This document shows positions 1 through 64,000 of a stretch of 64,000 nt of DNA, piece after piece; the first letter of the stretch is position 1, and the number at the start of each line of letters is the position of its first letter. Source of the stretch: a virus; IMG/VR virus record IMGVR_UViG_3300037504_001427, positions 1 to 64,000 of that record. One strand, written 5' to 3'. A program made the translations under genes and the position numbers. The notes beneath the pieces were generated by a model. It was not told the DNA's origin and ran no database searches. It worked only from the letters and a program-made list of their open reading frames with translations.

Positions 1-670
1 CCGCACCCAGGCAGTGATCGGCTGCGGCGATCATGAGGATGGAGCAGAACTCGTCAGGCGGGATCTCCAATGACTGATACACGCCCTCTTTACTGGCCGG
101 CGAGTACCCAGCCGGGCGTCTGCCGTCGGGGGACTCGCCCCACGCATTCGCCGGACGGTCTGCGCGCGCATCCACAACGTATTCTGGGAGCGGCAGCGCA
201 AACTCACGCACGGTGCGACAGCACCCGTCAATCATCTTGGTCTCAACGATCCATTTATTCTGCCACCCGACCCGACGCCGGGTGTGATCAGTGTACGTCC
301 GACCGCGCGTGATCCGCCACCCGTCGGGCAGGCTGGCGTCGCCTCGCGCGGCCAGCTCGGCCAGCGCGGCGATCACCTGCCCGATGCTGGACGCGGACAA
401 GTATTGGGCAGGCGGTCGACCGTGGCCGGGGTCGCCGGGCCGATGATGATCGATGACCAGCGTATCGACCGGAGACGTGTAGGGCTGGCACTCGACCAGC
501 ACCACGTCGTCGGCGCCGAAATCAATCGGGTCGGCGCGATAGGCCGATCCGGGGTGGACGCGACGCCCGCCTGCCGTGGCGTGGACGACGTGCTCGCCTG
601 CATCGTGCAGCAGGCGCTCGATGGCTTCCATTTCGGGGTCTGGGGCCCCGATGATCCAGGCTCGTGACAT
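1..670 (-). CDS. DHH-motif phosphoesterase-like protein, C-terminus beyond the window
   Basis: The ATG at 670 follows AAAGGAGC. The frame stays open to base 1, so 223 residues are visible and the C-terminus lies outside. VIDHHRPGD occurs at residues 72-80, followed by SASSIGQV and, near the visible end, AADHCLGA. An Asp-His-His motif followed by a small-residue stretch is typical of the N-terminal domain of DHH phosphoesterases (RecJ, NrnA, PpaC type), which use metal ions to cleave phosphodiesters or pyrophosphate. Whether the C-terminal DHHA1 domain exists cannot be seen, so the substrate is unknown. It is the most downstream gene of the minus-strand accessory cluster in this window. The frame is certain; the family call rests on a few short motifs. 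Confidence 0.6.
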   Translation of the reverse strand, partial: MSRAWIIGAPDPEMEAIERLLHDAGEHVVHATAGGRRVHPGSAYRADPIDFGADDVVLVECQPYTSPVDTLVIDHHRPGDPGHGRPPAQYLSASSIGQVIAALAELAARGDASLPDGWRITRGRTYTDHTRRRVGWQNKWIVETKMIDGCCRTVREFALPLPEYVVDARADRPANAWGESPDGRRPAGYSPASKEGVYQSLEIPPDEFCSILMIAAADHCLGA

Positions 671-675
671 TATTT

Positions 676-690
676 GCTCCTTTCAAAAGC
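676..690 (-). promoter_or_regulatory. Ribosome-binding site leader, weak version of the cluster motif
   Basis: Upstream of the gene at 670 the minus strand reads GCTTTTGAAAGGAGC. It resembles the SD-containing hairpin of sister genes, but pairing of the ends is imperfect. Confidence 0.35.
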
Positions 691-711
691 GGGTGCTTAT
701 CTACCCGTCAA

Positions 712-738
712 CCCCTCTGCGCACCACGCGCAGAGGGG
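712..738 (-). repeat. Intergenic hairpin repeat, copy 1
   Basis: Arms CCCCTCTGCG and CGCAGAGGGG enclose a short CACCAC-type loop. It lies between two minus-strand genes, like the other copies of this cluster, but the stem sequence is different while pairing is kept. Confidence 0.7.
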
Positions 739-794
739 GAGGGGCCAGCGGCGGCCGAAAGGAGCCAAAGGCACCGCCGCTCGCTACCCCGCGA

Positions 795-821
795 CCCCAC
801 GCTGCACCATACAGCGTGGGG
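795..821 (-). repeat. Intergenic hairpin repeat, copy 2
   Basis: Perfect 10-bp arms CCCCACGCTG / CAGCGTGGGG flank CACCATA. It sits just after the stop codon of the gene ending at 849 on the minus strand. It could end transcription or stabilise mRNA; no long T-run follows. Confidence 0.75.
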
Positions 822-848
822 TAGGAGCGGGGTGGGTAGGCGCAGGCG

Positions 849-1499
849 TCAGTCGGCGCCTGCCTGCTTTGCCAATTCGGTAAGGACCATACGTCGGACA
901 GCGTCCGACGCTGGCCAGACCCTCTCCCACACGATGGTGCTCCGGAACCGCTCCAAAAGCGTCCACTTGCAACCGTGAAACCATTCGTTCACGATTGCAG
1001 GTGAGATGATCTCAGCAGCCGCAACCGCGGCAGCGGTCCATGCGTCGCCCCCTACGGCGTTGCGGCGACAGAATCCGCCCCCGTATAGCACTCCTCTGTC
1101 TCGGAGGACGTTCTGCCAGTCGGTGAGAACCTCCGGGGAGACGGCACGCCTCGTTCCCTCACCGGGGTTCATGAACCCGCCTCCCTGGCCGAGGGTGTAG
1201 GCCAAGAGGGTGATTGCGGCCCCCTCAAAGGAGCCGCCATGGTCCAGGGCTGCGATGGCCAACGCGTATTTGCGCCGGCGGTGACGGGCCTCACCGGCGC
1301 CGGAGAGACTGGCGAGTTCAGACTGGGAGTACGGAACTCCCAGTTCTTCCGCCTGCTCCGCGAGGCGTGCCTCACGGGCCTCGGCGTCGGCGGCGTCCTG
1401 GCGGGCCTGGCGCAGGCCTTCCAGGATCAGGCCTTCCAGGATCTCCTCCTCAGCGTCGGTGGTGTCGGTGTGGGTGTTGTCGGTGGCGTTGGTGATCAT
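849..1499 (-). CDS. Hypothetical protein with alanine-rich helical N-terminus
   Basis: A 216-residue protein that I do not recognise. The ATG at 1499 was chosen because AAAGGAGC lies eight bases upstream; the frame continues further 5' but without a ribosome site. Residues 15-60 are rich in Glu, Ala and Arg and look helical, possibly a coiled coil. The middle is glycine-rich (LGQGGGF, YGGGF) and the C-terminal third is alanine- and tryptophan-rich. There is no signal peptide or clear membrane segment. It belongs to the minus-strand accessory set, whose genes are spaced by GC hairpins. Confidence 0.75.
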   Translation of the reverse strand: MITNATDNTHTDTTDAEEEILEGLILEGLRQARQDAADAEAREARLAEQAEELGVPYSQSELASLSGAGEARHRRRKYALAIAALDHGGSFEGAAITLLAYTLGQGGGFMNPGEGTRRAVSPEVLTDWQNVLRDRGVLYGGGFCRRNAVGGDAWTAAAVAAAEIISPAIVNEWFHGCKWTLLERFRSTIVWERVWPASDAVRRMVLTELAKQAGAD

Positions 1500-1505
1500 G
1501 ACTGT

Positions 1506-1521
1506 GCTCCTTTCGGTGAGC
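1506..1521 (-). promoter_or_regulatory. SD-sequestering hairpin leader
   Basis: On the minus strand GCTC and GAGC can pair around ACCGAAAG, placing the AGGAG ribosome site of the gene at 1499 partly in a stem. The same layout precedes the genes at 2917, 3720, 5346 and 5776. Confidence 0.45.
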
Positions 1522-1537
1522 GGGTTGTTGCCGCCAA

Positions 1538-1568
1538 ACCCCCCGGCGCACCACACGACGAGGGGGGT
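1538..1568 (-). repeat. Intergenic hairpin repeat, degenerate copy
   Basis: ACCCCCC and GGGGGGT arms enclose GGCGCACCACACG. The loop motif GCACCAC is kept while the inner stem has decayed, which marks it as a relative of the other hairpins here. Confidence 0.5.
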
Positions 1569-1591
1569 CTGGTGGCCTGATGTGTCCTGGA

Positions 1592-1879
1592 TCAGGTGGG
1601 CGAGTATACGACAGCGTCTTGCCGTAGCTCGTCGTCGTCCTCCAGAAGTTCCTGGACGCTCCAGCTCTCGATTAACCCCCCATCCGGGTCCTGGTGTTCG
1701 ATTCGTGCAGACCCATCCAGGCTGCATCCGTCTCCGCACTGCTCTTCAATCTCCAGCAGTGCTTTCCTCGCTGCCTCCTCGGGCGTGGAGGCAGCGTACT
1801 CCCCGCACATATCGAGCGAGTGCCACTCGCCCTTTTCGTCGGGGGCGGCGTAGATCAGGTGGTAGTAGTTCGTGGTCAT
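1592..1879 (-). CDS. Small acidic hypothetical protein
   Basis: A 95-residue protein that I do not recognise. GTAGGAGC lies upstream of the ATG at 1879; a GTG six codons earlier is less likely because it falls before this ribosome site. It opens MTTNYYHLIYAA and is then strongly acidic (EEAARKALLEIEE, LLEDDDEL), with three cysteines in the centre (MCGEY, QCGDGC) that might bind metal. There is no membrane segment. Size and charge resemble the small early proteins of bacterial viruses, but no function can be assigned. Confidence 0.7.
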   Translation of the reverse strand: MTTNYYHLIYAAPDEKGEWHSLDMCGEYAASTPEEAARKALLEIEEQCGDGCSLDGSARIEHQDPDGGLIESWSVQELLEDDDELRQDAVVYSPT

Positions 1880-1901
1880 TGGTGATGCTCCTACCACTTT
1901 G

Positions 1902-1927
1902 CCCCACGCTGCACTACACAGCGTGGG
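1902..1927 (-). repeat. Intergenic hairpin repeat, copy 3
   Basis: CCCCACGCTG / CAGCGTGGGG arms around CACTACA, the same stem as the copy at 795-821. It lies between the genes ending at 1955 and starting at 1879. Confidence 0.75.
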
Positions 1928-1954
1928 GTAGGAGCGGGGAGGGGGCAGTGGCTA

Positions 1955-2917
1955 TCAGGCGCGGCCCTCCAGCCGCTCGATCTCTGCGAGCAGAGATCGA
2001 CGCGCACGGCCGGCTAGCGCCGCCACGGCCTCGGCCACGTCGTCCTCGTCGGGATGAGGGCGGTGTTCGTCCCCATCGGGGGTCTCCCACGCGAGGACAA
2101 GACCGGCACCTTGCCAGTCGCCGAGGCGGATGCCGGGCCAGTCGGTCTCCGGCAGGTCTTGCCAGACCTCCTCCGACGCCGGTTCCTCGACGTCGGGGAC
2201 GTCGTAGTCGTCGAGCGCGTCGTTGATCGCCTCGGCGATCTCGTCGCGGATCTCGGCGGCGCGCGCGTACAGCGCCTCGTAGTCGCTGTCGGGATCGCCG
2301 ACCTCGGCTTCGCCGGCGATGTGCATCGCCTCCACCGCGTCGCGCCACACCGCGACGGTGTCGGGCGCGATCTCGGCGGTGCCGCCGACACCGTCGCGGA
2401 CGACGATCGGGTCGTCGGGGTCGCCGTCCGTGTCGGCGACGGGGCGACGGGGATACACTCCGTCGCCAGCGACGGAGCGCCATCCGCCGTGCTGGGCGTC
2501 ACCCCAGCAGGCCAGGCCGCTGCCGTCCAGGTCCTGGTCGGCGCCTGGCGCCAGCCACCCGCAGGTCAGGCAGGCTGGCAGTTCGAGGCGCCGGCCGGCT
2601 ACCTCGAGGCTGACGGAGTAGTGTGCAAAACACACTCCCCCGATCTCCTCGGGGTCGTCGGGCTCGTCGACCTCCACGGCGACGGCGGGGATGGCGGGGA
2701 CGAACGTCGTCGTGCCCCAGCACACCTCGTCGCCAGTGGTGTCGGCGAGGGCCTGGACGGCCCGCTCGACGGCGTCGTCGCCGTCCTCCCAAATTGACTC
2801 GGCCTCCTCCAGCGAGGAGGCGTGCCCCAGAATCAGGCGAGTGACCTCGGGGCTGGTGCCCCGGTTGTCGGCCCACTCGGTGCAGATGGTACGGATGTCG
2901 CTTTCGTGGATTTCCAT
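1955..2917 (-). CDS. Acidic hypothetical protein with a cysteine pair
   Basis: A 320-residue, very Asp/Glu-rich protein that I do not recognise. The ATG at 2917 is preceded by GAAAGGAGC. ACLTCGWLAPG near residue 117 and a nearby single Cys could form a small metal site. The C-terminal half is helical and acidic (EIRDEIAEAINDALDD). A low-complexity acidic composition is common in viral proteins that mimic DNA or bind host regulators, but that is only a suggestion. There are no membrane segments. Confidence 0.75.
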   Translation of the reverse strand: MEIHESDIRTICTEWADNRGTSPEVTRLILGHASSLEEAESIWEDGDDAVERAVQALADTTGDEVCWGTTTFVPAIPAVAVEVDEPDDPEEIGGVCFAHYSVSLEVAGRRLELPACLTCGWLAPGADQDLDGSGLACWGDAQHGGWRSVAGDGVYPRRPVADTDGDPDDPIVVRDGVGGTAEIAPDTVAVWRDAVEAMHIAGEAEVGDPDSDYEALYARAAEIRDEIAEAINDALDDYDVPDVEEPASEEVWQDLPETDWPGIRLGDWQGAGLVLAWETPDGDEHRPHPDEDDVAEAVAALAGRARRSLLAEIERLEGRA

Positions 2918-2921
2918 GTTT

Positions 2922-2936
2922 GCTCCTTTCGAGAGC
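2922..2936 (-). promoter_or_regulatory. SD-sequestering hairpin leader
   Basis: Minus strand GCTCTCGAAAGGAGC, four-base-pair ends with the ribosome site inside, immediately upstream of the gene at 2917. Identical to the leaders at 5351 and 5782. Confidence 0.5.
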
Positions 2937-2973
2937 GAGTGAAGCCCCTCTCGAGGCGGTGTCTACCACTTTA

Positions 2974-3000
2974 CCCCACGGCGCACCACACGCCGTGGGG
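2974..3000 (-). repeat. Intergenic hairpin repeat, copy 4
   Basis: CCCCACGGCG / CGCCGTGGGG with loop CACCACA. The same stem is seen at 4975 and 5387. Confidence 0.75.
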
Positions 3001-3019
3001 GGTAGAGGGGAGGGGGTCG

Positions 3020-3571
3020 TCAGGTGGCGGAGGCGACGAACACGATCCCGTCGTCAGGGTACTCCGTGGCCTCAAGGACCTTCTCCCTCTCGGGGAAAAT
3101 CTCCTTGAGGATGTGCTTCTTGCAGACCTGACAGCGCCATGCTGGCCGGGCGTTCCACGCCCGGAAGTCCCCGCCGCCGCAGATGACGTACACCACCCGC
3201 GCTCGGCGGATGGCCGCGCGCATGGCGCGCGCTGTGGTGTGGATAATTGCTTCGTGGGTCGTGGGGCGGTGAGTGTCAGGTGCCGAGAGCCCCAGTGCCT
3301 TCCGTACATCCGCAACAAAACGTGCGGGTAAGTTCTGGGTGTTCCCCTTGGCAACGGCTTCCACGCTGTCGCGGATCGCCTTCATTACATCCTTGACCCA
3401 CACGTGGCCCTCGGTCAGCACTGAGCGGTCGTTGTCCCACGCGCCCATGGGGTTGGTCCCTGGAGGTCCCGTGATCTCCCAGCGACAGCGGGAACCGAAT
3501 TTGGTGGCAATGGTGACACCGTTTAGCAACACCCTCTTGCCCAGCGCCTTCAGCTTCACAGTGTTGCTCAT
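3020..3571 (-). CDS. Hypothetical protein with a CxxC metal-binding-like motif
   Basis: A 183-residue protein that I do not recognise. The ATG at 3571 has a GGGAGGGAGG ribosome site and lies two bases after the stop codon of the small gene upstream, so the pair is translationally linked. The N-terminal half is beta-rich (KRVLLNGVTIATKFG); the second half has a basic helix (ARAMRAAIRRARVVYVI) and WRCQVCKKH, which could hold a metal ion. There is no membrane segment. Confidence 0.75.
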   Translation of the reverse strand: MSNTVKLKALGKRVLLNGVTIATKFGSRCRWEITGPPGTNPMGAWDNDRSVLTEGHVWVKDVMKAIRDSVEAVAKGNTQNLPARFVADVRKALGLSAPDTHRPTTHEAIIHTTARAMRAAIRRARVVYVICGGGDFRAWNARPAWRCQVCKKHILKEIFPEREKVLEATEYPDDGIVFVASAT

Positions 3572-3573
3572 GG

Positions 3574-3720
3574 CTATCGGTCCTCCCTCCCAACGGAGGC
3601 GACACCGCGCCCCCAGTGATTTTCCCTTTCCCACCGTCGCGCTAGGCGATAGGCCGCGGAGCGGCTCAGCCCCGCGGCGATGGTCCCGAAGCAGGGTGCG
3701 GAAACGTAGTACTTGGCCAT
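3574..3720 (-). CDS. Small basic protein, 48 residues
   Basis: An ATG at 3720 follows AAGGAGCACATC, and the 48-residue frame closes with TAG at 3574, two bases before the next gene starts. The sequence begins MAKYYVSAPCFGTIAAGLSR and is rich in Arg at the end. GLSRSAAYRLARRWE could be the core of a short helix-turn-helix, with SRSAAYRLA resembling a recognition helix. Unrecognised. Spacing and ribosome site make it a credible gene despite its size. Confidence 0.65.
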   Translation of the reverse strand: MAKYYVSAPCFGTIAAGLSRSAAYRLARRWERENHWGRGVASVGREDR

Positions 3721-3725
3721 GATGT

Positions 3726-3739
3726 GCTCCTTCAAGAGC
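3726..3739 (-). promoter_or_regulatory. SD-sequestering hairpin leader
   Basis: Minus strand GCTCTTGAAGGAGC directly upstream of the small gene starting at 3720; ends pair and hold the ribosome site. Confidence 0.45.
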
Positions 3740-3764
3740 GTGATGCCCCGTGGGGCGGTGAGTG

Positions 3765-4952
3765 TCAGGTGCCGACCAGCCCCGCGGCGACCACACGCGC
3801 GTGCTCGCGCACGCGGTCAGACGCCGCGGTGTCGCTGGCCGCCTCCCAGAGACGGGTCTCCAGCTCGTAGCGGGCGCGGCGGTCGGAAACGCCGAGCCGT
3901 CGACGGTACTCCACGATCGCCGGCGGCGCCCAGCCTAGGCGGCGGCGACTGCGGCGCCAGCCGCGCCACTGCTCCGGCGGCAGCGGCAGCTCCAGCGCCC
4001 ACGCGTGGGCGGCGTCGGCACGGGCCTGGGCCTTGGCACGGGCCTGGGCCTTGGCACGGGCCTGGGCCTCAGCGACCGCTATCGCGTCCCACGCCGCTGG
4101 GCCGAGACGCGCAAGCAGCGCCTCGCCCAGGTGGTCCACCTCCTCGGGGTAGCCACCGACGACGCGCGACAGCGGCACCCACTCGTCGGGCGCGCTCTCG
4201 CTCGGGCGAGGCGTGCCAGCGGGGGCCTGCGTGGCCCACTCGGTCCAAGCCTGCTCGGCGCGGGCCTCGTACTCGGCCACCTCGCGCCGCCAGCGCTGCT
4301 CGGCGCGCAGCTTGCGCTGATCGGCGCGTAGTTTGCGGCGCGCCTCGATGCGCGCCGCCAGCTCAAGGACTTCGGCGGCGTCGTCGTCGCTGGCGTTCTC
4401 GGGGTCGTCGGGATCGTAGAGCATGCGCACGGCACGCGCGACGCCGGGCCTAGTCGACAGCACCCAGACGCCGTAGCCGTAGCCGTAGCGGCCACCTTCG
4501 CCGTAGCCGTAGCCGCCGTCGCCGGCGGCGAAATGCCGGTGTGCGAGTCCTTGCGCCGCGGCCCACTCCTGGGCCTCCTGGGTCGCGACCACGAGCGCGT
4601 CCCAGGCCGCGCTGGCCGCATCCTCCGCCTCCTGACGGGCATCCCATAGCGGGCACTCGGCCTTGATGAGGGCCGATGCCCGCGCGCGGGCCTCGCTCGC
4701 CCGCTCCTGCGCCGCTGCACGCGCCTCCGCAGTGCGGGCGCGGGGGATCTCCTCGTCGGCCCAGTGGGCCGCCTCCGCTGCCTCGCGGGTCGCGGCCGCG
4801 GCGGCGCGGCAGGCCGCGCGGGCATCGGCCCACGCCTGATTGGCGGCGGCGGACGCTGCCGCAAGGCGGTGGAGGCCGGGGCGGAGCGTGCCCAGCCACT
4901 CGGCGGCGTCTTTGTGCAGCGTGGGGATGGCGCTGCCGTGATGCGTGTACAT
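3765..4952 (-). CDS. Coiled-coil protein with an internal Gly-Tyr tract
   Basis: A 395-residue protein. The ATG at 4952 is preceded by GTAGGAGGGGAGAGC. Residues 25-110 are Ala/Glu/Arg-rich and should form long helices. Near residue 145 is GDGGYGYGEGGRYGYGYG, a short alternating Gly-Tyr tract like the one that makes up whole genes at 26-38 kb. Then follow acidic and basic helical segments and a tandem QARAKAQARAKAQARA repeat. No enzymatic motif is seen. The Gly-Tyr tract is the only such tract I noticed inside an otherwise ordinary gene. Confidence 0.75.
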   Translation of the reverse strand: MYTHHGSAIPTLHKDAAEWLGTLRPGLHRLAAASAAANQAWADARAACRAAAAATREAAEAAHWADEEIPRARTAEARAAAQERASEARARASALIKAECPLWDARQEAEDAASAAWDALVVATQEAQEWAAAQGLAHRHFAAGDGGYGYGEGGRYGYGYGVWVLSTRPGVARAVRMLYDPDDPENASDDDAAEVLELAARIEARRKLRADQRKLRAEQRWRREVAEYEARAEQAWTEWATQAPAGTPRPSESAPDEWVPLSRVVGGYPEEVDHLGEALLARLGPAAWDAIAVAEAQARAKAQARAKAQARADAAHAWALELPLPPEQWRGWRRSRRRLGWAPPAIVEYRRRLGVSDRRARYELETRLWEAASDTAASDRVREHARVVAAGLVGT

Positions 4953-4974
4953 GCTCTCCCCTCCTACCACAAAA

Positions 4975-5001
4975 CCCCACGGCGCACCACGCGCCGTGGG
5001 G
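4975..5001 (-). repeat. Intergenic hairpin repeat, copy 5
   Basis: CCCCACGGCGC / GCGCCGTGGGG around a CACCA loop, between the genes ending at 5023 and starting at 4952. Confidence 0.75.
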
Positions 5002-5022
5002 TGTAGCGGGAGAGAGGGGTCG

Positions 5023-5346
5023 TCAGGTGCGGACGAAACCCTCACACCCGATGACCCTCCCCTGGTCGTCCCTGACCAGTCGGCCGGGAGACAAAAGGTC
5101 GCCGCGGTCCGGGCTCGCGGCCCGGACTAGGGCACTCACTATATAGTGAGTGCCCTCCTGGGGCTCGGGGAGGCCAGTGACCTCCCCGTACTCCTCGCGG
5201 TAGACGGGAAATCCGTCCACCGTGCCGACTTGCGTGGCTTCGGTAGCCACCCGAGCGATCCCCTCCGAGGGGGGGAGGGTCACCACTGCCCCGTTGGGGG
5301 CGTGGATTGTGACTGAGTGAGGGGTGAGGTTGACCAGATTGGCCAT
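5023..5346 (-). CDS. Small conserved phage-type protein (LTPHxV family)
   Basis: A 107-residue protein beginning MANLVNLTPHSVTIHAPNG, then LPPSEGIARV and a YIVSALV strand. Small proteins opening with xNLTPHxV and continuing with a proline-serine turn are, from memory, widespread in bacterial viruses and plasmids, with no function assigned. The ATG at 5346 has the SD hairpin leader GCTCTCGAAAGGAGC. The predicted structure is all-beta and soluble. Confidence 0.75.
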   Translation of the reverse strand: MANLVNLTPHSVTIHAPNGAVVTLPPSEGIARVATEATQVGTVDGFPVYREEYGEVTGLPEPQEGTHYIVSALVRAASPDRGDLLSPGRLVRDDQGRVIGCEGFVRT

Positions 5347-5350
5347 GATA

Positions 5351-5365
5351 GCTCCTTTCGAGAGC
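5351..5365 (-). promoter_or_regulatory. SD-sequestering hairpin leader
   Basis: Minus strand GCTCTCGAAAGGAGC upstream of the gene at 5346, identical to the leaders of two other genes in the cluster. Confidence 0.5.
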
Positions 5366-5386
5366 GTGAGTGTGTCTGCCACCAAA

Positions 5387-5413
5387 CCCCACGGCGCACC
5401 ACACGCCGTGGGG
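5387..5413 (-). repeat. Intergenic hairpin repeat, copy 6
   Basis: CCCCACGGCG / CGCCGTGGGG around CACCACA; matches the stem at 2974. On the minus strand it is followed by TTTGG, a weak T-run. Confidence 0.75.
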
Positions 5414-5437
5414 TAAAGGGGAGGACTGCGGGGGTCG

Positions 5438-5776
5438 TCAGAACCCCGCGCAGTCGTCGCGGATGACAGCGTCGGGGAACTCGGCACGCGCTTCGCGCAC
5501 CGCGCGGGCAAAGGCGTGTCGCGCGCGGGGCCCGCGCACGGTGCCAGTATGGAGGCGCCGCGCCTCCCACAAAACCGCACGGACCGAGCGGCGCCGCTCG
5601 TCTATTGTGAGGTCAGCGATGGATGCCCACCATTCCGCTTCGACTACCGCAACGTGGCGGTAGTATCCCCGGCAGCTACTCGGCATTGCTGCCGAACTGC
5701 TGATGACCACGAGTTTGGTGGCGGTGGCGGTGGCGGTGGCGGTGTCGGTGCTGGCGGTGCTGGCGGTGCTGGCCAT
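5438..5776 (-). CDS. Hypothetical protein with a Thr-Ala repeat start
   Basis: A 112-residue protein. The ATG at 5776 lies behind GAAAGGAGCACCAG; the same frame runs on upstream for hundreds of bases of proline- and alanine-rich low complexity, which I do not regard as coding. It begins with a tandem Ala-Ser-Thr and Thr-Ala tract encoded by GCCACC hexamers, then an ordinary folded region with WWASIADLTIDERRRSVRAV. Function unknown. It is the promoter-proximal gene of the minus-strand cluster. Confidence 0.7.
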   Translation of the reverse strand: MASTASTASTDTATATATATKLVVISSSAAMPSSCRGYYRHVAVVEAEWWASIADLTIDERRRSVRAVLWEARRLHTGTVRGPRARHAFARAVREARAEFPDAVIRDDCAGF

Positions 5777-6480
5777 CTGGTGCTCCTTTCGAGAGCAGCC
5801 CCTCTCGGGGCGGTGAGTGGTGCCCGTCCGCTGGGGAGGGGCAGCGACGGGGCTGGGGGGGTGCCGCCGTCGCCTACACACAGTGTGGCCGACGGAGGGC
5901 GCGGGTCCAGCGGTGTGTCCGCAGTGCGCGGACAGTGTGTGACACAGCCCTGCCTGCCACCCCTGCCGCCTGCGGGGCCCCCGCTGCCGGCCCTGCTGCC
6001 GTCGCCCCTGCCTGCCGTCCCTGCGGCTGCGGCTACGGCTACGGCACCGGCACCGGGCGTGCCCCGTGCGTGCGCGGGCCCCTGCCGCCTGCGGGGCCCC
6101 GCGTGCCCGTGCGTGCGCGCGGGCCCCTGGGCTGGAGGCAGGGGCCCGCCGGGGGCGGGGGCGGGGGCGTGGTGGGCGTGGTGCACGGGTCCTCCATCGG
6201 GGAGCCTGTCCGGCAGGTGCACCGTGGCCAGCGGTGTGTCCACGGGGTGCGGGCAGTGTGTGACACGGAGGCAGGCAGCAGGGGCGGGGGCAGGCGGGGT
6301 GCAGGCGGGCAGGCGGGCAGGCGGGCAGGCGGGCAGCAGGCGCACTGCGGGGCCGAGGCGGGTGCAGGCGGGGGCAGGCGGGTGCAGGCGGGCAGGCGGG
6401 GCAGGCGGGCAGGCGGGGCAGGGGCGGCAGGCAGCAGGCAGCAGGGGCGGCAGGCGGGCCTGTCCAAAAATCCGACAAAA
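5777..6480. repeat. GC-rich, low-complexity region without a credible gene
   Basis: About 700 bases with no ribosome-site-led frame. It holds a GGCAGGCGGGCAGGCGG-type tandem tract at about 6270-6450, a short GGCTACGGCTACGGC run near 6030, and two copies of a ~45-base block containing GGTGTGTCC and CAGTGTGTGACAC (near 5910-5955 and 6228-6275). All reading frames give Pro/Ala/Arg-rich translations typical of noncoding GC repeats. It may be the 5' leader or a spacer of the divergent control region. Confidence 0.6.
5782..5796 (-). promoter_or_regulatory. SD-sequestering hairpin leader
   Basis: Minus strand GCTCTCGAAAGGAGC upstream of the gene at 5776. Confidence 0.5.
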
Positions 6481-6538
6481 ATACCGAAAAACCCCCTAAA
6501 ATGTCCTGAAAACCGACGAAAAGGACATGCCGTAAGAC

Positions 6539-6593
6539 GTAAGTGCCTGTAAATACAAGACTTACATAGGGAGGTCATGTCCTGTAAATGACC
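6539..6593. promoter_or_regulatory. Divergent control region with two inverted repeats
   Basis: Within an A/T-richer stretch (6475-6700) two imperfect palindromes occur: GTAAGT at 6539 with ACTTAC at 6560, and GGTCAT at 6573 with ATGACC at 6588. Both contain CCTGTAAAT in the spacer. The position between the left minus-strand cluster and the plus-strand cluster suits operators or promoters for both. TATCAT at 6668 is a possible plus-strand -10 box, but no -35 at the usual distance was found. Confidence 0.45.
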
Positions 6594-6764
6594 ATTTATG
6601 GGACAATTAGCATCGAATTTTGCCCCGTTTTTTGTCTATTTATTCCTGAACTTGTCTGTATCTGCTGTATCATAGCACGGCAGGCCTCCGCGGGTCCGAG
6701 GTGGAATGCCGTTGCGGAGGCTATACGGTACGACACCGTGCAGCATCCACCTAGGAGTCCACCT

Positions 6765-7076
6765 ATGATCGCGTCTCCCGCCGCCTCCCCGGATCCGGTC
6801 AACCCCGACACCGAAGCGCGTATACGGGCGCGCTGCCAGGAACTGGCCGAGTTCCTAGTGGCGAAGAACCGCGCCTATGGAGATTCGGCCCTGCGCCCGG
6901 CTCGCATCTTCGCCCAGGGGAGCGCCTCGGACCTGATCCGGGTACGCATCGATGACAAGCTGAACCGCATCCGCAATCAGCCGGATGCCTTCGGCGAGGA
7001 CGCCGTGCAAGACCTGCTCGGCTACCTGATCCTGTTCCAGATCGCCACCGACATCGAAGGAGCGGCCGCAGAGTAG
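6765..7076 (+). CDS. Nucleotide modification associated domain 1-like protein (DUF1599)
   Basis: A 103-residue protein. The ATG at 6765 follows CTAGGAGTCC. After a short N-terminus it reads ELAEFLVAKNRAYGDSALRP, then DLIRVRIDDKLNRIRNQ and DLLGYLILFQ. This pattern (KNxxYGDS, VRxDDKxNRxxN, DxxGYxxL) is that of the Nmad1/DUF1599 family, small all-alpha proteins found in phages and linked by comparative genomics to modified DNA bases. It fits with the 7-deazaguanine genes at 32-35 kb, although its exact role is unknown. It is the first gene of the plus-strand cluster. Confidence 0.75.
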   Translation: MIASPAASPDPVNPDTEARIRARCQELAEFLVAKNRAYGDSALRPARIFAQGSASDLIRVRIDDKLNRIRNQPDAFGEDAVQDLLGYLILFQIATDIEGAAAE

Positions 7077-7122
7077 GGATTGTGTCCGCGACAGTTTCTG
7101 GTAATCTGCCGGCGGAGGACTG

Positions 7123-8328
7123 ATGGCCAAGATCAAGCACTGGTATTGGCAGCAGGGCCAGACCTACGGCATCCTGGAGCGCCCTCGAGGGATAGGCTTC
7201 ACCTCGAGGCCGAGCAAACCTTACATTCTGGTCACCAACGACAGCGAAAACTGGGTGGCAAAGCGCCTGGGAAACCACCACACTTGGCATGACGTCATCC
7301 ATCCATTAGAGGCGGCCGGCATCACCGTCCGCGCCAAGGCCGGCAGTCGCACCACCCTGCAGGTCGAGTGGCGCCTCCCTCTGGAATGGGCAGCCAAGGC
7401 GATCCGCAAGCGAGATAGAGAGCAGCCCGCCGGCGCGGCTGACTACGAGATCCAGGCTGCTGCCCAGAAACTGGTCGATACCGTACTGCGCGAGGTGAAA
7501 CAAGCGTCCATCCCCGAAACCAAGGTGATCCAATACGTCGGATGGGAAACCGTGCGGAAGAAAAGTGCGCACTCTCTCGACGCCATCCACCGCCTGCTCG
7601 AGAAAGCCTACGACGAGACGCTGACACACTGGAATTGGGTGTGGCTTAACCTCCGCATCAAATTCCACATGTCGGGTCCTGCATTTGGGCTCGCCTACTC
7701 TCCTGGCAGGGGGGACCACATCATCTCGCTCAATGCGCGGATGCTGGGGGCCTACACCCTCGACTCGATCTACCGGACGATCGTGCATGAGCTTTGCCAC
7801 CACTATCGCGAAGAGCGTTTTCCCCGCTCCATTGATCCACACGACAAACAATTCTGCGACGAACTCGCCAAGATCGACCGGACAATCAGCGGCGATCCCC
7901 GAGCCTGTAGACACTTCGTGGATGTTGCCGACCCAGCACTGCAGGCGCGTGTCCCAGGGCGGAAAAAGCGCCTGCCGGTGTGGGACGAGAAAGCTGGCAC
8001 CTTTCAAGTCTGGCACAAGAAAAGTGGCACCTTCTCGCTCTACTGGACACCGAACAAAGGGTATTCATGGGCGACGTGGCGTATCGGCCTGAGTGCCGAG
8101 GGCATGGTGGACATCCTCAAGCAGTTCTCCCCTAGCGAATGGTCCAAGGTCGTGATGAAGCTGCACCCCAAGAGCGCAGAAGAATGGTGGTACCGGAATA
8201 TCTCTGCTGGCCCCGTCTCGCTCTCTTTCTTCACTGCCAGAATCATAAGCGCCTTCCCTCGCGCCATGAAGCCTTTGGCTGACTATCTTCGCGAGACGGT
8301 GGCGCGCGGCTTTGAGGAGAGCAGCTAG
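7123..8328 (+). CDS. SprT-like zinc metallopeptidase
   Basis: A 401-residue protein. GGAGGACTG precedes the ATG at 7123. The motif IVHELCHHY near residue 220 is the HExxH zinc-peptidase signature in the form used by SprT/Spartan proteins, and a further His follows within the next 25 residues (SIDPHDKQFC). Spartan-type peptidases degrade proteins cross-linked to DNA; in viruses related domains may process proteins on the genome. The N-terminal 120 residues and the Trp-rich C-terminal part (WHKKSGTFSLYW) are not recognised. The protein is predicted soluble. Confidence 0.8.
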   Translation: MAKIKHWYWQQGQTYGILERPRGIGFTSRPSKPYILVTNDSENWVAKRLGNHHTWHDVIHPLEAAGITVRAKAGSRTTLQVEWRLPLEWAAKAIRKRDREQPAGAADYEIQAAAQKLVDTVLREVKQASIPETKVIQYVGWETVRKKSAHSLDAIHRLLEKAYDETLTHWNWVWLNLRIKFHMSGPAFGLAYSPGRGDHIISLNARMLGAYTLDSIYRTIVHELCHHYREERFPRSIDPHDKQFCDELAKIDRTISGDPRACRHFVDVADPALQARVPGRKKRLPVWDEKAGTFQVWHKKSGTFSLYWTPNKGYSWATWRIGLSAEGMVDILKQFSPSEWSKVVMKLHPKSAEEWWYRNISAGPVSLSFFTARIISAFPRAMKPLADYLRETVARGFEESS

Positions 8329-8481
8329 ATGCGGAAAAAGAAACAGAAACTGAAAAGCCTCCCGCCTGGCGCAGACGCCGGCGTTCCTCGAGCAGCCGCT
8401 GCCTATCGGTGTGCCAAAGCCACCTGCAGCAACCCGCGGCCCAACCCCCAGCCCAAAACCAAGGATGGATGGGTGGCATGA
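8329..8481 (+). CDS. Small basic protein, 50 residues
   Basis: The ATG at 8329 directly follows the TAG of the metallopeptidase gene. The product begins MRKKKQKLKSLPPGADAG and has a YRCAKATC segment with two cysteines four residues apart, then a proline-rich end. Its TGA overlaps the ATG of the next gene. Unrecognised. Coupling on both sides supports it as a gene. Confidence 0.6.
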   Translation: MRKKKQKLKSLPPGADAGVPRAAAAYRCAKATCSNPRPNPQPKTKDGWVA

Positions 8482-8675
8482 TCCTGCCCGCCGACCACAG
8501 CTTGGTGATGACCAATGAGCACGTCCTAGTGCAGCAGGTCGCCCAAGTCCATTGGTCCGATGCGGAGCAGGCACGGGGCAGCGTTGAGACCTCGCCGGAC
8601 ACCAAAGCCTGGCTCGCTTGGGTGAATGAAGTCGGCGGCGCGTGGTCAACGCTCGAAGATCTGGCCGACATGTAG
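8478..8675 (+). CDS. Small hypothetical protein, 65 residues
   Basis: Starts at the ATGA overlap (8478) with the preceding gene and encodes a 65-residue, mildly acidic protein (MILPADHSLVMTNEHVLV..., WLAWVNEVGGAW). A longer frame begins upstream at 8409, but the overlap start is more in keeping with its neighbours. No motif is recognised. It ends 35 bases before the promoter at 8710. Confidence 0.55.
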   Translation: MILPADHSLVMTNEHVLVQQVAQVHWSDAEQARGSVETSPDTKAWLAWVNEVGGAWSTLEDLADM

Positions 8676-8709
8676 CGGCTGTCCAAAGGCGCGCAAGATC
8701 GGCACACAG

Positions 8710-8737
8710 TTGCAGGCTCTGTCCGTCACGCTATCAT
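8710..8737 (+). promoter_or_regulatory. Sigma70-type promoter for the virion-like cluster
   Basis: TTGCAG (8710-8715), 16 bases, TATCAT (8732-8737), ending 33 bases before the ATG at 8771. The spacing matches other promoters found in this window. Confidence 0.6.
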
Positions 8738-8770
8738 TGCCCCATCTGATCACCCCAGGGATTCCCACTC

Positions 8771-9253
8771 ATGTCCGATCTTCAGATGCCTCAGCAGGTC
8801 CAGAATGCTCTCCGGCAGGGTGCCGGCGACGCCGCGCTCGCCATGATGTTGGCGTCGCTGCGACAGACGATGCTGGATGTCGGCGGGGAGTATCCCGCCA
8901 GCAATGTGATGCCGTACTCCTATGCGTTCACGACCACGCTCGATGCGGACTCCTCGGGCACAGCATCCATCCGCATCACGGCAGACGCTGCGTTCATCGC
9001 GCGTTTCGTCACCGGCACCTCAGACGGCAGCTACACGATTCTGCCTCGTGTCGACGCCTCTGACCGCCAGCTCAGCAACGTGGCGCTCAACGACACGCTG
9101 TTCGTTGGCACCGCCGAGCGCCCTTTCCCGCTGGGCAAGCCGCTGCTGCTGCCGGCGAACTCCACGATCAGCTTCGACCTGGCTGATCTGAGTTCGGCCG
9201 AGAACAAGATCTACTTCTCTCTGCACGGGTACAAGGTCTACGGCACTCTCTGA
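8771..9253 (+). CDS. Beta-rich putative virion protein (small jelly-roll candidate)
   Basis: A 160-residue protein. After a helical start (QQVQNALRQGAGDAALAMML) it is almost wholly beta-strand, with polar turns: YSYAFTTTLDADSSGTASI, then PLGKPLLLPANSTISFDLAD and a final IYFSLHGYKVYGTL. No enzyme motif, signal or membrane segment is present. It follows its own promoter and opens the cluster of membrane-anchored proteins. Its build resembles the 193-residue protein at 20195. Both could be single jelly-roll capsid proteins, which is inference from composition and context only. Confidence 0.6.
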   Translation: MSDLQMPQQVQNALRQGAGDAALAMMLASLRQTMLDVGGEYPASNVMPYSYAFTTTLDADSSGTASIRITADAAFIARFVTGTSDGSYTILPRVDASDRQLSNVALNDTLFVGTAERPFPLGKPLLLPANSTISFDLADLSSAENKIYFSLHGYKVYGTL

Positions 9254-9297
9254 CTCGTCAAAAAGGACGATCCCACGGCGCCACGAAAGGCAGCACC

Positions 9298-9474
9298 ATG
9301 CGACGGAAAAGAAAGAGCAATACCGCGGGCAGGAAACGCAAGGGCACGTCCCCGATCAGCATCCCCAAAGGGCTACGCAAGGGTGACAGATTCGCTCGTG
9401 GTGGTGTGTCCTACCGTGTGGTGAGCTACGTCACACAGGACGGCAAGCGCATCCGCTACGCGCGCCGGATCTGA
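9298..9474 (+). CDS. Very basic small protein, 58 residues
   Basis: The ATG at 9298 is followed by 58 codons with more than a quarter Lys/Arg: MRRKRKSNTAGRKRKGTS at the start, then a beta-like YRVVSYVTQDGKRIRYARR end. The TGA at 9472 stands two bases before the next ATG. Likely binds nucleic acid or packs with the genome; the family is not recognised. Ribosome site: AAAGGCAG eight bases upstream. Confidence 0.65.
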   Translation: MRRKRKSNTAGRKRKGTSPISIPKGLRKGDRFARGGVSYRVVSYVTQDGKRIRYARRI

Positions 9475-9476
9475 GC

Positions 9477-10118
9477 ATGTTCAACGACCCAACTCGTTAC
9501 CCCGGCCACCCTTTCCCTGGCTCCCCCGCCAAGCCGGCTATTGTGCGCGATCGCTCGTCGGCGCGGAATCGGTTGTTCAATCTGCCGGAGACCGCGCCCG
9601 AGCCGGAGAGCGATCGCGAGAAGCAGGCCTTCGCGCTGCTGAAGCAAATGGCCTACTTCCTGGCCACCACCAACTTCACGGTGGCATTGCCGACACACAA
9701 CGAGCCGCATTTCTGGTCCCGGCCCATCGATCTGAGCAACACCGTCACAATCGCCGCGGCGGTGAGTCCGACATGGACCACCATAGTGGAATACGAGGTG
9801 CAGGATGGCTCGGCGGCCCGCATCAGCGGCTACGGGGTGACGGCAGAAAGCGGGTACACCTACGATGGCTCGATACTATTTCGCATCGTGGTCGATGATG
9901 CCCCGGTCGGGCTGAGCAACTGGGCCGAACAGCGCGGCAGTGTGGTACAACCGCGTGAAACCTTCATCAATCTGCCCAAGGTCGGGCAGACGGTGAAATT
10001 CCAGGCGCGTCGCGCCGTCCTCGCCGCCAGCCCCACTGATGTCACGGCCGCCTTGGTCGGGTGGACCTACCGTCCGCTACGGCGCATGGACGGTCCCGCG
10101 AATTCCACGCCGCAATGA
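9477..10118 (+). CDS. Beta-rich putative virion protein
   Basis: A 213-residue protein. The first 70 residues are Pro-rich and extended (PTRYPGHPFPGSPAKP), and the rest is predicted beta: VTIAAAVSPTWTTIVEYEVQDG, SGYGVTAESGYTYDGSILF, VKFQARRAV. It has no membrane segment, unlike most of its neighbours. Composition and place, directly behind the 160-residue protein, suggest a structural role such as spike, vertex or capsid component. Function not established. Confidence 0.65.
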   Translation: MFNDPTRYPGHPFPGSPAKPAIVRDRSSARNRLFNLPETAPEPESDREKQAFALLKQMAYFLATTNFTVALPTHNEPHFWSRPIDLSNTVTIAAAVSPTWTTIVEYEVQDGSAARISGYGVTAESGYTYDGSILFRIVVDDAPVGLSNWAEQRGSVVQPRETFINLPKVGQTVKFQARRAVLAASPTDVTAALVGWTYRPLRRMDGPANSTPQ

Positions 10119-10405
10119 AGTCCTACCCCGCCATGTCCTACGCCGCCGCCCACCGCTGGGAACCAGAGGCGGCGCGCCGCGGTGTCTCCAAGGTCGCGCG
10201 CGGCCGCGGCGGCTTCATGCGAGCATACCAAAAGGCCGGGCGTTTTTCGAAGCTGTCGGACGAATGGAAGCGCAAGCGGGCCGGATTCATCGCGCGCCAC
10301 TTGGCACAGGCCAAAGGCGAACGGCTGTGGAAAAACGGCGAGCCCAGCAGGCGCGCGCTTGCCCTCATCATGTGGGCCTATATGCCGAGGAAGCGCCGCC
10401 GTTGA
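10115..10405 (+). CDS. Basic small protein
   Basis: A 96-residue protein starting at the ATGA overlap with the previous gene (10115). It has about 25 Arg/Lys residues and ends MPRKRRR. The central part (DEWKRKRAGFIARHLAQAKG) should be helical. Unrecognised. Basic, helical proteins in virion clusters often contact nucleic acid, but there is no direct sign here. A longer frame starting at 10061 lacks a ribosome site. Confidence 0.65.
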   Translation: MKSYPAMSYAAAHRWEPEAARRGVSKVARGRGGFMRAYQKAGRFSKLSDEWKRKRAGFIARHLAQAKGERLWKNGEPSRRALALIMWAYMPRKRRR

Positions 10406-10429
10406 GATTCTGCTGGAGGTTGGTATCCT
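10402..10429 (+). promoter_or_regulatory. Possible promoter, TTGAGA-N16-TATCCT
   Basis: Boxes at 10402-10407 and 10424-10429 with the 16-bp spacing seen elsewhere. The next ATG (10436) is so close that the transcript would be nearly leaderless, so this may be chance. Confidence 0.3.
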
Positions 10430-10435
10430 CTCAGC

Positions 10436-10690
10436 ATGAACGCTGACGAACTCCGCCAAATGTTCGAGCGCCCCGCAGGCCGCAGCGAGAGGTCTGTCGC
10501 TGTGCAGCCGCAGACGGTCAAGACACAACCGCCGGTCAAGCCGCAGCGGGCGCCGCCCCCTCCCCCAGAGGCCGACCTCATCGAGAGCGAGCCTCTGCAG
10601 CAAGAAGAGGCTCGCCAAGGCCCTCCGTGGCCATGGATGCTGCTCGGCGCGGGCATCGTGCTCTGGATACTCTGGTCGTCAAAGCGATGA
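10436..10690 (+). CDS. Small protein with C-terminal membrane anchor
   Basis: An 84-residue protein: polar and proline-rich up to residue 60, then WPWMLLGAGIVLWILWSS and the basic end KR. One membrane helix at the extreme C-terminus with a short positive tail is the pattern shared by many proteins in this cluster. It overlaps the next gene by ATGA. No enzymatic motif. Probably a membrane-anchored virion or assembly protein (inference). Confidence 0.7.
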   Translation: MNADELRQMFERPAGRSERSVAVQPQTVKTQPPVKPQRAPPPPPEADLIESEPLQQEEARQGPPWPWMLLGAGIVLWILWSSKR

Positions 10691-11856
10691 CCTTCCCTGT
10701 CCGCTGCACGCTGGGTGCCACTGACGTTCCGTGGTTCATCCCCGAAGAGCAGCGGGAGGCATGGCTCGCGCTTCCTGCAAAGGAGAAGCAGCGACGGATC
10801 GCGACGCAGGCTGCGATGCTCACCAGCTATGGGGAACAGATAATCGCGGCCATGCAAAAAGGCGGACGTGCCCAGAAGTGGGCCAAGAAGCAGGCCAAGC
10901 GTATCCAAGAGCGTGTCATGCGCGAAGCAATCAACACGGCCATCGTGCAGATCGTGGTGCACCTGGTTCTCAGCGCCACGGTCATCGGTTCGATCATCTC
11001 CGTTGGTCTGAGCGCGTACCAATCCTACAAAATGGAGAAGATCAAGAAAAAGATCAAGCAAGAGACCAAAGAAGCTGTGCGGTACCTGACAGAGTACCAG
11101 GAGCAGCGGCAAGCGGACCTCTACAAAGCATTGAGCAAAGCCTACCAGCGCGCCTACCCGGCGGCCATCCGCTTGGCCTTGAGCACCGAGCCAGTACCTG
11201 AAGATGCGGTCGAGGAATTCCGCGAGAAGATGAAAGAGGCCGCGCGTCCGGTATCCACCCGCGGACTATCCGGCTGGGCCAGCGGCTTCAAGAAGGTGAT
11301 CAATAAGGCCAAGCAGGCCGGAAAAGGTATTGCCCGCGGGGCAAAGAAGGTCTTCCGCTCCTCCTCGGGCTACGACCAGACAAAAAACGTCACCGACAGC
11401 GTCAATGAGCGCATCAAGCAGATCGTTCCCGAGGGAATCTACGAAGGCCTCGAGCAGTTCGTCAACCCGGCGGAGCACGCCTCGGGTTTCGTAGACCGTA
11501 TGACCGGCGAGGAAGTCTACCAGGCTGCGAGTGCCGAAATCAAGAAGCTGCGCGAAGGCCTCAAGAAACGCATCGACGCCAGTTACGAGCCTCTCCTAGC
11601 GGCCATCCGTAGCGAGGAATTCGATGCGATCATGGCGCGCATGGTGGCGAGTTACATCCGCAGCATGCCGGAGTTCCAGATCGTGCTGCAGGAATACATC
11701 CCGCCTCCGTCTGACTACGAGAAGGCTGTGCAAGACCCTGAATCCCCCGCCTACGACCCCGCCATCGCAGCGCTGTTTGCGAAATACCAAATCCCCCTTA
11801 TCATCGGCGCCGCAGCACTCTTCGGTGTTGCGCTGCTATGGAGAGCGCGCAAATGA
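10687..11856 (+). CDS. Large helical membrane-anchored protein
   Basis: A 389-residue protein starting at the ATGA overlap. It is mainly alpha-helical. An internal hydrophobic stretch near residue 85-115 (VVHLVLSATVIGSIISVGLSAY) is followed by a Lys-rich helix (KMEKIKKKIKQETKEAV), and a final membrane segment PLIIGAAALFGVALLWRARK closes the protein. It may span or line a membrane twice. The middle has basic low complexity (GFKKVINKAKQAGKG). Unrecognised; probably a membrane-associated virion protein. Confidence 0.7.
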   Translation: MTFPVRCTLGATDVPWFIPEEQREAWLALPAKEKQRRIATQAAMLTSYGEQIIAAMQKGGRAQKWAKKQAKRIQERVMREAINTAIVQIVVHLVLSATVIGSIISVGLSAYQSYKMEKIKKKIKQETKEAVRYLTEYQEQRQADLYKALSKAYQRAYPAAIRLALSTEPVPEDAVEEFREKMKEAARPVSTRGLSGWASGFKKVINKAKQAGKGIARGAKKVFRSSSGYDQTKNVTDSVNERIKQIVPEGIYEGLEQFVNPAEHASGFVDRMTGEEVYQAASAEIKKLREGLKKRIDASYEPLLAAIRSEEFDAIMARMVASYIRSMPEFQIVLQEYIPPPSDYEKAVQDPESPAYDPAIAALFAKYQIPLIIGAAALFGVALLWRARK

Positions 11857-12776
11857 CTGCATTTCCCATCGTGTCCCGGACAGTCCTGCGAGGTGGCTCA
11901 GCCTACGTCCTCGGCGATCTCACGGCGGAGATCGCCTCCTCTCGTGCCCGCTCTTATGTTGCGAAGGGGAAGATCCTTCCGGGAGTACAGAAAGAGATCC
12001 AGGAGCAGGAGAAGCAGATTCGCCGGGCGGAGCACCTGATCCAGCAACTGCGCTCCTCGGGCTGGGTCCGCGTGGATGGCAAGAAACGGACTAGGGTCGT
12101 CGTGGATGGCATAAAATATAGCCGACACGGCATACTGGGGTACTACGGCACAGGGCGTCGTGGTTGGAGCAGCAACGGACAGGGAAGGCGCAGACTAAAG
12201 GACGATCTCAACAAAAAGATCGCCGTGCTGCGCAAGCGAATCGCACTCCTAAAGAAGAAAGAGGCCCCAGACAAGGCCTTCGCCGGCGAAACCATCTGGA
12301 ATGTGGTGCATAAGGGAAACTACAAGGGCTGGCGCACAGACCTGCAGAGCAAGCTCGGAAAGACGCATGATCTCTCCGCCGTGCTGCAAGCTGCCTCAGA
12401 GATGAAAGCCATGAGCGACTCGCTCAAAGCGCAGGAGAAAGAGGCCGCGCTGCAGACCATCGAGGACCAGCGGCAAGCCGATGCCGAGCGTGCAATGGAA
12501 GAATTGAGGGAGGAGGCCGCGCTGCAGGCCATCGTGGCGCAGCAGAGGCAGCAGCAACCTCATATCCCCTCCCCGGAAGAGCGGGCCTGGCAGCAGTCGC
12601 TCATCAAGAATGCGGCGGCCACGGTGCGCAAGCCGCAGCAATCTCCTCGCGGTCCACAGCCGGCCGCAGTACGCAAGCCGCCGCAAACACCTGCCGTACC
12701 GTGGGCAAAATACAAGACACCGATCCTACTGGGCGCTGCGGCAACCCTCGTCGGAGCTTTCTTGTTGCTCAAGTGA
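11853..12776 (+). CDS. Coiled-coil protein with C-terminal membrane anchor
   Basis: A 307-residue protein starting at the ATGA overlap at 11853. Residues 45-70 (QKEIQEQEKQIRRAEHLIQQL) and 115-140 (LNKKIAVLRKRIALLKKK) are strong coiled-coil candidates. A third acidic helix near residue 195-240 (EKEAALQTIEDQRQADAERAM) precedes a Pro/Gln-rich linker and the anchor TPILLGAAATLVGAFLLLK. Extended stalk plus anchor architecture. Unrecognised; likely part of a membrane-associated virion complex. Confidence 0.7.
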   Translation: MTAFPIVSRTVLRGGSAYVLGDLTAEIASSRARSYVAKGKILPGVQKEIQEQEKQIRRAEHLIQQLRSSGWVRVDGKKRTRVVVDGIKYSRHGILGYYGTGRRGWSSNGQGRRRLKDDLNKKIAVLRKRIALLKKKEAPDKAFAGETIWNVVHKGNYKGWRTDLQSKLGKTHDLSAVLQAASEMKAMSDSLKAQEKEAALQTIEDQRQADAERAMEELREEAALQAIVAQQRQQQPHIPSPEERAWQQSLIKNAAATVRKPQQSPRGPQPAAVRKPPQTPAVPWAKYKTPILLGAAATLVGAFLLLK

Positions 12777-12815
12777 TATGTCGCCTTAGCGTGCAGACAT
12801 CCGAGGAGTAGTAAC

Positions 12816-13325
12816 ATGCCGATTCATCTCATCGTCGCCCAAGTAGCGGGCAATCGCCCAACATTCGCCACACGCTGCGGACTGCATGTGCACCCCAACG
12901 CCAACGTGCCTGCTCAGCAGGTAATTGGCAAGCCCACGCGGGTCGGCGTCGGAGACGAACCGTGCCCAGACTGCTTCCCTCCCAGCAATGCCGCAGACCA
13001 GCGGGCTGTCGCGCCTACCTATGACGAGAAGGGCCAGGCATGGGGCGCCGCCTACGAAGAGCCAATGACCGACAACGCCGGCAGGCGCATCGCAAAAACG
13101 GTGAATGATGTCGTGGTCAATAAAACGGAGATCGAGGAAGGCGGGATGGGCCAAGACTACATCGATGATCCCTACGGTGCCTCCTACGAACTCCAGCGGG
13201 CCGAGCGAGCAGGACAAGAGGCCGCACGTTCCGGCAAGACACGCGCTTCGTGTCCCATCGCGAAGGACTGTCCCGTGCGTCGTGCGTGGCTCATAGGCTT
13301 CGACAAGATGCAGCGGCTCCTCTGA
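12816..13325 (+). CDS. Cysteine-containing hypothetical protein
   Basis: A 169-residue protein; CGAGGAGTAG precedes the ATG at 12816. Cysteines occur at CGLHVHP, CPDCF and SCPIAKDCPVR, so a metal site is possible. No membrane segment. Bases 13075-13110 inside this gene (encoding NAGRRIAKTVND) recur exactly at 38027-38062 inside a glycine-rich unit, which makes this gene the apparent donor of a copied fragment. Function unknown. Confidence 0.7.
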   Translation: MPIHLIVAQVAGNRPTFATRCGLHVHPNANVPAQQVIGKPTRVGVGDEPCPDCFPPSNAADQRAVAPTYDEKGQAWGAAYEEPMTDNAGRRIAKTVNDVVVNKTEIEEGGMGQDYIDDPYGASYELQRAERAGQEAARSGKTRASCPIAKDCPVRRAWLIGFDKMQRLL

Positions 13326-13340
13326 CGCGGAGGTGCGCCT

Positions 13341-13610
13341 ATGAGTTGGACCCGATGGCTCGCTGGCGGCACAACACGCTCGGCCAGCGTCGCGTTTATG
13401 AAGCGGCTCCAGGCTATCGTTCCCGCGCATATCGGCGTTGAGCTGGAATGCGCAGGAAACTCAGTGTGCATCACCTGGCATTATATCCTCAACGGGCAGC
13501 CCCGCACCTATGTGCACCAGACGGTGCTGGAACGTCTGGACCACGACCTGAGCCTCCTGGAAAAAGAACTGCCCGCACGGCTCCTCCAGATGCGTCTTGA
13601 GGACGTGTAG
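13341..13610 (+). CDS. Small hypothetical protein
   Basis: An 89-residue protein with GGAGGTGC ahead of the ATG at 13341. It begins MSWTRWLAGGTTRSAS, has a central beta part (SVCITWHYILNGQPRTYVH) and a helical acidic end (LERLDHDLSLLEKELPARL). No motif recognised, no membrane segment. It forms part of the plus-strand virion-like cluster. Confidence 0.65.
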   Translation: MSWTRWLAGGTTRSASVAFMKRLQAIVPAHIGVELECAGNSVCITWHYILNGQPRTYVHQTVLERLDHDLSLLEKELPARLLQMRLEDV

Positions 13611-13619
13611 CCGGTTCTA

Positions 13620-13647
13620 TTGCTCTGCTGTCTCTTCTGCGTATCAT
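13620..13647 (+). promoter_or_regulatory. Promoter TTGCTC-N16-TATCAT
   Basis: Boxes at 13620-13625 and 13642-13647; the ATG of the next gene lies 20 bases downstream behind CAGGAGG. Confidence 0.5.
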
Positions 13648-13666
13648 AGACGCAGGAGGATCCGGC

Positions 13667-14278
13667 ATGGGTTATCTGGGCACAGAACTAGGCACGGAGC
13701 TAGACTCAGCCGTTAAGCGCCTGCGACACATCAATAAGGGGGCCATCTACCGCGAGGTGCTGCAGATGTCCCCGCAAGAACGTGTGGCCTATCGCAAACG
13801 CCTGCTTGCGATGTATGCAACTCTGCCTCCAGCCAAAAAACAGCAGTTCAAGGCGCTTCTGAATCGCGTGCGCAGAGACTGGGATGCCCGGAGTACAGGC
13901 CTCGGCAGCGGGGCCAGCACTGTCGCCACCATCGCGCAATTGGCCGTGACCGTCGGCACCCTCTACATCGGATACAAGCAATACGAGGACGAGAAGAAGT
14001 TTCGGAAAGAAGAGGCGAAGCGCAAGAAAGAGATGCTGGAAAAGCAGCTCAAAGCCGAAGAAAAAGAACGGAAACGAAAAGCCGCTCTGGAAAAGCAGCG
14101 CTTGGCGATGCTTGAAAAACAACTCAACCAAGAGCAGGCGCAGAGCGCCTCCAGCGCGCAGGCCGCGTCTGGTATTACCGCGACCACGGGGTTGTCCTCG
14201 ACGACGCTGCTGATACTCGGCGGGGTCGGCCTCGCGGGCTTGGGCGCCGTCTTCCTGCTCACAGGTAAGCGCCGATGA
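13667..14278 (+). CDS. Coiled-coil protein with two membrane segments
   Basis: A 203-residue protein with a strong ribosome site (CAGGAGGATC) ahead of the ATG at 13667. After a basic helical N-terminus comes a hydrophobic stretch (TIAQLAVTVGTLYIGY), a Lys/Glu coiled coil of about 60 residues (EKKFRKEEAKRKKEMLEKQL), then an Ala/Ser linker and the C-terminal anchor LLILGGVGLAGLGAVFLLTG followed by KRR. A typical member of the membrane-anchored set here. Unrecognised. Confidence 0.7.
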   Translation: MGYLGTELGTELDSAVKRLRHINKGAIYREVLQMSPQERVAYRKRLLAMYATLPPAKKQQFKALLNRVRRDWDARSTGLGSGASTVATIAQLAVTVGTLYIGYKQYEDEKKFRKEEAKRKKEMLEKQLKAEEKERKRKAALEKQRLAMLEKQLNQEQAQSASSAQAASGITATTGLSSTTLLILGGVGLAGLGAVFLLTGKRR

Positions 14279-14523
14279 CCAAGATGCGTCCGGTGCTGTA
14301 CCAAAACAGCAACCCGCTCTTCTCTTTCGCCATTCCTGCGCGAGACGTGGTAGACGTGCGCAGGACACGGCGGCCTGTGGCTTCGCGGCGGGTGGTGCGC
14401 ATCCCGGCCGGTAGATATCGGCACCCGCAGCTTGGAGAAGCAAAAGCCCTTCAATACTCGACTGCGGCAGGTATCATTGCCGCAGCAGTCACCCTCTTCT
14501 GCCTGACAAGGACCACACGATGA
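14275..14523 (+). CDS. Small membrane-anchored protein
   Basis: An 82-residue protein starting at an ATGA overlap. The N-terminal part is basic (VRRTRRPVASRRVVRIPAG). The C-terminal segment TAAGIIAAAVTLFCLTRT is hydrophobic and likely spans a membrane, again with a short basic end. It overlaps the next gene by ATGA. No function assigned. Confidence 0.65.
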   Translation: MTKMRPVLYQNSNPLFSFAIPARDVVDVRRTRRPVASRRVVRIPAGRYRHPQLGEAKALQYSTAAGIIAAAVTLFCLTRTTR

Positions 14524-14825
14524 GATACAAGCACCCCAGCGGCAAGATCTACACATCCAAGCAGATGAAGCGGATGTTCCGCGGCAAACTGCCCTCGCCC
14601 GCCACCCGCAGACTGCTCGGCTACACCGATGTCAAAGAGTCGGCCAAGCCCAAGACGGCCAAGTCCAAGACGGCCAAGTCCAAGCGCAATCCGACATGCG
14701 GCGCCAAGCGCAACCCGCCGCTGACGCCGGCCCAGAAAAGGGCCCTGCACAACGCCTCGATCTGCAAAGCCCTCTCCGGCAACACCAAGCGCAGCCTGAA
14801 AGCGATCATCAAGAAGCACCGATGA
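14520..14825 (+). CDS. Highly basic small protein with KTAKS repeats
   Basis: A 101-residue protein starting at an ATGA overlap. It starts MRYKHPSGKIYTSKQMKRMF and contains a KPKTAKSKTAKSKRNP repeat that resembles the lysine-rich tails of histone-like proteins, then a helical basic end (TKRSLKAIIKKHR). Probably binds DNA. No membrane segment. Overlaps the transglutaminase-like gene by ATGA. Confidence 0.65.
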   Translation: MRYKHPSGKIYTSKQMKRMFRGKLPSPATRRLLGYTDVKESAKPKTAKSKTAKSKRNPTCGAKRNPPLTPAQKRALHNASICKALSGNTKRSLKAIIKKHR

Positions 14826-16480
14826 CCAACGGGAACATCAACATCCAGCGTTCTCCTCTGCCGCCAGGCGAGGCCGGCGTCGACCGCACCATCTCCAAGA
14901 TGGTCGAGTTGGCAAGGGGGCACTATGGCGCCAAAAACCCCAAGGTTCGGGCGCTAGCGCTGGATGTCGTCCGCAGGCGTGCCGCGGAGAAGGATTACCG
15001 CGGGGAAGCCATCGCCCTCTTCAACTATGTGCGCGACAACATCCGATATCTCCGCGATCCGATCGATCAGGAAACGGTCAGCGCCCCGGAAGAGACGGCG
15101 TTCAATTCGCGGGCGGGCGATTGTGACGATCAGGTCACACTCCTCATGGCGCTCCTCGGCTCGATCGGTATCCCGTCCTATCCGGTTGTGGTCGGAAAAA
15201 CCCGCGGGCACTACTCACACGTCTATCTTCGGGCCGTCATCCCTCCGGCCGGCGAAGTAATCGCCATGGATCCCATCATGCGAGGGTGGCCTGCAGGCCG
15301 CGAGGCAAAGCTGCCTGCGGTCAAAGCCTACTCGCACTACGCAGCAGGAGTCCCTATGAACATCGACGGCTTGGGCGATTACAAGACGGGGCCGAGCTAC
15401 CTCGACACCGAAAACAGCCATGCTGCAGAACTGCTGAAGACGCAGCGCACGCCATCACGTCCGGTCATTCAGGGCAGTCAGGTGGACGGTCTCGGCTCCA
15501 ACGAAGCCTCAGTCGAGGCCGAAGGATTCGACACCTACGCCGGGCAGCCGGGGTCGTTCACCACGGCCAAGCAGGACCAGTTCGGTCGCAATGACCTGCA
15601 GTCGCCTCCCATCATACCGGCCGAAAACCTCGGCCCCCTCGGTCCCATGACCAGTCGTGGGGAACGTCTTATGTCCGCCGAGCTGCCTGTGCGCAGGGAC
15701 CAGCGGGTTCCGGTGTGGGGTGCGGGCGTACCTCGAGGACAACTCCGCAAGCGTAACCCGCAGGTGACCGTGCCGGGCATGCGGCAAGCGCACAATCGTC
15801 GGGCCTTTGCGCCCCTGAGCCGCTCTCCCGAGCAGGAGGCGGCAGAACTCGACGGCATTGGCGCCTGCCTAGCCGACTTGGCATACCAGTGCTCGGGAAT
15901 GGGCGCTGACGTGTCGAAAAAGCAGCAGGACAAAGCCCGTGGTGTCGGCGTCCTCACCAAGATCAAGGAGCAGTTGACCCGACTGTTCGCTGCGCGTGCG
16001 CAGAAGTACGAGCAGCAGGCCGCAGCCCACGGTGTTTCTCCGGGCCTGCGTGGGCGACTGCGTTCCCTCACGGCACAGGCGCGAGCGCTGGCACAGAAGG
16101 CCGCCTCCCTCGCGAAGACGGCCGAATCAATCTGCACTTCCCTGAACGTGAAACCGGCGCCTCTCAGCGAAGAAGAGGTCCGCGTTGTGCACGAGATCGA
16201 GGCGCAAGAAACGCCTGTGGGGAAGGGTGCACAGAAGCGCAAGGCCGAAGAAAAGATCGCAAAAACCGCGGACGTGACGAAAGTCGCCATCGAGCCCGGC
16301 CCTCGCCTCCACTACAAGGGCACGGTCAATCGGGTCACCGACCCAAACACGCGCTCCATCACGCCTGCGCCTGCGCACACCGTGTCTGGCCTGCAGGAAA
16401 CCGTCGGCAACCCCTACATCTTCATCCCAGGCGCCCTGCTGCTGGGATACATGGGCTACGCCCTCTTCAAAGGTGCCTAG
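14822..16480 (+). CDS. Transglutaminase-like cysteine protease-fold protein with membrane anchor
   Basis: A 552-residue protein. Residues 20-170 match the transglutaminase-like core: FNYVRDNIRYLRD, then SRAGDCDDQVTLLMALLGSI with the nucleophile Cys near 101, a His near 130-133 (GHYSHVYL) and an Asp near 149 (AMDPIM), giving the expected Cys-His-Asp triad. These domains hydrolyse or cross-link peptides. A disordered middle, a helical region with SLTAQARALAQKAASL and the final segment IFIPGALLLGYMGYALFKGA follow. The membrane anchor makes it likely to act at the membrane of a virion or host. It is the largest gene of the cluster. Confidence 0.75.
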   Translation: MTNGNINIQRSPLPPGEAGVDRTISKMVELARGHYGAKNPKVRALALDVVRRRAAEKDYRGEAIALFNYVRDNIRYLRDPIDQETVSAPEETAFNSRAGDCDDQVTLLMALLGSIGIPSYPVVVGKTRGHYSHVYLRAVIPPAGEVIAMDPIMRGWPAGREAKLPAVKAYSHYAAGVPMNIDGLGDYKTGPSYLDTENSHAAELLKTQRTPSRPVIQGSQVDGLGSNEASVEAEGFDTYAGQPGSFTTAKQDQFGRNDLQSPPIIPAENLGPLGPMTSRGERLMSAELPVRRDQRVPVWGAGVPRGQLRKRNPQVTVPGMRQAHNRRAFAPLSRSPEQEAAELDGIGACLADLAYQCSGMGADVSKKQQDKARGVGVLTKIKEQLTRLFAARAQKYEQQAAAHGVSPGLRGRLRSLTAQARALAQKAASLAKTAESICTSLNVKPAPLSEEEVRVVHEIEAQETPVGKGAQKRKAEEKIAKTADVTKVAIEPGPRLHYKGTVNRVTDPNTRSITPAPAHTVSGLQETVGNPYIFIPGALLLGYMGYALFKGA

Positions 16481-16481
16481 C

Positions 16482-16511
16482 TTGACAAACACTACCCCAA
16501 CGCCCCATAAT
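16482..16511 (+). promoter_or_regulatory. Promoter TTGACA-N18-CATAAT
   Basis: A consensus -35 box TTGACA at 16482-16487 and CATAAT at 16506-16511. It lies in the 135-base gap ahead of the gene at 16616. Confidence 0.6.
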
Positions 16512-16615
16512 GCGGCCATGATGTCTGGAGCGAGACATCAACGGTGCTCTGGGCATCCTGCTCAGAGCTTTCACCCACTGCTCCTAGTGAGCTAAATAGG
16601 ATCGGAGGCTGGCAC

Positions 16616-17257
16616 ATGGCAGTCATTCCCATCGCGCACCAAGTCGCCCGGCCGATGTCCAAGCCCGTCGTGCAGACAGCGGTCACCCCACATCCGGTGG
16701 ATCTCCGGCCGGCTGGGAACACTGTCGCGCTGACCGCGCCCTCGGACAACCCGTTCGATCAGAATCGCCCGATCACGGTCAAGACGCAGGCATCCGGAGG
16801 CGGCTCGGTCGCACCGAACGGTTCCCGTTCGCTGATGACCAAGCACATCCCAGGCGTGGGCGAATCGCCGAACGCCGTGAACCAGGGCGTACCGTTCGCT
16901 CTCGGCGAAGAGGAGGAAGAGGGCCCGACCTGGGTGACGGCTGTGCAGGCCATCACCGGGGCTGCATCGCAGGTCCTGACCTCCAGCGATCAAGCCAAGA
17001 TCGAGGCCGCCCGCGCACGCGCGGAGGCGGCCCGCGCTGAGGCCGCCGGGGAAGAGGCGCGCGCTGCCGAGGCGCGTGCGCGGGCAAACGCCCTGATGCC
17101 CTCCTACAACACCGCGGTGCGCGGCACCAGCTATGGGCTCTGGGCCGTCGGTCTGGGTCTTCTCGGGGTCGTCGGGTACTTCATGTACCAGAATTCCAAG
17201 AAGAAGGGCGTCGGCCTGACGGGCCGCAAGCGCCGGAGTCGGAGTCGCAGACGATGA
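16616..17257 (+). CDS. Helical protein with C-terminal membrane anchor and arginine tail
   Basis: A 213-residue protein; ATCGGAGGC precedes the ATG at 16616. An extended N-terminus with Pro-rich tracts leads to an acidic patch (GEEEEEGP). Next comes an Ala/Arg/Glu helix of about 50 residues (IEAARARAEAARAEAAGEEA), then GLWAVGLGLLGVVGYFMYQN as membrane segment. It ends in a strongly basic tail RKRRSRSRRR. The build is that of a stalked membrane protein with its positive end near nucleic acid. Confidence 0.7.
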   Translation: MAVIPIAHQVARPMSKPVVQTAVTPHPVDLRPAGNTVALTAPSDNPFDQNRPITVKTQASGGGSVAPNGSRSLMTKHIPGVGESPNAVNQGVPFALGEEEEEGPTWVTAVQAITGAASQVLTSSDQAKIEAARARAEAARAEAAGEEARAAEARARANALMPSYNTAVRGTSYGLWAVGLGLLGVVGYFMYQNSKKKGVGLTGRKRRSRSRRR

Positions 17258-17775
17258 AATTCCTCAGTCCTTCCCCTGCGTCTGGGGCCTTCCTTCGTCG
17301 GCGCCATGCTCGCGCCATTCCGATGCGACAGCCGGTGGTTCGCATGTCGAAGCCCGCCGTGTGGCCGCTCACCAGGAACGCCGTGGGGCGCATCCGCGTC
17401 TGTCGTCCCGCCCCAGAAAGCGGCAACGAAGTGAACGGCCTCGGAGAAGCCGAGGAAGCCGCGCCGGCCGAGTGGTCTGTCGCCGTCAGCGAAGGGGCAA
17501 AGGGCCTGTTCAACACCTGGATGAACTACGAACAGACCAAGGACGCCCGCAAACAGGCGGAATATGATGCCAGAGAAGCGGAGCGTATCGCCGCCCATCA
17601 GCGTGAGCTGGCGCGCCAAGAAAGCAGCATCAGCCAGCAGGCAGAATTGCTGGCCTTGCGTCTGCAGGAGCAGCGCCAGGCCAAAAAGGGCACCGTCCCC
17701 GGTGGCAGCATGTTGCTTCCGCTCGGAATCGGAGCCGGTATCCTCGCCCTCTCGGCATTCTACTTCCTCAGGTGA
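17254..17775 (+). CDS. Helical protein with C-terminal membrane anchor
   Basis: A 173-residue protein starting at an ATGA overlap with the gene before. The N-terminus resembles that of its upstream neighbour (RHARAIPMRQPVVRMSKPAV beside SKPVVQTAV). A helix of about 60 residues (ARKQAEYDAREAERIAAHQR) follows, then the anchor MLLPLGIGAGILALSAFYFLR. The two neighbours share domain order and may be distant duplicates. Unrecognised. Confidence 0.7.
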   Translation: MKFLSPSPASGAFLRRRHARAIPMRQPVVRMSKPAVWPLTRNAVGRIRVCRPAPESGNEVNGLGEAEEAAPAEWSVAVSEGAKGLFNTWMNYEQTKDARKQAEYDAREAERIAAHQRELARQESSISQQAELLALRLQEQRQAKKGTVPGGSMLLPLGIGAGILALSAFYFLR

Positions 17776-17781
17776 CCAACC

Positions 17782-18072
17782 ATGCAGCGCGATCTCAGCT
17801 ACGCCCTCGATTCCACGCTCGCCGGCCGTAACCAGGGCCAGCTCGTCAGCCAGCAGGTAGTCCAGACGCGCATGTCGCGTGTCCCTGGCCTGCAGCCTCT
17901 CGCCGCGGGCGCGCCGCGTCCGATGCTGGGGCCTGCCAACCCGGCGGCGGCTGTGTCCGGTCTGGGATTTCTTGATCCCAACAAGATCGACGGCAAGTGG
18001 CTCATGGCCGGCATCGGGCTGGTGGCCCTGATCTGGGTCATCGGTATGAGCGGCGGCAAAAAGAAGCGCTGA
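17782..18072 (+). CDS. Small protein with C-terminal membrane anchor
   Basis: A 96-residue protein starting at 17782. The first 60 residues are polar and proline-rich, then KWLMAGIGLVALIWVIGM spans the membrane and SGGKKKR forms the basic tail. The stop overlaps the next start as TGATG. Another member of the single-anchor set. Confidence 0.7.
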   Translation: MQRDLSYALDSTLAGRNQGQLVSQQVVQTRMSRVPGLQPLAAGAPRPMLGPANPAAAVSGLGFLDPNKIDGKWLMAGIGLVALIWVIGMSGGKKKR

Positions 18073-18617
18073 TGCCAGCGGGCATGCTCCAGCTCGGTAG
18101 GCTGCTCCTGCTGGAGGTACACACCGCCAAAGACGGACTCGTCGTCATCACCCCGAGACAACGAAGTATGCTCGGCCGCGCCATGAAGGGGACGTCCCTC
18201 GCCTGGGGCACTCTCGGCAGAGCGCGCCCTGAGTTGCATGTGTGCCGGATCCTCGGCAAAGCAAAAGCCGGCACCTCCATTCCAGAAACGCTGTCCCAGG
18301 CCCATGAAGAGTTCCATGGGGCATCCCCTACAGCCTTGGTCCGGGCCGAGTGCCCTACCGCTTCGTCGCGCTGTAAGCGCGTCGGCTTGGTCTCGGCGAT
18401 TGGCTATAAGGCCGTAGGAATAACCAGTCCGGTCAAGTCGACCGACAATTGGCGCCACATCTTCGGAGATACGGGACACAGCGGAAACGAAGACCAGCCG
18501 AAATCAAAAATGCCGGAATTGTTGTACGACGGCAAGAGCCTGTTCATTCGCCGGCGGCGCGGAAACACATACACCGTTGCGCTCTATGATGACGGGCACG
18601 CTTGGATCATCGGCTGA
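18072..18617 (+). CDS. Hypothetical soluble protein
   Basis: A 181-residue protein whose ATG at 18072 overlaps the previous stop (TGATG). It begins MPAGMLQLGRLLLLEVHTAK, has mixed alpha/beta character and ends in a beta-rich stretch (LLYDGKSLFIRRRRGNTYTV, ALYDDGHAWIIG). There is no anchor, in contrast to its neighbours. Unrecognised; no catalytic motif is apparent. Confidence 0.65.
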   Translation: MPAGMLQLGRLLLLEVHTAKDGLVVITPRQRSMLGRAMKGTSLAWGTLGRARPELHVCRILGKAKAGTSIPETLSQAHEEFHGASPTALVRAECPTASSRCKRVGLVSAIGYKAVGITSPVKSTDNWRHIFGDTGHSGNEDQPKSKMPELLYDGKSLFIRRRRGNTYTVALYDDGHAWIIG

Positions 18618-18624
18618 AAAACAT

Positions 18625-18652
18625 TTGCCGCTAAAAGACGGCTGACTATACT
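18625..18652 (+). promoter_or_regulatory. Promoter TTGCCG-N16-TATACT
   Basis: Boxes at 18625-18630 and 18647-18652, starting eight bases after the preceding stop codon and about 80 bases before the ATG at 18735. Confidence 0.6.
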
Positions 18653-18734
18653 GCCCTCAACGCATGCGAGCCTCCCTTCGGGTAGACGGCACGCAGTGTA
18701 CTAATCCACCCAGCAAGAAGAAAGAGGGACCACC

Positions 18735-20060
18735 ATGCCCGAGGTCTTTTTGTCGAATCCTGGGATGGAACTCGCCATCCTCGGAAACCCTCCAGGAGGC
18801 CGCTCCATGCGTAAGAGCCGCAAGAGCCGCAGGCAAGCGAAGCGTATCGCTTATTACGTCAATCCGCGCTCCTCTGTGATCTCCAGTATCGGCCGGGAGT
18901 TCGGCTACACTGGGGGCGACACGGTCAAGAAAATCGGCCGGCGTAAAAAGAGCGCCAAGCAGAGCGCCTCCGCTGCGCGCCGCTTCAAAGCCGTCCGTAG
19001 CATTCGTGCGGGCAGCAAAAAAGGCAAGGTCAAGCGTATCGGAACTCGCCGCCGCACCTCCATCCGGCCAAAGGACGATAATGCGTTCTTCGGCTATCGT
19101 CGTACCACCACCAAACGCCCCACCAAGGGGAAAGGGAAGAAGTCCATGGCCAAGACCAAGACTCGCAAGGCCCCGAAGCGTCGCGGGCGCAAGACTCTGC
19201 CGAAGAACGCAGCACGCGTCGGCTGGAAAAGGCGCAGCCAGAAGGTCGGCAAGACCTACAGTGGCAAGCGCGGAAGCATCCGCGTCGATCGCAAGCGCAA
19301 GAGCACCAAGGGTCGCAAGCGTGCGAAGCGCGCGCCCTACGGCATCGTTCCTCGCACCGGCAAGAAGGGCACCGTCACCTACCGCGGTCGCTTCTACAAG
19401 AAGGGGAAGCGGGGGTCGCGTCGCGTCTATTTCACGAACCCGGCCAAGATGATCACCGGCTACACCAACACCCTGATGGCGGCGCCGATGGACATCGTGC
19501 GCGAACTCAGCGGCAAGAACATGATCATGAATGCCGCCTACATCAGTGGCGGTACGCTGGCCACCTACTTCGCTGGCCAGCTCGTGCAGAACCTGCTGAC
19601 CAACGTGCCGGGTGTGAACACCGTCATGGAAAATCCGATGGCCAACCGCGTCATCACGGCAGCCATGCCGTTCTCGGTCGGCTATCTGGCCAGCGGGTTC
19701 GTCAAGAACAACAAGATCAAGAAGGCGATGGTCCTCGGCGGCGCGGCTGCCTCCATCGTGACTCTGATCTGGCCGAGTGGCCTGCGTGACGTGCTGTCCT
19801 ACCTCGGCCTCGGGCAGATGCTGAACGGCGCCGACATGCTCGCCGGCTATGTCGCCGCCCCCGGCTACCAGGGTGTCGGTGTCAACGGCTACGTCGAAGC
19901 ACCGAGCTACCAGGGTGTCGGCGGAAGCGAGATGCTTCCCGGCATGGGCAACGACGACCTGCTCGCCGGCTACGTCGAGGACGCCGGCTATCGTGGTGCC
20001 GCGCTGAACGGCTACCTCGACCAGCCTGGCTACCTGGCCGAAGCCAGCTACCTGGCCTGA
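18735..20060 (+). CDS. Histone-like basic protein fused to a membrane region and YxGxG repeats
   Basis: A 441-residue protein; AAGAGGGACC precedes the ATG. The first 230 residues contain very many Lys and Arg (RKSRKSRRQAKR, TKRPTKGKGKKSMAKTKTRK), like DNA-condensing proteins. From about 235 to 355 several hydrophobic segments occur (AYISGGTLATYFAGQLV, KKAMVLGGAAASIVTLIW). The C-terminus holds imperfect repeats with GYVAAPGYQGVG, GYVEAPSYQGVG and GYVEDAGYRG. It could link the packaged genome to a virion membrane. It has its own promoter, suggesting large amounts. Unrecognised as a family. Confidence 0.7.
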   Translation: MPEVFLSNPGMELAILGNPPGGRSMRKSRKSRRQAKRIAYYVNPRSSVISSIGREFGYTGGDTVKKIGRRKKSAKQSASAARRFKAVRSIRAGSKKGKVKRIGTRRRTSIRPKDDNAFFGYRRTTTKRPTKGKGKKSMAKTKTRKAPKRRGRKTLPKNAARVGWKRRSQKVGKTYSGKRGSIRVDRKRKSTKGRKRAKRAPYGIVPRTGKKGTVTYRGRFYKKGKRGSRRVYFTNPAKMITGYTNTLMAAPMDIVRELSGKNMIMNAAYISGGTLATYFAGQLVQNLLTNVPGVNTVMENPMANRVITAAMPFSVGYLASGFVKNNKIKKAMVLGGAAASIVTLIWPSGLRDVLSYLGLGQMLNGADMLAGYVAAPGYQGVGVNGYVEAPSYQGVGGSEMLPGMGNDDLLAGYVEDAGYRGAALNGYLDQPGYLAEASYLA

Positions 20061-20194
20061 CCGATCATATCGGGCTGCGCAGTCCGAATTTCGGGAAGTA
20101 GGCTGCTCGCAGAAGTTCTGCGGGAGTGTCCAGACGAACCCCACCGCTCCACAACCAACCCAGAGGGCGAAAATCCCTCTTCAGGAGAAGCATC
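20061..20194 (+). promoter_or_regulatory. Structured 5' leader of the 193-residue virion-like protein
   Basis: The gap holds two small hairpins, CCGAT-CAT-ATCGG right after the stop codon and GCAGAAGTTCTGC near 20111, then TCAGGAGAAG as ribosome site. No promoter with good boxes was found. Confidence 0.35.
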
Positions 20195-20776
20195 ATGCCC
20201 GTTTTCCGCAGTGTGCAGGACGCGCAGGCCGGTGAGGTCAAGCTCGAGGCTCTTCACCAGCCGATCTACGACGAACAGACCATCACCTCCGCGACGGACT
20301 ATTCGTTCTTCCAGAATCCGGCCGGCCGCAGCGAGCTGTTGACCAACGTCAACACCGCCGGTCAGCTTTCGTGGCCGAAGCGCTTCAGCGTCAAGGCCAT
20401 CCGTCTGGTGCTGGACTTCGACACCGAAGTCGCATCAGCGGTGCTGATCTACAAGAACACCCTGTTCCGCCTGAAGGTCGGCGAGAAGAACTATCTCACC
20501 ATTCCGGCCTTCATGCTGACGCCGGGCGTCGGCCTCGAGGTGTACAACACCTGGGATCTGGCGATCGCTCGCGCTTCGAACCCGCCGACCGTGTACGCCC
20601 ACAACGGTCGTCCCGAACACCGCAACATCTACTCGCTGATCCACGCGGTCTACATCCCGCCGGTGCAGAACTTCTCTGCGACCCTGTCCGTCACGGGCAC
20701 GGTGACCGCGCTGCCGACCGCGGGCATCCGCTCCTGGCTGTTCCTGGAAGGCGAGCTGCTGCGCGAAGTGCAGTGA
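20195..20776 (+). CDS. Putative major capsid-type protein, beta-rich
   Basis: A 193-residue protein. The ATG at 20195 has TCAGGAGAAG seven bases upstream; the open frame before it has no ribosome site. It is nearly all beta: QLSWPKRFSVKAIRLVLDF, SAVLIYKNTLFRLKVGEKNY, PGVGLEVYNTWDLAIA, then FSATLSVTGTVTAL and a final IRSWLFLEGELLREVQ. The last-gene position before a strong terminator, with a good ribosome site, fits an abundant structural product. Small all-beta proteins of this size form single jelly-roll capsids in membrane-containing viruses such as P23-77; that comparison is mine and unverified. Confidence 0.65.
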   Translation: MPVFRSVQDAQAGEVKLEALHQPIYDEQTITSATDYSFFQNPAGRSELLTNVNTAGQLSWPKRFSVKAIRLVLDFDTEVASAVLIYKNTLFRLKVGEKNYLTIPAFMLTPGVGLEVYNTWDLAIARASNPPTVYAHNGRPEHRNIYSLIHAVYIPPVQNFSATLSVTGTVTALPTAGIRSWLFLEGELLREVQ

Positions 20777-20807
20777 GCACACTCCTCGCACTCGCGAGGA
20801 CGAAGAA

Positions 20808-20834
20808 CCCCGCCGGCTGTCCGGCGGGGTTTTT
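20808..20834 (+). terminator. Intrinsic terminator
   Basis: CCCCGCCGG - CTGT - CCGGCGGGG followed by TTTTT, 31 bases after the stop codon of the 193-residue protein. A smaller hairpin (TCCTCG / CGAGGA) lies just upstream. Confidence 0.9.
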
Positions 20835-20847
20835 CATTTGGCGCTTG

Positions 20848-21015
20848 GCGCACGTCAGAATGGCGAAAATAACGCTCTTCCCGGTTACAGCCGAGAAGAG
20901 CGTTTGGTCCGGGGACCGAAGGGCCTCTAAGACCCGCTGGACAAAAGCAAGCCCACTTTCGTGGGTTCTTCTTCGGTGTCAAGTCCCATTCACGTTGGAA
21001 CGGATTAGAGTGAGT
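20848..21015. repeat. 168-bp direct repeat, copy A
   Basis: This stretch is repeated at 21047-21214, 199 bases further on. It contains a hairpin ACGCTCTTC.../...GAAGAGCGT, followed on the minus strand by TTATTTTC, and a second hairpin CCCACTTTCGTGGG. It lies where plus-strand transcription (ending at 20834) and minus-strand transcription (gene ending at 21236) meet, so minus-strand terminators are the simplest reading. A small RNA is an alternative. Confidence 0.8.
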
Positions 21016-21030
21016 CGCTGCTGCCACTGA
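21008..21030. repeat. Inverted repeat, left arm
   Basis: TGAGTCGCTGCTGCCACT here matches the reverse complement of AGTGGCAGCAGCGACTCA at 21212-21229. Each arm sits at the right end of one copy of the 168-bp repeat. Close to a serine recombinase, it could be a recombination trace. Confidence 0.65.
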
Positions 21031-21046
21031 CGTCCGTGTGCGCCAA

Positions 21047-21214
21047 GCGCACGTCAGAATGGCGAAAATAACGCTCTTCCCGGTTACAGCCGAGAAGAGC
21101 GTTTGGTCCGGGGACCGAAGGGCCTCTAAGACCCGCTGGACAAAAGCAAGCCCACTTTCGTGGGTTCTTCTTCGGTGTCAAGTCCCATTCACGTTGGAAC
21201 GGATTAGAGTGAGT
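21047..21214. repeat. 168-bp direct repeat, copy B
   Basis: Matches copy A at 20848-21015 without any difference that I could find. It carries the same two hairpins and ends at the right arm of the inverted repeat (21212-21229). Confidence 0.8.
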
Positions 21215-21235
21215 GGCAGCAGCGACTCAAGTCGT

Positions 21236-21700
21236 CTAGAGGGCAATGCTGTTGTCTAACATGTTGTTTTCGGCGACGGCGCGTGAGACCGTCCTGCCGC
21301 CGAGTCCGAGCTGTTGCGCGCGCTCGTCATTGAGCTTGCGTGCCGTCTGGAAGGCTTGGGCCAACTCGCGTTCGTCCCAATTTTCCTGTTCAAGCAGTTC
21401 GATAATGCTGGCTTCGCCTCTTGTCGGGGCTTCGGTGACGAAGTCATGGTAGAGCGGACGGCGCAGGCCGCGGCAGGCGGGAGCCATGGCGCGGGCCAGC
21501 AGGGCAACGCGTTGCGCATTCTCGCCTATGGGTTCAATCTTGCCCTTGAGCCAGCCGTAGAGGGTCTGGCGTGAGACACCGAAGAGCGTGGCGACCTGGC
21601 TCTTGCCCAGGCCGATGAAACGAGTGATGAGGGAGACTTGGCCTTTGGGCAGGAGTGGAATGTGGGCCACTTCGCCTGCCTCACGTTTCAGGCGTGTCAT
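21236..21700 (-). CDS. Helix-turn-helix protein
   Basis: A 154-residue protein starting at the ATGA overlap with its upstream neighbour. Residues 30-55 read LGKSQVATLFGVSRQTLYGWLKG, a clear helix-turn-helix (SQVATLFGVSRQTLYGW), so it likely binds DNA. The C-terminal part is helical and acidic. It is the last gene of the recombinase operon on the minus strand. It might control or direct the recombinase, but this is inferred from position only. Confidence 0.75.
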   Translation of the reverse strand: MTRLKREAGEVAHIPLLPKGQVSLITRFIGLGKSQVATLFGVSRQTLYGWLKGKIEPIGENAQRVALLARAMAPACRGLRRPLYHDFVTEAPTRGEASIIELLEQENWDERELAQAFQTARKLNDERAQQLGLGGRTVSRAVAENNMLDNSIAL

Positions 21701-21993
21701 TCGTCAACTTGTTGCCGCATCTGCTGCGCGGCGAAGTAATCCTTGAGTCGCTGCAGGCCTTCGGCGCCCAGCGCTGCGGCCAGAATGGCCACTGCTTCTG
21801 TGTCTTGTGTCTCGAGGAACTTGCGCAGGCCGCGGACGGCCATTTCCTTTCCGGCCGCCGGGCACGCGCGAACCTTGTTCGCAGCACTGAACAGCCCCAT
21901 GGCCTGGTTGATCTGGAGGTTGAGCGTGGCGCTCAGCGCGCCGGCCACCAGGTCGCTCAGCAGATCGACCTCAGCCTCGGGAAAATCAGTCAT
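21697..21993 (-). CDS. Small helical protein
   Basis: A 98-residue protein. The ATG at 21993 lies inside the end of the recombinase gene (stop codon at 21986-21988), so the two are translationally coupled. It is helical and acidic (EAEVDLLSDLVAGALSATLN) and ends AAQQMRQQVDE. No motif recognised. Next to a recombinase and a helix-turn-helix protein, it may be an accessory factor. Confidence 0.65.
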   Translation of the reverse strand: MTDFPEAEVDLLSDLVAGALSATLNLQINQAMGLFSAANKVRACPAAGKEMAVRGLRKFLETQDTEAVAILAAALGAEGLQRLKDYFAAQQMRQQVDE

Positions 21994-22867
21994 TGATCGC
22001 CTCGTAGAGCGACAGCTCTGTCGTCGGTTCGGGGAGAATGCGGAGGTCTGACCGTTCGTGGCTGTGCCCAAAACGGTCCACATAGAGCCCTCGATACAAG
22101 GGCTCGTTGGAGAGGATGCGGCTGATCAAGCTCGCGTGGAATTTCTTTTTCGGCTGGAAGAACGTGCTATCATTCATGATGGAGGCGATGTCTCTCACCG
22201 TGCGGCCCTGAGAGCGCAAATAGAAAGTTACTAGAACGATCTTTCGCTTGTTCTGGTCCACGGTCAGTTCGTTGTCGACCACGCGATACCCGAACGGCAC
22301 GCGACCGCCTGTGTAGCCTCCCTTGCGGGCCTTCTGGCGCAGTCCGTTGTGCGTGCGTAGCGTGATGAGGGCTGCCTCGTATTGCTTGAAGGCGGCCAGG
22401 ATCTGGCGAAACAACGCCCGCTGTGGATCGGTGCCGCCGTCCTTGAGTGCCTCCTGCTCCTGCGGCTGGACACTGTGCGTCTGCACGTCAGCGTTCCAGA
22501 GCAGTCGCAGAATCATCTCCTGGTCGGTGAGCTGCCGCGAGAGACGGTCCAGCATGTAGACCACCAAGTGCCGTGGGCGCTCGGCCGGTTGGGAGAGAAC
22601 GCTCAGCAGACAGGCGAAGAGCGGGCGTGTGGCCTGCGAGGTATCGAACCCCTTCGCGGAAAACGAGAACAGATCCTTGGCAGCGGTCGCCGCCTCCGTG
22701 ACAATGGCCGGATCACCAAGTCCATTCTGGGCGCAGTACCGCTGAATATCTTCGATCTGCGCCTCAGGAGAATAGCCATCGGCCTGCTGTCCCGTCGACA
22801 CTCGGACATAGCCCCAGCAGGTCACACTGTCCTGCGCATCAAGGATGCCATCCACCGTCTCGATCAT
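21986..22867 (-). CDS. Serine recombinase (resolvase/invertase family)
   Basis: A 293-residue protein. GYVRVSTGQQADGYSPEAQ near residues 20-38 holds the catalytic serine of serine recombinases (YxRVST). VVYMLDRLSRQLTDQEM gives the second core motif (LDRLSR). Downstream, RKARKGGYTGGRVPFGYRVV and a C-terminal part with FFQPKKKFHASLISRILSNEP match the recombinase domain that follows the catalytic core in larger members. These enzymes make double-strand cuts through a phosphoserine link to invert, resolve or integrate DNA. It forms an operon with unknown small proteins; the duplicated sequence at 20848-21214 is nearby. Confidence 0.92.
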   Translation of the reverse strand: MIETVDGILDAQDSVTCWGYVRVSTGQQADGYSPEAQIEDIQRYCAQNGLGDPAIVTEAATAAKDLFSFSAKGFDTSQATRPLFACLLSVLSQPAERPRHLVVYMLDRLSRQLTDQEMILRLLWNADVQTHSVQPQEQEALKDGGTDPQRALFRQILAAFKQYEAALITLRTHNGLRQKARKGGYTGGRVPFGYRVVDNELTVDQNKRKIVLVTFYLRSQGRTVRDIASIMNDSTFFQPKKKFHASLISRILSNEPLYRGLYVDRFGHSHERSDLRILPEPTTELSLYEAIND

Positions 22868-22870
22868 GGC

Positions 22871-23179
22871 CTACTTCTTGGGCTCGTTCACCTGGGCCAT
22901 GAGGGAGAGGTACACGCTCACGGCAACCCGCGGATCGAAATGATCGCTGCCGAAGCGATTGTAGGTGTCGAGGATCATCCTTTCTCGGCTGACCTTGTTC
23001 ACCTTGGCATAGGTGCGGCCCAGATGCGTCGCCACGTCGACATAGGGCCGGCGCTCATCCGACGTGAGATCAGAGAACACACGCAGCGGCGGCGGAGAGC
23101 CGTCCTCGTTCCGGGCCTTGCCGCGCGCCTCGTGGGCTGCGAATACCGTGGCCGCCAAAGTCGTCTTGAATTCCAGCAT
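22871..23179 (-). CDS. Small hypothetical protein
   Basis: A 102-residue protein starting MLEFKTTLAATVFAAHEARG at the TGATG overlap with its upstream neighbour. It is helical and charged (SRERMILDTYNRFGSDHFDP) and ends EPKK four bases before the recombinase start. A longer frame upstream is not chosen since the overlap start fits the operon. Function unknown. Confidence 0.65.
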   Translation of the reverse strand: MLEFKTTLAATVFAAHEARGKARNEDGSPPPLRVFSDLTSDERRPYVDVATHLGRTYAKVNKVSRERMILDTYNRFGSDHFDPRVAVSVYLSLMAQVNEPKK

Positions 23180-23688
23180 CAGTTCGTCCTCTCTGTTTCC
23201 CACGGGTTCTTGATCAGGCCCGCGGGGCTCTGTGGGTGGGTGTAGAAGTTTTCGGCGTTGATGCCGCGGCTGAGCAGCGACTGGCGCACATACGCATCCG
23301 GGTCGACCTTGTTCATCTGCTCGCGACAAAACATGATGAAGTGGACGATGACGGAGATCTCGTCCTGGCTGGTGAAGCACACCTTGTCCGTTGGCTTGTT
23401 GTCCTTGTCCACCTGATACAGGCAGACTTCATCGTGCGTCTGAGACATATCCCCGGTCTTGTGGGACTGCAGGCCGGAGAAGCGGAAGTTCTCCGGAACG
23501 CAGTTATCGGGAAACGACCCGAGGCGCGACAGCACTCGCTTCCACAGTCGTTCTGCCTTGATCCGCTGTTCGGCGACTCGGTTCTCCTGCTTCCGCAGTT
23601 CCGGCAGCAGAGAGAGGAGTGAATCGCCGGAGACGGCGAGCAGGGTGAAATAGGCATCCACCCAATAGCGCATGGACTGGGCCTTCAT
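23179..23688 (-). CDS. Hypothetical protein
   Basis: A 169-residue protein starting at the ATGA overlap with the acidic gene upstream. It is predicted mixed alpha/beta (AYFTLLAVSGDSLLSLLPEL, DEISVIVHFIMFCREQM). A stretch near residue 85-105 (LYQVDKDNKPTDKVCFTSQ) is beta-like. No motif is recognised. It is operon-coupled on both sides. Confidence 0.65.
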   Translation of the reverse strand: MKAQSMRYWVDAYFTLLAVSGDSLLSLLPELRKQENRVAEQRIKAERLWKRVLSRLGSFPDNCVPENFRFSGLQSHKTGDMSQTHDEVCLYQVDKDNKPTDKVCFTSQDEISVIVHFIMFCREQMNKVDPDAYVRQSLLSRGINAENFYTHPQSPAGLIKNPWETERTN

Positions 23689-24140
23689 ATGGAAAGCTCC
23701 TCGACGCGCTCGGCATCAACCTCGATGGGTTTCTCCTGTCCCGAGGAAGGAGGGCCGTCGTCGTCCTCGCCTCCATCATCGCCCTCGTCATCTCCGAACT
23801 CATCGAAGAACCCGATACACTGCACCACCACCATGTGGCCGGGAGTGAACACGGTGTCGACGACGGTCGATTCATCATCCTCGGAGAGTCCGGAAACGAT
23901 GGTGTCCAGCGACTCTTCCAGACGGGCATCCTGGGGATCCAACTGGACGACGTGCGGGCACAGCACCGGGAAGGCGGCCACTTGAGGGGCATCGTCCACC
24001 AGCGTGAGGGCCAATACGACCTTGTTGCCGACCTCATGGGCCCCGACACTGATGATATCGGCGGTATCGGCGAATCTCGCCACCCGCTTATTGAAGTCGG
24101 AGAGGCTTTCTCGCTTCGGATTGAATACCATGATGTTCAT
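23685..24140 (-). CDS. Acidic hypothetical protein
   Basis: A 151-residue protein starting at 24140 (ATGA overlap with the preceding gene). A beta/alpha first half (VVLALTLVDDAPQVAAFPVL) is followed by a very acidic stretch of Asp, Glu and Gly near residue 110-130 (FDEFGDDEGDDGGEDDDG). Unrecognised. The acidic run suggests interaction with basic partners. Confidence 0.65.
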   Translation of the reverse strand: MNIMVFNPKRESLSDFNKRVARFADTADIISVGAHEVGNKVVLALTLVDDAPQVAAFPVLCPHVVQLDPQDARLEESLDTIVSGLSEDDESTVVDTVFTPGHMVVVQCIGFFDEFGDDEGDDGGEDDDGPPSSGQEKPIEVDAERVEELSI

Positions 24141-24832
24141 TGGCGCTGTTCCTTTCGGGCATCGAGTAGTGCCCGCTCATAGGCTGGGCCGAGTTTGCGG
24201 AACATCTGCTCCTCGGGAGAGAGGTTCTCTCCGTCGGCGGCAACGGCAAGCCCTTCAAGCTGCGGCTCTTCGGACTCCTCCGCAATGATGATATCAGGAC
24301 CATATTTCTCTTGTCGTGCCAATTGGCGCGATATGCGGACGAAGGACGTCTGCTCTGCCCACGAGAGATCCCGCAACTCATCGCCGTGCTCAGTATCCGG
24401 CGACGCAAGGAGTATGGCGCCGCAGGTGGTCTCAACACCATCCCTGCTGACGGTGTTCCGACACAGGATCGCCTCATTCGTGGCGCCATCGGGGAACACG
24501 GCAGGACGCACGGCTCGGTAGTCGGCCCGCGTCGCGGCCTCTTGATTACAGCGAGGACACTTCAGGCCGCACTCGGCAATATCGTGCCGGCTGACAAAGT
24601 AGGCATCGTGCTCGCAAGGCACAGCGCCCAAAGGATCGCACGGAAGATAGATCGGCCCTCCGGCTGCGGCAGGTAGATCCGCTGATTCAGCGCGCTGGCT
24701 TCGATGAGACTGAGGGGACAGGCCTCGGACTTCGGCCTCACTCTTCGCCTGCAGACCAAGCCTGCGCCTGCCATAGACGACCAGCGCGATAAACTGCAGG
24801 ATCACAACGATGAGAAGGATCAGTTCGGTCAT
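24137..24832 (-). CDS. Membrane-anchored protein with a CxxC zinc-ribbon-like motif
   Basis: A 231-residue protein. The ATG at 24832 overlaps the nuclease stop codon (TGATG); the frame continues upstream but only through the nuclease gene. Residues 1-20 (MTELILLIVVILQFIALVVY) form an N-terminal membrane helix. Then follow cysteines at YLPCDP, PCEHD, ECGLKCPRCN and LCRN...CGAIL, so a zinc-binding domain is likely. A helical acidic C-terminus ends the protein. Function unknown. Confidence 0.7.
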   Translation of the reverse strand: MTELILLIVVILQFIALVVYGRRRLGLQAKSEAEVRGLSPQSHRSQRAESADLPAAAGGPIYLPCDPLGAVPCEHDAYFVSRHDIAECGLKCPRCNQEAATRADYRAVRPAVFPDGATNEAILCRNTVSRDGVETTCGAILLASPDTEHGDELRDLSWAEQTSFVRISRQLARQEKYGPDIIIAEESEEPQLEGLAVAADGENLSPEEQMFRKLGPAYERALLDARKEQRQ

Positions 24833-25188
24833 CCGAGCACGGCCTTCCAGAACTCGGACTCGTTTGGGCCCCAGGAGCCCAGGCGGGTCCACCCTGTTCC
24901 GTCGGCGAGGGCAACGTGCGCGACAACGCCCTCCCGCGTCACGAGCACCACGCGGAACCCGCACCGCGCGGCGAGTTGCTGACAGACGTGATTCTGCAGT
25001 GGTGCGAGGGAGTAATTCTCGGTTTTCACCTCGATCCATGCGTGCTTGCCGCGGTTGCCGCAAAGCACATCCGGCAACCCGGCCGTTTGGCCGAAACTGC
25101 CAGAAATGGGAGTCCAGAACCCGTGCGGGGCGAACCGATCAAACCAGCGGCGGAGGGCAGCCTTGAAAGCGGTCTCAGGAGTCGGCAT
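24829..25188 (-). CDS. VRR-NUC-type nuclease
   Basis: A 119-residue protein. GLPDVLCGNRGKHAWIEVKT shows the PD-x-(D/E)xK signature of the VRR-NUC branch of the restriction-endonuclease-like fold. The size is right for the standalone version found in phages. Such enzymes cut DNA junctions or flaps with a metal ion. No strong ribosome site was seen before the ATG at 25188. It is coupled to the downstream membrane protein by TGATG. Confidence 0.8.
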   Translation of the reverse strand: MPTPETAFKAALRRWFDRFAPHGFWTPISGSFGQTAGLPDVLCGNRGKHAWIEVKTENYSLAPLQNHVCQQLAARCGFRVVLVTREGVVAHVALADGTGWTRLGSWGPNESEFWKAVLG

Positions 25189-25229
25189 GCCGCTATTCTA
25201 CAGCCATCGGGGTCCGTTACGAACGCATA

Positions 25230-25538
25230 TTATTGGTTACTCAAGGTCTCGTCAGCATTGGACTTACGCCCAAACCGCGGTGCAAGCGGCAGATTGACTT
25301 CCATGGTGCCTCCCAGCGAATGGAGGACACGCAAGAGAGAATCCACGGTGACAGAGGTCGGATCCTTGAGCACCCGCCGGGTCGTGGTCAACGAGACTCC
25401 GGCCATGACGGAAATCTGCGCGACCGGGATGTGCATCCCAGCCGCTCTGAGCTGCTGCCGGAACTCGCGGAACGTCTCGCGCACCTCGCTAAGCAGTTGG
25501 CGATTCTTCTTCTTAGGAATAGGAAACCGACGGGCCAT
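25230..25538 (-). CDS. XRE-type helix-turn-helix regulator
   Basis: A 102-residue protein; AGGAGCGGCC precedes the ATG at 25538. HIPVAQISVMAGVSLTTTRR around residue 37-56 and VTVDSLLRVLHSLGG give the Cro/C1-type DNA-binding domain, with a basic N-terminal extension. A matching promoter lies just upstream. Probably controls the operon that follows and perhaps itself. Whether it also controls the glycine-rich arrays is unknown. Confidence 0.8.
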   Translation of the reverse strand: MARRFPIPKKKNRQLLSEVRETFREFRQQLRAAGMHIPVAQISVMAGVSLTTTRRVLKDPTSVTVDSLLRVLHSLGGTMEVNLPLAPRFGRKSNADETLSNQ

Positions 25539-25556
25539 GGCCGCTCCTACTTGCGT

Positions 25557-25584
25557 ATCATAAAAGAGCGTCCGTGAATTACAA
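25557..25584 (-). promoter_or_regulatory. Promoter TTGTAA-N16-TATGAT
   Basis: On the minus strand TTGTAA (25584-25579) and TATGAT (25562-25557) are 16 bases apart, the spacing used elsewhere here. It drives the regulator gene starting at 25538. Confidence 0.6.
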
Positions 25585-25620
25585 GATCACGCACCGCTCG
25601 GGTCATCGGCAAGGCGATGA

Positions 25621-26084
25621 TCATGCAGTGCTCCGAGGGTCCACCACCATGATCTTGTTGATCCGTTCCGCCAGATCGGGGTGAATGATGGCCACCACGA
25701 TCTCCTGGTCCTCGATGGCAACCTTGGTCGAAACCATAGGGGTCTGGGCCGTCTGCCTAGCCGTCTCATAGGCGTCCAGGAGCGGCCCCAGGTCAGTCAT
25801 CATACCGTGTGTCCTCGGAGCGGCATCATCACGCGCGCACTTCCGCAGAGACGCTAGGTCGAAACGGGATACGGAGACGCCTTCCACGAATCCGCACCCG
25901 GCGACCCAGACGGTGCAGCACTGGTCACTCGCCGGCTGGTCCATAATGCGGACCTCGCGTCCGATCAGCGGGGCCCAGAAGGAATTGGCTCGATTCTGCT
26001 CGGTATCGGCCACGGGCGCACGCAAGATTTCTTTCCCGTGTGCGAAGCCGCAGCCGTAGTCGTTGCCACCGCCTACTGGATATC

Positions 26085-26088
<4 letters not shown>
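25621..26088 (-). CDS. Hypothetical protein beginning with the array N-terminus
   Basis: A 155-residue protein that starts at the last array junction: MRYPVGGGNDYGCGFAHGKE shares the first residues of the glycine-rich units, then turns into an ordinary sequence (RREVRIMDQP-type beta strands, CCTVWVAGCGFVEGVSVSRF, IVVAIIHPDLAERINKIMVV). The ATG overlaps the stop of the unit upstream (ATGA). No family recognised. It shows that junction starts are used by normal genes as well. Confidence 0.7.
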
Positions 26089-26278
<190 letters not shown>

Positions 26279-26282
<4 letters not shown>

Positions 26283-26554
26283 CGCCCCTCCACTGTGCCG
26301 AACCCGAAGCCGAAGCCGTAGCCGTAGCCGGTGCCGTAGCCGTCGCCGAAGCCGTCGCCGAAACCGTCGCCGTAGTCGAAGCCGTCGCCGAAGCCGTGGC
26401 CTAAGCCGCGGCCGAAGCCGTGGCCGAAGCCGACGCCGTCGCCGTTGCCGTAGCCGTTGCCGTAGCCGTGGCCGAAGCCGGCGCCGTCGCCGTTGTCGTA
26501 ACCGTCGCCGAAGCCGTAACCGTCGCCGAAGCCGTCACCTACTGGATAGTTCAT
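26279..26554 (-). CDS. Glycine-rich unit, 91 residues
   Basis: Starts MNYPVGDGFGDGYGFGDG (Asn in place of Arg), ends GTVEGR. Rich in Asp, Phe and Asn alternating with Gly. The junction upstream has TTCATCGCC, so the start is ATGAACTATCC. Confidence 0.7.
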
Positions 26555-26826
26555 CGCCTGCTTCCTACTGTGCCGTAGCCGTAGCCGCGGCCGTTGCCGC
26601 AGCCGTTGCCGTAGCCCTCGCCGTCCCCGTAGCCGTAGCCGCAGCCGTCACCGTAGCCGTAGCCGAAACCGTCGCCGAAGCCGAGGCCGTTGCCGTTGCC
26701 GTTGCCGTCGCCAAAACCGTTGCCGAAACCGTCGCCGAAACCGTCGCCGAAGCCACCGTAACCGTCGCTGAAGCCGTGGCCGTAGCCGTAGCCGTAGCCG
26801 GTGCCGTTGCCTACTGGATATCTCAT
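26551..26826 (-). CDS. Glycine-rich unit, 91 residues
   Basis: MRYPVGNGTGYGYGYGHGF start; ends GTVGSRR. The Gly-X period is briefly broken at FSDGYGGFGDG, a pattern repeated in the unit at 26823, which suggests exchange between units. Confidence 0.7.
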   Translation of the reverse strand: MRYPVGNGTGYGYGYGHGFSDGYGGFGDGFGDGFGNGFGDGNGNGNGLGFGDGFGYGYGDGCGYGYGDGEGYGNGCGNGRGYGYGTVGSRR

Positions 26827-27101
26827 CGCCCCTCCACTGTGCCGTTGCCGTCGCCGAAGCCGTAGCCGTAGCCGGTGCCGCAGCCGGTGCCGAAGCCGTC
26901 GCCGAAACCGTCGCCGTAGTCGAAGCCGTCGCCGAAGCCGTGGCCGTCACCGTAGCCGTAGCCGAAGCCGAGGCCGTTGCCGCTGCCGTTGCCGCTGCCA
27001 AAACCGTTGCCGAAACCGTCGCCGAAACCGTCGCCGAAGCCACCGTAACCGTCGCCGAAGCCGTAACCGTCGTCGTAACCGTCACCTACTGGATATCTCA
27101 T
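26823..27101 (-). CDS. Glycine-rich unit, 92 residues
   Basis: MRYPVGDGYDDGYGFGDG start, GTVEGR end. Contains GYGGFGDGFGDGFGNGFG, shared with the neighbouring unit at 26551. Confidence 0.7.
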   Translation of the reverse strand: MRYPVGDGYDDGYGFGDGYGGFGDGFGDGFGNGFGSGNGSGNGLGFGYGYGDGHGFGDGFDYGDGFGDGFGTGCGTGYGYGFGDGNGTVEGR

Positions 27102-27319
27102 CGCCCCTCCACTGTGCCGTTGCCGTCGCCGAAGCCGTCGCCGAAGCTGTAGCCGTAGCCGTCGCCGTTGCCGAAGCCGTTACCGAAGTCGTCGCCGAAG
27201 CCGTGGCTGAAGCCGTGGCCGAAGCCGGCGCCGTAGCCGTTGCCGTAACCGTCGCCGAAGCCGTAACCGTCGCCGAAGCCGTAACCGTCGCCGTAACCGT
27301 CACCTACTGGATATCTCAT
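27098..27319 (-). CDS. Glycine-rich unit, 73 residues
   Basis: MRYPVGDGYGDGYGFGDG start, GTVEGR end. Contains DGYGYSFGDGFGDGNG, which recurs in units at 27817, 29696, 30004 and 37938. Confidence 0.7.
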   Translation of the reverse strand: MRYPVGDGYGDGYGFGDGYGFGDGYGNGYGAGFGHGFSHGFGDDFGNGFGNGDGYGYSFGDGFGDGNGTVEGR

Positions 27320-27531
27320 CGCCCCTCCACTGTGCCGCGCCCGTTGCCGTAGCCTTCGCCGTCCCCGTAGCCGTAGCCTTCGCCGTCCCCGTAGCCGTAG
27401 CCGCAGCCGGTGCCGTTGCCGTTGCCGTTGCCGTTGCCGTAGCCATTGCCGTAACCGGAGCCGGAGCCGTCGCCGAAGCCGTCGCCGAAGCCGTCGCCGA
27501 AGCCGTAGCCGTAGCCTACTGGATATCTCAT
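27316..27531 (-). CDS. Glycine-rich unit, 71 residues
   Basis: MRYPVGYGYGFGDGFGDG start and GTVEGR end. A GDGEGYGYGDGEGYG duplication near the C-terminus introduces Glu. ATGA overlaps at both ends. Confidence 0.7.
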   Translation of the reverse strand: MRYPVGYGYGFGDGFGDGFGDGSGSGYGNGYGNGNGNGNGTGCGYGYGDGEGYGYGDGEGYGNGRGTVEGR

Positions 27532-27767
27532 CGCCCCTCCCCTTTGCCGTTGCCGTCGCCATAGCCATAGCCAGCGCCGTAGCCGTATCCGTAGCCGAAG
27601 CCGTAGCCGAAGCCGCCGCCGTAGCCGTCGCCGCCGACGAAACGATAGCCGTTGCCGTAGCCGTTACCGTAACCGTAGCCGGTGCCGCGGCCGTTGCCGT
27701 AGCCGAAGTTGTAACCGTCGCCGTTACCGGTGCCGTAGCCGCTGTCGTCGCCTACTGGATATTTCAT
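27528..27767 (-). CDS. Glycine-rich unit, 79 residues
   Basis: Starts MKYPVGDDSGYGTGNGDG, contains the deviant NGYRFVGGDGYGGG, ends GKGEGR. It overlaps the mini-unit upstream by one base (TGATG). Confidence 0.65.
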   Translation of the reverse strand: MKYPVGDDSGYGTGNGDGYNFGYGNGRGTGYGYGNGYGNGYRFVGGDGYGGGFGYGFGYGYGYGAGYGYGDGNGKGEGR

Positions 27768-27817
27768 CACCCCTCCACTGTGCCGTTGCCGCTGTCGTCG
27801 CCTACTGGATATTTCAT
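27767..27817 (-). CDS. Mini-unit, 16 residues
   Basis: MKYPVGDDSGNGTVEG followed by TGATG. The junction and its flanks are duplicated in tandem here (period about 50 bases), leaving a unit with hardly any Gly-X repeat. It looks like a recombination product. Confidence 0.5.
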   Translation of the reverse strand: MKYPVGDDSGNGTVEG

Positions 27818-28149
27818 CACCCCTCCACTGTGCCGTTGCCGTTGCCGTAGCCAGCGTCGGTGCCGTAGCCGTCGCCGAAGCCGTAGCCGTAGCCGTTGCC
27901 GTAACCGGCGCCGTCGCCGTCGCCGTCGCCGTCGCCGTAGCCGAAGCCGCAGCCGAAGCCGAAGCCGTAGCCGTAGCCGTAGCCGTAGCCGCAGCCGTAA
28001 CCGGCGCCGTCGCCGTAGCCGTTGCCGTCGCCGAAGCCGTCGCCGAAGCTGTAGCCGTAGCCGTCGCCGTTGCCGAAGCCGTTACCGAAGCCGTCGCCGA
28101 AGCCGTGGCCGAAGCCGTCGCCGAACCCGCCACCTACTGGATATCTCAT
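27817..28149 (-). CDS. Glycine-rich unit, 110 residues
   Basis: MRYPVGGGFGDGFGHGFG start; ends NGNGTVEG. The longest unit of this block, with runs of Gly-Tyr and Gly-Phe and a central GDGDGDGDGAG stretch. Confidence 0.7.
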   Translation of the reverse strand: MRYPVGGGFGDGFGHGFGDGFGNGFGNGDGYGYSFGDGFGDGNGYGDGAGYGCGYGYGYGYGFGFGCGFGYGDGDGDGDGAGYGNGYGYGFGDGYGTDAGYGNGNGTVEG

Positions 28150-28340
28150 CGCCTGCTTACTGTGCCGTAGCCGCAGCCGAAGCCGGCGCCGTCGCCGTTG
28201 CCGTAACCGTCGCCGAAGCCGTCGCCGAAGCCGAAGCCGAAGCCGCCGTAGCCGAAGCCGGCGCCGTCGCCGTTGCCGTAACCGTCGCCGTGGCCGTGGC
28301 CGTGGACGAAGCCGTAGCCGTAGCCTACTGGATATTTCAT
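28146..28340 (-). CDS. Glycine-rich unit, 64 residues
   Basis: MKYPVGYGYGFVHGHGHG start, with His-Gly repeats and an uncommon Val; ends YGTVSRR, the second type of C-terminal ending. Confidence 0.7.
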   Translation of the reverse strand: MKYPVGYGYGFVHGHGHGDGYGNGDGAGFGYGGFGFGFGDGFGDGYGNGDGAGFGCGYGTVSRR

Positions 28341-28576
28341 CGCCCCTCCACTGTGCCGCGGCCGTTGCCATAGCCAGCGCCGGTGCCGTAGCCGTAGCCG
28401 AAGCCGAAGCCGTCGCCGAAGCCGAAGCCGTAGCCGAAGCCGTAGCCGAAGCCGTAGCCGAAGCCGGAACCGTCGCCGAAACCGTCGCCGAAGCCGGAGC
28501 CTTCGCCGTCGCCGAAGCCGTGGCCGAAGCCGTCGCCGAAGCCGTAGCCGAAGCCGCCACCTACTGGATATCTCAT
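28337..28576 (-). CDS. Glycine-rich unit, 79 residues
   Basis: MRYPVGGGFGYGFGDGFG start; ends GRGTVEGR. Contains EGSGFGDGFGDGSGFG, also present in the unit at 37389. Confidence 0.7.
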   Translation of the reverse strand: MRYPVGGGFGYGFGDGFGHGFGDGEGSGFGDGFGDGSGFGYGFGYGFGYGFGFGDGFGFGYGYGTGAGYGNGRGTVEGR

Positions 28577-28824
28577 CGCCTGCTTACTGTGCCGTAGCCG
28601 CAGCCGTCGCCGCAGCCGTCGCCGTTGCCGTCGCCGCAGCCGGTGCCGCAGTCGTTGCCGTTGCCGTAGCCGTGGCCGTAGCCGAAGCCGTAGCCGAAGC
28701 CGTAACTGTCGCCACAGGCGTAGCCGTAGCCGTGGCCGTCGCCGAGGCCGCAGACATTGCCGAAGCCGTAGCCGTAGCCGAAGCCGCAGCCGTAGCCGTT
28801 GCCTCCACCTACTGGATATTTCAT
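28573..28824 (-). CDS. Glycine-rich unit with cysteines, 83 residues
   Basis: MKYPVGGGNGYGCGFGYG start, ends YGTVSRR. Six or more Cys alternate with Gly (CGTGCGDG, DGCGDGCG), unusual among the units and possibly cross-linking or metal-binding. Confidence 0.7.
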   Translation of the reverse strand: MKYPVGGGNGYGCGFGYGYGFGNVCGLGDGHGYGYACGDSYGFGYGFGYGHGYGNGNDCGTGCGDGNGDGCGDGCGYGTVSRR

Positions 28825-28840
28825 CGCCCGCGCTCCACTG

Positions 28841-29107
28841 TCATTCTTCCAGTGCCTGAAGCTCTCTCATCTCATGGATCAGCTTGGCTCGGGCTTCCGT
28901 GGCCTCTCTTACCGAGTGGAAATTGATCTTCTGCCAACCGTTGAGATCTGGCACGCCGCAATGTGTACACGGCACGCCCAGCATACGGAGACGAAAGAAC
29001 GCGCTGCCATAATCGCCGTCTCGGTATCCAGGCTTGGTGTTGACCACGCTGACCATGGAGACGTGATCCAGATTAACGGCCACATTGCCTACTTCGACAA
29101 CGTACAT
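28841..29107 (-). CDS. Small hypothetical protein embedded between array blocks
   Basis: An 88-residue protein starting MYVVEVGNVAVNLDHVSMVS behind AAAGGAAG at 29107. The frame is also open upstream through the tRNA to a junction-type ATGA at 29233, but that start would translate the tRNA and is unlikely. CTHCGVPDLNGW holds a CxxC. Beta-rich first half, helical second half (ATEARAKLIHEMRELQAL). Function unknown. A junction follows directly after its stop codon. Confidence 0.7.
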   Translation of the reverse strand: MYVVEVGNVAVNLDHVSMVSVVNTKPGYRDGDYGSAFFRLRMLGVPCTHCGVPDLNGWQKINFHSVREATEARAKLIHEMRELQALEE

Positions 29108-29124
29108 GCACGACTTCCTTTCTA

Positions 29125-29197
29125 TGGCGGGGGAGGGACTCGAACCCTCGACCTTCGGATTATGAATCCGACGCGCTACCGCCTGCGCCACCCCGCA
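29125..29197 (-). tRNA. tRNA with CAU anticodon, initiator-like
   Basis: A complete cloverleaf reads on the minus strand: acceptor TGCGGGG / CCCCGCC, D-stem GCGC/GCGC, anticodon stem TCGGA/TCCGA with loop TTCATAA (anticodon CAT), T-stem GAGGG/CCCTC with loop TTCGAGT; CCA is not encoded. Much of it follows bacterial initiator tRNA, including GCGGGGTGG at the start and AGGTC in the variable loop. Position 1:72 is T:C and unpaired, the hallmark of initiators. The anticodon stem, however, lacks three consecutive G:C pairs (G29, G30, A31), so it may serve as an elongator or unusual initiator. Confidence 0.9.
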
Positions 29198-29216
29198 TTG
29201 TGTGTGTGTGTGTGTG
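29198..29216. repeat. (TG)n simple repeat
   Basis: A short run of alternating T and G directly 5' of the tRNA on its own strand (CA on that strand). Confidence 0.8.
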
Positions 29217-29229
29217 AATCTGATAATGC

Positions 29230-29469
29230 TCATCGCCTGCCTGCCACTGTGCCGAGCCCGTAGCCGTAGCCGTCGCCGTAGCCGAAGCCGCAGCCGTAGC
29301 CGTTGCCGTAGCCGTTGCCGTAGCCGTAGCCGGTGCCGTCGCCGTCGCCGTAGCCGTCGCCGCCACCGAAGCCGTAGCCATTGCCGCGGCTGTCGCCGTT
29401 GCCGTAGCCGTTGCCGTAGCCGTTGCCGTAGCCGAAGCCGAAGCCGCCGTCGCCTACTGGATATCTCAT
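29230..29469 (-). CDS. Glycine-rich unit, 79 residues
   Basis: MRYPVGDGGFGFGYGNGYG start; ends LGTVAGRR. Includes DSRGNGYG, a small interruption found also at 36666 and 37219. The stop overlaps an ATG at 29233. Confidence 0.7.
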   Translation of the reverse strand: MRYPVGDGGFGFGYGNGYGNGYGNGDSRGNGYGFGGGDGYGDGDGTGYGYGNGYGNGYGCGFGYGDGYGYGLGTVAGRR

Positions 29470-29699
29470 CGCCTGCCCGCCACTGTGCCGATCCCGTAGC
29501 CGTAGCCGTAGCCGTAGCCGAAGCCGCAGCCGTAGCCGTTGCCGTAGCCGTTGCCGTAGCCGTAGCCGGTGCCGTTGCCGTTGCCGTTGCCGTAGCCGTT
29601 GCCGAAACCGTAGCCGTTGCCGTAGCCGTTGCCGTAGCCGAAGCCGTAGCCGTTGCCGTAACCGAAGCCGAAGCCGCCGTCGCCTACTGGATATCTCAT
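29466..29699 (-). CDS. Glycine-rich unit, 77 residues
   Basis: MRYPVGDGGFGFGYGNGYG start, nearly as in the neighbour at 29230; ends IGTVAGRR. Asn-Gly and Tyr-Gly predominate. Confidence 0.7.
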   Translation of the reverse strand: MRYPVGDGGFGFGYGNGYGFGYGNGYGNGYGFGNGYGNGNGNGTGYGYGNGYGNGYGCGFGYGYGYGYGIGTVAGRR

Positions 29700-30007
29700 C
29701 GCCTGTCCGCCACTGTGCCGTAGCCGTAGCCGAAACCGAAACCGAAGCCGTTGCCGGTGCCGGTGCCGTAGCCGTCGCCGAAACCGTAGCCGTCGCCGAA
29801 ACCGTAGCAGTTGCCGTAGCCGTTGCCGTAGCCGTAGCCGCAGCCGTAGCCGAAGCCGTCGCCAAAGCTGTAGCCGTAGCCGTAGCCGTCGCCGTTGCCG
29901 TTGCCGTAGCCGTTGCCGTCGCCGTTGCCGGTGCCGTAGCCGTTGTCGCGGTCGTCGCCGAAGCCGTGGCCGAAGCCGTAGCCGCCGTCGCCTACTGGAT
30001 ATCTCAT
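29696..30007 (-). CDS. Glycine-rich unit, 103 residues
   Basis: MRYPVGDGGYGFGHGFGDDRDNGYG start, the DDRDN interruption being shared with the unit at 30004; ends YGTVADRR. Confidence 0.7.
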   Translation of the reverse strand: MRYPVGDGGYGFGHGFGDDRDNGYGTGNGDGNGYGNGNGDGYGYGYSFGDGFGYGCGYGYGNGYGNCYGFGDGYGFGDGYGTGTGNGFGFGFGYGYGTVADRR

Positions 30008-30810
30008 CGCCTGCCCGCTACTGTGCCGAGCCCGTAGCCGTAGCCGTCGCCGTAGCCGAAGCCGCAGCCGTAGCCGTTGCCGTAGCCGTTGCCGAAGCCG
30101 TCGCCAAAGCTGTAGCCGTAGCCGTAGCCGTAGCCGTCGCCGTTGCCGTAGCCGTCGCCGTCGCCAAAGCTGTAGCCGTAGCCGTTGTCGCGGTCGTCGC
30201 CGAAGCCGTGGCCGTAGCCGTAGCCGTAGCCGCCGTCGCCTACTGGATATCTCATCGCCTGACGACGAACCCGGCGGTCCTCGGCGACGACACCGGCGGA
30301 CAAAACGTCTCGGAGGCACGTCCACTGCGGCCAGGTTGCTCGTCCCAAGTAACTGCTCAAGTAATCAGGCTGGCCGAGATAGCCATCCTCACCGCCGTCG
30401 TCAGGGAGGTCTCGGATCTTGTCCTCGATGGACAGGGTGCCGGTTGCGACGGGCTCGGCAAAGCCGTCCAAACAGGGCGCCAGGTCCGCCAAGATAGTAG
30501 CCGGAATCGGATTGTTCTCGAGATCCAGATCATCGGGATGCAAGGCAGGACCATCGTCAACAGCGACGTCTTTCTGCAAGATACCATCCAAGGCTCGGGC
30601 AAAGAGCGCTGGATGTTGAATGGAGCCATCAGCGTTCAGGTAAACGTCCGATAGAGCGGTCTGTCGTTTGTCCAGGTCATGAGCGGCAACTCGGAACTTG
30701 AGTATCCAGCGCGCTAGGCATATCCGCGTACTGGCAGAAAAAACATAGGGCTCACGCATCTGGCCCAGAGCTGCGAGCGTCCGTCGTACAGTATGTCCAC
30801 TTAGTTTCAT
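30004..30810 (-). CDS. Unknown protein fused in frame to a glycine-rich unit
   Basis: A 268-residue frame from ATG 30810. The first 185 residues are an ordinary protein (MKLSGHTVRRTLAALGQMRE at the start, TRICLARWILKFRVAAHDLD, LPDDGGEDGYLGQPDYLSSY), helical with an acidic second half. It has no stop at the junction. Instead VRRQAMRYPVGDGGYGYGYG continues in frame into a whole glycine-rich unit ending LGTVAGRR. The junction ATG at 30255 could also start the unit alone. This is the one place where a unit is attached to a normal protein. Function unknown. Confidence 0.65.
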   Translation of the reverse strand: MKLSGHTVRRTLAALGQMREPYVFSASTRICLARWILKFRVAAHDLDKRQTALSDVYLNADGSIQHPALFARALDGILQKDVAVDDGPALHPDDLDLENNPIPATILADLAPCLDGFAEPVATGTLSIEDKIRDLPDDGGEDGYLGQPDYLSSYLGRATWPQWTCLRDVLSAGVVAEDRRVRRQAMRYPVGDGGYGYGYGHGFGDDRDNGYGYSFGDGDGYGNGDGYGYGYGYSFGDGFGNGYGNGYGCGFGYGDGYGYGLGTVAGRR

Positions 30811-30841
30811 AAGGCCCAAGCTATTGGATCCGGCAATCGTG

Positions 30842-30910
30842 TCAAGCGTCGCGGTAGCCGAGGCCGTAGCCGTCGCTGAAGCCGTAGACGTCACCTACTG
30901 GATATCTCAT
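30842..30910 (-). CDS. Short glycine-rich unit, 22 residues
   Basis: MRYPVGDVYGFSDGYGLGYRDA. It starts inside the end of the PAPS-reductase-like gene (20 bases of overlap) and ends 31 bases before the fused gene at 30810. The repeat has decayed (VYG, FSD, LGY). Confidence 0.55.
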   Translation of the reverse strand: MRYPVGDVYGFSDGYGLGYRDA

Positions 30911-31982
30911 CGCGGCCCTCCACTGTGTGGTAACCGACGCCGTCTGGGACATAAGGTATTCCAGCAATGTCGAGAGCATCTTTGTAGCCCCAATCAAATA
31001 TAGCGGCATGCCACATTTTCGGGTTGTCATGATAAAGAGACTGAAGCGGTGTGGGGCCGGGGCGCACATGGGAGCCGAACATGCAACAGACACAGCCAGA
31101 CGCCCCTCCTTTGGGCAGGATTGGGTAGATATTGTGTTGTTTTAGGTATCCGGCGATTTCGTCTTTAGTCCAAAAGCTCAGTGGATGGCAAAGCCACTCA
31201 CGGTGCGCAGTGGAGTAATAGAGTGCTCCGCGTTGGAGCCACATCATTTCGCGCGAACGCGATTCCTGTACGCGAACGCCTGTGAAATGGCCCAATATTC
31301 CTAGCTTCTTGTTTAAGCGGTGCATTGGCTTTTTCTTCAGTTCATCACAACAACGGCTTCCCGCTAAACCAATCCCGGCTTGGCGAAGCAGTTCAGCCGC
31401 CGCATGTAACTCCTGCGGAACGCGGAGTAAATGTGCGCGATTCCCAGTGGCCACATATTTGTCCACTTTTTGCCCTATGACCTTGGACCATAACGGAACG
31501 CCGACTTTTTGCCAAACCTCACGCGGACGAAGAGCCGGGTATGCGACGTGCAACGAAACGCCCCTCTCCCTCAGCCATTGCTTCCAATGTTTTATCTGCG
31601 CCTTGGTCTCTGGATATTCCAGGCGGGTATCGCTCGTGATGTGCGGGATCGCGAGCTTCAGTCGCTCGACCATAAGATGTGACAGCACGGTGCTGTCTTT
31701 CCCGCCGCTATAACTCAGCGCCCAGCAGTGCGGCAAGCGATTAAACGCCGAGTCAATTATTTTCTCGGAGAGCGCTAGCTTCTTTTCAAACGAGAGTTTC
31801 AAGCCCGCGTTGCGCATCTCCCCACGAACGGACAGCACATCACGCTGGTCCTGCGTCTTGTGCTTGCTTTGCCAGCCGCTCGGAAGATCCATCTCAATCC
31901 ACGCGCAATCGGCTGGATCACCGGCTTCATAGGCGGCTATCTGGTCAAGCGTTAGTCCGCGCCCGTCACCTGGATATCTCAT
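30891..31982 (-). CDS. PAPS reductase / PP-loop ATPase family protein
   Basis: A 363-residue protein starting at a junction-type ATGA overlap (31982), so its N-terminus is MRYPGDGRGLTLDQI. LSYSGGKDSTVLSHL is the PP-loop of the PAPS reductase/adenylate-sulfurylase family; RCCDELKKKPM and GCVCCMFG supply conserved cysteines that might hold an Fe-S cluster. Phage members of this group are often near modified-base genes. The last residues (HTVEGRDEISSR) are encoded by the next junction, so gene and junction overlap. Reaction unknown. Sulfur chemistry on DNA or RNA is possible. Confidence 0.8.
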   Translation of the reverse strand: MRYPGDGRGLTLDQIAAYEAGDPADCAWIEMDLPSGWQSKHKTQDQRDVLSVRGEMRNAGLKLSFEKKLALSEKIIDSAFNRLPHCWALSYSGGKDSTVLSHLMVERLKLAIPHITSDTRLEYPETKAQIKHWKQWLRERGVSLHVAYPALRPREVWQKVGVPLWSKVIGQKVDKYVATGNRAHLLRVPQELHAAAELLRQAGIGLAGSRCCDELKKKPMHRLNKKLGILGHFTGVRVQESRSREMMWLQRGALYYSTAHREWLCHPLSFWTKDEIAGYLKQHNIYPILPKGGASGCVCCMFGSHVRPGPTPLQSLYHDNPKMWHAAIFDWGYKDALDIAGIPYVPDGVGYHTVEGRDEISSR

Positions 31983-33979
31983 CGCGGCCACTCATCTATC
32001 CACGAAAAGCGATCACCACGCAAGAGGCGTCCGATAACCTCATAAAACACATGGGTGTTATGGAATCCACGGCGGCGATTGCGATTATTGCCGCGGAAGA
32101 TAACCACCTGTATTCCGCATTGTTTGCAAATGTCGCACCCACAGGAATCCCAGGGGCGCTCCTCCAGCACTCGGCGAATGCGGTCTTCCGTTCCGGGGCG
32201 TTTACCAGCAAGGAGCGTATCGTATTCGACCAGATGTCGAACCAGTGTTGGGGGCGGCGATGTTTTATTGAATGTACCATAGGCGGCCAGTCCGGTCAAA
32301 CAATCATGCTCGAGCTTGACGAGGGCATTTTGGGTTATTGCCCCATCTTCGAGTAGGCGTTTTATCCGGAAACTACTGGGGCACATCTTGCTAGGATTCT
32401 TGGGATCTTCCTTGACAGCTTGGGGAACACGGATCGCCGGGTACCAACCATTTTCCGTGAGATAATTGAGGTTATTGCCTAACCATGCTTTGCGCAGCGC
32501 GGATGTACTGTCGATACTGGTAACGCCCAGATCGGCAAAGGCGCGAATAGCAGCGAGGCGTGCCAATCCGAAGAGGTGGATGCGCAGCGACGTTGGCACC
32601 ACTGCACGAACGGCCTTGACGATTTCGATCACTTCCCTCGTCGTTCTGCGCACCAAGCCGCCAAGGCCAATGTAGTCGTATCCCATTTCAACATATTGCA
32701 CCGCAGCTTTGGCGTAGGACTGCGGGTCCCATCCCTGAACAGCGCCGATAGGCGTCCAACTCAACCCGCGCTTGCGGTGCAGAGCAAGAAAGTCGCGCGC
32801 GTTTCTTATTGTCAGATCGTAGCGATATTTGTTTTGATCCTCAAAGGCAGGCACCACGAGGTGGTCCACCGAGACCCCCATGTCGAACCCGAGGCGCGTA
32901 TAGTAATCAGCCACGTCCTCTGTGGTGTAGGGTGGATCCTTCTCGGTGATATAATCGAATGCGCCGCAATCGCCCATGACCGTGTAGTCGCGGGGGACGC
33001 GCAGGTAGCGATGGATGCCCAGGGCGTTAACGGCCTTGGCCTTTTTTTTGCCCTTTTCGGCCACTACGCGCGAAACCAGAATTCCATCGTAGCGGGGCCC
33101 TGCACCGTACATCTGGTGCGCGTAGACTTGGTTGCCCCAATGACCACGCCCCCCGGAATGAGTGTCGTGTTCGAAATCGTAATTCAGGTCGACCTGATCA
33201 TCCCATTCTGGAATGAAGTAGCGGAGGCTGCGCGATGCGGACTCTTTGTGCCAGGCCTCGGAGATCGCTATCACGCGATCTAGCTCCCGCCGACCGTCTT
33301 CAAGTGATGGCAGAAGATCATCAATCCGCTGCCAGTATGCTGGTCCCTTTTCGGCATCCATGGTCATCAACATCCGCCTCACCAGTTCACCCTTCAAGCC
33401 CACCAGGGCGCAAGAGAACCGTTTCGCCTCAGGATTGGAGAGGGTGACATAGCGCATGCCAGCGATTTCGGGAAGGCGTTTGCGGATGGCGGCGCCGCAG
33501 AAAGCGATCACCGGACCAGCGCAGATGACCGATGCATCCAGGGCGCAGGCCTCCAGGTACGGGTCGCCCAGCAGCAGCAGGGTCAGATCCGCCTTGTGGG
33601 CTAGGAGTTTGCGTATGGCCTGCGGTACCTGCAGAAAATCGGCCCACTCGCGCAGGGCGGGTTTTCCCATGCCCTGGAAAGTGACCTCGTAAGGCGCGAT
33701 GATCTGATCGCCGGGGATCAGTCCGTAGCCTGCGGAGAGGATATGCAGATCGACCCAATAATCGCCTTTGGCCCGCAGGGCCTGCACGCCACGCATCAGA
33801 CGCCGGTGTTGCTGTCCGGTGTACATCTCCTCGGCCGGCAACAGATAATCCTTCAGTCCTGCTTCCAACTTTTCGAATTTCTTGGTACCCAGCAGTCGGA
33901 AATCGTCCTGGATGAGCTGCGCGTCCGGCTTGTGGGCCTTTTGGCCGGTGCAGGAGGTAATGATGAGAATGCGTTTCAT
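31979..33979 (-). CDS. DpdA-like DNA 7-deazaguanine transglycosylase with N-terminal DUF6884-like domain
   Basis: A 666-residue protein starting MKRILIITSCTGQKAHKPDA at an ATGA overlap with FolE2. The N-terminal 190 residues resemble the DUF6884 domain (TSCTGQKA, LSAGYGLI) often joined to such enzymes. The rest has tRNA-guanine transglycosylase features: MGDCGAFDYI (catalytic Asp region), SVDHLVVPAFED, YIGLGGLVRRTTREV, and near the C-terminus CGCDICKQCG with a following His for zinc. The DNA branch (DpdA) exchanges guanine for a 7-deazaguanine such as preQ0. Linkage to QueC and FolE2 strongly supports this. The size exceeds plain bacterial Tgt (about 375). Confidence 0.85.
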   Translation of the reverse strand: MKRILIITSCTGQKAHKPDAQLIQDDFRLLGTKKFEKLEAGLKDYLLPAEEMYTGQQHRRLMRGVQALRAKGDYWVDLHILSAGYGLIPGDQIIAPYEVTFQGMGKPALREWADFLQVPQAIRKLLAHKADLTLLLLGDPYLEACALDASVICAGPVIAFCGAAIRKRLPEIAGMRYVTLSNPEAKRFSCALVGLKGELVRRMLMTMDAEKGPAYWQRIDDLLPSLEDGRRELDRVIAISEAWHKESASRSLRYFIPEWDDQVDLNYDFEHDTHSGGRGHWGNQVYAHQMYGAGPRYDGILVSRVVAEKGKKKAKAVNALGIHRYLRVPRDYTVMGDCGAFDYITEKDPPYTTEDVADYYTRLGFDMGVSVDHLVVPAFEDQNKYRYDLTIRNARDFLALHRKRGLSWTPIGAVQGWDPQSYAKAAVQYVEMGYDYIGLGGLVRRTTREVIEIVKAVRAVVPTSLRIHLFGLARLAAIRAFADLGVTSIDSTSALRKAWLGNNLNYLTENGWYPAIRVPQAVKEDPKNPSKMCPSSFRIKRLLEDGAITQNALVKLEHDCLTGLAAYGTFNKTSPPPTLVRHLVEYDTLLAGKRPGTEDRIRRVLEERPWDSCGCDICKQCGIQVVIFRGNNRNRRRGFHNTHVFYEVIGRLLRGDRFSWIDEWPR

Positions 33980-34758
33980 CCGGAGCGCTCCCATTCGATA
34001 ATGGCGAAAGCGTCGTGGTTGTGGATCGATTCGTGGTTGTCGGCTTCGACTCGAAACCAGGTCGTGCGCGGGTCGTCCATCAAGTGGGCGGCAATGTCCC
34101 GTACCACATCCTCGACGAACCGCGGGTTGTCGTAGGCCTGCATCGTGACGTGACGTTCGTCTGCGCGCTTGAGGATCGGATAGACCGGAGCCGAGGCACA
34201 GGCGCCGACCAGCCCTACGACCTCTTCGATCCAGATGATCTGGGGGCTGCGAATCTCAACCACGACGTCACCGCGTTGGTTGTGCGCGCCGTAATCACTG
34301 ATGGCCTTGGAGCAGGGGCACAAGTTGGTCACCGGAATGCGAACGCCGAGGACGAAGTCGAAGGCCGACCTGTCTACGGTCGCATCGAACCAGCAGTCGT
34401 AATCCATCAGGCCGGTCATGCCGGTGGCGGGGGCGGCGCGTTCGATGAAGTACGGGAAATCGACACGAACCTGGGCCCGCTCAGCGCCAAGCCGTTGTTG
34501 GAGGTCCGCCAGCAGCGCGGGAATGGTACGCATGGTCAGCTCGCCCCGATGCTCCTCGAGCGCCTGCAGGAACCGACTCATGTGAGTGCCTTTAAACCGA
34601 TGCGGCAGAGCCACCGAGAGCGAGACCTGGGCCACGGTGTGCTGAGGATCACCGCCCTGGGTCATCACTGTGATGGGGTAGCGCAGGTCCCGCACGCCAA
34701 CCCGGTCGATGGCGATGCCACGCTGATCTTCACTGGCTTGAGTATCGGCAAGATTCAC
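33976..34758 (-). CDS. folE2: GTP cyclohydrolase I type 2 (FolE2)
   Basis: A 260-residue protein. The motif PVTNLCPCSKAISDYGAH puts the catalytic cysteine at 147, as in FolE2/GCYH-IB enzymes. TVAQVSLSVALPHRFKGTHM and EDVVRDIA agree with the family, and length is typical. It converts GTP to dihydroneopterin triphosphate, the first step to 7-deazaguanines and folate. It overlaps QueC and the DpdA-like gene with ATGA on either side, so the three genes form one translation unit. Confidence 0.95.
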   Translation of the reverse strand: MNLADTQASEDQRGIAIDRVGVRDLRYPITVMTQGGDPQHTVAQVSLSVALPHRFKGTHMSRFLQALEEHRGELTMRTIPALLADLQQRLGAERAQVRVDFPYFIERAAPATGMTGLMDYDCWFDATVDRSAFDFVLGVRIPVTNLCPCSKAISDYGAHNQRGDVVVEIRSPQIIWIEEVVGLVGACASAPVYPILKRADERHVTMQAYDNPRFVEDVVRDIAAHLMDDPRTTWFRVEADNHESIHNHDAFAIIEWERSG

Positions 34759-35435
34759 GAGGTGCCTCCTAGGCGAACCAAGAGTGGGTCAGGAATACCG
34801 GCCTCGGCAAAGCCCTTCGCCCGCAGTTGGCAGGCTGGGCACTGCCCGCAGGGCGGCACCTGGCCGTTATAGCAGGTGTGGCTGTGGGCCAGCAGATCCA
34901 GCGCGCCAACCTCTTGAGCCAGTCGCACCGAGTCGGCCTTGCTCAAGTGCATGAGCGGGGTGTGGATGGTGATGCCATGCTCCATCCCTGCACGGATGGT
35001 GCCTTGGAGCGACTGCATGGTGGTTTCCCGGCAATCCGGATAACCCGAGTAGTCGGTCTGACAGACGCCGGTAACCAGCTCGGTCACCTTAAGTTGGTAG
35101 GCCCAGGCAGCAGCAAGGGTCAAGAATACCAGGTTGCGGCCGGGGACGAAGGTGTTGGGCAGACCACGTTCAGATTCGTCACCCACCGATTGACCCTCAA
35201 CAGGATCGGAGTCGGCCAGCATGGCTGTTCCGCCGAGGGCAGCTAAGCTGCTGACGGGGACGATGCGGTGTTGAGTGACGCCTGCCTTTTCGGCAATGAT
35301 CTTGGCAGACTCTAGTTCGGCCCGATGACGCTGACCATAGTCGAAGGTGATAGCGTGCAGATTCTGGTAGCGGGAGCGCGCCCAGCCCAGACAAGTGGTC
35401 GAGTCCTGTCCGCCAGATAATACCACCACGATCAT
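34755..35435 (-). CDS. queC: 7-cyano-7-deazaguanine synthase
   Basis: A 226-residue protein. VVVLSGGQDSTTCLGWA is the PP-loop of QueC; ITFDYGQRHRAELESA, TDYSGYPDCRETTMQSL and PPCGQCPACQLRAKGF (zinc cysteines) complete the signature. The enzyme uses ATP and ammonia to turn 7-carboxy-7-deazaguanine into preQ0. TAGATG links it to the glycine-rich unit before it. QueD and QueE, needed for the middle steps, are not seen in this window and may come from the host or from outside it. Confidence 0.97.
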   Translation of the reverse strand: MIVVVLSGGQDSTTCLGWARSRYQNLHAITFDYGQRHRAELESAKIIAEKAGVTQHRIVPVSSLAALGGTAMLADSDPVEGQSVGDESERGLPNTFVPGRNLVFLTLAAAWAYQLKVTELVTGVCQTDYSGYPDCRETTMQSLQGTIRAGMEHGITIHTPLMHLSKADSVRLAQEVGALDLLAHSHTCYNGQVPPCGQCPACQLRAKGFAEAGIPDPLLVRLGGTS

Positions 35436-35537
35436 CTATCTTCCCTCCACCGTGCTAATGCCGCCGCCGTGGCCGAAGCCAAAGCCGTGGCCGAAGCCGT
35501 AGCCGAAGCCGTGGCCGTCACCTACTGGATATCTCAT
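35436..35537 (-). CDS. Glycine-rich unit, 33 residues, leader of queC
   Basis: MRYPVGDGHGFGYGFGHG start, ending GGGISTVEGR. Its TAG is directly followed by the queC ATG, and GTGGAGGGAAGA serves as ribosome site for queC. Confidence 0.7.
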   Translation of the reverse strand: MRYPVGDGHGFGYGFGHGFGFGHGGGISTVEGR

Positions 35538-35541
35538 CGCA

Positions 35542-35820
35542 TCATCTCCAGGCCTCCACTGTGCCGTAGCCGTTGCCGTGGCCGTAGCCGTTGCCGTAGC
35601 CGTTGCCATAGCCGTCGCCGTAGCCGTAGCCGTAGCCGTTGCCGTAGCCGTCGCCGTAGCCGTAGCCGTCGCCGAAGCCGTCGCCGAAGCCGTAACCGTA
35701 ACCGTAGCCGTAGCCGTAGCCGTCGCCGAAGCCGTAGCCGTCGCCGAAGCCACCGCCGAAGCCGAAGCCGTAGCCGAAGCCGTGGCCGAAGCCGAAGCCG
35801 TCACCTACTGGATAGTTCAT
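35542..35820 (-). CDS. Glycine-rich unit, 92 residues
   Basis: MNYPVGDGFGFGHGFGYG start; ends GTVEAWR, the ending that goes with the ATCATCTCCAGGCC junction. FGGGFGDGYGFGDG recurs in 36409 and 37651. Confidence 0.7.
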   Translation of the reverse strand: MNYPVGDGFGFGHGFGYGFGFGGGFGDGYGFGDGYGYGYGYGYGFGDGFGDGYGYGDGYGNGYGYGYGDGYGNGYGNGYGHGNGYGTVEAWR

Positions 35821-35857
35821 CGCCCACCTCCCACTGTGCCGAAGCCGTCACCTTCAT
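35801..35857 (-). CDS. Mini-unit in a shifted frame, 18 residues
   Basis: MKVTASAQWEVGDELSSR: begins at a junction ATG but runs in another frame through the next junction. Probably a remnant left when most of a unit was lost; expression is uncertain. Confidence 0.3.
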   Translation of the reverse strand: MKVTASAQWEVGDELSSR

Positions 35858-35934
35858 CGCCCACCTCCCACTGTGCCGTAGCCATCGCCGTGGCCGTGGC
35901 CGTAGCCGTTGCCATGTCCTGCTGGATATCTCAC
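35854..35934 (-). CDS. Short glycine-rich unit with GTG start, 26 residues
   Basis: (V/M)RYPAGHGNGYGHGHG..., ending YGTVGGGR. GTGA overlaps the macro-domain gene stop. The junction core has changed to GCTGGATATCTCACC. Confidence 0.5.
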   Translation of the reverse strand: MRYPAGHGNGYGHGHGDGYGTVGGGR

Positions 35935-36401
35935 CGCCTGCCGCCGGCCTCCTGATGTGGCTCAAAGAGGTAGACCTGCACCTCTGGTTCGCGCTCGAAG
36001 GCTGTCACGATCAGGGGTTTGACCTGCTGCCAGTTCAGCCCACCAAGGCCGCAGCCGAGTGGCGGAATGGCAATCGACTGAATCTGGAAGGTCTGCACGA
36101 CGGCAATCAGGTCATCCAGTCCGGTGGCGATGTCGTCCAGTTGGCTGCGCTGTCGCCAGTGGTCCTTGGTCGGGAAATTGATGATCAGCGGCGACTTGGC
36201 GCTGGTGTGCACGAACATCTTGCCCAGCTTGACCTGCCTCCGGTTGCAGGCGTCGCGGTAAGCAACGAAGTTGTCGGGCCAGGCATTCTTGAACTGGAGC
36301 GCCAGGCCCTTGCCCATCACGCCAACGGTGTTCACTGGGTTGACCAGCGCCTGAACCCGTGGTGCCCACGCCAAGATGTCGCCAGAGCAGGACTCGATCA
36401 C
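35931..36401 (-). CDS. Macro-domain protein (DarG-like ADP-ribose hydrolase fold)
   Basis: A 156-residue protein. It starts IESCSGDILAW, then ALVNPVNTVGVMGKGLALQF, which is the macro-domain nucleotide-binding loop (NxxN...GxGxA). IAIPPLGCGLGGLNW is the second loop. This sub-type resembles DarG, which removes ADP-ribose from DNA and neutralises the DarT toxin, and macro domains carried by phages as anti-defence proteins. No DarT partner is seen. I choose the GTG at 36401 because it overlaps the stop of a four-residue leader that starts at the junction ATG. Confidence 0.85.
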   Translation of the reverse strand: MIESCSGDILAWAPRVQALVNPVNTVGVMGKGLALQFKNAWPDNFVAYRDACNRRQVKLGKMFVHTSAKSPLIINFPTKDHWRQRSQLDDIATGLDDLIAVVQTFQIQSIAIPPLGCGLGGLNWQQVKPLIVTAFEREPEVQVYLFEPHQEAGGRR

Positions 36402-36412
36402 GGATACCTCAT
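36398..36412 (-). CDS. Four-residue leader MRYP ahead of the macro gene
   Basis: At this junction ATGAGGTATCCGTGA reads Met-Arg-Tyr-Pro-stop, and its last bases GTGA hold the start of the macro-domain gene. A single base change in the junction core turned the unit start into a minimal coupled leader. Confidence 0.45.
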   Translation of the reverse strand: MRYP

Positions 36413-36669
36413 CGCCTGCCTGCCGCTGTGCCGAGCCCGTAGCCGTAGCCGTCGCCGGTGCCGTAGCCGGTGCCGTAGCCGGTGCCGTAGTCGGAGCCGG
36501 TGCCGGTGCTGTCGCCGTCGCCGTCGCCGTAGCCGTCGCCGAAGCCGTCGCCGAAGCCGTAGTCGGAGCCGTGGCCGTAGCCGTAGCCGTCGCCGAAGCC
36601 ACCGCCGAAGCCGAAGCCGTAGCCGAAGCCATAGCCGAAGCCGAAGCCGGCACCTACTGGGTATCTCAT
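36409..36669 (-). CDS. Glycine-rich unit, 86 residues
   Basis: MRYPVGAGFGFGYGFGYG start; contains Ser-Asp (GHGSDYGFG) and Thr (TGTGSDYGTG) variants; ends LGTAAGRR. Confidence 0.7.
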   Translation of the reverse strand: MRYPVGAGFGFGYGFGYGFGFGGGFGDGYGYGHGSDYGFGDGFGDGYGDGDGDSTGTGSDYGTGYGTGYGTGDGYGYGLGTAAGRR

Positions 36670-36908
36670 CGCCTGCCCGCCACTGTGCCGAGCCCGAAGC
36701 CGAAGCCGTATCCGTTGCCGAAGCCGTCGCCGTAGCCGTCGCCGCTGCTGTTGCCGTTGCCGTTGCCGTTGCCACCACCGAAGCCGTCGCCGTTGCCGAA
36801 GCCGTCGCCGAAGCCGTCGCCACTGCTGTTACCGCGACTGTCGCCGTTGCCGTTGCCGTTGCCGCAGCCGTAGCCGAAGCCGAAGCCGTCACCTACTGGA
36901 TATCTCAT
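36666..36908 (-). CDS. Glycine-rich unit, 80 residues
   Basis: MRYPVGDGFGFGYGCGNG start; asparagine-rich middle (NGNGNGDSRGNSSGDG) and end LGTVAGRR. Confidence 0.7.
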   Translation of the reverse strand: MRYPVGDGFGFGYGCGNGNGNGDSRGNSSGDGFGDGFGNGDGFGGGNGNGNGNSSGDGYGDGFGNGYGFGFGLGTVAGRR

Positions 36909-36912
36909 CGCA

Positions 36913-37179
36913 TCATCTCCAGGCCTCCACTGTGCCGTGGCCGTGGCCGTAGCCGTTGCCGAAGCCGTCGCCGTCGCCGTAGCCGTCGCCGTTGCCGTTG
37001 CCGTAGCCGTCGCCGTCGCCGTAGCTGTCGCCGAAGCCGTATCCGTTGCCGAAGCCGTCGCCGTTGCCGTTGCCGTAGCCGTCGCCGTCGCCGTAGCCGT
37101 CGCCGTAGCTGTAGCCGTAGCTGTCGCCGTGGCCGTAACCGTAGCTGTCGCCGCTGCCGTCACCTACTGGATAGTTCAT
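36913..37179 (-). CDS. Glycine-rich unit, 88 residues
   Basis: MNYPVGDGSGDSYGYGHG start; internal duplication of DGYGNGNGDGFGNGYG-type blocks; ends GTVEAWR, with a four-base gap to the next start. Confidence 0.7.
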   Translation of the reverse strand: MNYPVGDGSGDSYGYGHGDSYGYSYGDGYGDGDGYGNGNGDGFGNGYGFGDSYGDGDGYGNGNGDGYGDGDGFGNGYGHGHGTVEAWR

Positions 37180-37222
37180 TGCCCACCTCCCATCCGTAGC
37201 CGTCACCTACTGGGTATCTCAT
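37160..37222 (-). CDS. Mini-unit, 20 residues
   Basis: MRYPVGDGYGWEVGNELSSR: a unit start fused out of frame to the next junction, leaving hardly any repeat. Confidence 0.4.
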   Translation of the reverse strand: MRYPVGDGYGWEVGNELSSR

Positions 37223-37389
37223 CGCCTGCTCGCCGCTGTACCGAGCCCGAAGCCGAAGCCGTATCCGTTGCCGAAGCCGTCGCCGTAGCTGTCGCCGTAG
37301 CCGTTGCCGTTGCCGCGACTGTCGCCGTTGCCGTTATCGTTGCCGCAGCCGTAGCCGAAGCCGTAGCCGCCACCTACTGGATATCTCAT
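37219..37389 (-). CDS. Glycine-rich unit, 56 residues
   Basis: MRYPVGGGYGFGYGCGND start; NGDSRGNGNG like the units at 29230 and 36666; ends LGTAASRR. Overlap by TGATG with the unit before. Confidence 0.65.
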   Translation of the reverse strand: MRYPVGGGYGFGYGCGNDNGNGDSRGNGNGYGDSYGDGFGNGYGFGFGLGTAASRR

Positions 37390-37646
37390 CACCCACCTCC
37401 CACTGTGCCGTGGCCGTTGCCGTTGCCGTCGATGTCGCCGTAGCCGTTGCCGTAGCCGGCGCCGAAGCCGTAGCCGTAGCCGAAGCCGGCGCCGTCGCCG
37501 GAACCGTCGCCGAAACCGTCGCCGAAGCCGGAGCCTTCGCCGTCGCCGTCGCCGTCGCCGTAGCCGTAGCCGTCGCCGTAGCCGTCGCTGTCACCGAAGC
37601 CGTCGCCGAAGCCGAAGCCGCAGCCGTCACCTACTGGATATCTCAT
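37389..37646 (-). CDS. Glycine-rich unit, 85 residues
   Basis: MRYPVGDGCGFGFGDGFG start; contains GEGSGFGDGFGDGSG and the atypical GDIDGNGNGHG shared with 37938; ends GTVGGG. Confidence 0.7.
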   Translation of the reverse strand: MRYPVGDGCGFGFGDGFGDSDGYGDGYGYGDGDGDGEGSGFGDGFGDGSGDGAGFGYGYGFGAGYGNGYGDIDGNGNGHGTVGGG

Positions 37647-37650
37647 CGCA

Positions 37651-37941
37651 TCATCTCCAGGCCTCCACTGTGCCGTGGCCGTAGCCGTTGCCGTTGCCGA
37701 AGCCGTAGCCGAAGCCGTAGCCGAAGCCGTGGCCGTAGTCGGAGCCGTAGCCGGTGCCGTAGCCGTAGCCGTAGTCGTCGCCGAAGCCGCCAAATCCGTC
37801 GCCGAAGCCGCCGCCGCCGTAACTGTCGCCGAAGTCGGAGCCGTCGCCGAAGCCGTAGCCGTCGCCGAAGCCACCGCCGAAGCCGAAGCCGTAGCCGAAG
37901 CCGTAGCCGAAACCGAAGCCGTCACCTACTGGATAGTTCAT
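37651..37941 (-). CDS. Glycine-rich unit, 96 residues
   Basis: MNYPVGDGFGFGYGFGYG start; Ser-Asp interruptions (DGSDFGDSYGGGGFG); ends GTVEAWR. Confidence 0.7.
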   Translation of the reverse strand: MNYPVGDGFGFGYGFGYGFGFGGGFGDGYGFGDGSDFGDSYGGGGFGDGFGGFGDDYGYGYGTGYGSDYGHGFGYGFGYGFGNGNGYGHGTVEAWR

Positions 37942-38180
37942 CGCCCACCTCCCACTGTGCCGTGACCGTTGCCGTTGCCGTCGATGTCGTCGTAGCCGTG
38001 GCCGAAGCCGAAGCCGTAACCGTAGCACGCCGGCAGGCGCATCGCAAAAACGGTGAATGATGCGTCGCCGAAGTCGTAGCCGAAGCCGCAGCCGTAGCCG
38101 AAGCCGTCGCCAAAGCTGTAGCCGTAGCCGTAGCCGTCGCCGAAGCCGAAGCCGCAGCCGTCACCTACTGGATATCTCAC
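37938..38180 (-). CDS. Glycine-rich unit carrying a copied gene fragment, 80 residues
   Basis: Starts with GTG: (V/M)RYPVGDGCGFGFGDG. In the middle the Gly-X pattern is replaced by ASFTVFAMRLPACY, encoded by 36 bases (38027-38062) identical to 13075-13110. The insert is twelve codons long and keeps the frame. Ends GHGTVGGGR. Confidence 0.7.
   Translation of the reverse strand: MRYPVGDGCGFGFGDGYGYGYSFGDGFGYGCGFGYDFGDASFTVFAMRLPACYGYGFGFGHGYDDIDGNGNGHGTVGGGR
38027..38062. repeat. 36-bp exact copy of 13075-13110
   Basis: Starts ACGCCGGCAGGCGCATCG in both places and ends GGTGAATGATG; the bases on each side differ. The donor lies in the plus-strand gene 12816-13325; here the copy lies antisense in a minus-strand unit. 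Confidence 0.95.
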
Positions 38181-38305
38181 CACCTGCCCTCCACCGTGTC
38201 GTAGCCGCAGCCGTCGCCGTCGCCGAAGCCGCAGCCGTAACTGTCGCCGTAGCCGAAGCCGTGGCCGTTGCCGTCGCCGTTGCCACCACCTACTGGATAT
38301 CTCAT
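38177..38305 (-). CDS. Glycine-rich unit, 42 residues
   Basis: MRYPVGGGNGDGNGHGFG start, three Cys, ending YDTVEGRW. Its TGA overlaps the GTG start of the next unit (GTGA). Confidence 0.65.
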   Translation of the reverse strand: MRYPVGGGNGDGNGHGFGYGDSYGCGFGDGDGCGYDTVEGRW

Positions 38306-38532
38306 CGCCCACTTCCAACTGTGCCGTGGCCGCGGCCGTTGCTGTTGCCGCAGCCGTAGCCATCGCCGTCGCCGTCGCCGTAGCCGTAGCCGTCGCCGTA
38401 GCCGTCGCTGTCACCGAAGCCGTAGCCGTAGCCGTAGCCGTCGCCGTAGCCATCGCCGTCACCGAAGCCGTCGCCGTAGCCGTCGCCGTCACCGAAGCCG
38501 TAGCCGAAGCCGCCACCTACTGGATATCTCAT
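38302..38532 (-). CDS. First glycine-rich unit of the array, 76 residues
   Basis: MRYPVGGGFGYGFGDGDG start and GHGTVGSGR end. Being promoter-proximal, it has a normal leader: GAAAGGTGGGCG is the ribosome site, and a promoter lies at 38574-38601. Confidence 0.75.
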   Translation of the reverse strand: MRYPVGGGFGYGFGDGDGYGDGFGDGDGYGDGYGYGYGFGDSDGYGDGYGYGDGDGDGYGCGNSNGRGHGTVGSGR

Positions 38533-38573
38533 CGCCCACCTTTCGCTGCTGGCGCCGGCTTGAGCCACCATCC

Positions 38574-38601
38574 ACGCTATTGACCGTGACGGCTGAGTCA
38601 A
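38574..38601 (-). promoter_or_regulatory. Candidate array promoter TTGACT-N16-TAGCGT
   Basis: On the minus strand TTGACT (38601-38596) and TAGCGT (38579-38574), 16 bases apart, 42 bases before the first unit start. The -10 box is poor. Confidence 0.4.
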
Positions 38602-38735
38602 GCCGCTCTGGCGCTCGTGTTTCAGCGGATTTCACCGATCACGCTTCTTACTGAATCGGCGACATTTCCATTGTTAACTCTTACTAAGAAGACTAAACAA
38701 ACCTTCTCCAAAGAAGTTACTGTTCTAAGGGCGAA

Positions 38736-38790
38736 TTTGATCTCATTCGGTTCTGCATGAGGGTCTCCTTCAGTTTAGAATGAGATCAAA
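38736..38790. repeat. 13-bp inverted repeat
   Basis: TTTGATCTCATTC and GAATGAGATCAAA, separated by 29 bases. Could bind a dimeric regulator or an initiator. Confidence 0.8.
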
Positions 38791-39192
38791 CCCCTTCTGT
38801 ATACCCAGCTTTTAGAAAAATAATCAGTGATTATACTCTGTAGAAGATGTAACCTACCTTGGGGAATGTGGTTATAATTTACTATGGCATACATAAAGCT
38901 GTGATTACGGGCTGCTTAGGGCGTGATTCTGGCCAAATTCCAGTGATTATTAAGCTCTCTTTAACAGTTTTGTGAGCTATTAGCGCTTTTGCATGAGATC
39001 GACTATTTTTAACAGATCCGTTAAATTTGGTTTTTATGTAGGAGTAATCATGTGTAGCAACACCTGATTTGGTAGCGTTTTTTTTACTGAACTGTTAAAA
39101 AGAAGGGGCCGTTTTTCCTTGCAGTTAAGAAAACCAGTGGACACTGCTGGGGATCCCTCCTACGGTCTTCCTCTTCCGTCGGGGTACTGCCT

Positions 39193-41967
39193 ATGCGCGA
39201 TCTCGCAGCCGCGGTCTTTCCTGACCGCGAACCACTCGTGTTGACCTTCAAGGACAAGCATGACGATCCGGCCCTCCTTGTAGACCTTCGTGCTCCCCCG
39301 AGCCATCCGTATCAGTACCTGACGTGGGGACTTCCGGGGTGGCTCCGGTATGAGGCGGAGCGCGGGGCCGTCGCTCCGGGCACGCAGTGGGCTCGTGCGG
39401 CCCACTTGCGACGCAAGCGACAGTACCCTGCAGGAACAGCAGAGGAGGTGCGGCATACCCGAACAGGCCTAGCTGCCTCCGGTCCGCGGGAAGAGTATGG
39501 CGAGGGGATACCCTATCCTATCATGGTGGCCGAGGTTGATTATCTGCTCGTACAGCCTGGGCAGGATGATCCTGAGTTGCGCCGACTGCAGCGAAACGCA
39601 CTGGCTTACGCGCTCCAGGCTGCCAACTTCCCTTTCACAGCCCTGATCGACTCCGGAGGCAAGTCGATCCATGTCGTTATTCGCCTCCTACCTGAGTCCG
39701 GCCAGCAGTTGAGTGCGGCAGAATCAGACAAACAGATAGCCGAACAACGGGCCGGTCCCCGAGGGCGTCTTTTGGCCTATTTAATGGGGATTTTGCTTGG
39801 TAAATTGGATGTCGGGGTGTTCAAAATGTCAGGGAAGTGTACAAAACTTTGTCGTATGCCGAACGGATGGCGAGGCAGAATTAGACAAGATGTGCTTGCT
39901 GTTGGACGAGCCTACACGCTCAATGAAGTGCTGACCTATTGCTGGGAGCGGGTAGTCCCTGAGGTGCGACAGGAAGCGCAGCAGCGCGGCACATGGGAGC
40001 CTGAGAACGACCTTATCCTTTCTGATTTGCGGCGCGACCTCCTGCGCCCCCATCGGCCCGGCGAACGGGGCACGCACTGGATGCACGTTGCCAAGAAGCT
40101 ATCTGCCACCGGGATCGTGGGACCAGTGTTCCATCGTCGTCCCAGTCCGAATTTGGGACCGGCGCACAACTGGACTGCCCCGCCTCTTTGGTGGGTGGCT
40201 GCTTATGCCTTTCACCACTACAGCGACGGATGGTTCTTTTCTTTCAACGACACGGACTGGACAGACGAGGCCGAGCGTAATCGGTGGTTCACATATGCGG
40301 AAGCAACTGAGGCAGTGGAAGAAGGCCGGTACAGCGGTCGCCCAGGACACGATCGTCAGCGAGAGCAGGAAGCCGACGCCATTTATGCTCGAATGCGTGC
40401 GAATGCTGCCCAGACTGCGATGGAGGCCGATAGTGACGCAGCGGCTGAGAAGGCGATCAAGAAGCAAGCCAGCGCTCTGGAGAAGGCCCTTAAGTCTGGG
40501 GAGGATGAAAACCCCATCGAGGTGGCCGTTGTCCGTTTCTTCCAGAATTACGAGGGCGGAATTCTCCAACAGCCTGAGGGAACTCCATTACCGCTGGCGT
40601 ATTCGGTGACAGAGGGGCAGTGGAAGCGCTTTACCGGCCGATGCTGGGAGGTCATTCCGCACGAGCCGTTTGAGGCCATTTTGCGGCACCATGCTTTCAG
40701 CACAGCCCCAACGACGCGCCAATTCAATGATGTTCTGCGGGAGGTCCAGCGCGACAAGCGCCTGCGATATGAGCAGCCATGGATACCCAATCTGCACGCT
40801 ACGGTGTTCTCTAACGGGACGCTGTACTTCTCCGAACGCTTCGATGTCGTGCATTGGTATGAGGGAGTGTTCCGCCTCGAGGATCGTGTCATGAGTGTGT
40901 TGCCTCACCCGTATGTCGAGGGGGCCGAGGTCCCGAAGATATGGACCGATTGGGTGGATTACTTCGTCGGCGGTGACAACGCGAAGGCGGCGTGCTTGCA
41001 GGAGTTCGCCGGGTATTGTCTGGTGAATGGAATGCCGAAGCACAAGTTCTTAATGATCGTCGGTGATGGAGGCAACGGCAAAGGCACGTTCAAGCACGTC
41101 CTCGCCACAGCCCTCGGCGAACACAATTGTACCTCCGTGGTTCTCGCAGAGTTGGCGAAGGACTTCAACCGGGCAATGCTGCCTGGGAAGATGCTTGCTG
41201 TGGACGATGAGGGCGAGGTGTTTTCTGAGGGGACATCACGCACCGCTGGATCTGGAACAGTCAGTTATCTGAAACGCTGGATAGGCGGTGATTCAGTACA
41301 GATCAATCAGAAATACAAGGACGTCACGTCTTCTATCCTGACAGCCAAGCTGTTGGTGACCACGAATACATACCCCCGCCTCGTGGATCGCTCGGAAGGG
41401 CTCTGGCGCCGGCTTATCATGTTCAGGGTGGATGCCAAGCCGGCCAACGAGATGCCGGATGTTTATAAACTCTTGGTCCCGCACATGGTTGGGGTGGTCA
41501 AGTGGATGGTTATCGGCCTGCAGCGACTGCTCGCGAATGGACAATTCACGGTGTCGGAGCAGATGTTGGAGGAGATCAATGAGTACCGCACTGAACAGGA
41601 TTCGATTGCTCTATTCCGCTCTGAGTGCATAGTGCCGCTAGATAATAGTGGGCACAGTTCAGATGTGCGAACGGCATATGCTGTCTACAAGGAATTTTGC
41701 GCCACTAATGGTATACATCCTGTTAGAAGAGTCGAGTTCAGCAAACACATGGGCGCTGTACGGGGACCTACTGTGCGGAGAAGTGTTTATTGTGTCTGGC
41801 AAGTTCCTGTAGAGAATGCTACTGCCGCCCATCCTAATTATGTACTTAGGGGGGTCAAGTGTTTGGACTCTCTTGTTCGTCATCCACATACCCTTGTCAC
41901 ATATAAACCAACTATCGCTAGCGATACTATTCCCTTTCGTCCCGACTTAAAGAAAGCGCAGGTTTGA
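39193..41967 (+). CDS. Primase-helicase (AEP-like primase plus D5/SF3 helicase)
   Basis: A 924-residue protein. The N-terminal third contains QAANFPFTALIDSGGKSIHV, matching archaeo-eukaryotic-type primases of mobile elements. The C-terminal half has a D5_N-like region (FSERFDVVHWYEGVF), Walker A MIVGDGGNGKGTFKH near residue 623, Walker B KMLAVDDEGEV near 668 and a sensor region (LLVTTNTYPRLVD). Such fusions open and prime the viral origin. It begins the replication operon and sits beside the A/T-rich region. The downstream nuclease starts two bases after its stop. No strong ribosome site was seen at the ATG. Confidence 0.88.
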   Translation: MRDLAAAVFPDREPLVLTFKDKHDDPALLVDLRAPPSHPYQYLTWGLPGWLRYEAERGAVAPGTQWARAAHLRRKRQYPAGTAEEVRHTRTGLAASGPREEYGEGIPYPIMVAEVDYLLVQPGQDDPELRRLQRNALAYALQAANFPFTALIDSGGKSIHVVIRLLPESGQQLSAAESDKQIAEQRAGPRGRLLAYLMGILLGKLDVGVFKMSGKCTKLCRMPNGWRGRIRQDVLAVGRAYTLNEVLTYCWERVVPEVRQEAQQRGTWEPENDLILSDLRRDLLRPHRPGERGTHWMHVAKKLSATGIVGPVFHRRPSPNLGPAHNWTAPPLWWVAAYAFHHYSDGWFFSFNDTDWTDEAERNRWFTYAEATEAVEEGRYSGRPGHDRQREQEADAIYARMRANAAQTAMEADSDAAAEKAIKKQASALEKALKSGEDENPIEVAVVRFFQNYEGGILQQPEGTPLPLAYSVTEGQWKRFTGRCWEVIPHEPFEAILRHHAFSTAPTTRQFNDVLREVQRDKRLRYEQPWIPNLHATVFSNGTLYFSERFDVVHWYEGVFRLEDRVMSVLPHPYVEGAEVPKIWTDWVDYFVGGDNAKAACLQEFAGYCLVNGMPKHKFLMIVGDGGNGKGTFKHVLATALGEHNCTSVVLAELAKDFNRAMLPGKMLAVDDEGEVFSEGTSRTAGSGTVSYLKRWIGGDSVQINQKYKDVTSSILTAKLLVTTNTYPRLVDRSEGLWRRLIMFRVDAKPANEMPDVYKLLVPHMVGVVKWMVIGLQRLLANGQFTVSEQMLEEINEYRTEQDSIALFRSECIVPLDNSGHSSDVRTAYAVYKEFCATNGIHPVRRVEFSKHMGAVRGPTVRRSVYCVWQVPVENATAAHPNYVLRGVKCLDSLVRHPHTLVTYKPTIASDTIPFRPDLKKAQV

Positions 41968-41968
41968 T

Positions 41969-42844
41969 ATGCCAACGCCTATTTCTCATTCGCAAATAGA
42001 AGAGTTCAACCGATGCCAGCGCCGATGGGCGTACAGGAAGGTTCTTGGGCTTTCTCCAGATGGCGAAGACGAAACCGCCTTGCACTATGGCGACGCAGTT
42101 CACCTCGGCTTGGAGGACATCGGTCGTTCGTATCTCGAGGGCACGACGTCGACGCAGCCGCAAGCCGCACTCCTGAAGGTCCGCGAACGACTGGCGCAGC
42201 TTGGCGAACACTCATTGGTCGATCTCGCCGAGAGTCATCTCCAGGGCTTCGTACAGCACTTCCTGCCAGGGTTCCTCAGCGAGTGGCGGATCACCGCGGT
42301 GGAGCGGGAGGTCGAGCACGTCGTCGGAGAGATGCACTGGCGCGGCAAGATCGACCTGGAAGCCATCAATCAGCGCACCGGGGTGCATGCTGTCTTCGAC
42401 TACAAGACGTCCAGTGCGCAGTATGCCCGCGAGTTGACGCGCTCGATCACGTCTTCGCACCAGTTCGCCAATTACTGCATCAGCCACTGGCGCCGGAATG
42501 GGAGCTGGCCAGGCGCTGTCGGTTACATCTTCTTGGGGAAGCCCAGAACCAAGACGCCACAGAACATGTGCCGACCCGAGAATTTCTTCATGGAAGTGCG
42601 GGATGTGTCTCCGCAGATTGCTCAATTCGCCATCAGTGTGGAGCAGGCAGACAGGGCAGTGACGACTATTATGGCCCAGATCCGCTCTGGCGTCGGGTAC
42701 TATGGCGCCGGGTTCCTCGATCATGTGCCGGCTGACTTCGGCGCCTGTTCAAAGTTCGGTTCCACCTGCGGGTTCAGCGCTGGGTGCCATGCAGGAAATC
42801 CCTTGCATCAGCAGATCGCTGAGAGACAACGGCGCAGGACATGA
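41969..42844 (+). CDS. RecB/Cas4-like PD-(D/E)XK exonuclease with Fe-S-type cysteines
   Basis: A 291-residue protein. HSQIEEFNRCQRRWAYRKV at the start supplies the first cysteine and the Q-x-x-R-like entry helix; WRGKIDLEAINQ and AVFDYKTSSAQY give the D...(E)xK nuclease core; CSKFGSTCGFSAGC near the C-terminus gives three further cysteines. That arrangement is the Cas4/AddB type, a nuclease with an iron-sulfur cluster that trims DNA ends. Phages use it in recombination-dependent replication. Coupled to the next gene by ATGA. Confidence 0.85.
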   Translation: MPTPISHSQIEEFNRCQRRWAYRKVLGLSPDGEDETALHYGDAVHLGLEDIGRSYLEGTTSTQPQAALLKVRERLAQLGEHSLVDLAESHLQGFVQHFLPGFLSEWRITAVEREVEHVVGEMHWRGKIDLEAINQRTGVHAVFDYKTSSAQYARELTRSITSSHQFANYCISHWRRNGSWPGAVGYIFLGKPRTKTPQNMCRPENFFMEVRDVSPQIAQFAISVEQADRAVTTIMAQIRSGVGYYGAGFLDHVPADFGACSKFGSTCGFSAGCHAGNPLHQQIAERQRRRT

Positions 42845-43935
42845 ACTTGGAAGAACAACGGGCCGCCGAGCAGGCGAGATACGAGCACATCTACAGCGGC
42901 AAGGACAAACGCTTTGTCCGCTACGGCACCTCCAACCACGGCAAGAATGCCATTCCCCAGATGCGCCAGCTAGGCCTTCTTCAGGACCGCCTGGCTGATA
43001 TCGGCGGTGGGCGAGGGCAGTTTGCGCAACAGGCTCTGGCGTCTGGGGTGAAGGAGGCCTGGTCCATTGATTTCGCTTCGTCGGTAGACAAGCACGAGGG
43101 AGGCTTCCATTCAGTGAAGGCCCCAGCGCACGACCTGCCTTTGCAGGACGGGCAAGTCAGCGTTGTCACGTCTTTTGATATGATGGAGCACCTCATTCCT
43201 GAGGAGGTGCCCGCCGTGCTGCGCGAGATGCGCCGTGTGGCCACCACAGCCGCGGTGTTCTCGATCAGTTACAGCCGGAGCAGCCACACACTCCATGATC
43301 GGGGACTGCATCTGACGATACGCCCCGAACGGTGGTGGGTGCAGCAGATCGAGAAGTACATGGACCCGGTGGAGAAGGTGTTTGTTTCCGGCGGGTATAT
43401 TTTCGCGATCTTCTCTTCCGTCTCCCGACTGAATGATGAGAACTTCGCTGGAAAGGACGTGATCGTCGTCGGAAACGGCCGAGCAAGAAGGCCGTGGCAC
43501 CCGAAGGAGGTCGTGCTCCGCTTCAATCTCTTCCAGCCTGGGCCGTGCACGTTCTGTTGGTGCGCCGGCGTGGCTCACGTCGTGCGTTCAAATGCAGGCA
43601 GGGATATCTACATCGCCGAGGACCCGCGGCCCAAGAGCATCAAGTTGCGACAGCACTACAGAGAGGCTCTGGCAGAGGCGGCGAAGGTTGCGCGGAGCGT
43701 GACATTGGTCCCCTCGTTTTTTGCATCGTCACTGCAGAAGCAGCTCGGTTCTTTTCCTTCCTCTGGCCTTCAGGCGCTCCACTATCTTATGGAGAACGAG
43801 GCCGCTTCTATTTCCATATGTGGGTTCGATCTGCTCTATTCACCCTCCGTCGAGGTATGCAAAGCACATAATCCGGCGAAGGAGCACTATCTGCTCAACA
43901 CATGGGTGCAGGAGAAGAGGATCCAGGCCTTATGA
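42841..43935 (+). CDS. SAM methyltransferase fused to a glycosyltransferase 29-like domain
   Basis: A 364-residue protein. Residues 30-170 look like a class I methyltransferase: LADIGGGRGQFAQQAL (SAM loop), then VVTSFDMMEHLIPEEVPAVL. From about residue 205 a second domain begins with DVIVVGNGRARRPWHPKEVV, continues with LRFNLF, and ends with SSGLQALHYLMENEAASISI and GFDLL. This is the shape of the sialyltransferase-like GT29 family. A two-step modification of a sugar, lipid or base is possible; the substrate is unknown. Its neighbour at 43932 has a related second domain. Confidence 0.7.
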   Translation: MNLEEQRAAEQARYEHIYSGKDKRFVRYGTSNHGKNAIPQMRQLGLLQDRLADIGGGRGQFAQQALASGVKEAWSIDFASSVDKHEGGFHSVKAPAHDLPLQDGQVSVVTSFDMMEHLIPEEVPAVLREMRRVATTAAVFSISYSRSSHTLHDRGLHLTIRPERWWVQQIEKYMDPVEKVFVSGGYIFAIFSSVSRLNDENFAGKDVIVVGNGRARRPWHPKEVVLRFNLFQPGPCTFCWCAGVAHVVRSNAGRDIYIAEDPRPKSIKLRQHYREALAEAAKVARSVTLVPSFFASSLQKQLGSFPSSGLQALHYLMENEAASISICGFDLLYSPSVEVCKAHNPAKEHYLLNTWVQEKRIQAL

Positions 43936-44627
43936 CTTTTGTAAGATCCTATTTGCGCCAGCATCCTGTGAAAACACGGCGGATAATCGTGCTCGGTAAT
44001 GGAAGGTCGAGGCTTTACCTCCATCTGCCGAATCTGCTCCGTTGGTGTGATAAGCGAGGACACCTCCTGGTCGGGTGCAATGCGCTCTACCGTGATGTTA
44101 TCCCGCACATGCTGGTGGCGGTGGACTCCAAGATGCAAAAGGAAATAGCGCTCGCCCAGATTCAGCATCCGGGCCAATTCAAGCGCTGTTCTTTCGTGCA
44201 GGTCGACAAACGTATTGGTCGGCGCAATATCCACATTGCAGGCAGTCGGTTCATGGAGTGGCGCCCTGATTGGCAGTCGGGCCATTCCGCGGTGCACTCA
44301 GCACTTTATTGGGTGCGCAATGAAGGGAAGCAGGAGCGGATCATTGTTCACCTTGTCGGGATGGACATGTACTCGTTCCCTGGCGAGGCAAAGAAGATCA
44401 ACAATGTTTATGTCGGCACGCAAAACTATCCCAGCACAGTGGACTCTCCTGTGTGGAATGATACTTTCGGCAAAGCGTGGGCGCGCATGTTCAACTTCAA
44501 CCCGGAAATCGAGTTTGTTTATCGTATTCCGATGACCCCTTGGAACGCACCGCCGGGGTGGGACGCAAAGAACTTGACATGTTCACGGGCGGATTACCCT
44601 TGGCAATCTGACGATTCAGCCACATAG
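43932..44627 (+). CDS. Glycosyltransferase-like protein
   Basis: A 231-residue protein starting at an ATGA overlap. RRIIVLGNGRSRLYLHLPNL near residue 16 recalls the VIVVGNGRARRP motif of the preceding gene; IVHLVGMDMYSFPGEAKKIN lies later. Proteins with a GNGxS loop and a GxD motif belong to the GT29/DUF115-like glycosyltransferase superfamily. Both genes may act on the same substrate. This is motif-level evidence only. Confidence 0.6.
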   Translation: MTFVRSYLRQHPVKTRRIIVLGNGRSRLYLHLPNLLRWCDKRGHLLVGCNALYRDVIPHMLVAVDSKMQKEIALAQIQHPGQFKRCSFVQVDKRIGRRNIHIAGSRFMEWRPDWQSGHSAVHSALYWVRNEGKQERIIVHLVGMDMYSFPGEAKKINNVYVGTQNYPSTVDSPVWNDTFGKAWARMFNFNPEIEFVYRIPMTPWNAPPGWDAKNLTCSRADYPWQSDDSAT

Positions 44628-44651
44628 CCACTTACCTTTTTGGGAATACCT

Positions 44652-46235
44652 ATGCACCTCACAGCCCTGAAGCCCACGCGGGCTTATGCGGCCCCAGAGA
44701 CCGTCTCACACGACGATCTCATGGGCCTTCTCTCCACCCAGGTACCGAACCTGTTTCCTCACGATGCTCGGCTCCCCTTGCAGGCGGTGCTCTCTGCTTT
44801 GCAGAACACGCTCCTCTCGGTGGACGGCGTGAGCGCATCCAATGTCGCCGCCCAGGCCTATGCGTGGGTGCGCGATCTGGCAGCGCGCAAGGACGCCGGC
44901 GAGTTTGTCGGGCCCATTATCATCGATGTCAGGATCGATGCCCCTCGTTTCGTCGACTCCCCGCTGCTTCCGTTGCCTCCCAAGAAGGAGCTGCGGCTTC
45001 CGGAAGGGTATCGGTACCAGCATGCGTTGCTGGCCAGGGACACGGTCTGTTATCAGGGGACGTTCCCCACCGATGATCAATCGGCCGCCACGCTGGCCCA
45101 GTGGGCAATCTACCTCTTCACCGCCCTGGGCGCCGACCAAGAAGACGCTCTGGCATATGCCTACGACTGGCTGCTTTGCCTGCGAAGCCGCGGACAAGCC
45201 CTGGATGTTGCGCGGGTGTCTTCGCAGCCAGGAGCTGATTCTACGGCCGATGGTACTCCGCCGGACAATCCTTTGTCCAATGAGAGCGAGAAGCCCGTGC
45301 CCGAGCCGACTCCAGAGGAGGCGCCGCGGGCCACCGAGAAGCTGCCCGATACCAAGGCGCCCCCGGAGGACCCTGACAAGCGGGCCGCGTTCAACCGCCT
45401 CTCGGGAAAACAGTGTGCCTCCGTCGCAGGCTTGAAGCGATCACTGACGCGGACGCACAATATGCCGTGGGAGGAGTATTGTTCGCGCTTCGGCCTGGAT
45501 CCTGACTCCGGCCTGGACTCGAGCGCTGCCCCACGGCAGCCGACCCTGACTGATGCGATACCCGCTGAGGATCCACCGCAGGGCCCTGGAGCCCCCGCGC
45601 TGCAGCAGCCTTCGGCAGAAGGCGATGGTCAGCAAATGACCCTGGCTGATGCGGGATGCGAACTCCCGCCTCCGGAGCAGCAGATGCCCACCACGTCATC
45701 ACCCACGCCCGACCTGCCTCCGCAGTGGTTCCAGCAGCCGCAGGCTCAACCGCAGCCGCAGGCGCAGCAGCCGCAACAGCAGCAGGCTCAACCGCAGTCG
45801 CAGGCGCAGCAGCCGCAACAGCAGCAGGCTCAACCGCAGGCGCAGGCTCAACCGCAGTCGCCACGACTGGTGCGGGCACAGCAGCTTGGTGGGCCAGTCA
45901 CCCTCTGGATCATGCCGCTCAATCGGCTCCCTACTATGAGTCCTGATGACCTACGACAGTGGGCTGACGCAGGCCAGATGGCCAAGCTCGCAGAACAGGA
46001 GGCGCTGAACCAACTGAGCGTACAGGACATCGCCGATGCCAAAGGGTTCCAGAAGGGCGAGCAGACGGTCCAACGGCTGTTTGGCGAGATGCTCACACAG
46101 AACCCCTACGTCATGGTGCTCGCCAACGGCTACGATTGGGTCCTCGACAAACACAGCATCGCTACCATTCTCTCTCGTGCTGTTCAGATCGTTCAGTTTG
46201 ACCGCTCCGGCACACCAGTCACCACCGTCCTTTGA
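44652..46235 (+). CDS. Large protein with Gln/Pro repeats
   Basis: A 527-residue protein. I chose the ATG at 44652; a TTG four codons upstream is possible and neither has a strong ribosome site. The first 180 residues are folded (ALQNTLLSVDGVSASNVAAQ, ATLAQWAIYLFTALGADQED). Residues 200-350 are disordered and acidic/proline-rich. Around 360-400 a QPQAQQPQQQQAQPQSQAQQ repeat occurs. A folded C-terminal domain follows (DLRQWADAGQMAKLAEQEAL). It overlaps the next frame slightly. Replication-operon member, function unknown. Confidence 0.7.
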   Translation: MHLTALKPTRAYAAPETVSHDDLMGLLSTQVPNLFPHDARLPLQAVLSALQNTLLSVDGVSASNVAAQAYAWVRDLAARKDAGEFVGPIIIDVRIDAPRFVDSPLLPLPPKKELRLPEGYRYQHALLARDTVCYQGTFPTDDQSAATLAQWAIYLFTALGADQEDALAYAYDWLLCLRSRGQALDVARVSSQPGADSTADGTPPDNPLSNESEKPVPEPTPEEAPRATEKLPDTKAPPEDPDKRAAFNRLSGKQCASVAGLKRSLTRTHNMPWEEYCSRFGLDPDSGLDSSAAPRQPTLTDAIPAEDPPQGPGAPALQQPSAEGDGQQMTLADAGCELPPPEQQMPTTSSPTPDLPPQWFQQPQAQPQPQAQQPQQQQAQPQSQAQQPQQQQAQPQAQAQPQSPRLVRAQQLGGPVTLWIMPLNRLPTMSPDDLRQWADAGQMAKLAEQEALNQLSVQDIADAKGFQKGEQTVQRLFGEMLTQNPYVMVLANGYDWVLDKHSIATILSRAVQIVQFDRSGTPVTTVL

Positions 46236-46249
46236 TAGGAAGGGAAAGC

Positions 46250-47326
46250 ATGTACAATCAGGCGCACATGGCAGCCCAAGCAAACTTGGTGCAAGCCTAT
46301 GCCAATTCACCGAATGGACCGTCCGGGGCCGACCGCCCAAAGATCCCGGATGGGACGTTTTGTGGGGAGATCACGGAGGTGGCCCTCCGGACCAGCGAGG
46401 ACCCCAAGAAGAGGGGTACCTATTACCTGTTGGCCGAGTTCCGGGTCCATTCGGGGTCTGATCCCACGGCCATTGGCCAGACCTACGGACACCCGCACCT
46501 GCTCGGGAACGAGATGGCCGAGAAGAACTTGGTGCACCTCGCTATCGCCCTGTTTGGGCCGGAGTGGGTGAGCAATTTCCAGCAGGTCCCCGATTTGGCC
46601 ACCGCCCTGGCCAATTATCGTGCCGAGGCCATCGGAAGGTATGTGCTGATCGAGGCCAAGCGGAGCAGCAAGAAGGTCCAGGAGGTGGGGTACCATGAGG
46701 CTTACCCCAATGTGTACTGGAAGGAAGGCCTGCAGGGACCCATCGATATCCCAGTCGTGACCTCGATATCTCCCCCCGCAATGCCGGCACCGCAGCAGCA
46801 GATGCAGCCTCCGCTGCCTCCTCAGCAGCAGATGCCTCCGCAGCAGCAGATGCAGCCTCCGCCGCCTCCTCAGCAGCAGCAGATGCAGCCGCAGATGCAG
46901 CCTCCGCCGCCTCCTCAGCAGCAGCAGCAGATGCAGCCGCAGATGCAGCCTCCGCCGCCACCGCAGCAGCAGATGCAGCCGCCGGCTCCTCCTCAGCAGC
47001 AGATGCAGCCGCCGGCTCCTCAGCAGCAGATGCAGATGCAGCCGCCGGCGCCTCCTCAACAGCAGATGCAGCCTCCGCCACCGCAGCAGCAGCAGCAGAT
47101 GCAGCCTCCGCCGCCTCAGCAGCAGATGCAGCCTCCAGCACCGCCGCAGCCACCGGCACCGCCTCAGCAGCAGATGCAGCCTCCAGCACCGCCGCAGCCA
47201 CCGGCACCGCCGCAGCAGCAGATGCAGCCGCCGGCGCCTCCTCAGCAGCAGCAGATGCAGCCGCCGGCGCCTCCTCAGCAGCAGCAGATGCAGTCTCCAG
47301 CACCACCGCCTTTTCCCGTCCCGTGA
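46250..47326 (+). CDS. Possible ssDNA-binding protein with long QMQPP repeats
   Basis: A 358-residue protein; AGGAAGGGAAAGC precedes the ATG at 46250. Residues 35-165 form a compact beta-rich domain (IPDGTFCGEITEVALRTSED, TYYLLAEFRVH, EAIGRYVLIEAKRSSKK) that looks like an OB-fold of the phage ssDNA-binding type. From 175 to the end the sequence is nearly all Gln, Pro and Met in QQQMQPPAPP repeats. The disordered tail would suit protein partners. Its position directly before the DNA polymerase, coupled by GTGA, supports a replication role; the binding function is inferred. Confidence 0.55.
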   Translation: MYNQAHMAAQANLVQAYANSPNGPSGADRPKIPDGTFCGEITEVALRTSEDPKKRGTYYLLAEFRVHSGSDPTAIGQTYGHPHLLGNEMAEKNLVHLAIALFGPEWVSNFQQVPDLATALANYRAEAIGRYVLIEAKRSSKKVQEVGYHEAYPNVYWKEGLQGPIDIPVVTSISPPAMPAPQQQMQPPLPPQQQMPPQQQMQPPPPPQQQQMQPQMQPPPPPQQQQQMQPQMQPPPPPQQQMQPPAPPQQQMQPPAPQQQMQMQPPAPPQQQMQPPPPQQQQQMQPPPPQQQMQPPAPPQPPAPPQQQMQPPAPPQPPAPPQQQMQPPAPPQQQQMQPPAPPQQQQMQSPAPPPFPVP

Positions 47327-49248
47327 CCACTATATGCGGGTTTGACACCGAGACGTATCTCATCACAGAGCGCACGCAGGCCCCTAAGCCGGTCTGCGTG
47401 ACGCTCTGCTGGGACTCTTCGCAACCGTGTATTGTCTCTACCGATGATCCGTGGCTGAGACAGTTCTTGTGGACGGATATAGTACTGGTCGGGGTCAATA
47501 TAGCTTTCGACCTTTGTGTTATGATGCGCTGGCAGCCAGATTTGATCCCCGCCTTCATTCGATTGCTGGATGAGGGGCGCATTATTGATCTTGGGATACG
47601 CGAACAGTTGCGCCACTTGGAGACTATCGGGAGGAAAGACTACCCGATGTTCGTGAGCATGGCGAGGCTTGCCGATAAATACATGGGCAAGGATCTTTCG
47701 TCCGCCAAGGAGGGAGGATGGCGTCTGCGGTACGGCACCCTCGATGGAACACCGTTTTCACAGTGGCCGCAGGCAGCGTTGGAGTATGCTTTGGAGGATG
47801 CGCGGCTATCCTTCGAGTTGTTTTTTGCTCAAGCGCAGTCGGAGAAGTATCCGACCGAGGACATCCAGGTCCGAGCGGCTGTCGTATTGGCCGTCGTGCG
47901 AATCAACGGGCTGCGGGTAGATCCTGAGGTCAATGCCCAGTATAGGGCAGACCTGGAGGAGGTTGTCGCTTCTCGTCAGGCGGCCATCGCCCACCGGACA
48001 TGGGTAGGTAAAGGAAGCCAAGAGAAACTGCGTGCCGATGTGCTTGCTGCGGTGCGCTATCAGCAGGCAACGAAGCTCGCCACACACGGCCTGGATTTCG
48101 GCCGCATAAAAGAGGCCCTTGGAGAGCGGGAGTGCCTGGTAGAACTGTCTCGCCGCGAACCAGCATTGTTTTTTGGGGCAGAGAAAACCCTGGAATTTTT
48201 GCCTCCCATAGACAAGACTCCGAAGGGGGCTATCCAGACGGGAAAGGAACAACTGGAGAGACTGTACGATGTGGTGCCCGAGTTCAGGTCCTTGGTCGAA
48301 TTGGAACACGCAGAGAAGATGCTTTCTACATATGTAAAACCTTACGCAAAACCCGAGGTTCATTCGACGTTCATACCGATGGTCACCACAGGCCGGACCT
48401 CCTCTACCAAGCCCAACATACAAAACATCCCCGACCATTATCGAGGCCAGTTCATTCCACGGGATGGGTATTTGTATGGCACTGTCGATTATTCCGCTGT
48501 GGAGTTACGCACGCTTGCCGCAACCATCCGTACATGGTTTCCGGATATTCCATGCAAACTCGGGGAGATGCTGGACCGACCAGCGGATGATGCGCACTGT
48601 TATGTTGCGTCTTTCCTTGCAGGCATCCCATACGAAGAGATCCTTCAGAATAAAAAGCAAGAGCCCTATAAGAAGTACCGCCAGGGAGCAAAAGCTACCA
48701 ACTTTGGAAAACCCGGAGGTCTCGGCCATAAAGCGTTTATGCGCTACGCCTCTGATTCGTATGGCGTTGAGTTCACCCTTGATCAAGCGAAGCAGGCCGA
48801 CCAGGCTTGGAGGAGCGCCTTCCCAGAAATTGCAGGCCATTATCTGAAGAGAAGCGCATCTCTCACAGGGAAGTTCGGCGGAAGAGGCTTGGCTCAGAAT
48901 ATCCTTGGCAGGAAAAAAGCACAGTGCACCTTTACTGAGATCAGCAACTTCCCCTTCCAGTCCCTTGCTGCGGACGGAGTGAAGATAGCCCTGTATTGGA
49001 TCTTCCGCGAAATGGTGTTGGCCTGGTGCCGCCGCAAGTATGGTGTGAACCAGCCCGATTCTCCACTGGCGTACAGTGGCCTGGCCAATTTCGTGCACGA
49101 CGAGGTACTCATGGAACACAGGAAGGAAGAGGCCGACGAGGCGTTCTCTCGACAGCAGGAATTGATGATCGCTGGCATGGAGTGTGCTTGTGAACACAAG
49201 GTACCCATCCTTGTGGAGGGGGAACTCAGCACGAGATGGTCACACTGA
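47323..49248 (+). CDS. Family A DNA polymerase
   Basis: A 641-residue protein with GTG start overlapping the previous stop. The 3'-5' exonuclease domain opens with CGFDTETYL (residues 6-14). Motif A TVDYSAVELRTL lies near 387, the O-helix region KATNFGKPGGLG near 455 and motif C FVHDEVL near 590. Compared with E. coli Pol I it lacks the 5'-nuclease domain, as in T7-like and other phage replicases. KPNIQNIPDHYRGQF is the usual template-contact segment (NIP). Main replicase of the element. Confidence 0.96.
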   Translation: MTTICGFDTETYLITERTQAPKPVCVTLCWDSSQPCIVSTDDPWLRQFLWTDIVLVGVNIAFDLCVMMRWQPDLIPAFIRLLDEGRIIDLGIREQLRHLETIGRKDYPMFVSMARLADKYMGKDLSSAKEGGWRLRYGTLDGTPFSQWPQAALEYALEDARLSFELFFAQAQSEKYPTEDIQVRAAVVLAVVRINGLRVDPEVNAQYRADLEEVVASRQAAIAHRTWVGKGSQEKLRADVLAAVRYQQATKLATHGLDFGRIKEALGERECLVELSRREPALFFGAEKTLEFLPPIDKTPKGAIQTGKEQLERLYDVVPEFRSLVELEHAEKMLSTYVKPYAKPEVHSTFIPMVTTGRTSSTKPNIQNIPDHYRGQFIPRDGYLYGTVDYSAVELRTLAATIRTWFPDIPCKLGEMLDRPADDAHCYVASFLAGIPYEEILQNKKQEPYKKYRQGAKATNFGKPGGLGHKAFMRYASDSYGVEFTLDQAKQADQAWRSAFPEIAGHYLKRSASLTGKFGGRGLAQNILGRKKAQCTFTEISNFPFQSLAADGVKIALYWIFREMVLAWCRRKYGVNQPDSPLAYSGLANFVHDEVLMEHRKEEADEAFSRQQELMIAGMECACEHKVPILVEGELSTRWSH

Positions 49249-51044
49249 AGGCGAGAATCTACTGGGCGCAATCTAGTGGCGCGGCGCACCTTCGGGTATA
49301 TCAGACCGAAACGACTGCCGAGTTGTCCAACGAGCTGCGTCAAGTCGGCACACCGGCCAATTTTGATCATGCTACGAGCGAGTGGGATTACCCCCTCACA
49401 GCAGCGGCCGTACGCACTCTGGTGGCCATCGCCGACCGCATGGGCCTGCAGGTGGAGTGGTCAGCGGAACTGAGCTCGTTTGCTGTTGAGCAGGAGCGCC
49501 TGGAGCGGTACGAGCAGCAGGTGTTCCGCTGGATCGCACCGATGATCCAGCAGTCGAACGCCCCCTTGGAGGGCTATGTTACGCAGACCTTCGGCGGGCA
49601 GATGCCACCGATGCGACACCAACAACTCGCCTACCATTGGTCCCTGCGAACAACGGGACTGCTACTGGCCCATGACCCAGGACTGGGCAAGACCCGGTCT
49701 GCGATCGATGCTGCCGCAGGATGGTACCGCCATGGCATCATCCGCCCCATGTCCCAATTCTGGAACACCGCCACCCAGAGGTGGTGTGTGGAGGGAGGCG
49801 TCCTCGTCGTGTGCCCAAAGGCGGTGATCCGGACGTGGTCCAGCCAGGCAGCTCAATGGCAATCTATGACATCGGTGGAAATCACGGGGCCGGCGGACAG
49901 GAAGCGAAAACGCGCAGGGATGGTCTCACACATACACGCCGTCAATTATCAGAGTCTACATTCGGTGGTGGGCAATCGCTATGACGGTCTTATTATAGAC
50001 GAGTCACATCGTTGTGCCAACAAGACTAAGCAGACGGATGCCGTGCAGTCCTTGTCTTTGCCGACTAAACGACGACTGCTGCTTACTGGCTCTCCGGTTT
50101 CCAATTCTCTTGAGAGCGTCTTCTTTCAGATGCTGATCGCCGATGGCGGCAGGACGCTCGGTTGCAGCAGGGCGGCGTTTCTCAACGAGTATTTCACCGA
50201 GGAGGTGGGCAACAAAGGCAGACGCAAGCATATCCCCAAGGAGGACAGCGCGCGGCGGATAGCACAGCGGATGGCTCAGAGCACCTACTTTTTACGCAAA
50301 GAAGAGGCGATTGATCTTCCGCATAAGTTGTTTACTCCCATCTATCTGGATATGACCGTAGACCAGAGGCGGTACTATGAAGAATTGCGTAAGGAAGCCA
50401 TCACCTATATCCAGGATAAGACTGTATCAGTGCCCGAGGCGCTGAGCAAGATGCATAAGCTCCTGCAGGTCTGCCAGGGAGTGGTGCGTGAGGAGGGCGG
50501 CGAATGGCTCTCTTTCACCAACATCAAGCAGGAAACCCTCCTCGAGAGCCTCACAAACGAACTCTACGGCCGCAAGGTGGTGGTGTGGTGTCGTTTCACG
50601 CACGAAATAGACAGCCTCCTTGCCCGCCTCAGCGAGCTGGGTATCTGGGCCTTGCGGTTTGACGGACAAGTGTCGCATAAGAACCGCAACCAGATCATCA
50701 CTGCTTGGAACACAGATTCTCGGTACACCGTTTTCGTCGCCCAACTCAGCATGTCTGAGGGCATTGAACTCCTAGCGAAGGACATCGAGGTGCCGTGTTA
50801 TGACTGTGAGTATCTCGGAGTGGATTACTCCTTCGTCAATTGGCTGCAGAGCCAGGATCGGATCCATCGCATTGGGCAGCGGTACCCCTGTCACTACAAG
50901 GTTTACTTGACTTCTGACGGCATCGATCGAGGGGTCTATGAGTCGCTGAGGGCCAAGCAGCAAACCAGCGATCTGGTCTACACCACGGGCAAGGAGTACC
51001 TCTTGCAGTTGCTGCGCGGAGAAAGCACGGTCGGTAGCTTGTAG
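49236..51044 (+). CDS. SNF2-type DEAD/DEAH helicase
   Basis: A 602-residue protein. Walker A is LLAHDPGLGKTRSAID near residue 146, Walker B LIIDESHRCAN near 254, followed by LLTGSPVSN. The C-terminal half has KVVVWCRFTHEIDSLL, a FDGQVSHKNRNQII segment and QSQDRIHRIGQRYPCHYKVY, the signature of the SNF2 helicase C domain. Translocases of this type move along DNA and remodel proteins or forks. Overlaps the polymerase gene by 13 bases. N-terminal 110 residues are unassigned. Confidence 0.92.
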   Translation: MVTLKARIYWAQSSGAAHLRVYQTETTAELSNELRQVGTPANFDHATSEWDYPLTAAAVRTLVAIADRMGLQVEWSAELSSFAVEQERLERYEQQVFRWIAPMIQQSNAPLEGYVTQTFGGQMPPMRHQQLAYHWSLRTTGLLLAHDPGLGKTRSAIDAAAGWYRHGIIRPMSQFWNTATQRWCVEGGVLVVCPKAVIRTWSSQAAQWQSMTSVEITGPADRKRKRAGMVSHIHAVNYQSLHSVVGNRYDGLIIDESHRCANKTKQTDAVQSLSLPTKRRLLLTGSPVSNSLESVFFQMLIADGGRTLGCSRAAFLNEYFTEEVGNKGRRKHIPKEDSARRIAQRMAQSTYFLRKEEAIDLPHKLFTPIYLDMTVDQRRYYEELRKEAITYIQDKTVSVPEALSKMHKLLQVCQGVVREEGGEWLSFTNIKQETLLESLTNELYGRKVVVWCRFTHEIDSLLARLSELGIWALRFDGQVSHKNRNQIITAWNTDSRYTVFVAQLSMSEGIELLAKDIEVPCYDCEYLGVDYSFVNWLQSQDRIHRIGQRYPCHYKVYLTSDGIDRGVYESLRAKQQTSDLVYTTGKEYLLQLLRGESTVGSL

Positions 51045-51066
51045 TTTGGGCGGCGGGGCGTATACT
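51039..51066 (+). promoter_or_regulatory. Promoter TTGTAG-N16-TATACT
   Basis: Boxes at 51039-51044 and 51061-51066; the -35 overlaps the helicase stop codon. The next ATG is at 51076. Confidence 0.55.
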
Positions 51067-51075
51067 GCGTCCGCT

Positions 51076-52221
51076 ATGCCTACTTCCGCCCTTCCCGTCG
51101 TAGACTTCAATCGCCTGGCGGCCTTCTTGCGCCAAGCGCCGTTCGCCAACAACCCGAGATCCCCTCGTTTACCGCCTGAGCTGCGGGCCGTCTATGACGA
51201 GATCGGCTCATGGTTCTCCAGGCCCTTGACCGCCAATGACAAGCTGGACAAGCCGCCCCGTGGACGCCCGTGGCTGGTGCGAGGTATCGCGTTTATCCCC
51301 GCCCGTAATATCAGGTCGTTCTTCCGCACGAAGGCCGGAAGGTGGGATCAGGAGCGACTGGAGGACTTTGGCGTCACCAAAGAGCAGGTCCTTGCGGTCC
51401 CCGACGTGTGTCCGGGAGCGACTGAAGGGTGCGCCGCTGTGTGCTTGTCTGATGCCGGCCGGCAGGGACAGAGCGCCTCTGTCCGCGCCCAAGTGAATCG
51501 CTTGCTGTCATTCACACACAAGAGGAAGGCCTATCTTACCGTGGTGGCTATCGCTATCGCCAAGCTGCATGCCGAAGCGGCGGAGAAAGGAGCTAGGACC
51601 GGAGTGCGCCTGAATATACTGAGCGACGTGTCTTGGGAGCGAATCCCCATCGAGGTTGATCCGTATTTGGCCAAGTACCTCAATCTCGTGTTGCCCAAGC
51701 GTACGCGCCGAATCAAGGCCGGCACCTACCCCAATTTCATGGCCATGTTTCCGAAGATTCAATTCTACGATTACACCAAGATAGGGGGGAGGATGCAGGC
51801 TTTCTTGGACGGCCGCTTCCCTCCCAACTACTTTTTGACGTGGTCTTTGGCGGAAACGCGCGCCAATCGTCGGAAAGCCATGCAGGTCTTGCGCCACCCC
51901 AAGGGCGTGGTGGCCGTTGCTTTCGCTGTGCCCAGCGAACGCAAAGGGGGCCCGACTCGCCCTCTGCCGAAGGTGTTGGCGATAACAGACCGACAGCGCG
52001 GTACCCTTATTACACGCCTGGTGGTCGACGCGGACAAGCATGATGTGCGTCCGCTCGATTTGCGGACGGCCGGAGGGCCCTGCTTCGCAGGACTCCGCTT
52101 CAAGATCCCCTTGCATAAGTTGAAGGGGATGTCCACGGAACAGAAGATGGAGGCGGCTGGCGCGTTTGTTGTCGATCCTGACAAGAAGTCCATCGAGGTG
52201 ATGGACGGGAAGCGAAAATGA
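51076..52221 (+). CDS. Phage gp88-like protein
   Basis: A 381-residue protein. PDVCPGATEGCAAVCLSDAG near residue 115 and SVRAQVNRLLSFTHKRKAYL, then RLNILSDVSWERIP, recall the phage 'gene product 88' family: a CP...GC...C cysteine cluster followed by charged helices. Its biochemical role is not established. The ATG at 51076 is preferred over an upstream frame start, since the promoter ends at 51066. Coupled to the small gene downstream by ATGA. Confidence 0.7.
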   Translation: MPTSALPVVDFNRLAAFLRQAPFANNPRSPRLPPELRAVYDEIGSWFSRPLTANDKLDKPPRGRPWLVRGIAFIPARNIRSFFRTKAGRWDQERLEDFGVTKEQVLAVPDVCPGATEGCAAVCLSDAGRQGQSASVRAQVNRLLSFTHKRKAYLTVVAIAIAKLHAEAAEKGARTGVRLNILSDVSWERIPIEVDPYLAKYLNLVLPKRTRRIKAGTYPNFMAMFPKIQFYDYTKIGGRMQAFLDGRFPPNYFLTWSLAETRANRRKAMQVLRHPKGVVAVAFAVPSERKGGPTRPLPKVLAITDRQRGTLITRLVVDADKHDVRPLDLRTAGGPCFAGLRFKIPLHKLKGMSTEQKMEAAGAFVVDPDKKSIEVMDGKRK

Positions 52222-52433
52222 GCCGACGACCCACTGTTCGCGCCGATCTCGCGGAAGCTGTTGACCGCTTGGATGAACTCCTGCGGCGCGACTTCGGGCA
52301 GGTTGGCTTCGAGTACCATATCGTCGCTCTCGGACGCACGCTCGCCGCGGCCAATACTGAGCGCTGCGCGCATCGCCCCAACCATCGTATACTCCCCAAG
52401 TGCCGTGAAGCCATAGGGTTGCGACGCCAATAA
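52218..52433 (+). CDS. Small basic hypothetical protein
   Basis: A 71-residue protein starting at the ATGA overlap with the gp88-like gene. It begins MSRRPTVRADLAEAVDRLDE and ends with CREAIGLRRQ. Two Cys occur in the second half. Unrecognised; too short for a reliable call. Confidence 0.6.
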   Translation: MSRRPTVRADLAEAVDRLDELLRRDFGQVGFEYHIVALGRTLAAANTERCAHRPNHRILPKCREAIGLRRQ

Positions 52434-52461
52434 TCGAGTGTCGCACAGGGGTCCCGCAGGC

Positions 52462-52467
52462 TATAAT
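52462..52467 (+). promoter_or_regulatory. TATAAT -10 box
   Basis: A consensus -10 box with no clear -35 (TGTCGC at the right distance). It overlaps the 5' leader of the large gene whose ATG is at 52475, or starts at 52466 if the frame's first ATG is used. Confidence 0.45.
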
Positions 52468-54406
52468 GCACCCCATGGACAATTCTCCGCAGAATGCCGG
52501 CCTTCCGCCTCCGACCACCATGCCGCCACCCATGGGGGCCCCGCCACCACCTGGGGGCGCTCCTGCAGGGTTCGAGCGGCCTCGAGGACGCCCGAGCGGC
52601 GATCCCGACAAGGACGAAGCGCGCCTGCGGCGCCAGAAGGAACGGGAACGGCTGGGCAAGTTTGTTCCGCCTTCTGCCCGAGACCATCGATTCCTGCTCT
52701 ACGAGCGGAAGAAGGGCAAGGCCCGAGGTAAACTCGTTACCGAGGTCTTGCTCTCCGACGTGGAGGATGTACTCGGAGACGAACCGGCCCATTCTGAGAT
52801 CCTGTCGTTTCTGGCCACTCGGCTGACGGAAAAGGGCTACAATCAGGGCCACTTCGAGGCTGTGGTTGCTGACCGAAAGCGAGTCCCTGACCGCGATTAC
52901 TCTGCGTTCCCCGTGGTTGTCGGCGAGACTGAAGAGGGCTTCGACGAAGATAACTCTGACGATGATGAGGATACCTACATGCCGCCGTTCCCGTATGTTC
53001 AGCAGCCCATGCAGCAGTACCCGCCCCCACCACCACAGGACAACATGGCACTCACCCTGGTCGAGCGACTGATGGACCGGCTCGACCGGCAGCCGCAGCA
53101 GGATTCCGGCACGGGCCTGATGCAGGTTCTGCTGCAGCAACAGCAGCAGGCCGCAGAGGAGCGACGCAGGGAGGACGAGCGTCGGCGCGAGGAGGAACGC
53201 AAGGCCGAGGAGCGCCGTGAGGAACAGCGCCGTGAGGAACAGCGGTATCGGGAGGAGCAGGAGCGCAAGCGTGAGGAGGAGCGCCGCCGATCTGACCATC
53301 GGTGGATGGAGATGATGCTCGGCCTCGGCACCACCGCAATCCCAGCCGTGGCGGAACTCTTCAAGCCGAAGAGCAACGAGATGCTGCCGTTCCTGGTGGA
53401 TGTGATCAAATCCCACAACGCTCGGGACAACAGCACGACGGCCTTGGAGGTCATGCAGCAGAGCGCCAAGGAGCAGGTGTCCCTCCAGGGCGAGATGATG
53501 CGGTCCATGGTGGCCTCGCAGTCCGAGGCACAGTCGGGTGTTCTCAAGGCCATTTTGCCCCTGATGGCACAGACCTTCCAGGATCTGTCCACTGTCAAGG
53601 AAGAGGAAGGCGACACGATCAGTCGCGTCCTCAAATTCGCCAACAAGATGCAGCCTATGCTCGAGCGCATGCTCAAGCCGCAGGCGACACCTATGCCGCA
53701 AACGCCGGCCCTTGCCCTTCCGCACCAGCAGCAGACGCAGTCGGCGGAGGAGACGGAAAGCGAAGGCGAGGGTGAGACTGAGGAGGCGGTGACCGAAGAC
53801 AGCCAGGCCCTCATCAGCCAGGTGCTTTATATCACAAAGGACCTGCAGCAGAATGCAGTCGGAGTGGATGAGGCTGTGCCCAAGGTCATGGAGGCGGCCA
53901 ATCTGATTCCGCAGGACATGCGGCCCGCCATTGCCGTCGGTGATACCCAAGCACTGCTCCAAGCCGCATGGCCAGTCATCGAGGAAGATACAGTACTCCG
54001 CACATGGCTGACGGGCAGTGCCGATGTGGTACCCTATCTGGAATTCTGTCTGCAGGCCGTGCAGAAGATCTATCGTTCCGAGTGGTCGGAGAAGGTTCCG
54101 CAGACGTGGCTGGTCGACCACATCAAGCACCTCCTGGCCCAAGAGAAGGAACCGTGGGTCAAGGATTCGGCACAGCAGCCGCATCTGGAGAACACGCTCG
54201 CTGCTCTCCGCGGAGGGCCGATCAAGGAGCAGCCGCAGACGACAGAGGACCAAGCGCCGGCGGACCAACCCCCGGCGGCCCAAGCGCCGGCGAGGAAGCG
54301 CAAGTCCCCACCGCCGGCTCCTCCGGAGCAAGACGACGAGGCCACCCAAGACCAAAACCAAGATCAAGACCAAGGCCAGAACCAGACCGCGGGCTCGTCG
54401 CAGTGA
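52466..54406 (+). CDS. Large charged coiled-coil protein
   Basis: A 646-residue protein. The first ATG (52466) falls inside a TATAAT box, so the ATG at 52475 (MDNSPQNAGLPPPTTMPPP) may be the real start. A disordered proline-rich N-terminus is followed by a basic-acidic domain (DRDYSAFPVVVGETEEG). Then, at about 230-280, a long Glu/Arg helix occurs (RREDERRREEERKAEERREE). The next part is helical (MLGLGTTAIPAVAELFKPKS, MMRSMVASQSEAQSGVLKAI), and the C-terminus is Pro/Gln-rich. No catalytic motif. Possibly a scaffolding or virion assembly protein; unrecognised. Confidence 0.7.
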   Translation: MHPMDNSPQNAGLPPPTTMPPPMGAPPPPGGAPAGFERPRGRPSGDPDKDEARLRRQKERERLGKFVPPSARDHRFLLYERKKGKARGKLVTEVLLSDVEDVLGDEPAHSEILSFLATRLTEKGYNQGHFEAVVADRKRVPDRDYSAFPVVVGETEEGFDEDNSDDDEDTYMPPFPYVQQPMQQYPPPPPQDNMALTLVERLMDRLDRQPQQDSGTGLMQVLLQQQQQAAEERRREDERRREEERKAEERREEQRREEQRYREEQERKREEERRRSDHRWMEMMLGLGTTAIPAVAELFKPKSNEMLPFLVDVIKSHNARDNSTTALEVMQQSAKEQVSLQGEMMRSMVASQSEAQSGVLKAILPLMAQTFQDLSTVKEEEGDTISRVLKFANKMQPMLERMLKPQATPMPQTPALALPHQQQTQSAEETESEGEGETEEAVTEDSQALISQVLYITKDLQQNAVGVDEAVPKVMEAANLIPQDMRPAIAVGDTQALLQAAWPVIEEDTVLRTWLTGSADVVPYLEFCLQAVQKIYRSEWSEKVPQTWLVDHIKHLLAQEKEPWVKDSAQQPHLENTLAALRGGPIKEQPQTTEDQAPADQPPAAQAPARKRKSPPPAPPEQDDEATQDQNQDQDQGQNQTAGSSQ

Positions 54407-54906
54407 TTATTGTGATCACCAACAAGCGAGGCTTGTTGGTACACCCTCTGCAGCAGACTTCCAGGCTGGAGATCCTTCCTCGGGCAGCACCGGGTCCGGG
54501 GGAGGATTTCGCATTGGGCCTACGTTACTTCACGGCGCCCACACACAACACACCTGACGGCTGGGCCTTCAATTTTGTGCATGGGGTATCACTACCGTTC
54601 TTGTCGGCCACACAGCCACCGCTGGAGGGGTTGAGAAAAGTCGCGGATGCCCTGCTCCAGATCGGCCCTGATGGCAAGGTCCTCGGGGAGGCGGAGCGCG
54701 TCTTCGGACTGCTGCGCAATCAAGAGCAGTCGGTAGAGCAATCGGTTTTTGACCAGGCGTGGAAGGACCTATCTCGTCTCTTCCGGCTTTATAGGCTGCT
54801 CTGCCAGCGCATTCTGGAGCAGGCCGAGGGCACGGTCCCCTTGGAGGAACCATTGAAGTATGTTCTCCGGATCGACCTTCTCACCGGCGGAGGAAGAGCA
54901 GGATGA
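54403..54906 (+). CDS. Hypothetical protein
   Basis: A 167-residue protein with GTG start overlapping the previous stop (GTGA at 54403). Its start is beta-rich (MIIVITNKRGLLVHPLQQTS), with ALGLRYFTAPTHNTPDGWAF, then a helical second half (DQAWKDLSRLFRLYRLLCQR). Its last 26 bases overlap the end of the minus-strand gene at 54881. Unrecognised. Confidence 0.65.
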   Translation: MIIVITNKRGLLVHPLQQTSRLEILPRAAPGPGEDFALGLRYFTAPTHNTPDGWAFNFVHGVSLPFLSATQPPLEGLRKVADALLQIGPDGKVLGEAERVFGLLRNQEQSVEQSVFDQAWKDLSRLFRLYRLLCQRILEQAEGTVPLEEPLKYVLRIDLLTGGGRAG

Positions 54907-55210
54907 AGCCGAGGGCTGCCGCGACACCGAGGGCAGCACCAGCGGCGGATCCGCCAGCCTCGATGTAGTTGACCTCGGAGAAGTCCTCCGCCAGTCCAAC
55001 TTGCTTGGGATCTTGGTTTCCCGAACGCAGGATCAGGTCTGCGGGACGCCCACCGAGCGAGGAGTCTTCTCTCCGGTGCGCCCCCGCCCGGAGTTTCTGC
55101 ATCGAACGCAGCGTCTGCGTATGGACGGCGCCGCCGCTTCGGATGCCGTTGTTGATCTCTTCCAGCGTCGCTTGGCCGAATTCCTGCGGGATGTTCCTGG
55201 TGGGGGTCAT
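54881..55210 (-). CDS. Small protein with C-terminal membrane anchor
   Basis: A 109-residue protein. A polar helical N-terminus (MTPTRNIPQEFGQATLEEIN) and a linker are followed by GGSAAGAALGVAAALGFILLFLRR, whose hydrophobic part spans a membrane with an Arg-Arg end. The architecture equals that of the proteins at 10436-18072, although it lies in the other virion-like operon. Coupled with the upstream gene by ATGA. Confidence 0.65.
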   Translation of the reverse strand: MTPTRNIPQEFGQATLEEINNGIRSGGAVHTQTLRSMQKLRAGAHRREDSSLGGRPADLILRSGNQDPKQVGLAEDFSEVNYIEAGGSAAGAALGVAAALGFILLFLRR

Positions 55211-55527
55211 TGGCTCACCTCGTATTCGGCGTCTTTGACGACGGGTTGGTCGCGTTTTTCTTGTCGCTGAGAGAATTCACTCAGGAGGACCAGCGTCATG
55301 ACTGGGCCCAGGATCTCGGAAGCCGAGGAGAGGATGTGGTGCAGCCGGAGGTCTTTGACTTCCTCTTTCTTCTCTGCGATCTTTCCCCACAGTGCCAGGC
55401 CGATGAATCCGGTCACCACCCAATAGCGTGCGGCCAAGCGCGCGAGGGGGCTACGGATAACCCCTTCTGCGCCGAGGTTGCCGAGCAGGCCGAGCAGGCG
55501 GTCCATGTTTTTGTCACTGAGGTTCAT
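55207..55527 (-). CDS. Small membrane-associated protein
   Basis: A 106-residue protein starting MNLSDKNMDRLLGLLGNLGA. Two hydrophobic stretches, WVVTGFIGLALWGKI and GPVMTLVLLSEFS, may span or dip into the membrane; the ends are charged. ATGA overlap downstream; upstream it overlaps the larger gene by 14 bases. Unrecognised. Confidence 0.65.
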   Translation of the reverse strand: MNLSDKNMDRLLGLLGNLGAEGVIRSPLARLAARYWVVTGFIGLALWGKIAEKKEEVKDLRLHHILSSASEILGPVMTLVLLSEFSQRQEKRDQPVVKDAEYEVSQ

Positions 55528-56284
55528 CCAGCTCCTGCGCCGCTTTCAGAAGTCGCGTGTTGTCTGTAGTATATACACGCTTCCACGGACCAGCAAGCGA
55601 GTTGGCGGTGTGCTGATAGACGACGGTACCCAGCAGCACAGTGTCTCTGGAGTACCACACCTGCCCGCCCTTTTTCACCTGTTGGTAGCGGCGTAGGAGA
55701 CCGCTCTCTGTCGCCTCTTCGCGTATGGCAGAGATCTCGGCCTTGTCTTCGTCCACCATCCTGGTCAGTCCGTCATCGCGAACATACGGCGCCTGGTCGG
55801 CGAGCTGCTGCATGAAGCCCACAGCCTCTTGTTCGTCCATCGCGAGTGCCTTCGCGATCTCTCCGTGGACCATCCTTATCCGGTGCCGCTCTTTTCTTTT
55901 CTTCCCGTCTTGAGTGCCCGAGCCCTTTATCTCCAGCACCACATCCTCCGGAAAAGTAAGGCGCACTTTTCCGGTCAGGATTGCGGCCACCACCGCAGGA
56001 GAGAGGGAGACCATCTTGCCCGATTGCATGGCCTCCAGGTCGAACTCTGCGTGCTCCTCGTCGTACAGTGCGCCGACGTCTCTGAACCGCTGTACTTCCG
56101 CCAGGTTTTCTTGGCAGAGTGCATGCACGCAGTCTCTGAGTGCCGCAGGCGGCCCGCGGAAGCGAAACTTCTTCGGCAGGTGGTTGAACGCCCGGATTGT
56201 CGGCCGCTCACAGGTCCAGTGCCAGGGCGGGTTGCGCCTTTTCCAGCAGCGGTAGATGAGTTCTTTTGCGACGACGCCGCTCAT
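55514..56284 (-). CDS. Hypothetical protein
   Basis: A 256-residue protein. The ATG at 56284 (MSGVVAKELIYRCWKRRNPP) is used instead of a TTG one codon upstream. It is mixed alpha/beta, with RNPPWHWTCERPTIRAFNHL near the start, VVAAILTGKVRLTFPEDVVL and a basic region DGKKRKERHRIRMV. There is no membrane segment. The C-terminal part (GGQVWYSRDTVLLGTVVY) is beta-rich. Unrecognised. Confidence 0.65.
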   Translation of the reverse strand: MSGVVAKELIYRCWKRRNPPWHWTCERPTIRAFNHLPKKFRFRGPPAALRDCVHALCQENLAEVQRFRDVGALYDEEHAEFDLEAMQSGKMVSLSPAVVAAILTGKVRLTFPEDVVLEIKGSGTQDGKKRKERHRIRMVHGEIAKALAMDEQEAVGFMQQLADQAPYVRDDGLTRMVDEDKAEISAIREEATESGLLRRYQQVKKGGQVWYSRDTVLLGTVVYQHTANSLAGPWKRVYTTDNTRLLKAAQELDEPQ

Positions 56285-56297
56285 CAATCACTCACCG

Positions 56298-56549
56298 TCA
56301 GGAGGTGTAAAGCAGAAAGGCGGTGATCGCCGCGCCGGCAAAGAGCACCTTCCATGGGACCGTGCCACGCGCGGTTTCTTCCACTGTGGCAGGCGCAGCA
56401 TCCGATGCCAGAACGGAGCGTGTGGCGGAGGTCGAGAGAGGGCGCGGGGCCGGCATTTCCACACCGTGCGTCGCCCGCTCTGCGACCTGCGTGGTCACCC
56501 GAGTGGGCATGGGGGTCAGCATGAATTGGTCGGCGTGGTTGCTCAGCAT
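56298..56549 (-). CDS. Small protein with C-terminal membrane anchor
   Basis: An 83-residue protein: a polar Thr/Pro/Ala-rich N-terminal region, then TVPWKVLFAGAAITAFLLYTS as the membrane segment at the very end. The build is shared with the plus-strand membrane-anchored set. Unrecognised. Confidence 0.65.
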   Translation of the reverse strand: MLSNHADQFMLTPMPTRVTTQVAERATHGVEMPAPRPLSTSATRSVLASDAAPATVEETARGTVPWKVLFAGAAITAFLLYTS

Positions 56550-56577
56550 GGTGCCTCCATGGTACGAGGTCGATCGG

Positions 56578-57099
56578 CTAGATCAACAGTTCCTTGGCGA
56601 AGCGTGGAGCCATGCGCCAAGTGGGTTTTACGGCTGGCGTATTGACCAGCCGCGTGAGGGCCGCATCAGCGAAGTCGGGGTCTTGCGCCTTGAGCTTGGC
56701 CACTTCTTCGTCCACCCAAGCCGTGAGCGGCTCTTGGTCCTGCGCGTCTGTCGGCTGAGCCGCGGGGTCGAACCACTGCTCGATCCCTCTCGGGCGAGTG
56801 AGGTAGGCGCTTACAGCGGCGAGCGTGAAGCTGCCCGGATAGACGGCGTTCGCCTCCACGGACTTGGTGTTGCGTTTGAACCAGGCGTAGCTCGACGCGG
56901 CCATGGTGGCCAGGGATGCGACGAAAAGCACGGGACGCCATTTGACGTAGAAATCCCATGCATCGAATCCCTTTCGAACGAACAGTGCTCCGCGCTCTCT
57001 GTTTTGCTCGTAGTAGGGGATCTTCTTGCGCACATAGCGCATTTGCCCGGCCGGAATGCCGGCCTCTACTATCTTGATGATGCTGCTCACGCTCGTCAT
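56578..57099 (-). CDS. Membrane-associated hypothetical protein
   Basis: A 173-residue protein starting MTSVSSIIKIVEAGIPAGQM at an ATGA overlap with the upstream gene. Basic N-terminal half, then KWRPVLFVASLATMAASSYAWF as a probable membrane helix and PGSFTLAAVSAYLTRP as a second weaker one; the C-terminal third is acidic and helical. Unrecognised. Confidence 0.65.
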   Translation of the reverse strand: MTSVSSIIKIVEAGIPAGQMRYVRKKIPYYEQNRERGALFVRKGFDAWDFYVKWRPVLFVASLATMAASSYAWFKRNTKSVEANAVYPGSFTLAAVSAYLTRPRGIEQWFDPAAQPTDAQDQEPLTAWVDEEVAKLKAQDPDFADAALTRLVNTPAVKPTWRMAPRFAKELLI

Positions 57100-57635
57100 G
57101 GTGATTCCTCGGTTTTCTGTTCCTGGTCGTCGGTATGGGTTTCCCCACCGAAAGCGGACTTGCCGAGCAACACGGCACTCAGGACCGCGATGACCAGCCA
57201 GGTGAGGATGTTCGTCACGAGGGCGGTGCGGGAGGTGCTCATGTCCTCGACCTTTTTTGCGAGGTTGTTGACCGCCTCCTGGTTTGCTTTGTCTCCTACT
57301 TCGCGGCCGATGAACTCTTTGAAGTTCTCCATGCGCTCACGGAGAAGAGCGGTGTCGCCGCGTTGCGCGTAGACGAGGGAGTAGATCTGACGAGTGAGCT
57401 TGTCCAATTGGAGGTGACGGCGCTCATTGCTGGAGGCAATGGCCTGCAGGTTGTCGCGCGTTGCGCGGCTCATCTGCGCCAAGTCGTCCTGCGTTTTGGC
57501 GACGAGCGCGAGCGCCAGACGCCCGCTGGAGTCATTATCCCCTCCCATCGCTTCCGGCGGTACCGGGATGTTTCCACTCCTGGTACGCTGGTACGGCTGT
57601 ATTTCTGGCCAAGTGCGTAGTTCGTCGTTACTCAT
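57096..57635 (-). CDS. Membrane protein with a helical stalk
   Basis: A 179-residue protein. The N-terminal 45 residues are extended, residues 50-130 form helices (LDKLTRQIYSLVYAQRGDTA, KANQEAVNNLAKKVEDM), and ALVTNILTWLVIAVLSAVLL spans the membrane before an acidic tail. The order helix-stalk then anchor resembles holin-like or virion stalk proteins, but neither is proved. Confidence 0.65.
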   Translation of the reverse strand: MSNDELRTWPEIQPYQRTRSGNIPVPPEAMGGDNDSSGRLALALVAKTQDDLAQMSRATRDNLQAIASSNERRHLQLDKLTRQIYSLVYAQRGDTALLRERMENFKEFIGREVGDKANQEAVNNLAKKVEDMSTSRTALVTNILTWLVIAVLSAVLLGKSAFGGETHTDDQEQKTEESP

Positions 57636-57704
57636 GGCGCGGCTCCCAAGGCTGCCCGACGCCTCGCGTGGTATCTTCGATGCACCTGCGAGCCGCGGAG
57701 ATCA

Positions 57705-58277
57705 TCATGAGTCCTTTGAGATCAGTCCCTCTGACCCGAGGGAGTTCCTTTTGTAGTGCAGGCCGATTGTGCTGACGATTGCGTCGCCAGTCATGGTATC
57801 TGCGGCATTATTTGCGTCACGAATAAGATCAAAGACAATTTGGTCTCCGATTTTGATGTTCGTGCCGGTGATCGTGCCGAGTTCGTGCGTCTTCAGGTCC
57901 CATTGGGCCGTTGGAGTTGCCGCAGTCAGTCCGACAGTCGTTTCAGAGATGACCGTAGTGTTTGTTCCGTCTGGATGACGAATCTGGTAAACGAAATTCC
58001 ACCTGACATCCCCAGATGGTGCGGCAGCCGCGCTCCCCCAATGGATATGGATGCTCAGGTCCGTCCCTTCCGCATAGTCGTGCGGAATCTCTTTCCAAGT
58101 TCCGACATATTCGTCGGAACTATCGTCAAATGCTGCAATTTCTGCGTAGGAAGAACCAGCATAAGCGATGATGTCTGGAGAACTGCTAGAACCCGGACCA
58201 GTCGCTCGCACTAAGTCGAGCGGATTGTAATCAATATCCCCATATTCCGCTTCGGCGTCTGTTAGTCTGAATGACAT
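57705..58277 (-). CDS. Beta-rich phage structural-type protein
   Basis: A 190-residue protein. Its core reads HDYAEGTDLSIHIHWGSAAA and GDVRWNFVYQIRHPDGTNTT, a pattern I associate with exposed proteins in phage tail or spike modules (DLSIHIHW...W). NSLGSEGLISKDS ends it. No membrane segment. It is adjacent to two fibre-like proteins and is probably part of the attachment structure. Confidence 0.65.
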   Translation of the reverse strand: MSFRLTDAEAEYGDIDYNPLDLVRATGPGSSSSPDIIAYAGSSYAEIAAFDDSSDEYVGTWKEIPHDYAEGTDLSIHIHWGSAAAAPSGDVRWNFVYQIRHPDGTNTTVISETTVGLTAATPTAQWDLKTHELGTITGTNIKIGDQIVFDLIRDANNAADTMTGDAIVSTIGLHYKRNSLGSEGLISKDS

Positions 58278-58285
58278 GGTGTATC

Positions 58286-58645
58286 CTAATCTGTTATCCT
58301 GTACTTCTCAGTCCAGGCGCTGCTTTCTCTGCGCTCAAACACAAGGTCATTGCCATCGCGTTTGATGCGCCACGAGCCGTCGGTTGTTGTGTCCCCGAAG
58401 TAGAACACGCTTGTTGAGGTAGCTTCGATGTCGCTATTAGGCCGCAGTGCTCCACTGACGGCCCAATTGCCCGTGAGCGTTTGTGCGTTCCAGGTCGCGC
58501 TGCCGAGCACCAGGTTATCTGAGCCATCCGCCTGGAGCAGATTGAGGGCAGTGCCCGCGGCGTTACGCTGGAGCATCTGGATGTTGTTCAACAGCTCAAG
58601 TTGCGTGCCCGTGAGCAGGCCTTCCGGGAAGTCAGTCAAGCTCAT
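58286..58645 (-). CDS. Small fibre-like protein
   Basis: A 119-residue protein. TGTQLELLNNIQMLQRNAAG suggests a short trimeric coiled coil, followed by beta repeats (DNLVLGSATWNAQTLTGNWA, VFYFGDTTTDGSWRIKRDGN), which is how phage fibre tips and tail-spike parts are built. It ends KYRITD. ATGA overlap with the large fibre gene upstream suggests joint production. Confidence 0.65.
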   Translation of the reverse strand: MSLTDFPEGLLTGTQLELLNNIQMLQRNAAGTALNLLQADGSDNLVLGSATWNAQTLTGNWAVSGALRPNSDIEATSTSVFYFGDTTTDGSWRIKRDGNDLVFERRESSAWTEKYRITD

Positions 58646-59883
58646 TGTGGACCTCCGGCAGTCCGCTCAAAGCTGACCGTCCATGTTCCTGTGGCGGGCG
58701 GAGTCACCAGCAGGCGCAGGATCTGGTTTGCACCAGCACCCGAAACGTCGGCAGAGACGGTGAAGCCCTCGGCAACCAGGCTCGTGCCCGCGGCGCTTCC
58801 CGAGGCTGCTGTCGCGTCTGTGGACGGGTCACCATCGTGGATATACCGGGCATCGAATTCGGCGTAGGCACCGTTGGTGGTATCCTCGAGGTAGGCCTGC
58901 CAGCGAGCGCCCCGGAAGTCATCGACGGAGAAGGAGTCGATTACGTTGGCGACACTGTTGGTGAGCGCGATCTGGTTGCCGAACTGGTAGGCGGGGTCCC
59001 CGTCTGCGGCCACCCATGTGAGATAGAAGGTTGATCCCGAGCGGGTGATATAGGCCACGTCCACCGAGTCGGCATCCGGCGAAAGATCCGGCTGGATACC
59101 GCCGACATAGGCCCAGTTCGTGCCGCTGAAACTCAGCGTGTGACCACCACCCTGGGTGAACTCAATGCGGATGGTTGCGCCGTCTGGCATATTGGACGGT
59201 TCATTCAGGGTCACATTACCCGCGGTCGTCCGTCGGTAGACGGTGCCGAGTGTCGCCCCCAGCGTCTGGCCGTCCATATCGATGGATATGGTGTCACTAT
59301 CCAAGACCACTATCGTTGGATCCAGTGTGGTCGGACTCCACGCGGTGCTCGTGCCGTCGTAAATCAGCGCCTGCTGGTTTGTGGGGGCGGTGGCGCTGAC
59401 GTCTACGTTGCGGATCTTTTCGACAGTGTTTGCCCCCGCCGGGCCTGTGGCATCACCAGCAAGTGAGGCGCCAGCGCCCCCTCCACCATCGCCGACCCAG
59501 TTGCTCCGGCCTTCACTGAGTGAGGCATTGGTCACAGCGAGGGCAGCGTAAGTGCTGAGCTGGCGGCTCTGCAGTAGGTAGCCCGGCTGCAGGAGCGTCC
59601 AGAAGGCACCGGGAGCAGCGGTGATTGCCTCCTGGTAGAGGCCCTCGATGAGCACGCCCGTCCCGGAGTAGATCTCTATTTGATAGGGATTCGCGATAGA
59701 GGCCCCAGAATCATCGTAGAGCAGACTGACCGCGAATTCCAGCCCAGAGCGGGAGAGTCGGTCTCCAGGAACAAGCGTCAGCCCGAGGATCCGATGGCTG
59801 AGCAATGGCGCGAGGACACCGTTGACCGCGGTTTTCAGAGCAGAGAGGTTTGCTGCTGTGATGAGCTTTGTCGTCGTGGTCAT
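58642..59883 (-). CDS. Tail-fibre/spike-like protein A
   Basis: A 413-residue protein. The N-terminal 130 residues (TTKLITAANLSALKTAVNGV, HRILGLTLVPGDRLSRSGLE, then SEGRSNWVGDGGGGA) are closely related to those of the protein at 60212, so both probably share an attachment domain. The remainder is beta-rich with many Ser, Thr and Gly (TIRIEFTQGGGHTLSFSGTN) and differs between the two. Such pairs typically bind different host receptors. Overlaps neighbours by ATGA on both sides. Confidence 0.75.
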   Translation of the reverse strand: MTTTTKLITAANLSALKTAVNGVLAPLLSHRILGLTLVPGDRLSRSGLEFAVSLLYDDSGASIANPYQIEIYSGTGVLIEGLYQEAITAAPGAFWTLLQPGYLLQSRQLSTYAALAVTNASLSEGRSNWVGDGGGGAGASLAGDATGPAGANTVEKIRNVDVSATAPTNQQALIYDGTSTAWSPTTLDPTIVVLDSDTISIDMDGQTLGATLGTVYRRTTAGNVTLNEPSNMPDGATIRIEFTQGGGHTLSFSGTNWAYVGGIQPDLSPDADSVDVAYITRSGSTFYLTWVAADGDPAYQFGNQIALTNSVANVIDSFSVDDFRGARWQAYLEDTTNGAYAEFDARYIHDGDPSTDATAASGSAAGTSLVAEGFTVSADVSGAGANQILRLLVTPPATGTWTVSFERTAGGPQ

Positions 59884-60211
59884 TTGCGCTGTTGCTCCAG
59901 CGCTTTCATGCGGCGCTCGAGGTCAGCCAAGCGCTCCTCAATGGATGCCGGCCCCTGCACCGACGGCTCTGGTCGATAGACGCGTTCCTTGCCGTATCCC
60001 TTCGGACCCGTCCGCGCACAGAGCATTTTGTCATGTTCAACAAGGACGATGTCTTGTTGCGTCGCTTTTGCGATCACTGTCTGTGCTGCTTCGTCGGAAG
60101 TCTTGCACAACGGCACCAGCGTGGCGCCGTCCTTGCGAGCGGTTTCGATTTGACTTGGTATGTCGCGCAGAAAGTTTCTGGCTCGGCGGAGGATCTTTTC
60201 AGTGCTCATCA

Positions 60212-60212
<1 letters not shown>
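59880..60212 (-). CDS. Small helical protein between the fibre genes
   Basis: A 110-residue protein starting MMSTEKILRRARNFLRDIPS. An alpha/beta middle (DIVLVEHDKMLCARTGP) and a C-terminal helix SIEERLADLERRMKALEQQ, likely a coiled coil. It starts in a TAATG overlap with fibre B and ends at an ATGA overlap with fibre A. It could be a fibre chaperone or connector; unrecognised. Confidence 0.65.
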
Positions 60213-61726
<1,514 letters not shown>

Positions 61727-61759
61727 CTGCTCTCATTGTCCTTTTTTCAGAGGTTCGTG

Positions 61760-62269
61760 CTATCGGTTTTTTGCCGCTATCGCCAACCCCAAATCTGCCA
61801 GTTCGTCTTTCCCGAAGGTGAAGAGGCAAGGCAGGAACTTGTGATTGATTCGCGAAGCAGTTTTGGGGGGATTTCTGCACACCTTCAGGGGCAGGCCCCC
61901 CTGACGTGCGACCACACCGAAGAGCGGGGGAGGGAGATTCTCGCGCCAAGGCAGTGTATTGCCAAGCGCATGACGAAGGCGGCGCCGATAACTCGCAGCC
62001 GCCTCTGGCTTGGTGGAACTCACCTGGATGATGCCGCCTGGCGCCAGATGCTTGAGCCACGGCTCTGGATCCTGTTCCGTACTGAGGAGAATAGCATCCG
62101 CTCCGTTGATGGGGATGGATGTATCGACGGACACATCCTTCCATTTGGACACCTCTTCCTGCATCACTTCACGCTGTGGTCCAGCCACCAGTACACGGCT
62201 GTTGGGAGGCAAGTACAGCACAGGCAGCAGCCCCAAGCATTCCCGGAGACGGTGCGGACAGACCTGCAT
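61760..62269 (-). CDS. Hypothetical protein, possible methyltransferase-like fold
   Basis: A 169-residue protein. NSRVLVAGPQREVMQEEVSK, then ADAILLSTEQDPEPWLKHLA and PGGIIQVSS follow the strand-helix order of a class I methyltransferase, but the glycine-rich SAM loop is poor (VLVAGP). It may be a degenerate relative. TGATG-like overlap with the large gene upstream (62269). Function unknown. Confidence 0.5.
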   Translation of the reverse strand: MQVCPHRLRECLGLLPVLYLPPNSRVLVAGPQREVMQEEVSKWKDVSVDTSIPINGADAILLSTEQDPEPWLKHLAPGGIIQVSSTKPEAAASYRRRLRHALGNTLPWRENLPPPLFGVVARQGGLPLKVCRNPPKTASRINHKFLPCLFTFGKDELADLGLAIAAKNR

Positions 62270-63621
62270 TACTTCAGGAGGAGAAAGGCCAAGAGCCCGC
62301 CTGCCGCAACTGCGGCAGTCGTGGGAATCCCGAGGTCGAAGAGCCCGCCGGCCTCTGGCATGGAGTTGCTGACCGTTTCTTGCGCCTGCTGGATCCCTGT
62401 CCGGTATTCGGTCTCCAGTTCAAGGAGCTGCTGATCGATGGTATCGATCTCACGAAGCAGCGCTGGATCGTTCGGTCGGCTGACCAGAAGCGTCTGTATT
62501 TCAGCCTTTTTCGCTGTGAGTAAGGCACGTTGGCGCGCATAGGAGTCTTTGATGTCGGCCACGGTGCTGTCGAAGACGTTCTTGGCCGTGCCGATGTGGG
62601 CAATCCAGGCGGCCACCAACAAAGCCACCGCGGCGAGCCCCATGCCGCCGAGGGCGAGGGAGACTGCTTGTGCCGATATTCCCAGGCCCGGCGCATTCTG
62701 CTGCCACAGGCCAAGGGGGCTAAGCAGTTGCTTGCACTGATTGTCCGTCTTCTGCATCTCCACGCGCAGCCGACCGGCCGCTTTGGGATTCAGTGCATCA
62801 ATGCCGCGCAGGAGGGCAACGGCTTCGGTGCGCCGCTTGAAGAGCTGGTCGACTTTGGTCTGCAGTTGGCGCAGGATGGCCTGTCCGGAGGCGTAGCTCA
62901 GCGTTTGCTGCACCCCACCAAGGATGTAGTCGGCTTGTTGGTAGGCACGTTTTTGCTGCTGCCAGACGTCGGAGGCGATGCCGAGCACCTCATGGAGCAC
63001 CGCATTCCATCCGATGCCTTTCAGGAAGGCGTCGAAACTGGCGCGCAGGGTCTCGTCGCCCTGCGCATAGGCACCGAATTCTGGCGGAATCGTCCAGAGA
63101 GGCACGCGGAAGGCTTCTGCCTTGTCTGTGACGACTGCCTCGACGGCGGCGAAGAGGTATGCCGGCGGCAGCACGTCTTTTCTCAGGCAGTCGTGCACCC
63201 ACTTCAGAACGCCGAAGGAGACGGCTCCGTAGGCGCCGGGAGTGAGGCCCTCGACCCGAATGGGGCGGTATGAGGCGACTCCAGTGGCGCCCCGGTCTTG
63301 CAGCAGGAATTGCTGCACTGTCGGGCCGTAGTTCTCGACGAAGCGCCAGAAACCCTCCAGCATTCGTTGCTTCGTCTGCCCCTGCATGGCGGCTTCTATG
63401 GCCAAGTATCTGGCCTGTGCCTCCGGCGGCAGACGATTCTGGCGTCCCTGCTTCAGCAGGGAGTGTGCTTCACCGAGAGCGAAGGTGACCCCGACCGTGT
63501 TGGGAATTTGGCGGATCGGGACGATGATGTGCTGGTTCAGTGCGTTGAGGAGGATGCCACTCCGAGCATCGGAGACATCGCCATTCAAAGCACTGGGGGT
63601 GTAAGGTACTGGATAGGACAT
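62269..63621 (-). CDS. Large virion-like protein with C-terminal membrane anchor
   Basis: A 450-residue protein. It starts MSYPVPYTPSALNGDVSDAR, with YPV at the same codon positions as the glycine-rich units. A helical middle (TKQRMLEGFWRFVENYGPTV, GQAILRQLQTKVDQLF) leads to an internal hydrophobic stretch SLALGGMGLAAVALLVAAWI. A coiled-coil region follows (EIDTIDQQLLELETEYRTG), and it ends GIPTTAAVAAGGLLAFLLLK as a final anchor. It is the first gene behind the promoter at 63643. Unrecognised. Confidence 0.7.
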   Translation of the reverse strand: MSYPVPYTPSALNGDVSDARSGILLNALNQHIIVPIRQIPNTVGVTFALGEAHSLLKQGRQNRLPPEAQARYLAIEAAMQGQTKQRMLEGFWRFVENYGPTVQQFLLQDRGATGVASYRPIRVEGLTPGAYGAVSFGVLKWVHDCLRKDVLPPAYLFAAVEAVVTDKAEAFRVPLWTIPPEFGAYAQGDETLRASFDAFLKGIGWNAVLHEVLGIASDVWQQQKRAYQQADYILGGVQQTLSYASGQAILRQLQTKVDQLFKRRTEAVALLRGIDALNPKAAGRLRVEMQKTDNQCKQLLSPLGLWQQNAPGLGISAQAVSLALGGMGLAAVALLVAAWIAHIGTAKNVFDSTVADIKDSYARQRALLTAKKAEIQTLLVSRPNDPALLREIDTIDQQLLELETEYRTGIQQAQETVSNSMPEAGGLFDLGIPTTAAVAAGGLLAFLLLK

Positions 63622-63642
63622 GCACGGACTCCTGCGGGGGCA

Positions 63643-63670
63643 TTTATACCTGCAGAAGGGCTCCGTACAA
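63643..63670 (-). promoter_or_regulatory. Promoter TTGTAC-N16-TATAAA
   Basis: On the minus strand TTGTAC (63670-63665) and TATAAA (63648-63643), 16 bases apart; CAGGAG follows as ribosome site for the gene at 63621. It likely drives the whole fibre/membrane-protein operon down to 54881. Confidence 0.65.
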
Positions 63671-63740
63671 GGCGGCTAGTGGTCTTTCATGACGACGTGC
63701 GCGACGGCTCGCCACAGACGGCGAACTCAATGAGGAACGG

Positions 63741-63992
63741 TCAATTGTCTATTTTCGACTCGATGGCCTTGTTGTGGGCAGTCGCTTCTTCATTGTAGGC
63801 GTTTACCGCTGCCTCCAGGTGCAGGATGTAGCCCATGAGCAACTGCTCGTTTTCAGTAGGAGGCGCGCCGGTATCGAGTTCCTCACGAGGGTCAGCCTCT
63901 GTGTCGATCTTGATGAGTGGCCATTTGCCGACATCGTGTCCCTCCCGGACGCAGCCGACCAAGAGGACACAACAGATCAGAATTCGGACCAT
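63741..63992 (-). CDS. Small lipoprotein
   Basis: An 83-residue protein. MVRILICCVLLVGCVREG is a short lipoprotein signal: hydrophobic core followed by the lipobox LVGC with Cys near residue 14. The mature part is acidic and ends in a helix (EAAVNAYNEEATAHNKAIES). Small lipoproteins of this size act as outer-membrane spanin partners in some phages or as surface exclusion factors; neither is shown here. It suggests a Gram-negative host, weakly. Confidence 0.7.
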   Translation of the reverse strand: MVRILICCVLLVGCVREGHDVGKWPLIKIDTEADPREELDTGAPPTENEQLLMGYILHLEAAVNAYNEEATAHNKAIESKIDN

Positions 63993-64000
63993 GATTCGAC

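Follow-up and report, generated by a model that had tools for sequence, protein, structure and literature searches.

A circular 87.5-kb virus with clustered C-terminally anchored proteins, probably a tailless phage with an internal membrane

The virus of IMG/VR record IMGVR_UViG_3300037504_001427, known here from its genes alone, is most likely a tailless icosahedral dsDNA virus with an internal lipid membrane, similar to phage SSIP-1 at twice its size, in which anchored proteins link capsid and membrane. Together with its relatives, it appears to belong to a little-known group of tailless bacterial viruses with an inner lipid membrane and genomes of 87-110 kb. On the best reading, they form a new phage lineage without a tail, with an internal membrane and with single-jelly-roll capsid proteins, whose virion, membrane and topology we infer.

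The window analysed (64,000 nucleotides, positions 1 to 64,000 of the record) covers about three quarters of the circular 87,543-bp genome, and genes are named here by their start positions in it. Since an exact 96-b direct repeat stands at both termini of the record (~87.6 kb), an assembler overlap that fits circular DNA, the genome was read as circular dsDNA; a 110-b terminal repeat was found in relative G395. Scans of IMG/VR with the single proteins 20195, 14822 and 9477 returned 0-1 relative each, and the group was recovered only with profiles that included distant members. IMG/VR holds relatives of 95-110 kb (the largest figure given being 109.4 kb). Further relatives comprise two Planctomycetota MAGs and one provirus inside a 9.5-Mb Planctomycetota contig, which also carries a gp40-like ATPase of the SSIP-1 type. 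Through these MAGs and the provirus, the probable host is placed in the Planctomycetota. The bridging provirus, G109, encodes homologues of the putative capsid proteins MCP1 and MCP2 (E 6e-11 each to those of our virus), a transglutaminase-fold protein homologous to both that of our virus and SSIP-1 gp34, and an ATPase that resembles gp40 of SSIP-1 (1.6e-7), all close together.

C-terminal anchors in the putative virion module

The sequence-only reading had described the genes at 10436, 10687, 11853, 13667, 14275, 14822, 16616, 17254 and 17782 as ending in a hydrophobic helix, in most cases followed by Lys or Arg. This was borne out for all nine: each product has an 18-residue hydrophobic C-terminal segment, then a tail of 1-22 residues whose net charge is +1 to +11. 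On the plus strand, the first (10436..10690) ends in WPWMLLGAGIVLWILWSS followed by KR, and the next (10687..11856, 389 aa, tail RARK) possesses an additional internal hydrophobic stretch; its helix end is retained in the G394 homologue. The 307-aa product of 11853..12776 ends in K. Two proteins have a coiled-coil-like middle, namely those of 13667..14278 (tail TGKRR; anchor retained in the G394 and G395 homologues) and 17254..17775 (tail R, from segment prediction and homologue comparison). Small anchor proteins are encoded at 14275..14523 (82 aa, tail RTTR) and 17782..18072 (96 aa, tail GGKKKR), the latter having seven homologues and a longer tail in G394. The protein of 16616..17257 carries a basic tail of 22 residues and has homologues in all relatives examined. 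Pfam matches to Caldesmon, DUF4337 and the like were below cutoff and were rejected as low-complexity coiled-coil matches.

Three distant genes on the minus strand had been named alongside these nine. Two fit the description (54881..55210, 109 aa, tail RR; 62269..63621, 450 aa, tail K), but the third (56298..56549, 83 aa) has the helix with an uncharged tail, TS, such that a basic tail is present in 11 of the 12 genes named. The G394 homologue of 56298 ends in KPGKALLRKLKIA, and that of 62269 in a terminal helix and SRKKGKKAAP. The further claim of a single helix per protein held for the C-terminal helix, found in all, but a second hydrophobic segment is predicted in 10687, 13667, 14822 and 62269. 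The second segment of 14822 probably lies inside its transglutaminase-fold domain, in which case it is no membrane helix.

A C-terminal segment occurs in 14 of the 80 genes of the virus, more than chance would give (residue shuffles, n=300: mean 2.9, maximum 8). A similar excess was found in SSIP-1 (13 of 57 genes; shuffles 2.0, maximum 7), whereas phage lambda showed none (6 of 68; shuffles 3.4, maximum 7). Compared over whole genomes with lambda alone, the virus did not differ significantly (p = 0.15). Within the cluster at 8771-20776, however, 9 of 18 genes possess the segment, and outside it the count falls to 5 of 62 (Fisher p = 2e-4). Anchor ends are kept in 8/8 members of the transglutaminase family despite their differing sequences, and likewise in the diverged 16616 and 17782 families. 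The signal is thus one of clustering, basic tips and conservation rather than of the whole-genome count.

We propose that genes 8771-20776 form a virion module. Because the anchor proteins lack an N-terminal helix, those with one helix and a basic tip would be tail-anchored in the host membrane. Their N-terminal domains would remain on its shell-forming side, tying capsid to membrane as VP10 and VP13 of HCIV-1 do, while the short Lys/Arg tips would extend into the vesicle lumen, where they may bind DNA. The small anchor proteins thus probably tie the inner membrane to the capsid, with the N-domain at the shell and the basic tip towards lumen and DNA.

Candidate capsid proteins and a transglutaminase-fold protein shared with SSIP-1

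Structure prediction, proposed earlier for the beta-rich proteins, was applied to the 20195 product alone (20195..20776, plus strand, 193 aa), a putative MCP1-like major capsid protein also present in relatives. The AF2 model was all-beta (pLDDT 72.1, pTM 0.70), and its best PDB match in Foldseek was a Sulfolobus polyhedral virus 1 (SPV1) capsid chain (6oj0; E 9.6e-4, prob 0.99), with SH1 chains (6qt9) at ranks 5, 20 and 25. These matches are weak (TM 0.36-0.46), and other beta-sandwich proteins were also among them. Matches in BFVD were of mixed kinds; the highest query TM-score there, 0.55, belonged to I1ZBH9 (211 aa), which could be an SSIP-1 protein of that length and was left out of the evidence. 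An earlier AF2 model built from three sequences was poor (pLDDT 45.6), and its mostly viral jelly-roll Foldseek matches were discarded.

Profile searches gave no significant match. This was the outcome for three profiles run as HMMs against the PDB and for the MCP1 profile against SSIP-1 gp45 and gp46 (whose own capsid role is an inferred one); with hhalign, the 18735, 8771, 9477 and 72235 families likewise found no significant partner in SSIP-1 or lambda. Against 96 proteins, hhalign with the MCP1 profile placed gp46 top at a non-significant probability of 8.7%. For a double jelly-roll capsid, no Pfam or PHROG match to known capsid proteins was found, and the candidate has only 193 aa. The model and the conservation pattern suggest a single-jelly-roll shell in which the 20195 protein is probably joined by the 8771 protein.

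The latter (8771..9253, plus strand, 160 aa) is a putative second, MCP2-like capsid protein, with blastp identities of 57% to G394, 51% to G396 and 49% to G395. Its similarity to G109 is 27% identity (E 6e-11), and the homologue there is a tandem duplication adjoining that of MCP1. Downstream on the same strand lie a Lys/Arg-rich 58-aa ORF (9298..9474), a conserved 213-aa protein (9477..10118; 36-43% identity to three relatives) and a basic 114-aa ORF (10061..10405; DUF6321 below cutoff). The 213-aa protein, distantly similar to proteins at record positions 72235 and 71311, is possibly a beta protein of vertex or penton type. Directly upstream of the MCP1 gene, the conserved protein of 18735..20060 (plus strand) has a very basic N-terminal half, a hydrophobic core and C-terminal Gly-Tyr repeats; G109 has a similar repeat protein in the same position. 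The hhalign match of this family to SSIP-1 gp44 was suggestive by span and position only and was not significant. A further conserved protein (17997..18617, plus strand) adjoins 17782, and both it and the 18735 protein have homologues in L004, L005 and G394-G396. The 17997 start codon is uncertain, its first candidate overlapping 17782.

The only significant sequence link to SSIP-1 is provided by the 552-aa anchored protein of 14822..16480 (plus strand). This protein matched the transglutaminase family PF01841 (E 1.3e-8) and SSIP-1 gp34 (tblastn, 2e-5; blastp, 2.5e-10), which is annotated as a structural (virion) protein. The family thus combines homology to gp34 with a C-terminal helix, the anchor being present in all eight members. 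In the weakest step of our scheme, the protein may serve in entry or maturation as an enzyme that cleaves or cross-links peptide.

Packaging, alternative readings and significance

Terminase, portal and HK97-fold capsid genes, which the sequence-only reading had named as evidence against an internal membrane, were sought in the whole record and eight relatives. PF03237, PF04860 and PF05065 were absent from all of these, while positive controls matched, and none of the proteins tested had a match to PHROG families of heads or tails. The P-loop proteins of the virus comprise UvrD, SNF2 and D5-type helicases only, leaving no unassigned one to be a terminase. Together with the homology to gp34 and the SPV1 and SH1 matches of the 20195 model, this supports the internal-membrane reading.

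A tailed phage in which the three hallmarks have diverged too far to detect, and whose anchored proteins target the host envelope (for lysis, exclusion or receptor changes), is improbable. The large, circularly closing genome with a family A DNA polymerase, D5-type primase-helicase, 7-deazaguanine genes and genes for fibre-like proteins is of a kind common in tailed phages, but the absence of hallmarks from nine group records, the nine anchored genes beside conserved proteins and the homology to an SSIP-1 virion protein all argue otherwise.

Profile and P-loop scans also found no FtsK/HerA- or gp40-type packaging ATPase in the virus, and the gp40-type profile had no match in G394, G395 or G396. 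This, with the numerous membrane proteins, would suit an enveloped or pleomorphic vesicle virus lacking an icosahedral shell, its anchors being envelope proteins and its beta proteins spikes. We judge this marginally less probable still: the top PDB matches of the 20195 model are icosahedral capsid chains, in G109 MCP1 and MCP2 occur alongside a gp40-like ATPase, SSIP-1 is icosahedral, and anchors without an N-terminal helix would turn their main domains inwards. We consider it very unlikely that the membrane proteins build a secretion or surface structure of a satellite or plasmid-like element. The circular replicon, which encodes a serine recombinase and replication genes of its own, would suit such an element, but the gp34 homology, the capsid-like protein, the virion gene set of a related provirus and the lack of a conjugation family match among the part of the proteins scanned speak against it.

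Within the preferred reading of a tailless, internal-membrane virus, we tentatively raise a bolder, rather doubtful possibility: a Planctomycetota phage lineage of family level or higher with circular genomes of 87-110 kb, in which filling of the capsid needs no dedicated P-loop packaging ATPase and the membrane assembles around the condensed circular genome with the aid of the basic anchor tips. To our knowledge, this group would be the largest of its morphotype among known prokaryotic viruses. Most known phages of bacteria and archaea that combine an internal membrane with the lack of a tail have genomes of 9-44 kb (PMC6260650). If our reading is true, the upper genome size of such phages is roughly doubled, SSIP-1, long an orphan, gains relatives and the morphotype probably extends to Planctomycetota. 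Virus finders depend for the most part on terminase, portal and the capsids of tailed phages and so easily overlook such viruses, which can be sought with the MCP1 and transglutaminase-fold profiles. With no packaging motor apparent, how genomes of this size enter a membrane-lined capsid becomes a testable question.

Comparison with known internal-membrane viruses

The earlier likening to viruses with an internal membrane stood, but the families it named (tectiviruses, corticoviruses and P23-77) are not the closest: no Pfam or PHROG match to these was found among the proteins scanned. Sulfolobus polyhedral virus 1 (Portogloboviridae), an archaeal virus of ~20 kb, supplied the top PDB match of the 20195 model and shares no sequence similarity, the TM-score being just 0.36-0.46. 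The Thermus phages P23-77 and IN93 are bacterial, with an internal membrane, two single-barrel capsid proteins and genomes much smaller than that of our virus; neither was matched by tblastn of 14822, 16616 and 20195 in a phage collection. Their architecture has been placed in one group with that of SSIP-1 (PMC4958249).

The Sphaerolipoviridae (SH1, HCIV-1, HHIV-2) have two small capsid proteins, as proposed here, and membrane proteins with one C-terminal helix, of which VP13 and VP10 tie vesicle to capsid; in HCIV-1 both are small, possess C-terminal TM helices and lie between membrane and capsid (PMC6414509). Unlike the circular genome described here, theirs are linear, ~30 kb, with inverted terminal repeats (PMC12643093). 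They further differ in their FtsK/HerA ATPase and haloarchaeal hosts, and no sequence similarity was found.

SSIP-1, an unclassified dsDNA phage with an internal membrane, a T=49 icosahedral capsid and a circular 44-kb genome (PMC6260650, PMC6356626), is the closest. It differs in size (43.8 kb against 87.5 kb, with relatives to 109.4 kb, thus 2-2.5x), in its Salisaeta host (ours being probably Planctomycetota) and in possessing the ATPase gp40, not found in our virus, and its other structural proteins have no significant sequence similarity. Both, however, have circular dsDNA, a serine recombinase, small candidate capsid proteins, a homologous transglutaminase-fold structural protein (gp34) and a virion module rich in small proteins with a C-terminal helix, in SSIP-1 gp34, 36, 39, 41, 42, 50, 52, 53 and 54.

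Anchor proteins and their conservation

C-terminal anchors, each a hydrophobic helix with a Lys/Arg-rich tip, were sought in 80 curated genes of the complete virus genome (W). An 18-residue hydrophobic segment lying no more than 25 residues from the C-terminus was scored by a simple hydropathy rule in which we had reweighted the aromatic residues. All nine genes between 10436 and 18072 that the sequence-only reading had described as ending in a membrane helix and basic tail do so, with a net charge of +1 to +11 following the helix. Of the distant genes assigned to the same set, 54881 and 62269 fit the description, but in 56298 the helix is not followed by basic residues. C-terminal segments were present in 14 of 80 genes; 300 shuffles gave 2.9 on average and never more than 8. 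A stricter version of the predictor returned nine genes where 1.1 were expected. Such segments end 9/18 genes within the proposed virion module (8771-20776) and 5/62 outside it (p = 2e-4). The same excess was observed in SSIP-1, the closest known virus (13/57 genes). Phage lambda showed none, its 6/68 genes falling inside its shuffle range, and the direct whole-genome difference in helix count between W and lambda is not significant (p = 0.15).

Among eight members of the transglutaminase-fold family (14822 in W), the C-terminal sequences vary freely (LFKGA, LRKKAK, LFTRK, LLKNRK, FKRKRA, LKKRRAAAATA, LTRKNRK and IKRKRR), and helix and basic tip are retained in all eight. The 16616 and 17782 families follow the same pattern. 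The persistence of helix and tip while the sequences diverge points to selection on the anchor itself rather than to chance composition. The family member on a Planctomycetota MAG contig (L005:1480-4266) carries a long intein-like insert between the halves of its catalytic region.

Genome and relatives

The IMG/VR record comprises 87,639 bases, of which the window takes in 1-64000; the remainder was also fetched. Since its first 96 bases recur exactly at its end, W closes as an 87,543-bp circle (61.5% GC). Positions 1-6500 are GC-rich (65-72%), differ in AT skew, contain no recognised genes and are unlike the virion module in composition. A 194-base direct repeat (20841-21034 and 21040-21233; 95% identity) with inverted-repeat cores lies just 3' of the capsid-like gene. 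Likely 7-deazaguanine DNA modification genes occupy 30891-35435 (TGT/DpdA-like with DUF6884, QueC-like and GTP-cyclohydrolase-like), adjoined by a PAPS-reductase-like protein. Thirty-four short minus-strand ORFs (40-108 aa), frequently overlapping head-to-tail, fall within 26085-38600 and record positions 73000-80200. They begin (M)xYPVG, continue in Gly-Tyr/Phe-Asp/Asn repeats and mostly end in TVEGRR, TVAGRR or TVEAWR; a tRNA-Met gene (CAT) lies among them at 29125-29197. These ORFs are missing from the four relatives compared (G394, G395, G396 and G099).

The putative capsid protein MCP1 (20195, 193 aa) is 58% identical in two contigs, L004 from IMG/VR and L005. Searching 392 Planctomycetota genomes with a profile brought up G099 and G109, and profiles enriched with these yielded further IMG/VR loci on contigs of up to 109.5 kb. 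Gene content was compared with three large records: G394 at 95.0 kb, G395 at 109.5 kb, whose terminal repeat is 110 b long, and G396 at 96.8 kb, which is 98-99.98% identical to the MAG contig G099 across most of G099. Common to all three records and W are 8771, 9477, 14822, 16616, 17782, ~18000, 18735 and 20195 in the cluster, the recombinase 21986, 24137, 49236, 56578 and 61760 in the rest of the window, and 64875, 67173, 71311, 72235 and 81450 beyond it.

Capsid candidate and packaging

The AlphaFold2 model of MCP1, built from 16 sequences (pLDDT 72.1, pTM 0.70), is all-beta and can be read with moderate confidence as a single jelly roll, the fold proposed for it from sequence. In the PDB it matched a chain of Sulfolobus polyhedral virus 1 best (TM 0.36-0.46, E 9.6e-4, prob 0.99), and SH1 chains took ranks 5, 20 and 25; matches to a viral library were of mixed kind. 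In hhalign, SSIP-1 gp46 was the best of 96 proteins over 124 columns, a result that is not significant (prob 8.7%); gp45 and gp46 are mutual paralogues (prob 95). Some relatives encode additional, longer MCP1 paralogues with N-terminal extensions (L014:8574-10380, L029:7773-8822 and L024:6781-7632), possibly vertex or spike proteins; W has none.

Tailed-phage genes, whose discovery elsewhere in the element would have spoken against an internal-membrane virus, were sought as PF03237, PF04860 and PF05065. None was matched in W, in eight related records or in SSIP-1, while control genomes gave matches; nor did the large W proteins scanned match PHROG head or tail families. Judged by this gene content, W is very probably not a tailed phage. 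Canonical P-loops in W belong to a UvrD helicase, an SNF2 helicase and a D5-type primase-helicase. A profile of the SSIP-1 ATPase gp40 and its G109 counterpart recovered no homologue from W, G394, G395 or G396; its best hit, at E 0.96, was the D5-type helicase. The motor may be of an unrecognised kind, one of the helicases may fill the role, or the circular genome may be enclosed instead of being pumped.

Comparison with membrane-containing viruses

When 14822 was searched by tblastn against 50,697 phage records, the only matches were SSIP-1 gp34 (E 2e-5) and a weak one to a Methanobacterium virus; blastp among ORF sets gave 2.5e-10 for gp34. The annotation of gp34 as a structural protein makes 14822 a homologue of a virion protein. 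The same helix type ends SSIP-1 gp34, 36, 39, 41, 42, 50, 52, 53 and 54.

G109 comes from the same phylum as the L005 genome and includes a 9.5-Mb contig with virus genes near 3.85 Mb; being sited in a chromosome-sized contig, the element is taken as a provirus. There it encodes MCP1 (25%, E 6e-11 to W), MCP2 as a duplicated 8771 domain (27%, E 6e-11 to W), a transglutaminase-fold protein with matches to W (1e-8) and to gp34 (7e-12), a gp40-like ATPase (1.6e-7; PHROG 6891, 1.4e-12) and two more proteins with a C-terminal helix and basic tip. By these matches, G109 unites genes of W and of SSIP-1 within one element.

From such gene data we infer the morphology of the W virion, its membrane, the topology of its proteins, their DNA contact and the role of the enzyme. 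The anchor proteins would be tail-anchored in the host membrane. Their N-domains would lie in the cytoplasm, the site of shell formation, and once a vesicle had formed, the short basic tips would point towards the lumen and the DNA. If particle size scales with genome size, the 100 nm of SSIP-1 would translate into roughly 125-135 nm for genomes of 87-110 kb, as an estimate only. A literature search, whose coverage excluded most subscription journals and SSIP-1's own paper, found no paper describing such viruses.

In HCIV-1, VP13, with a single C-terminal helix, has been assigned to a membrane complex beneath the pentons, and VP10, also with a C-terminal helix, is a candidate membrane-proximal protein ordering capsomers (PMC6414509). 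Both share their plan with the anchor proteins of W, the latter known here from genes. SSIP-1 remains unclassified. This phage lacks a tail, has an internal membrane and T = 49, and its 44-kb genome is circular (PMC6356626, PMC6260650). W, as read from its genes, resembles SSIP-1 in its circular genome and its excess of helix-ended proteins.
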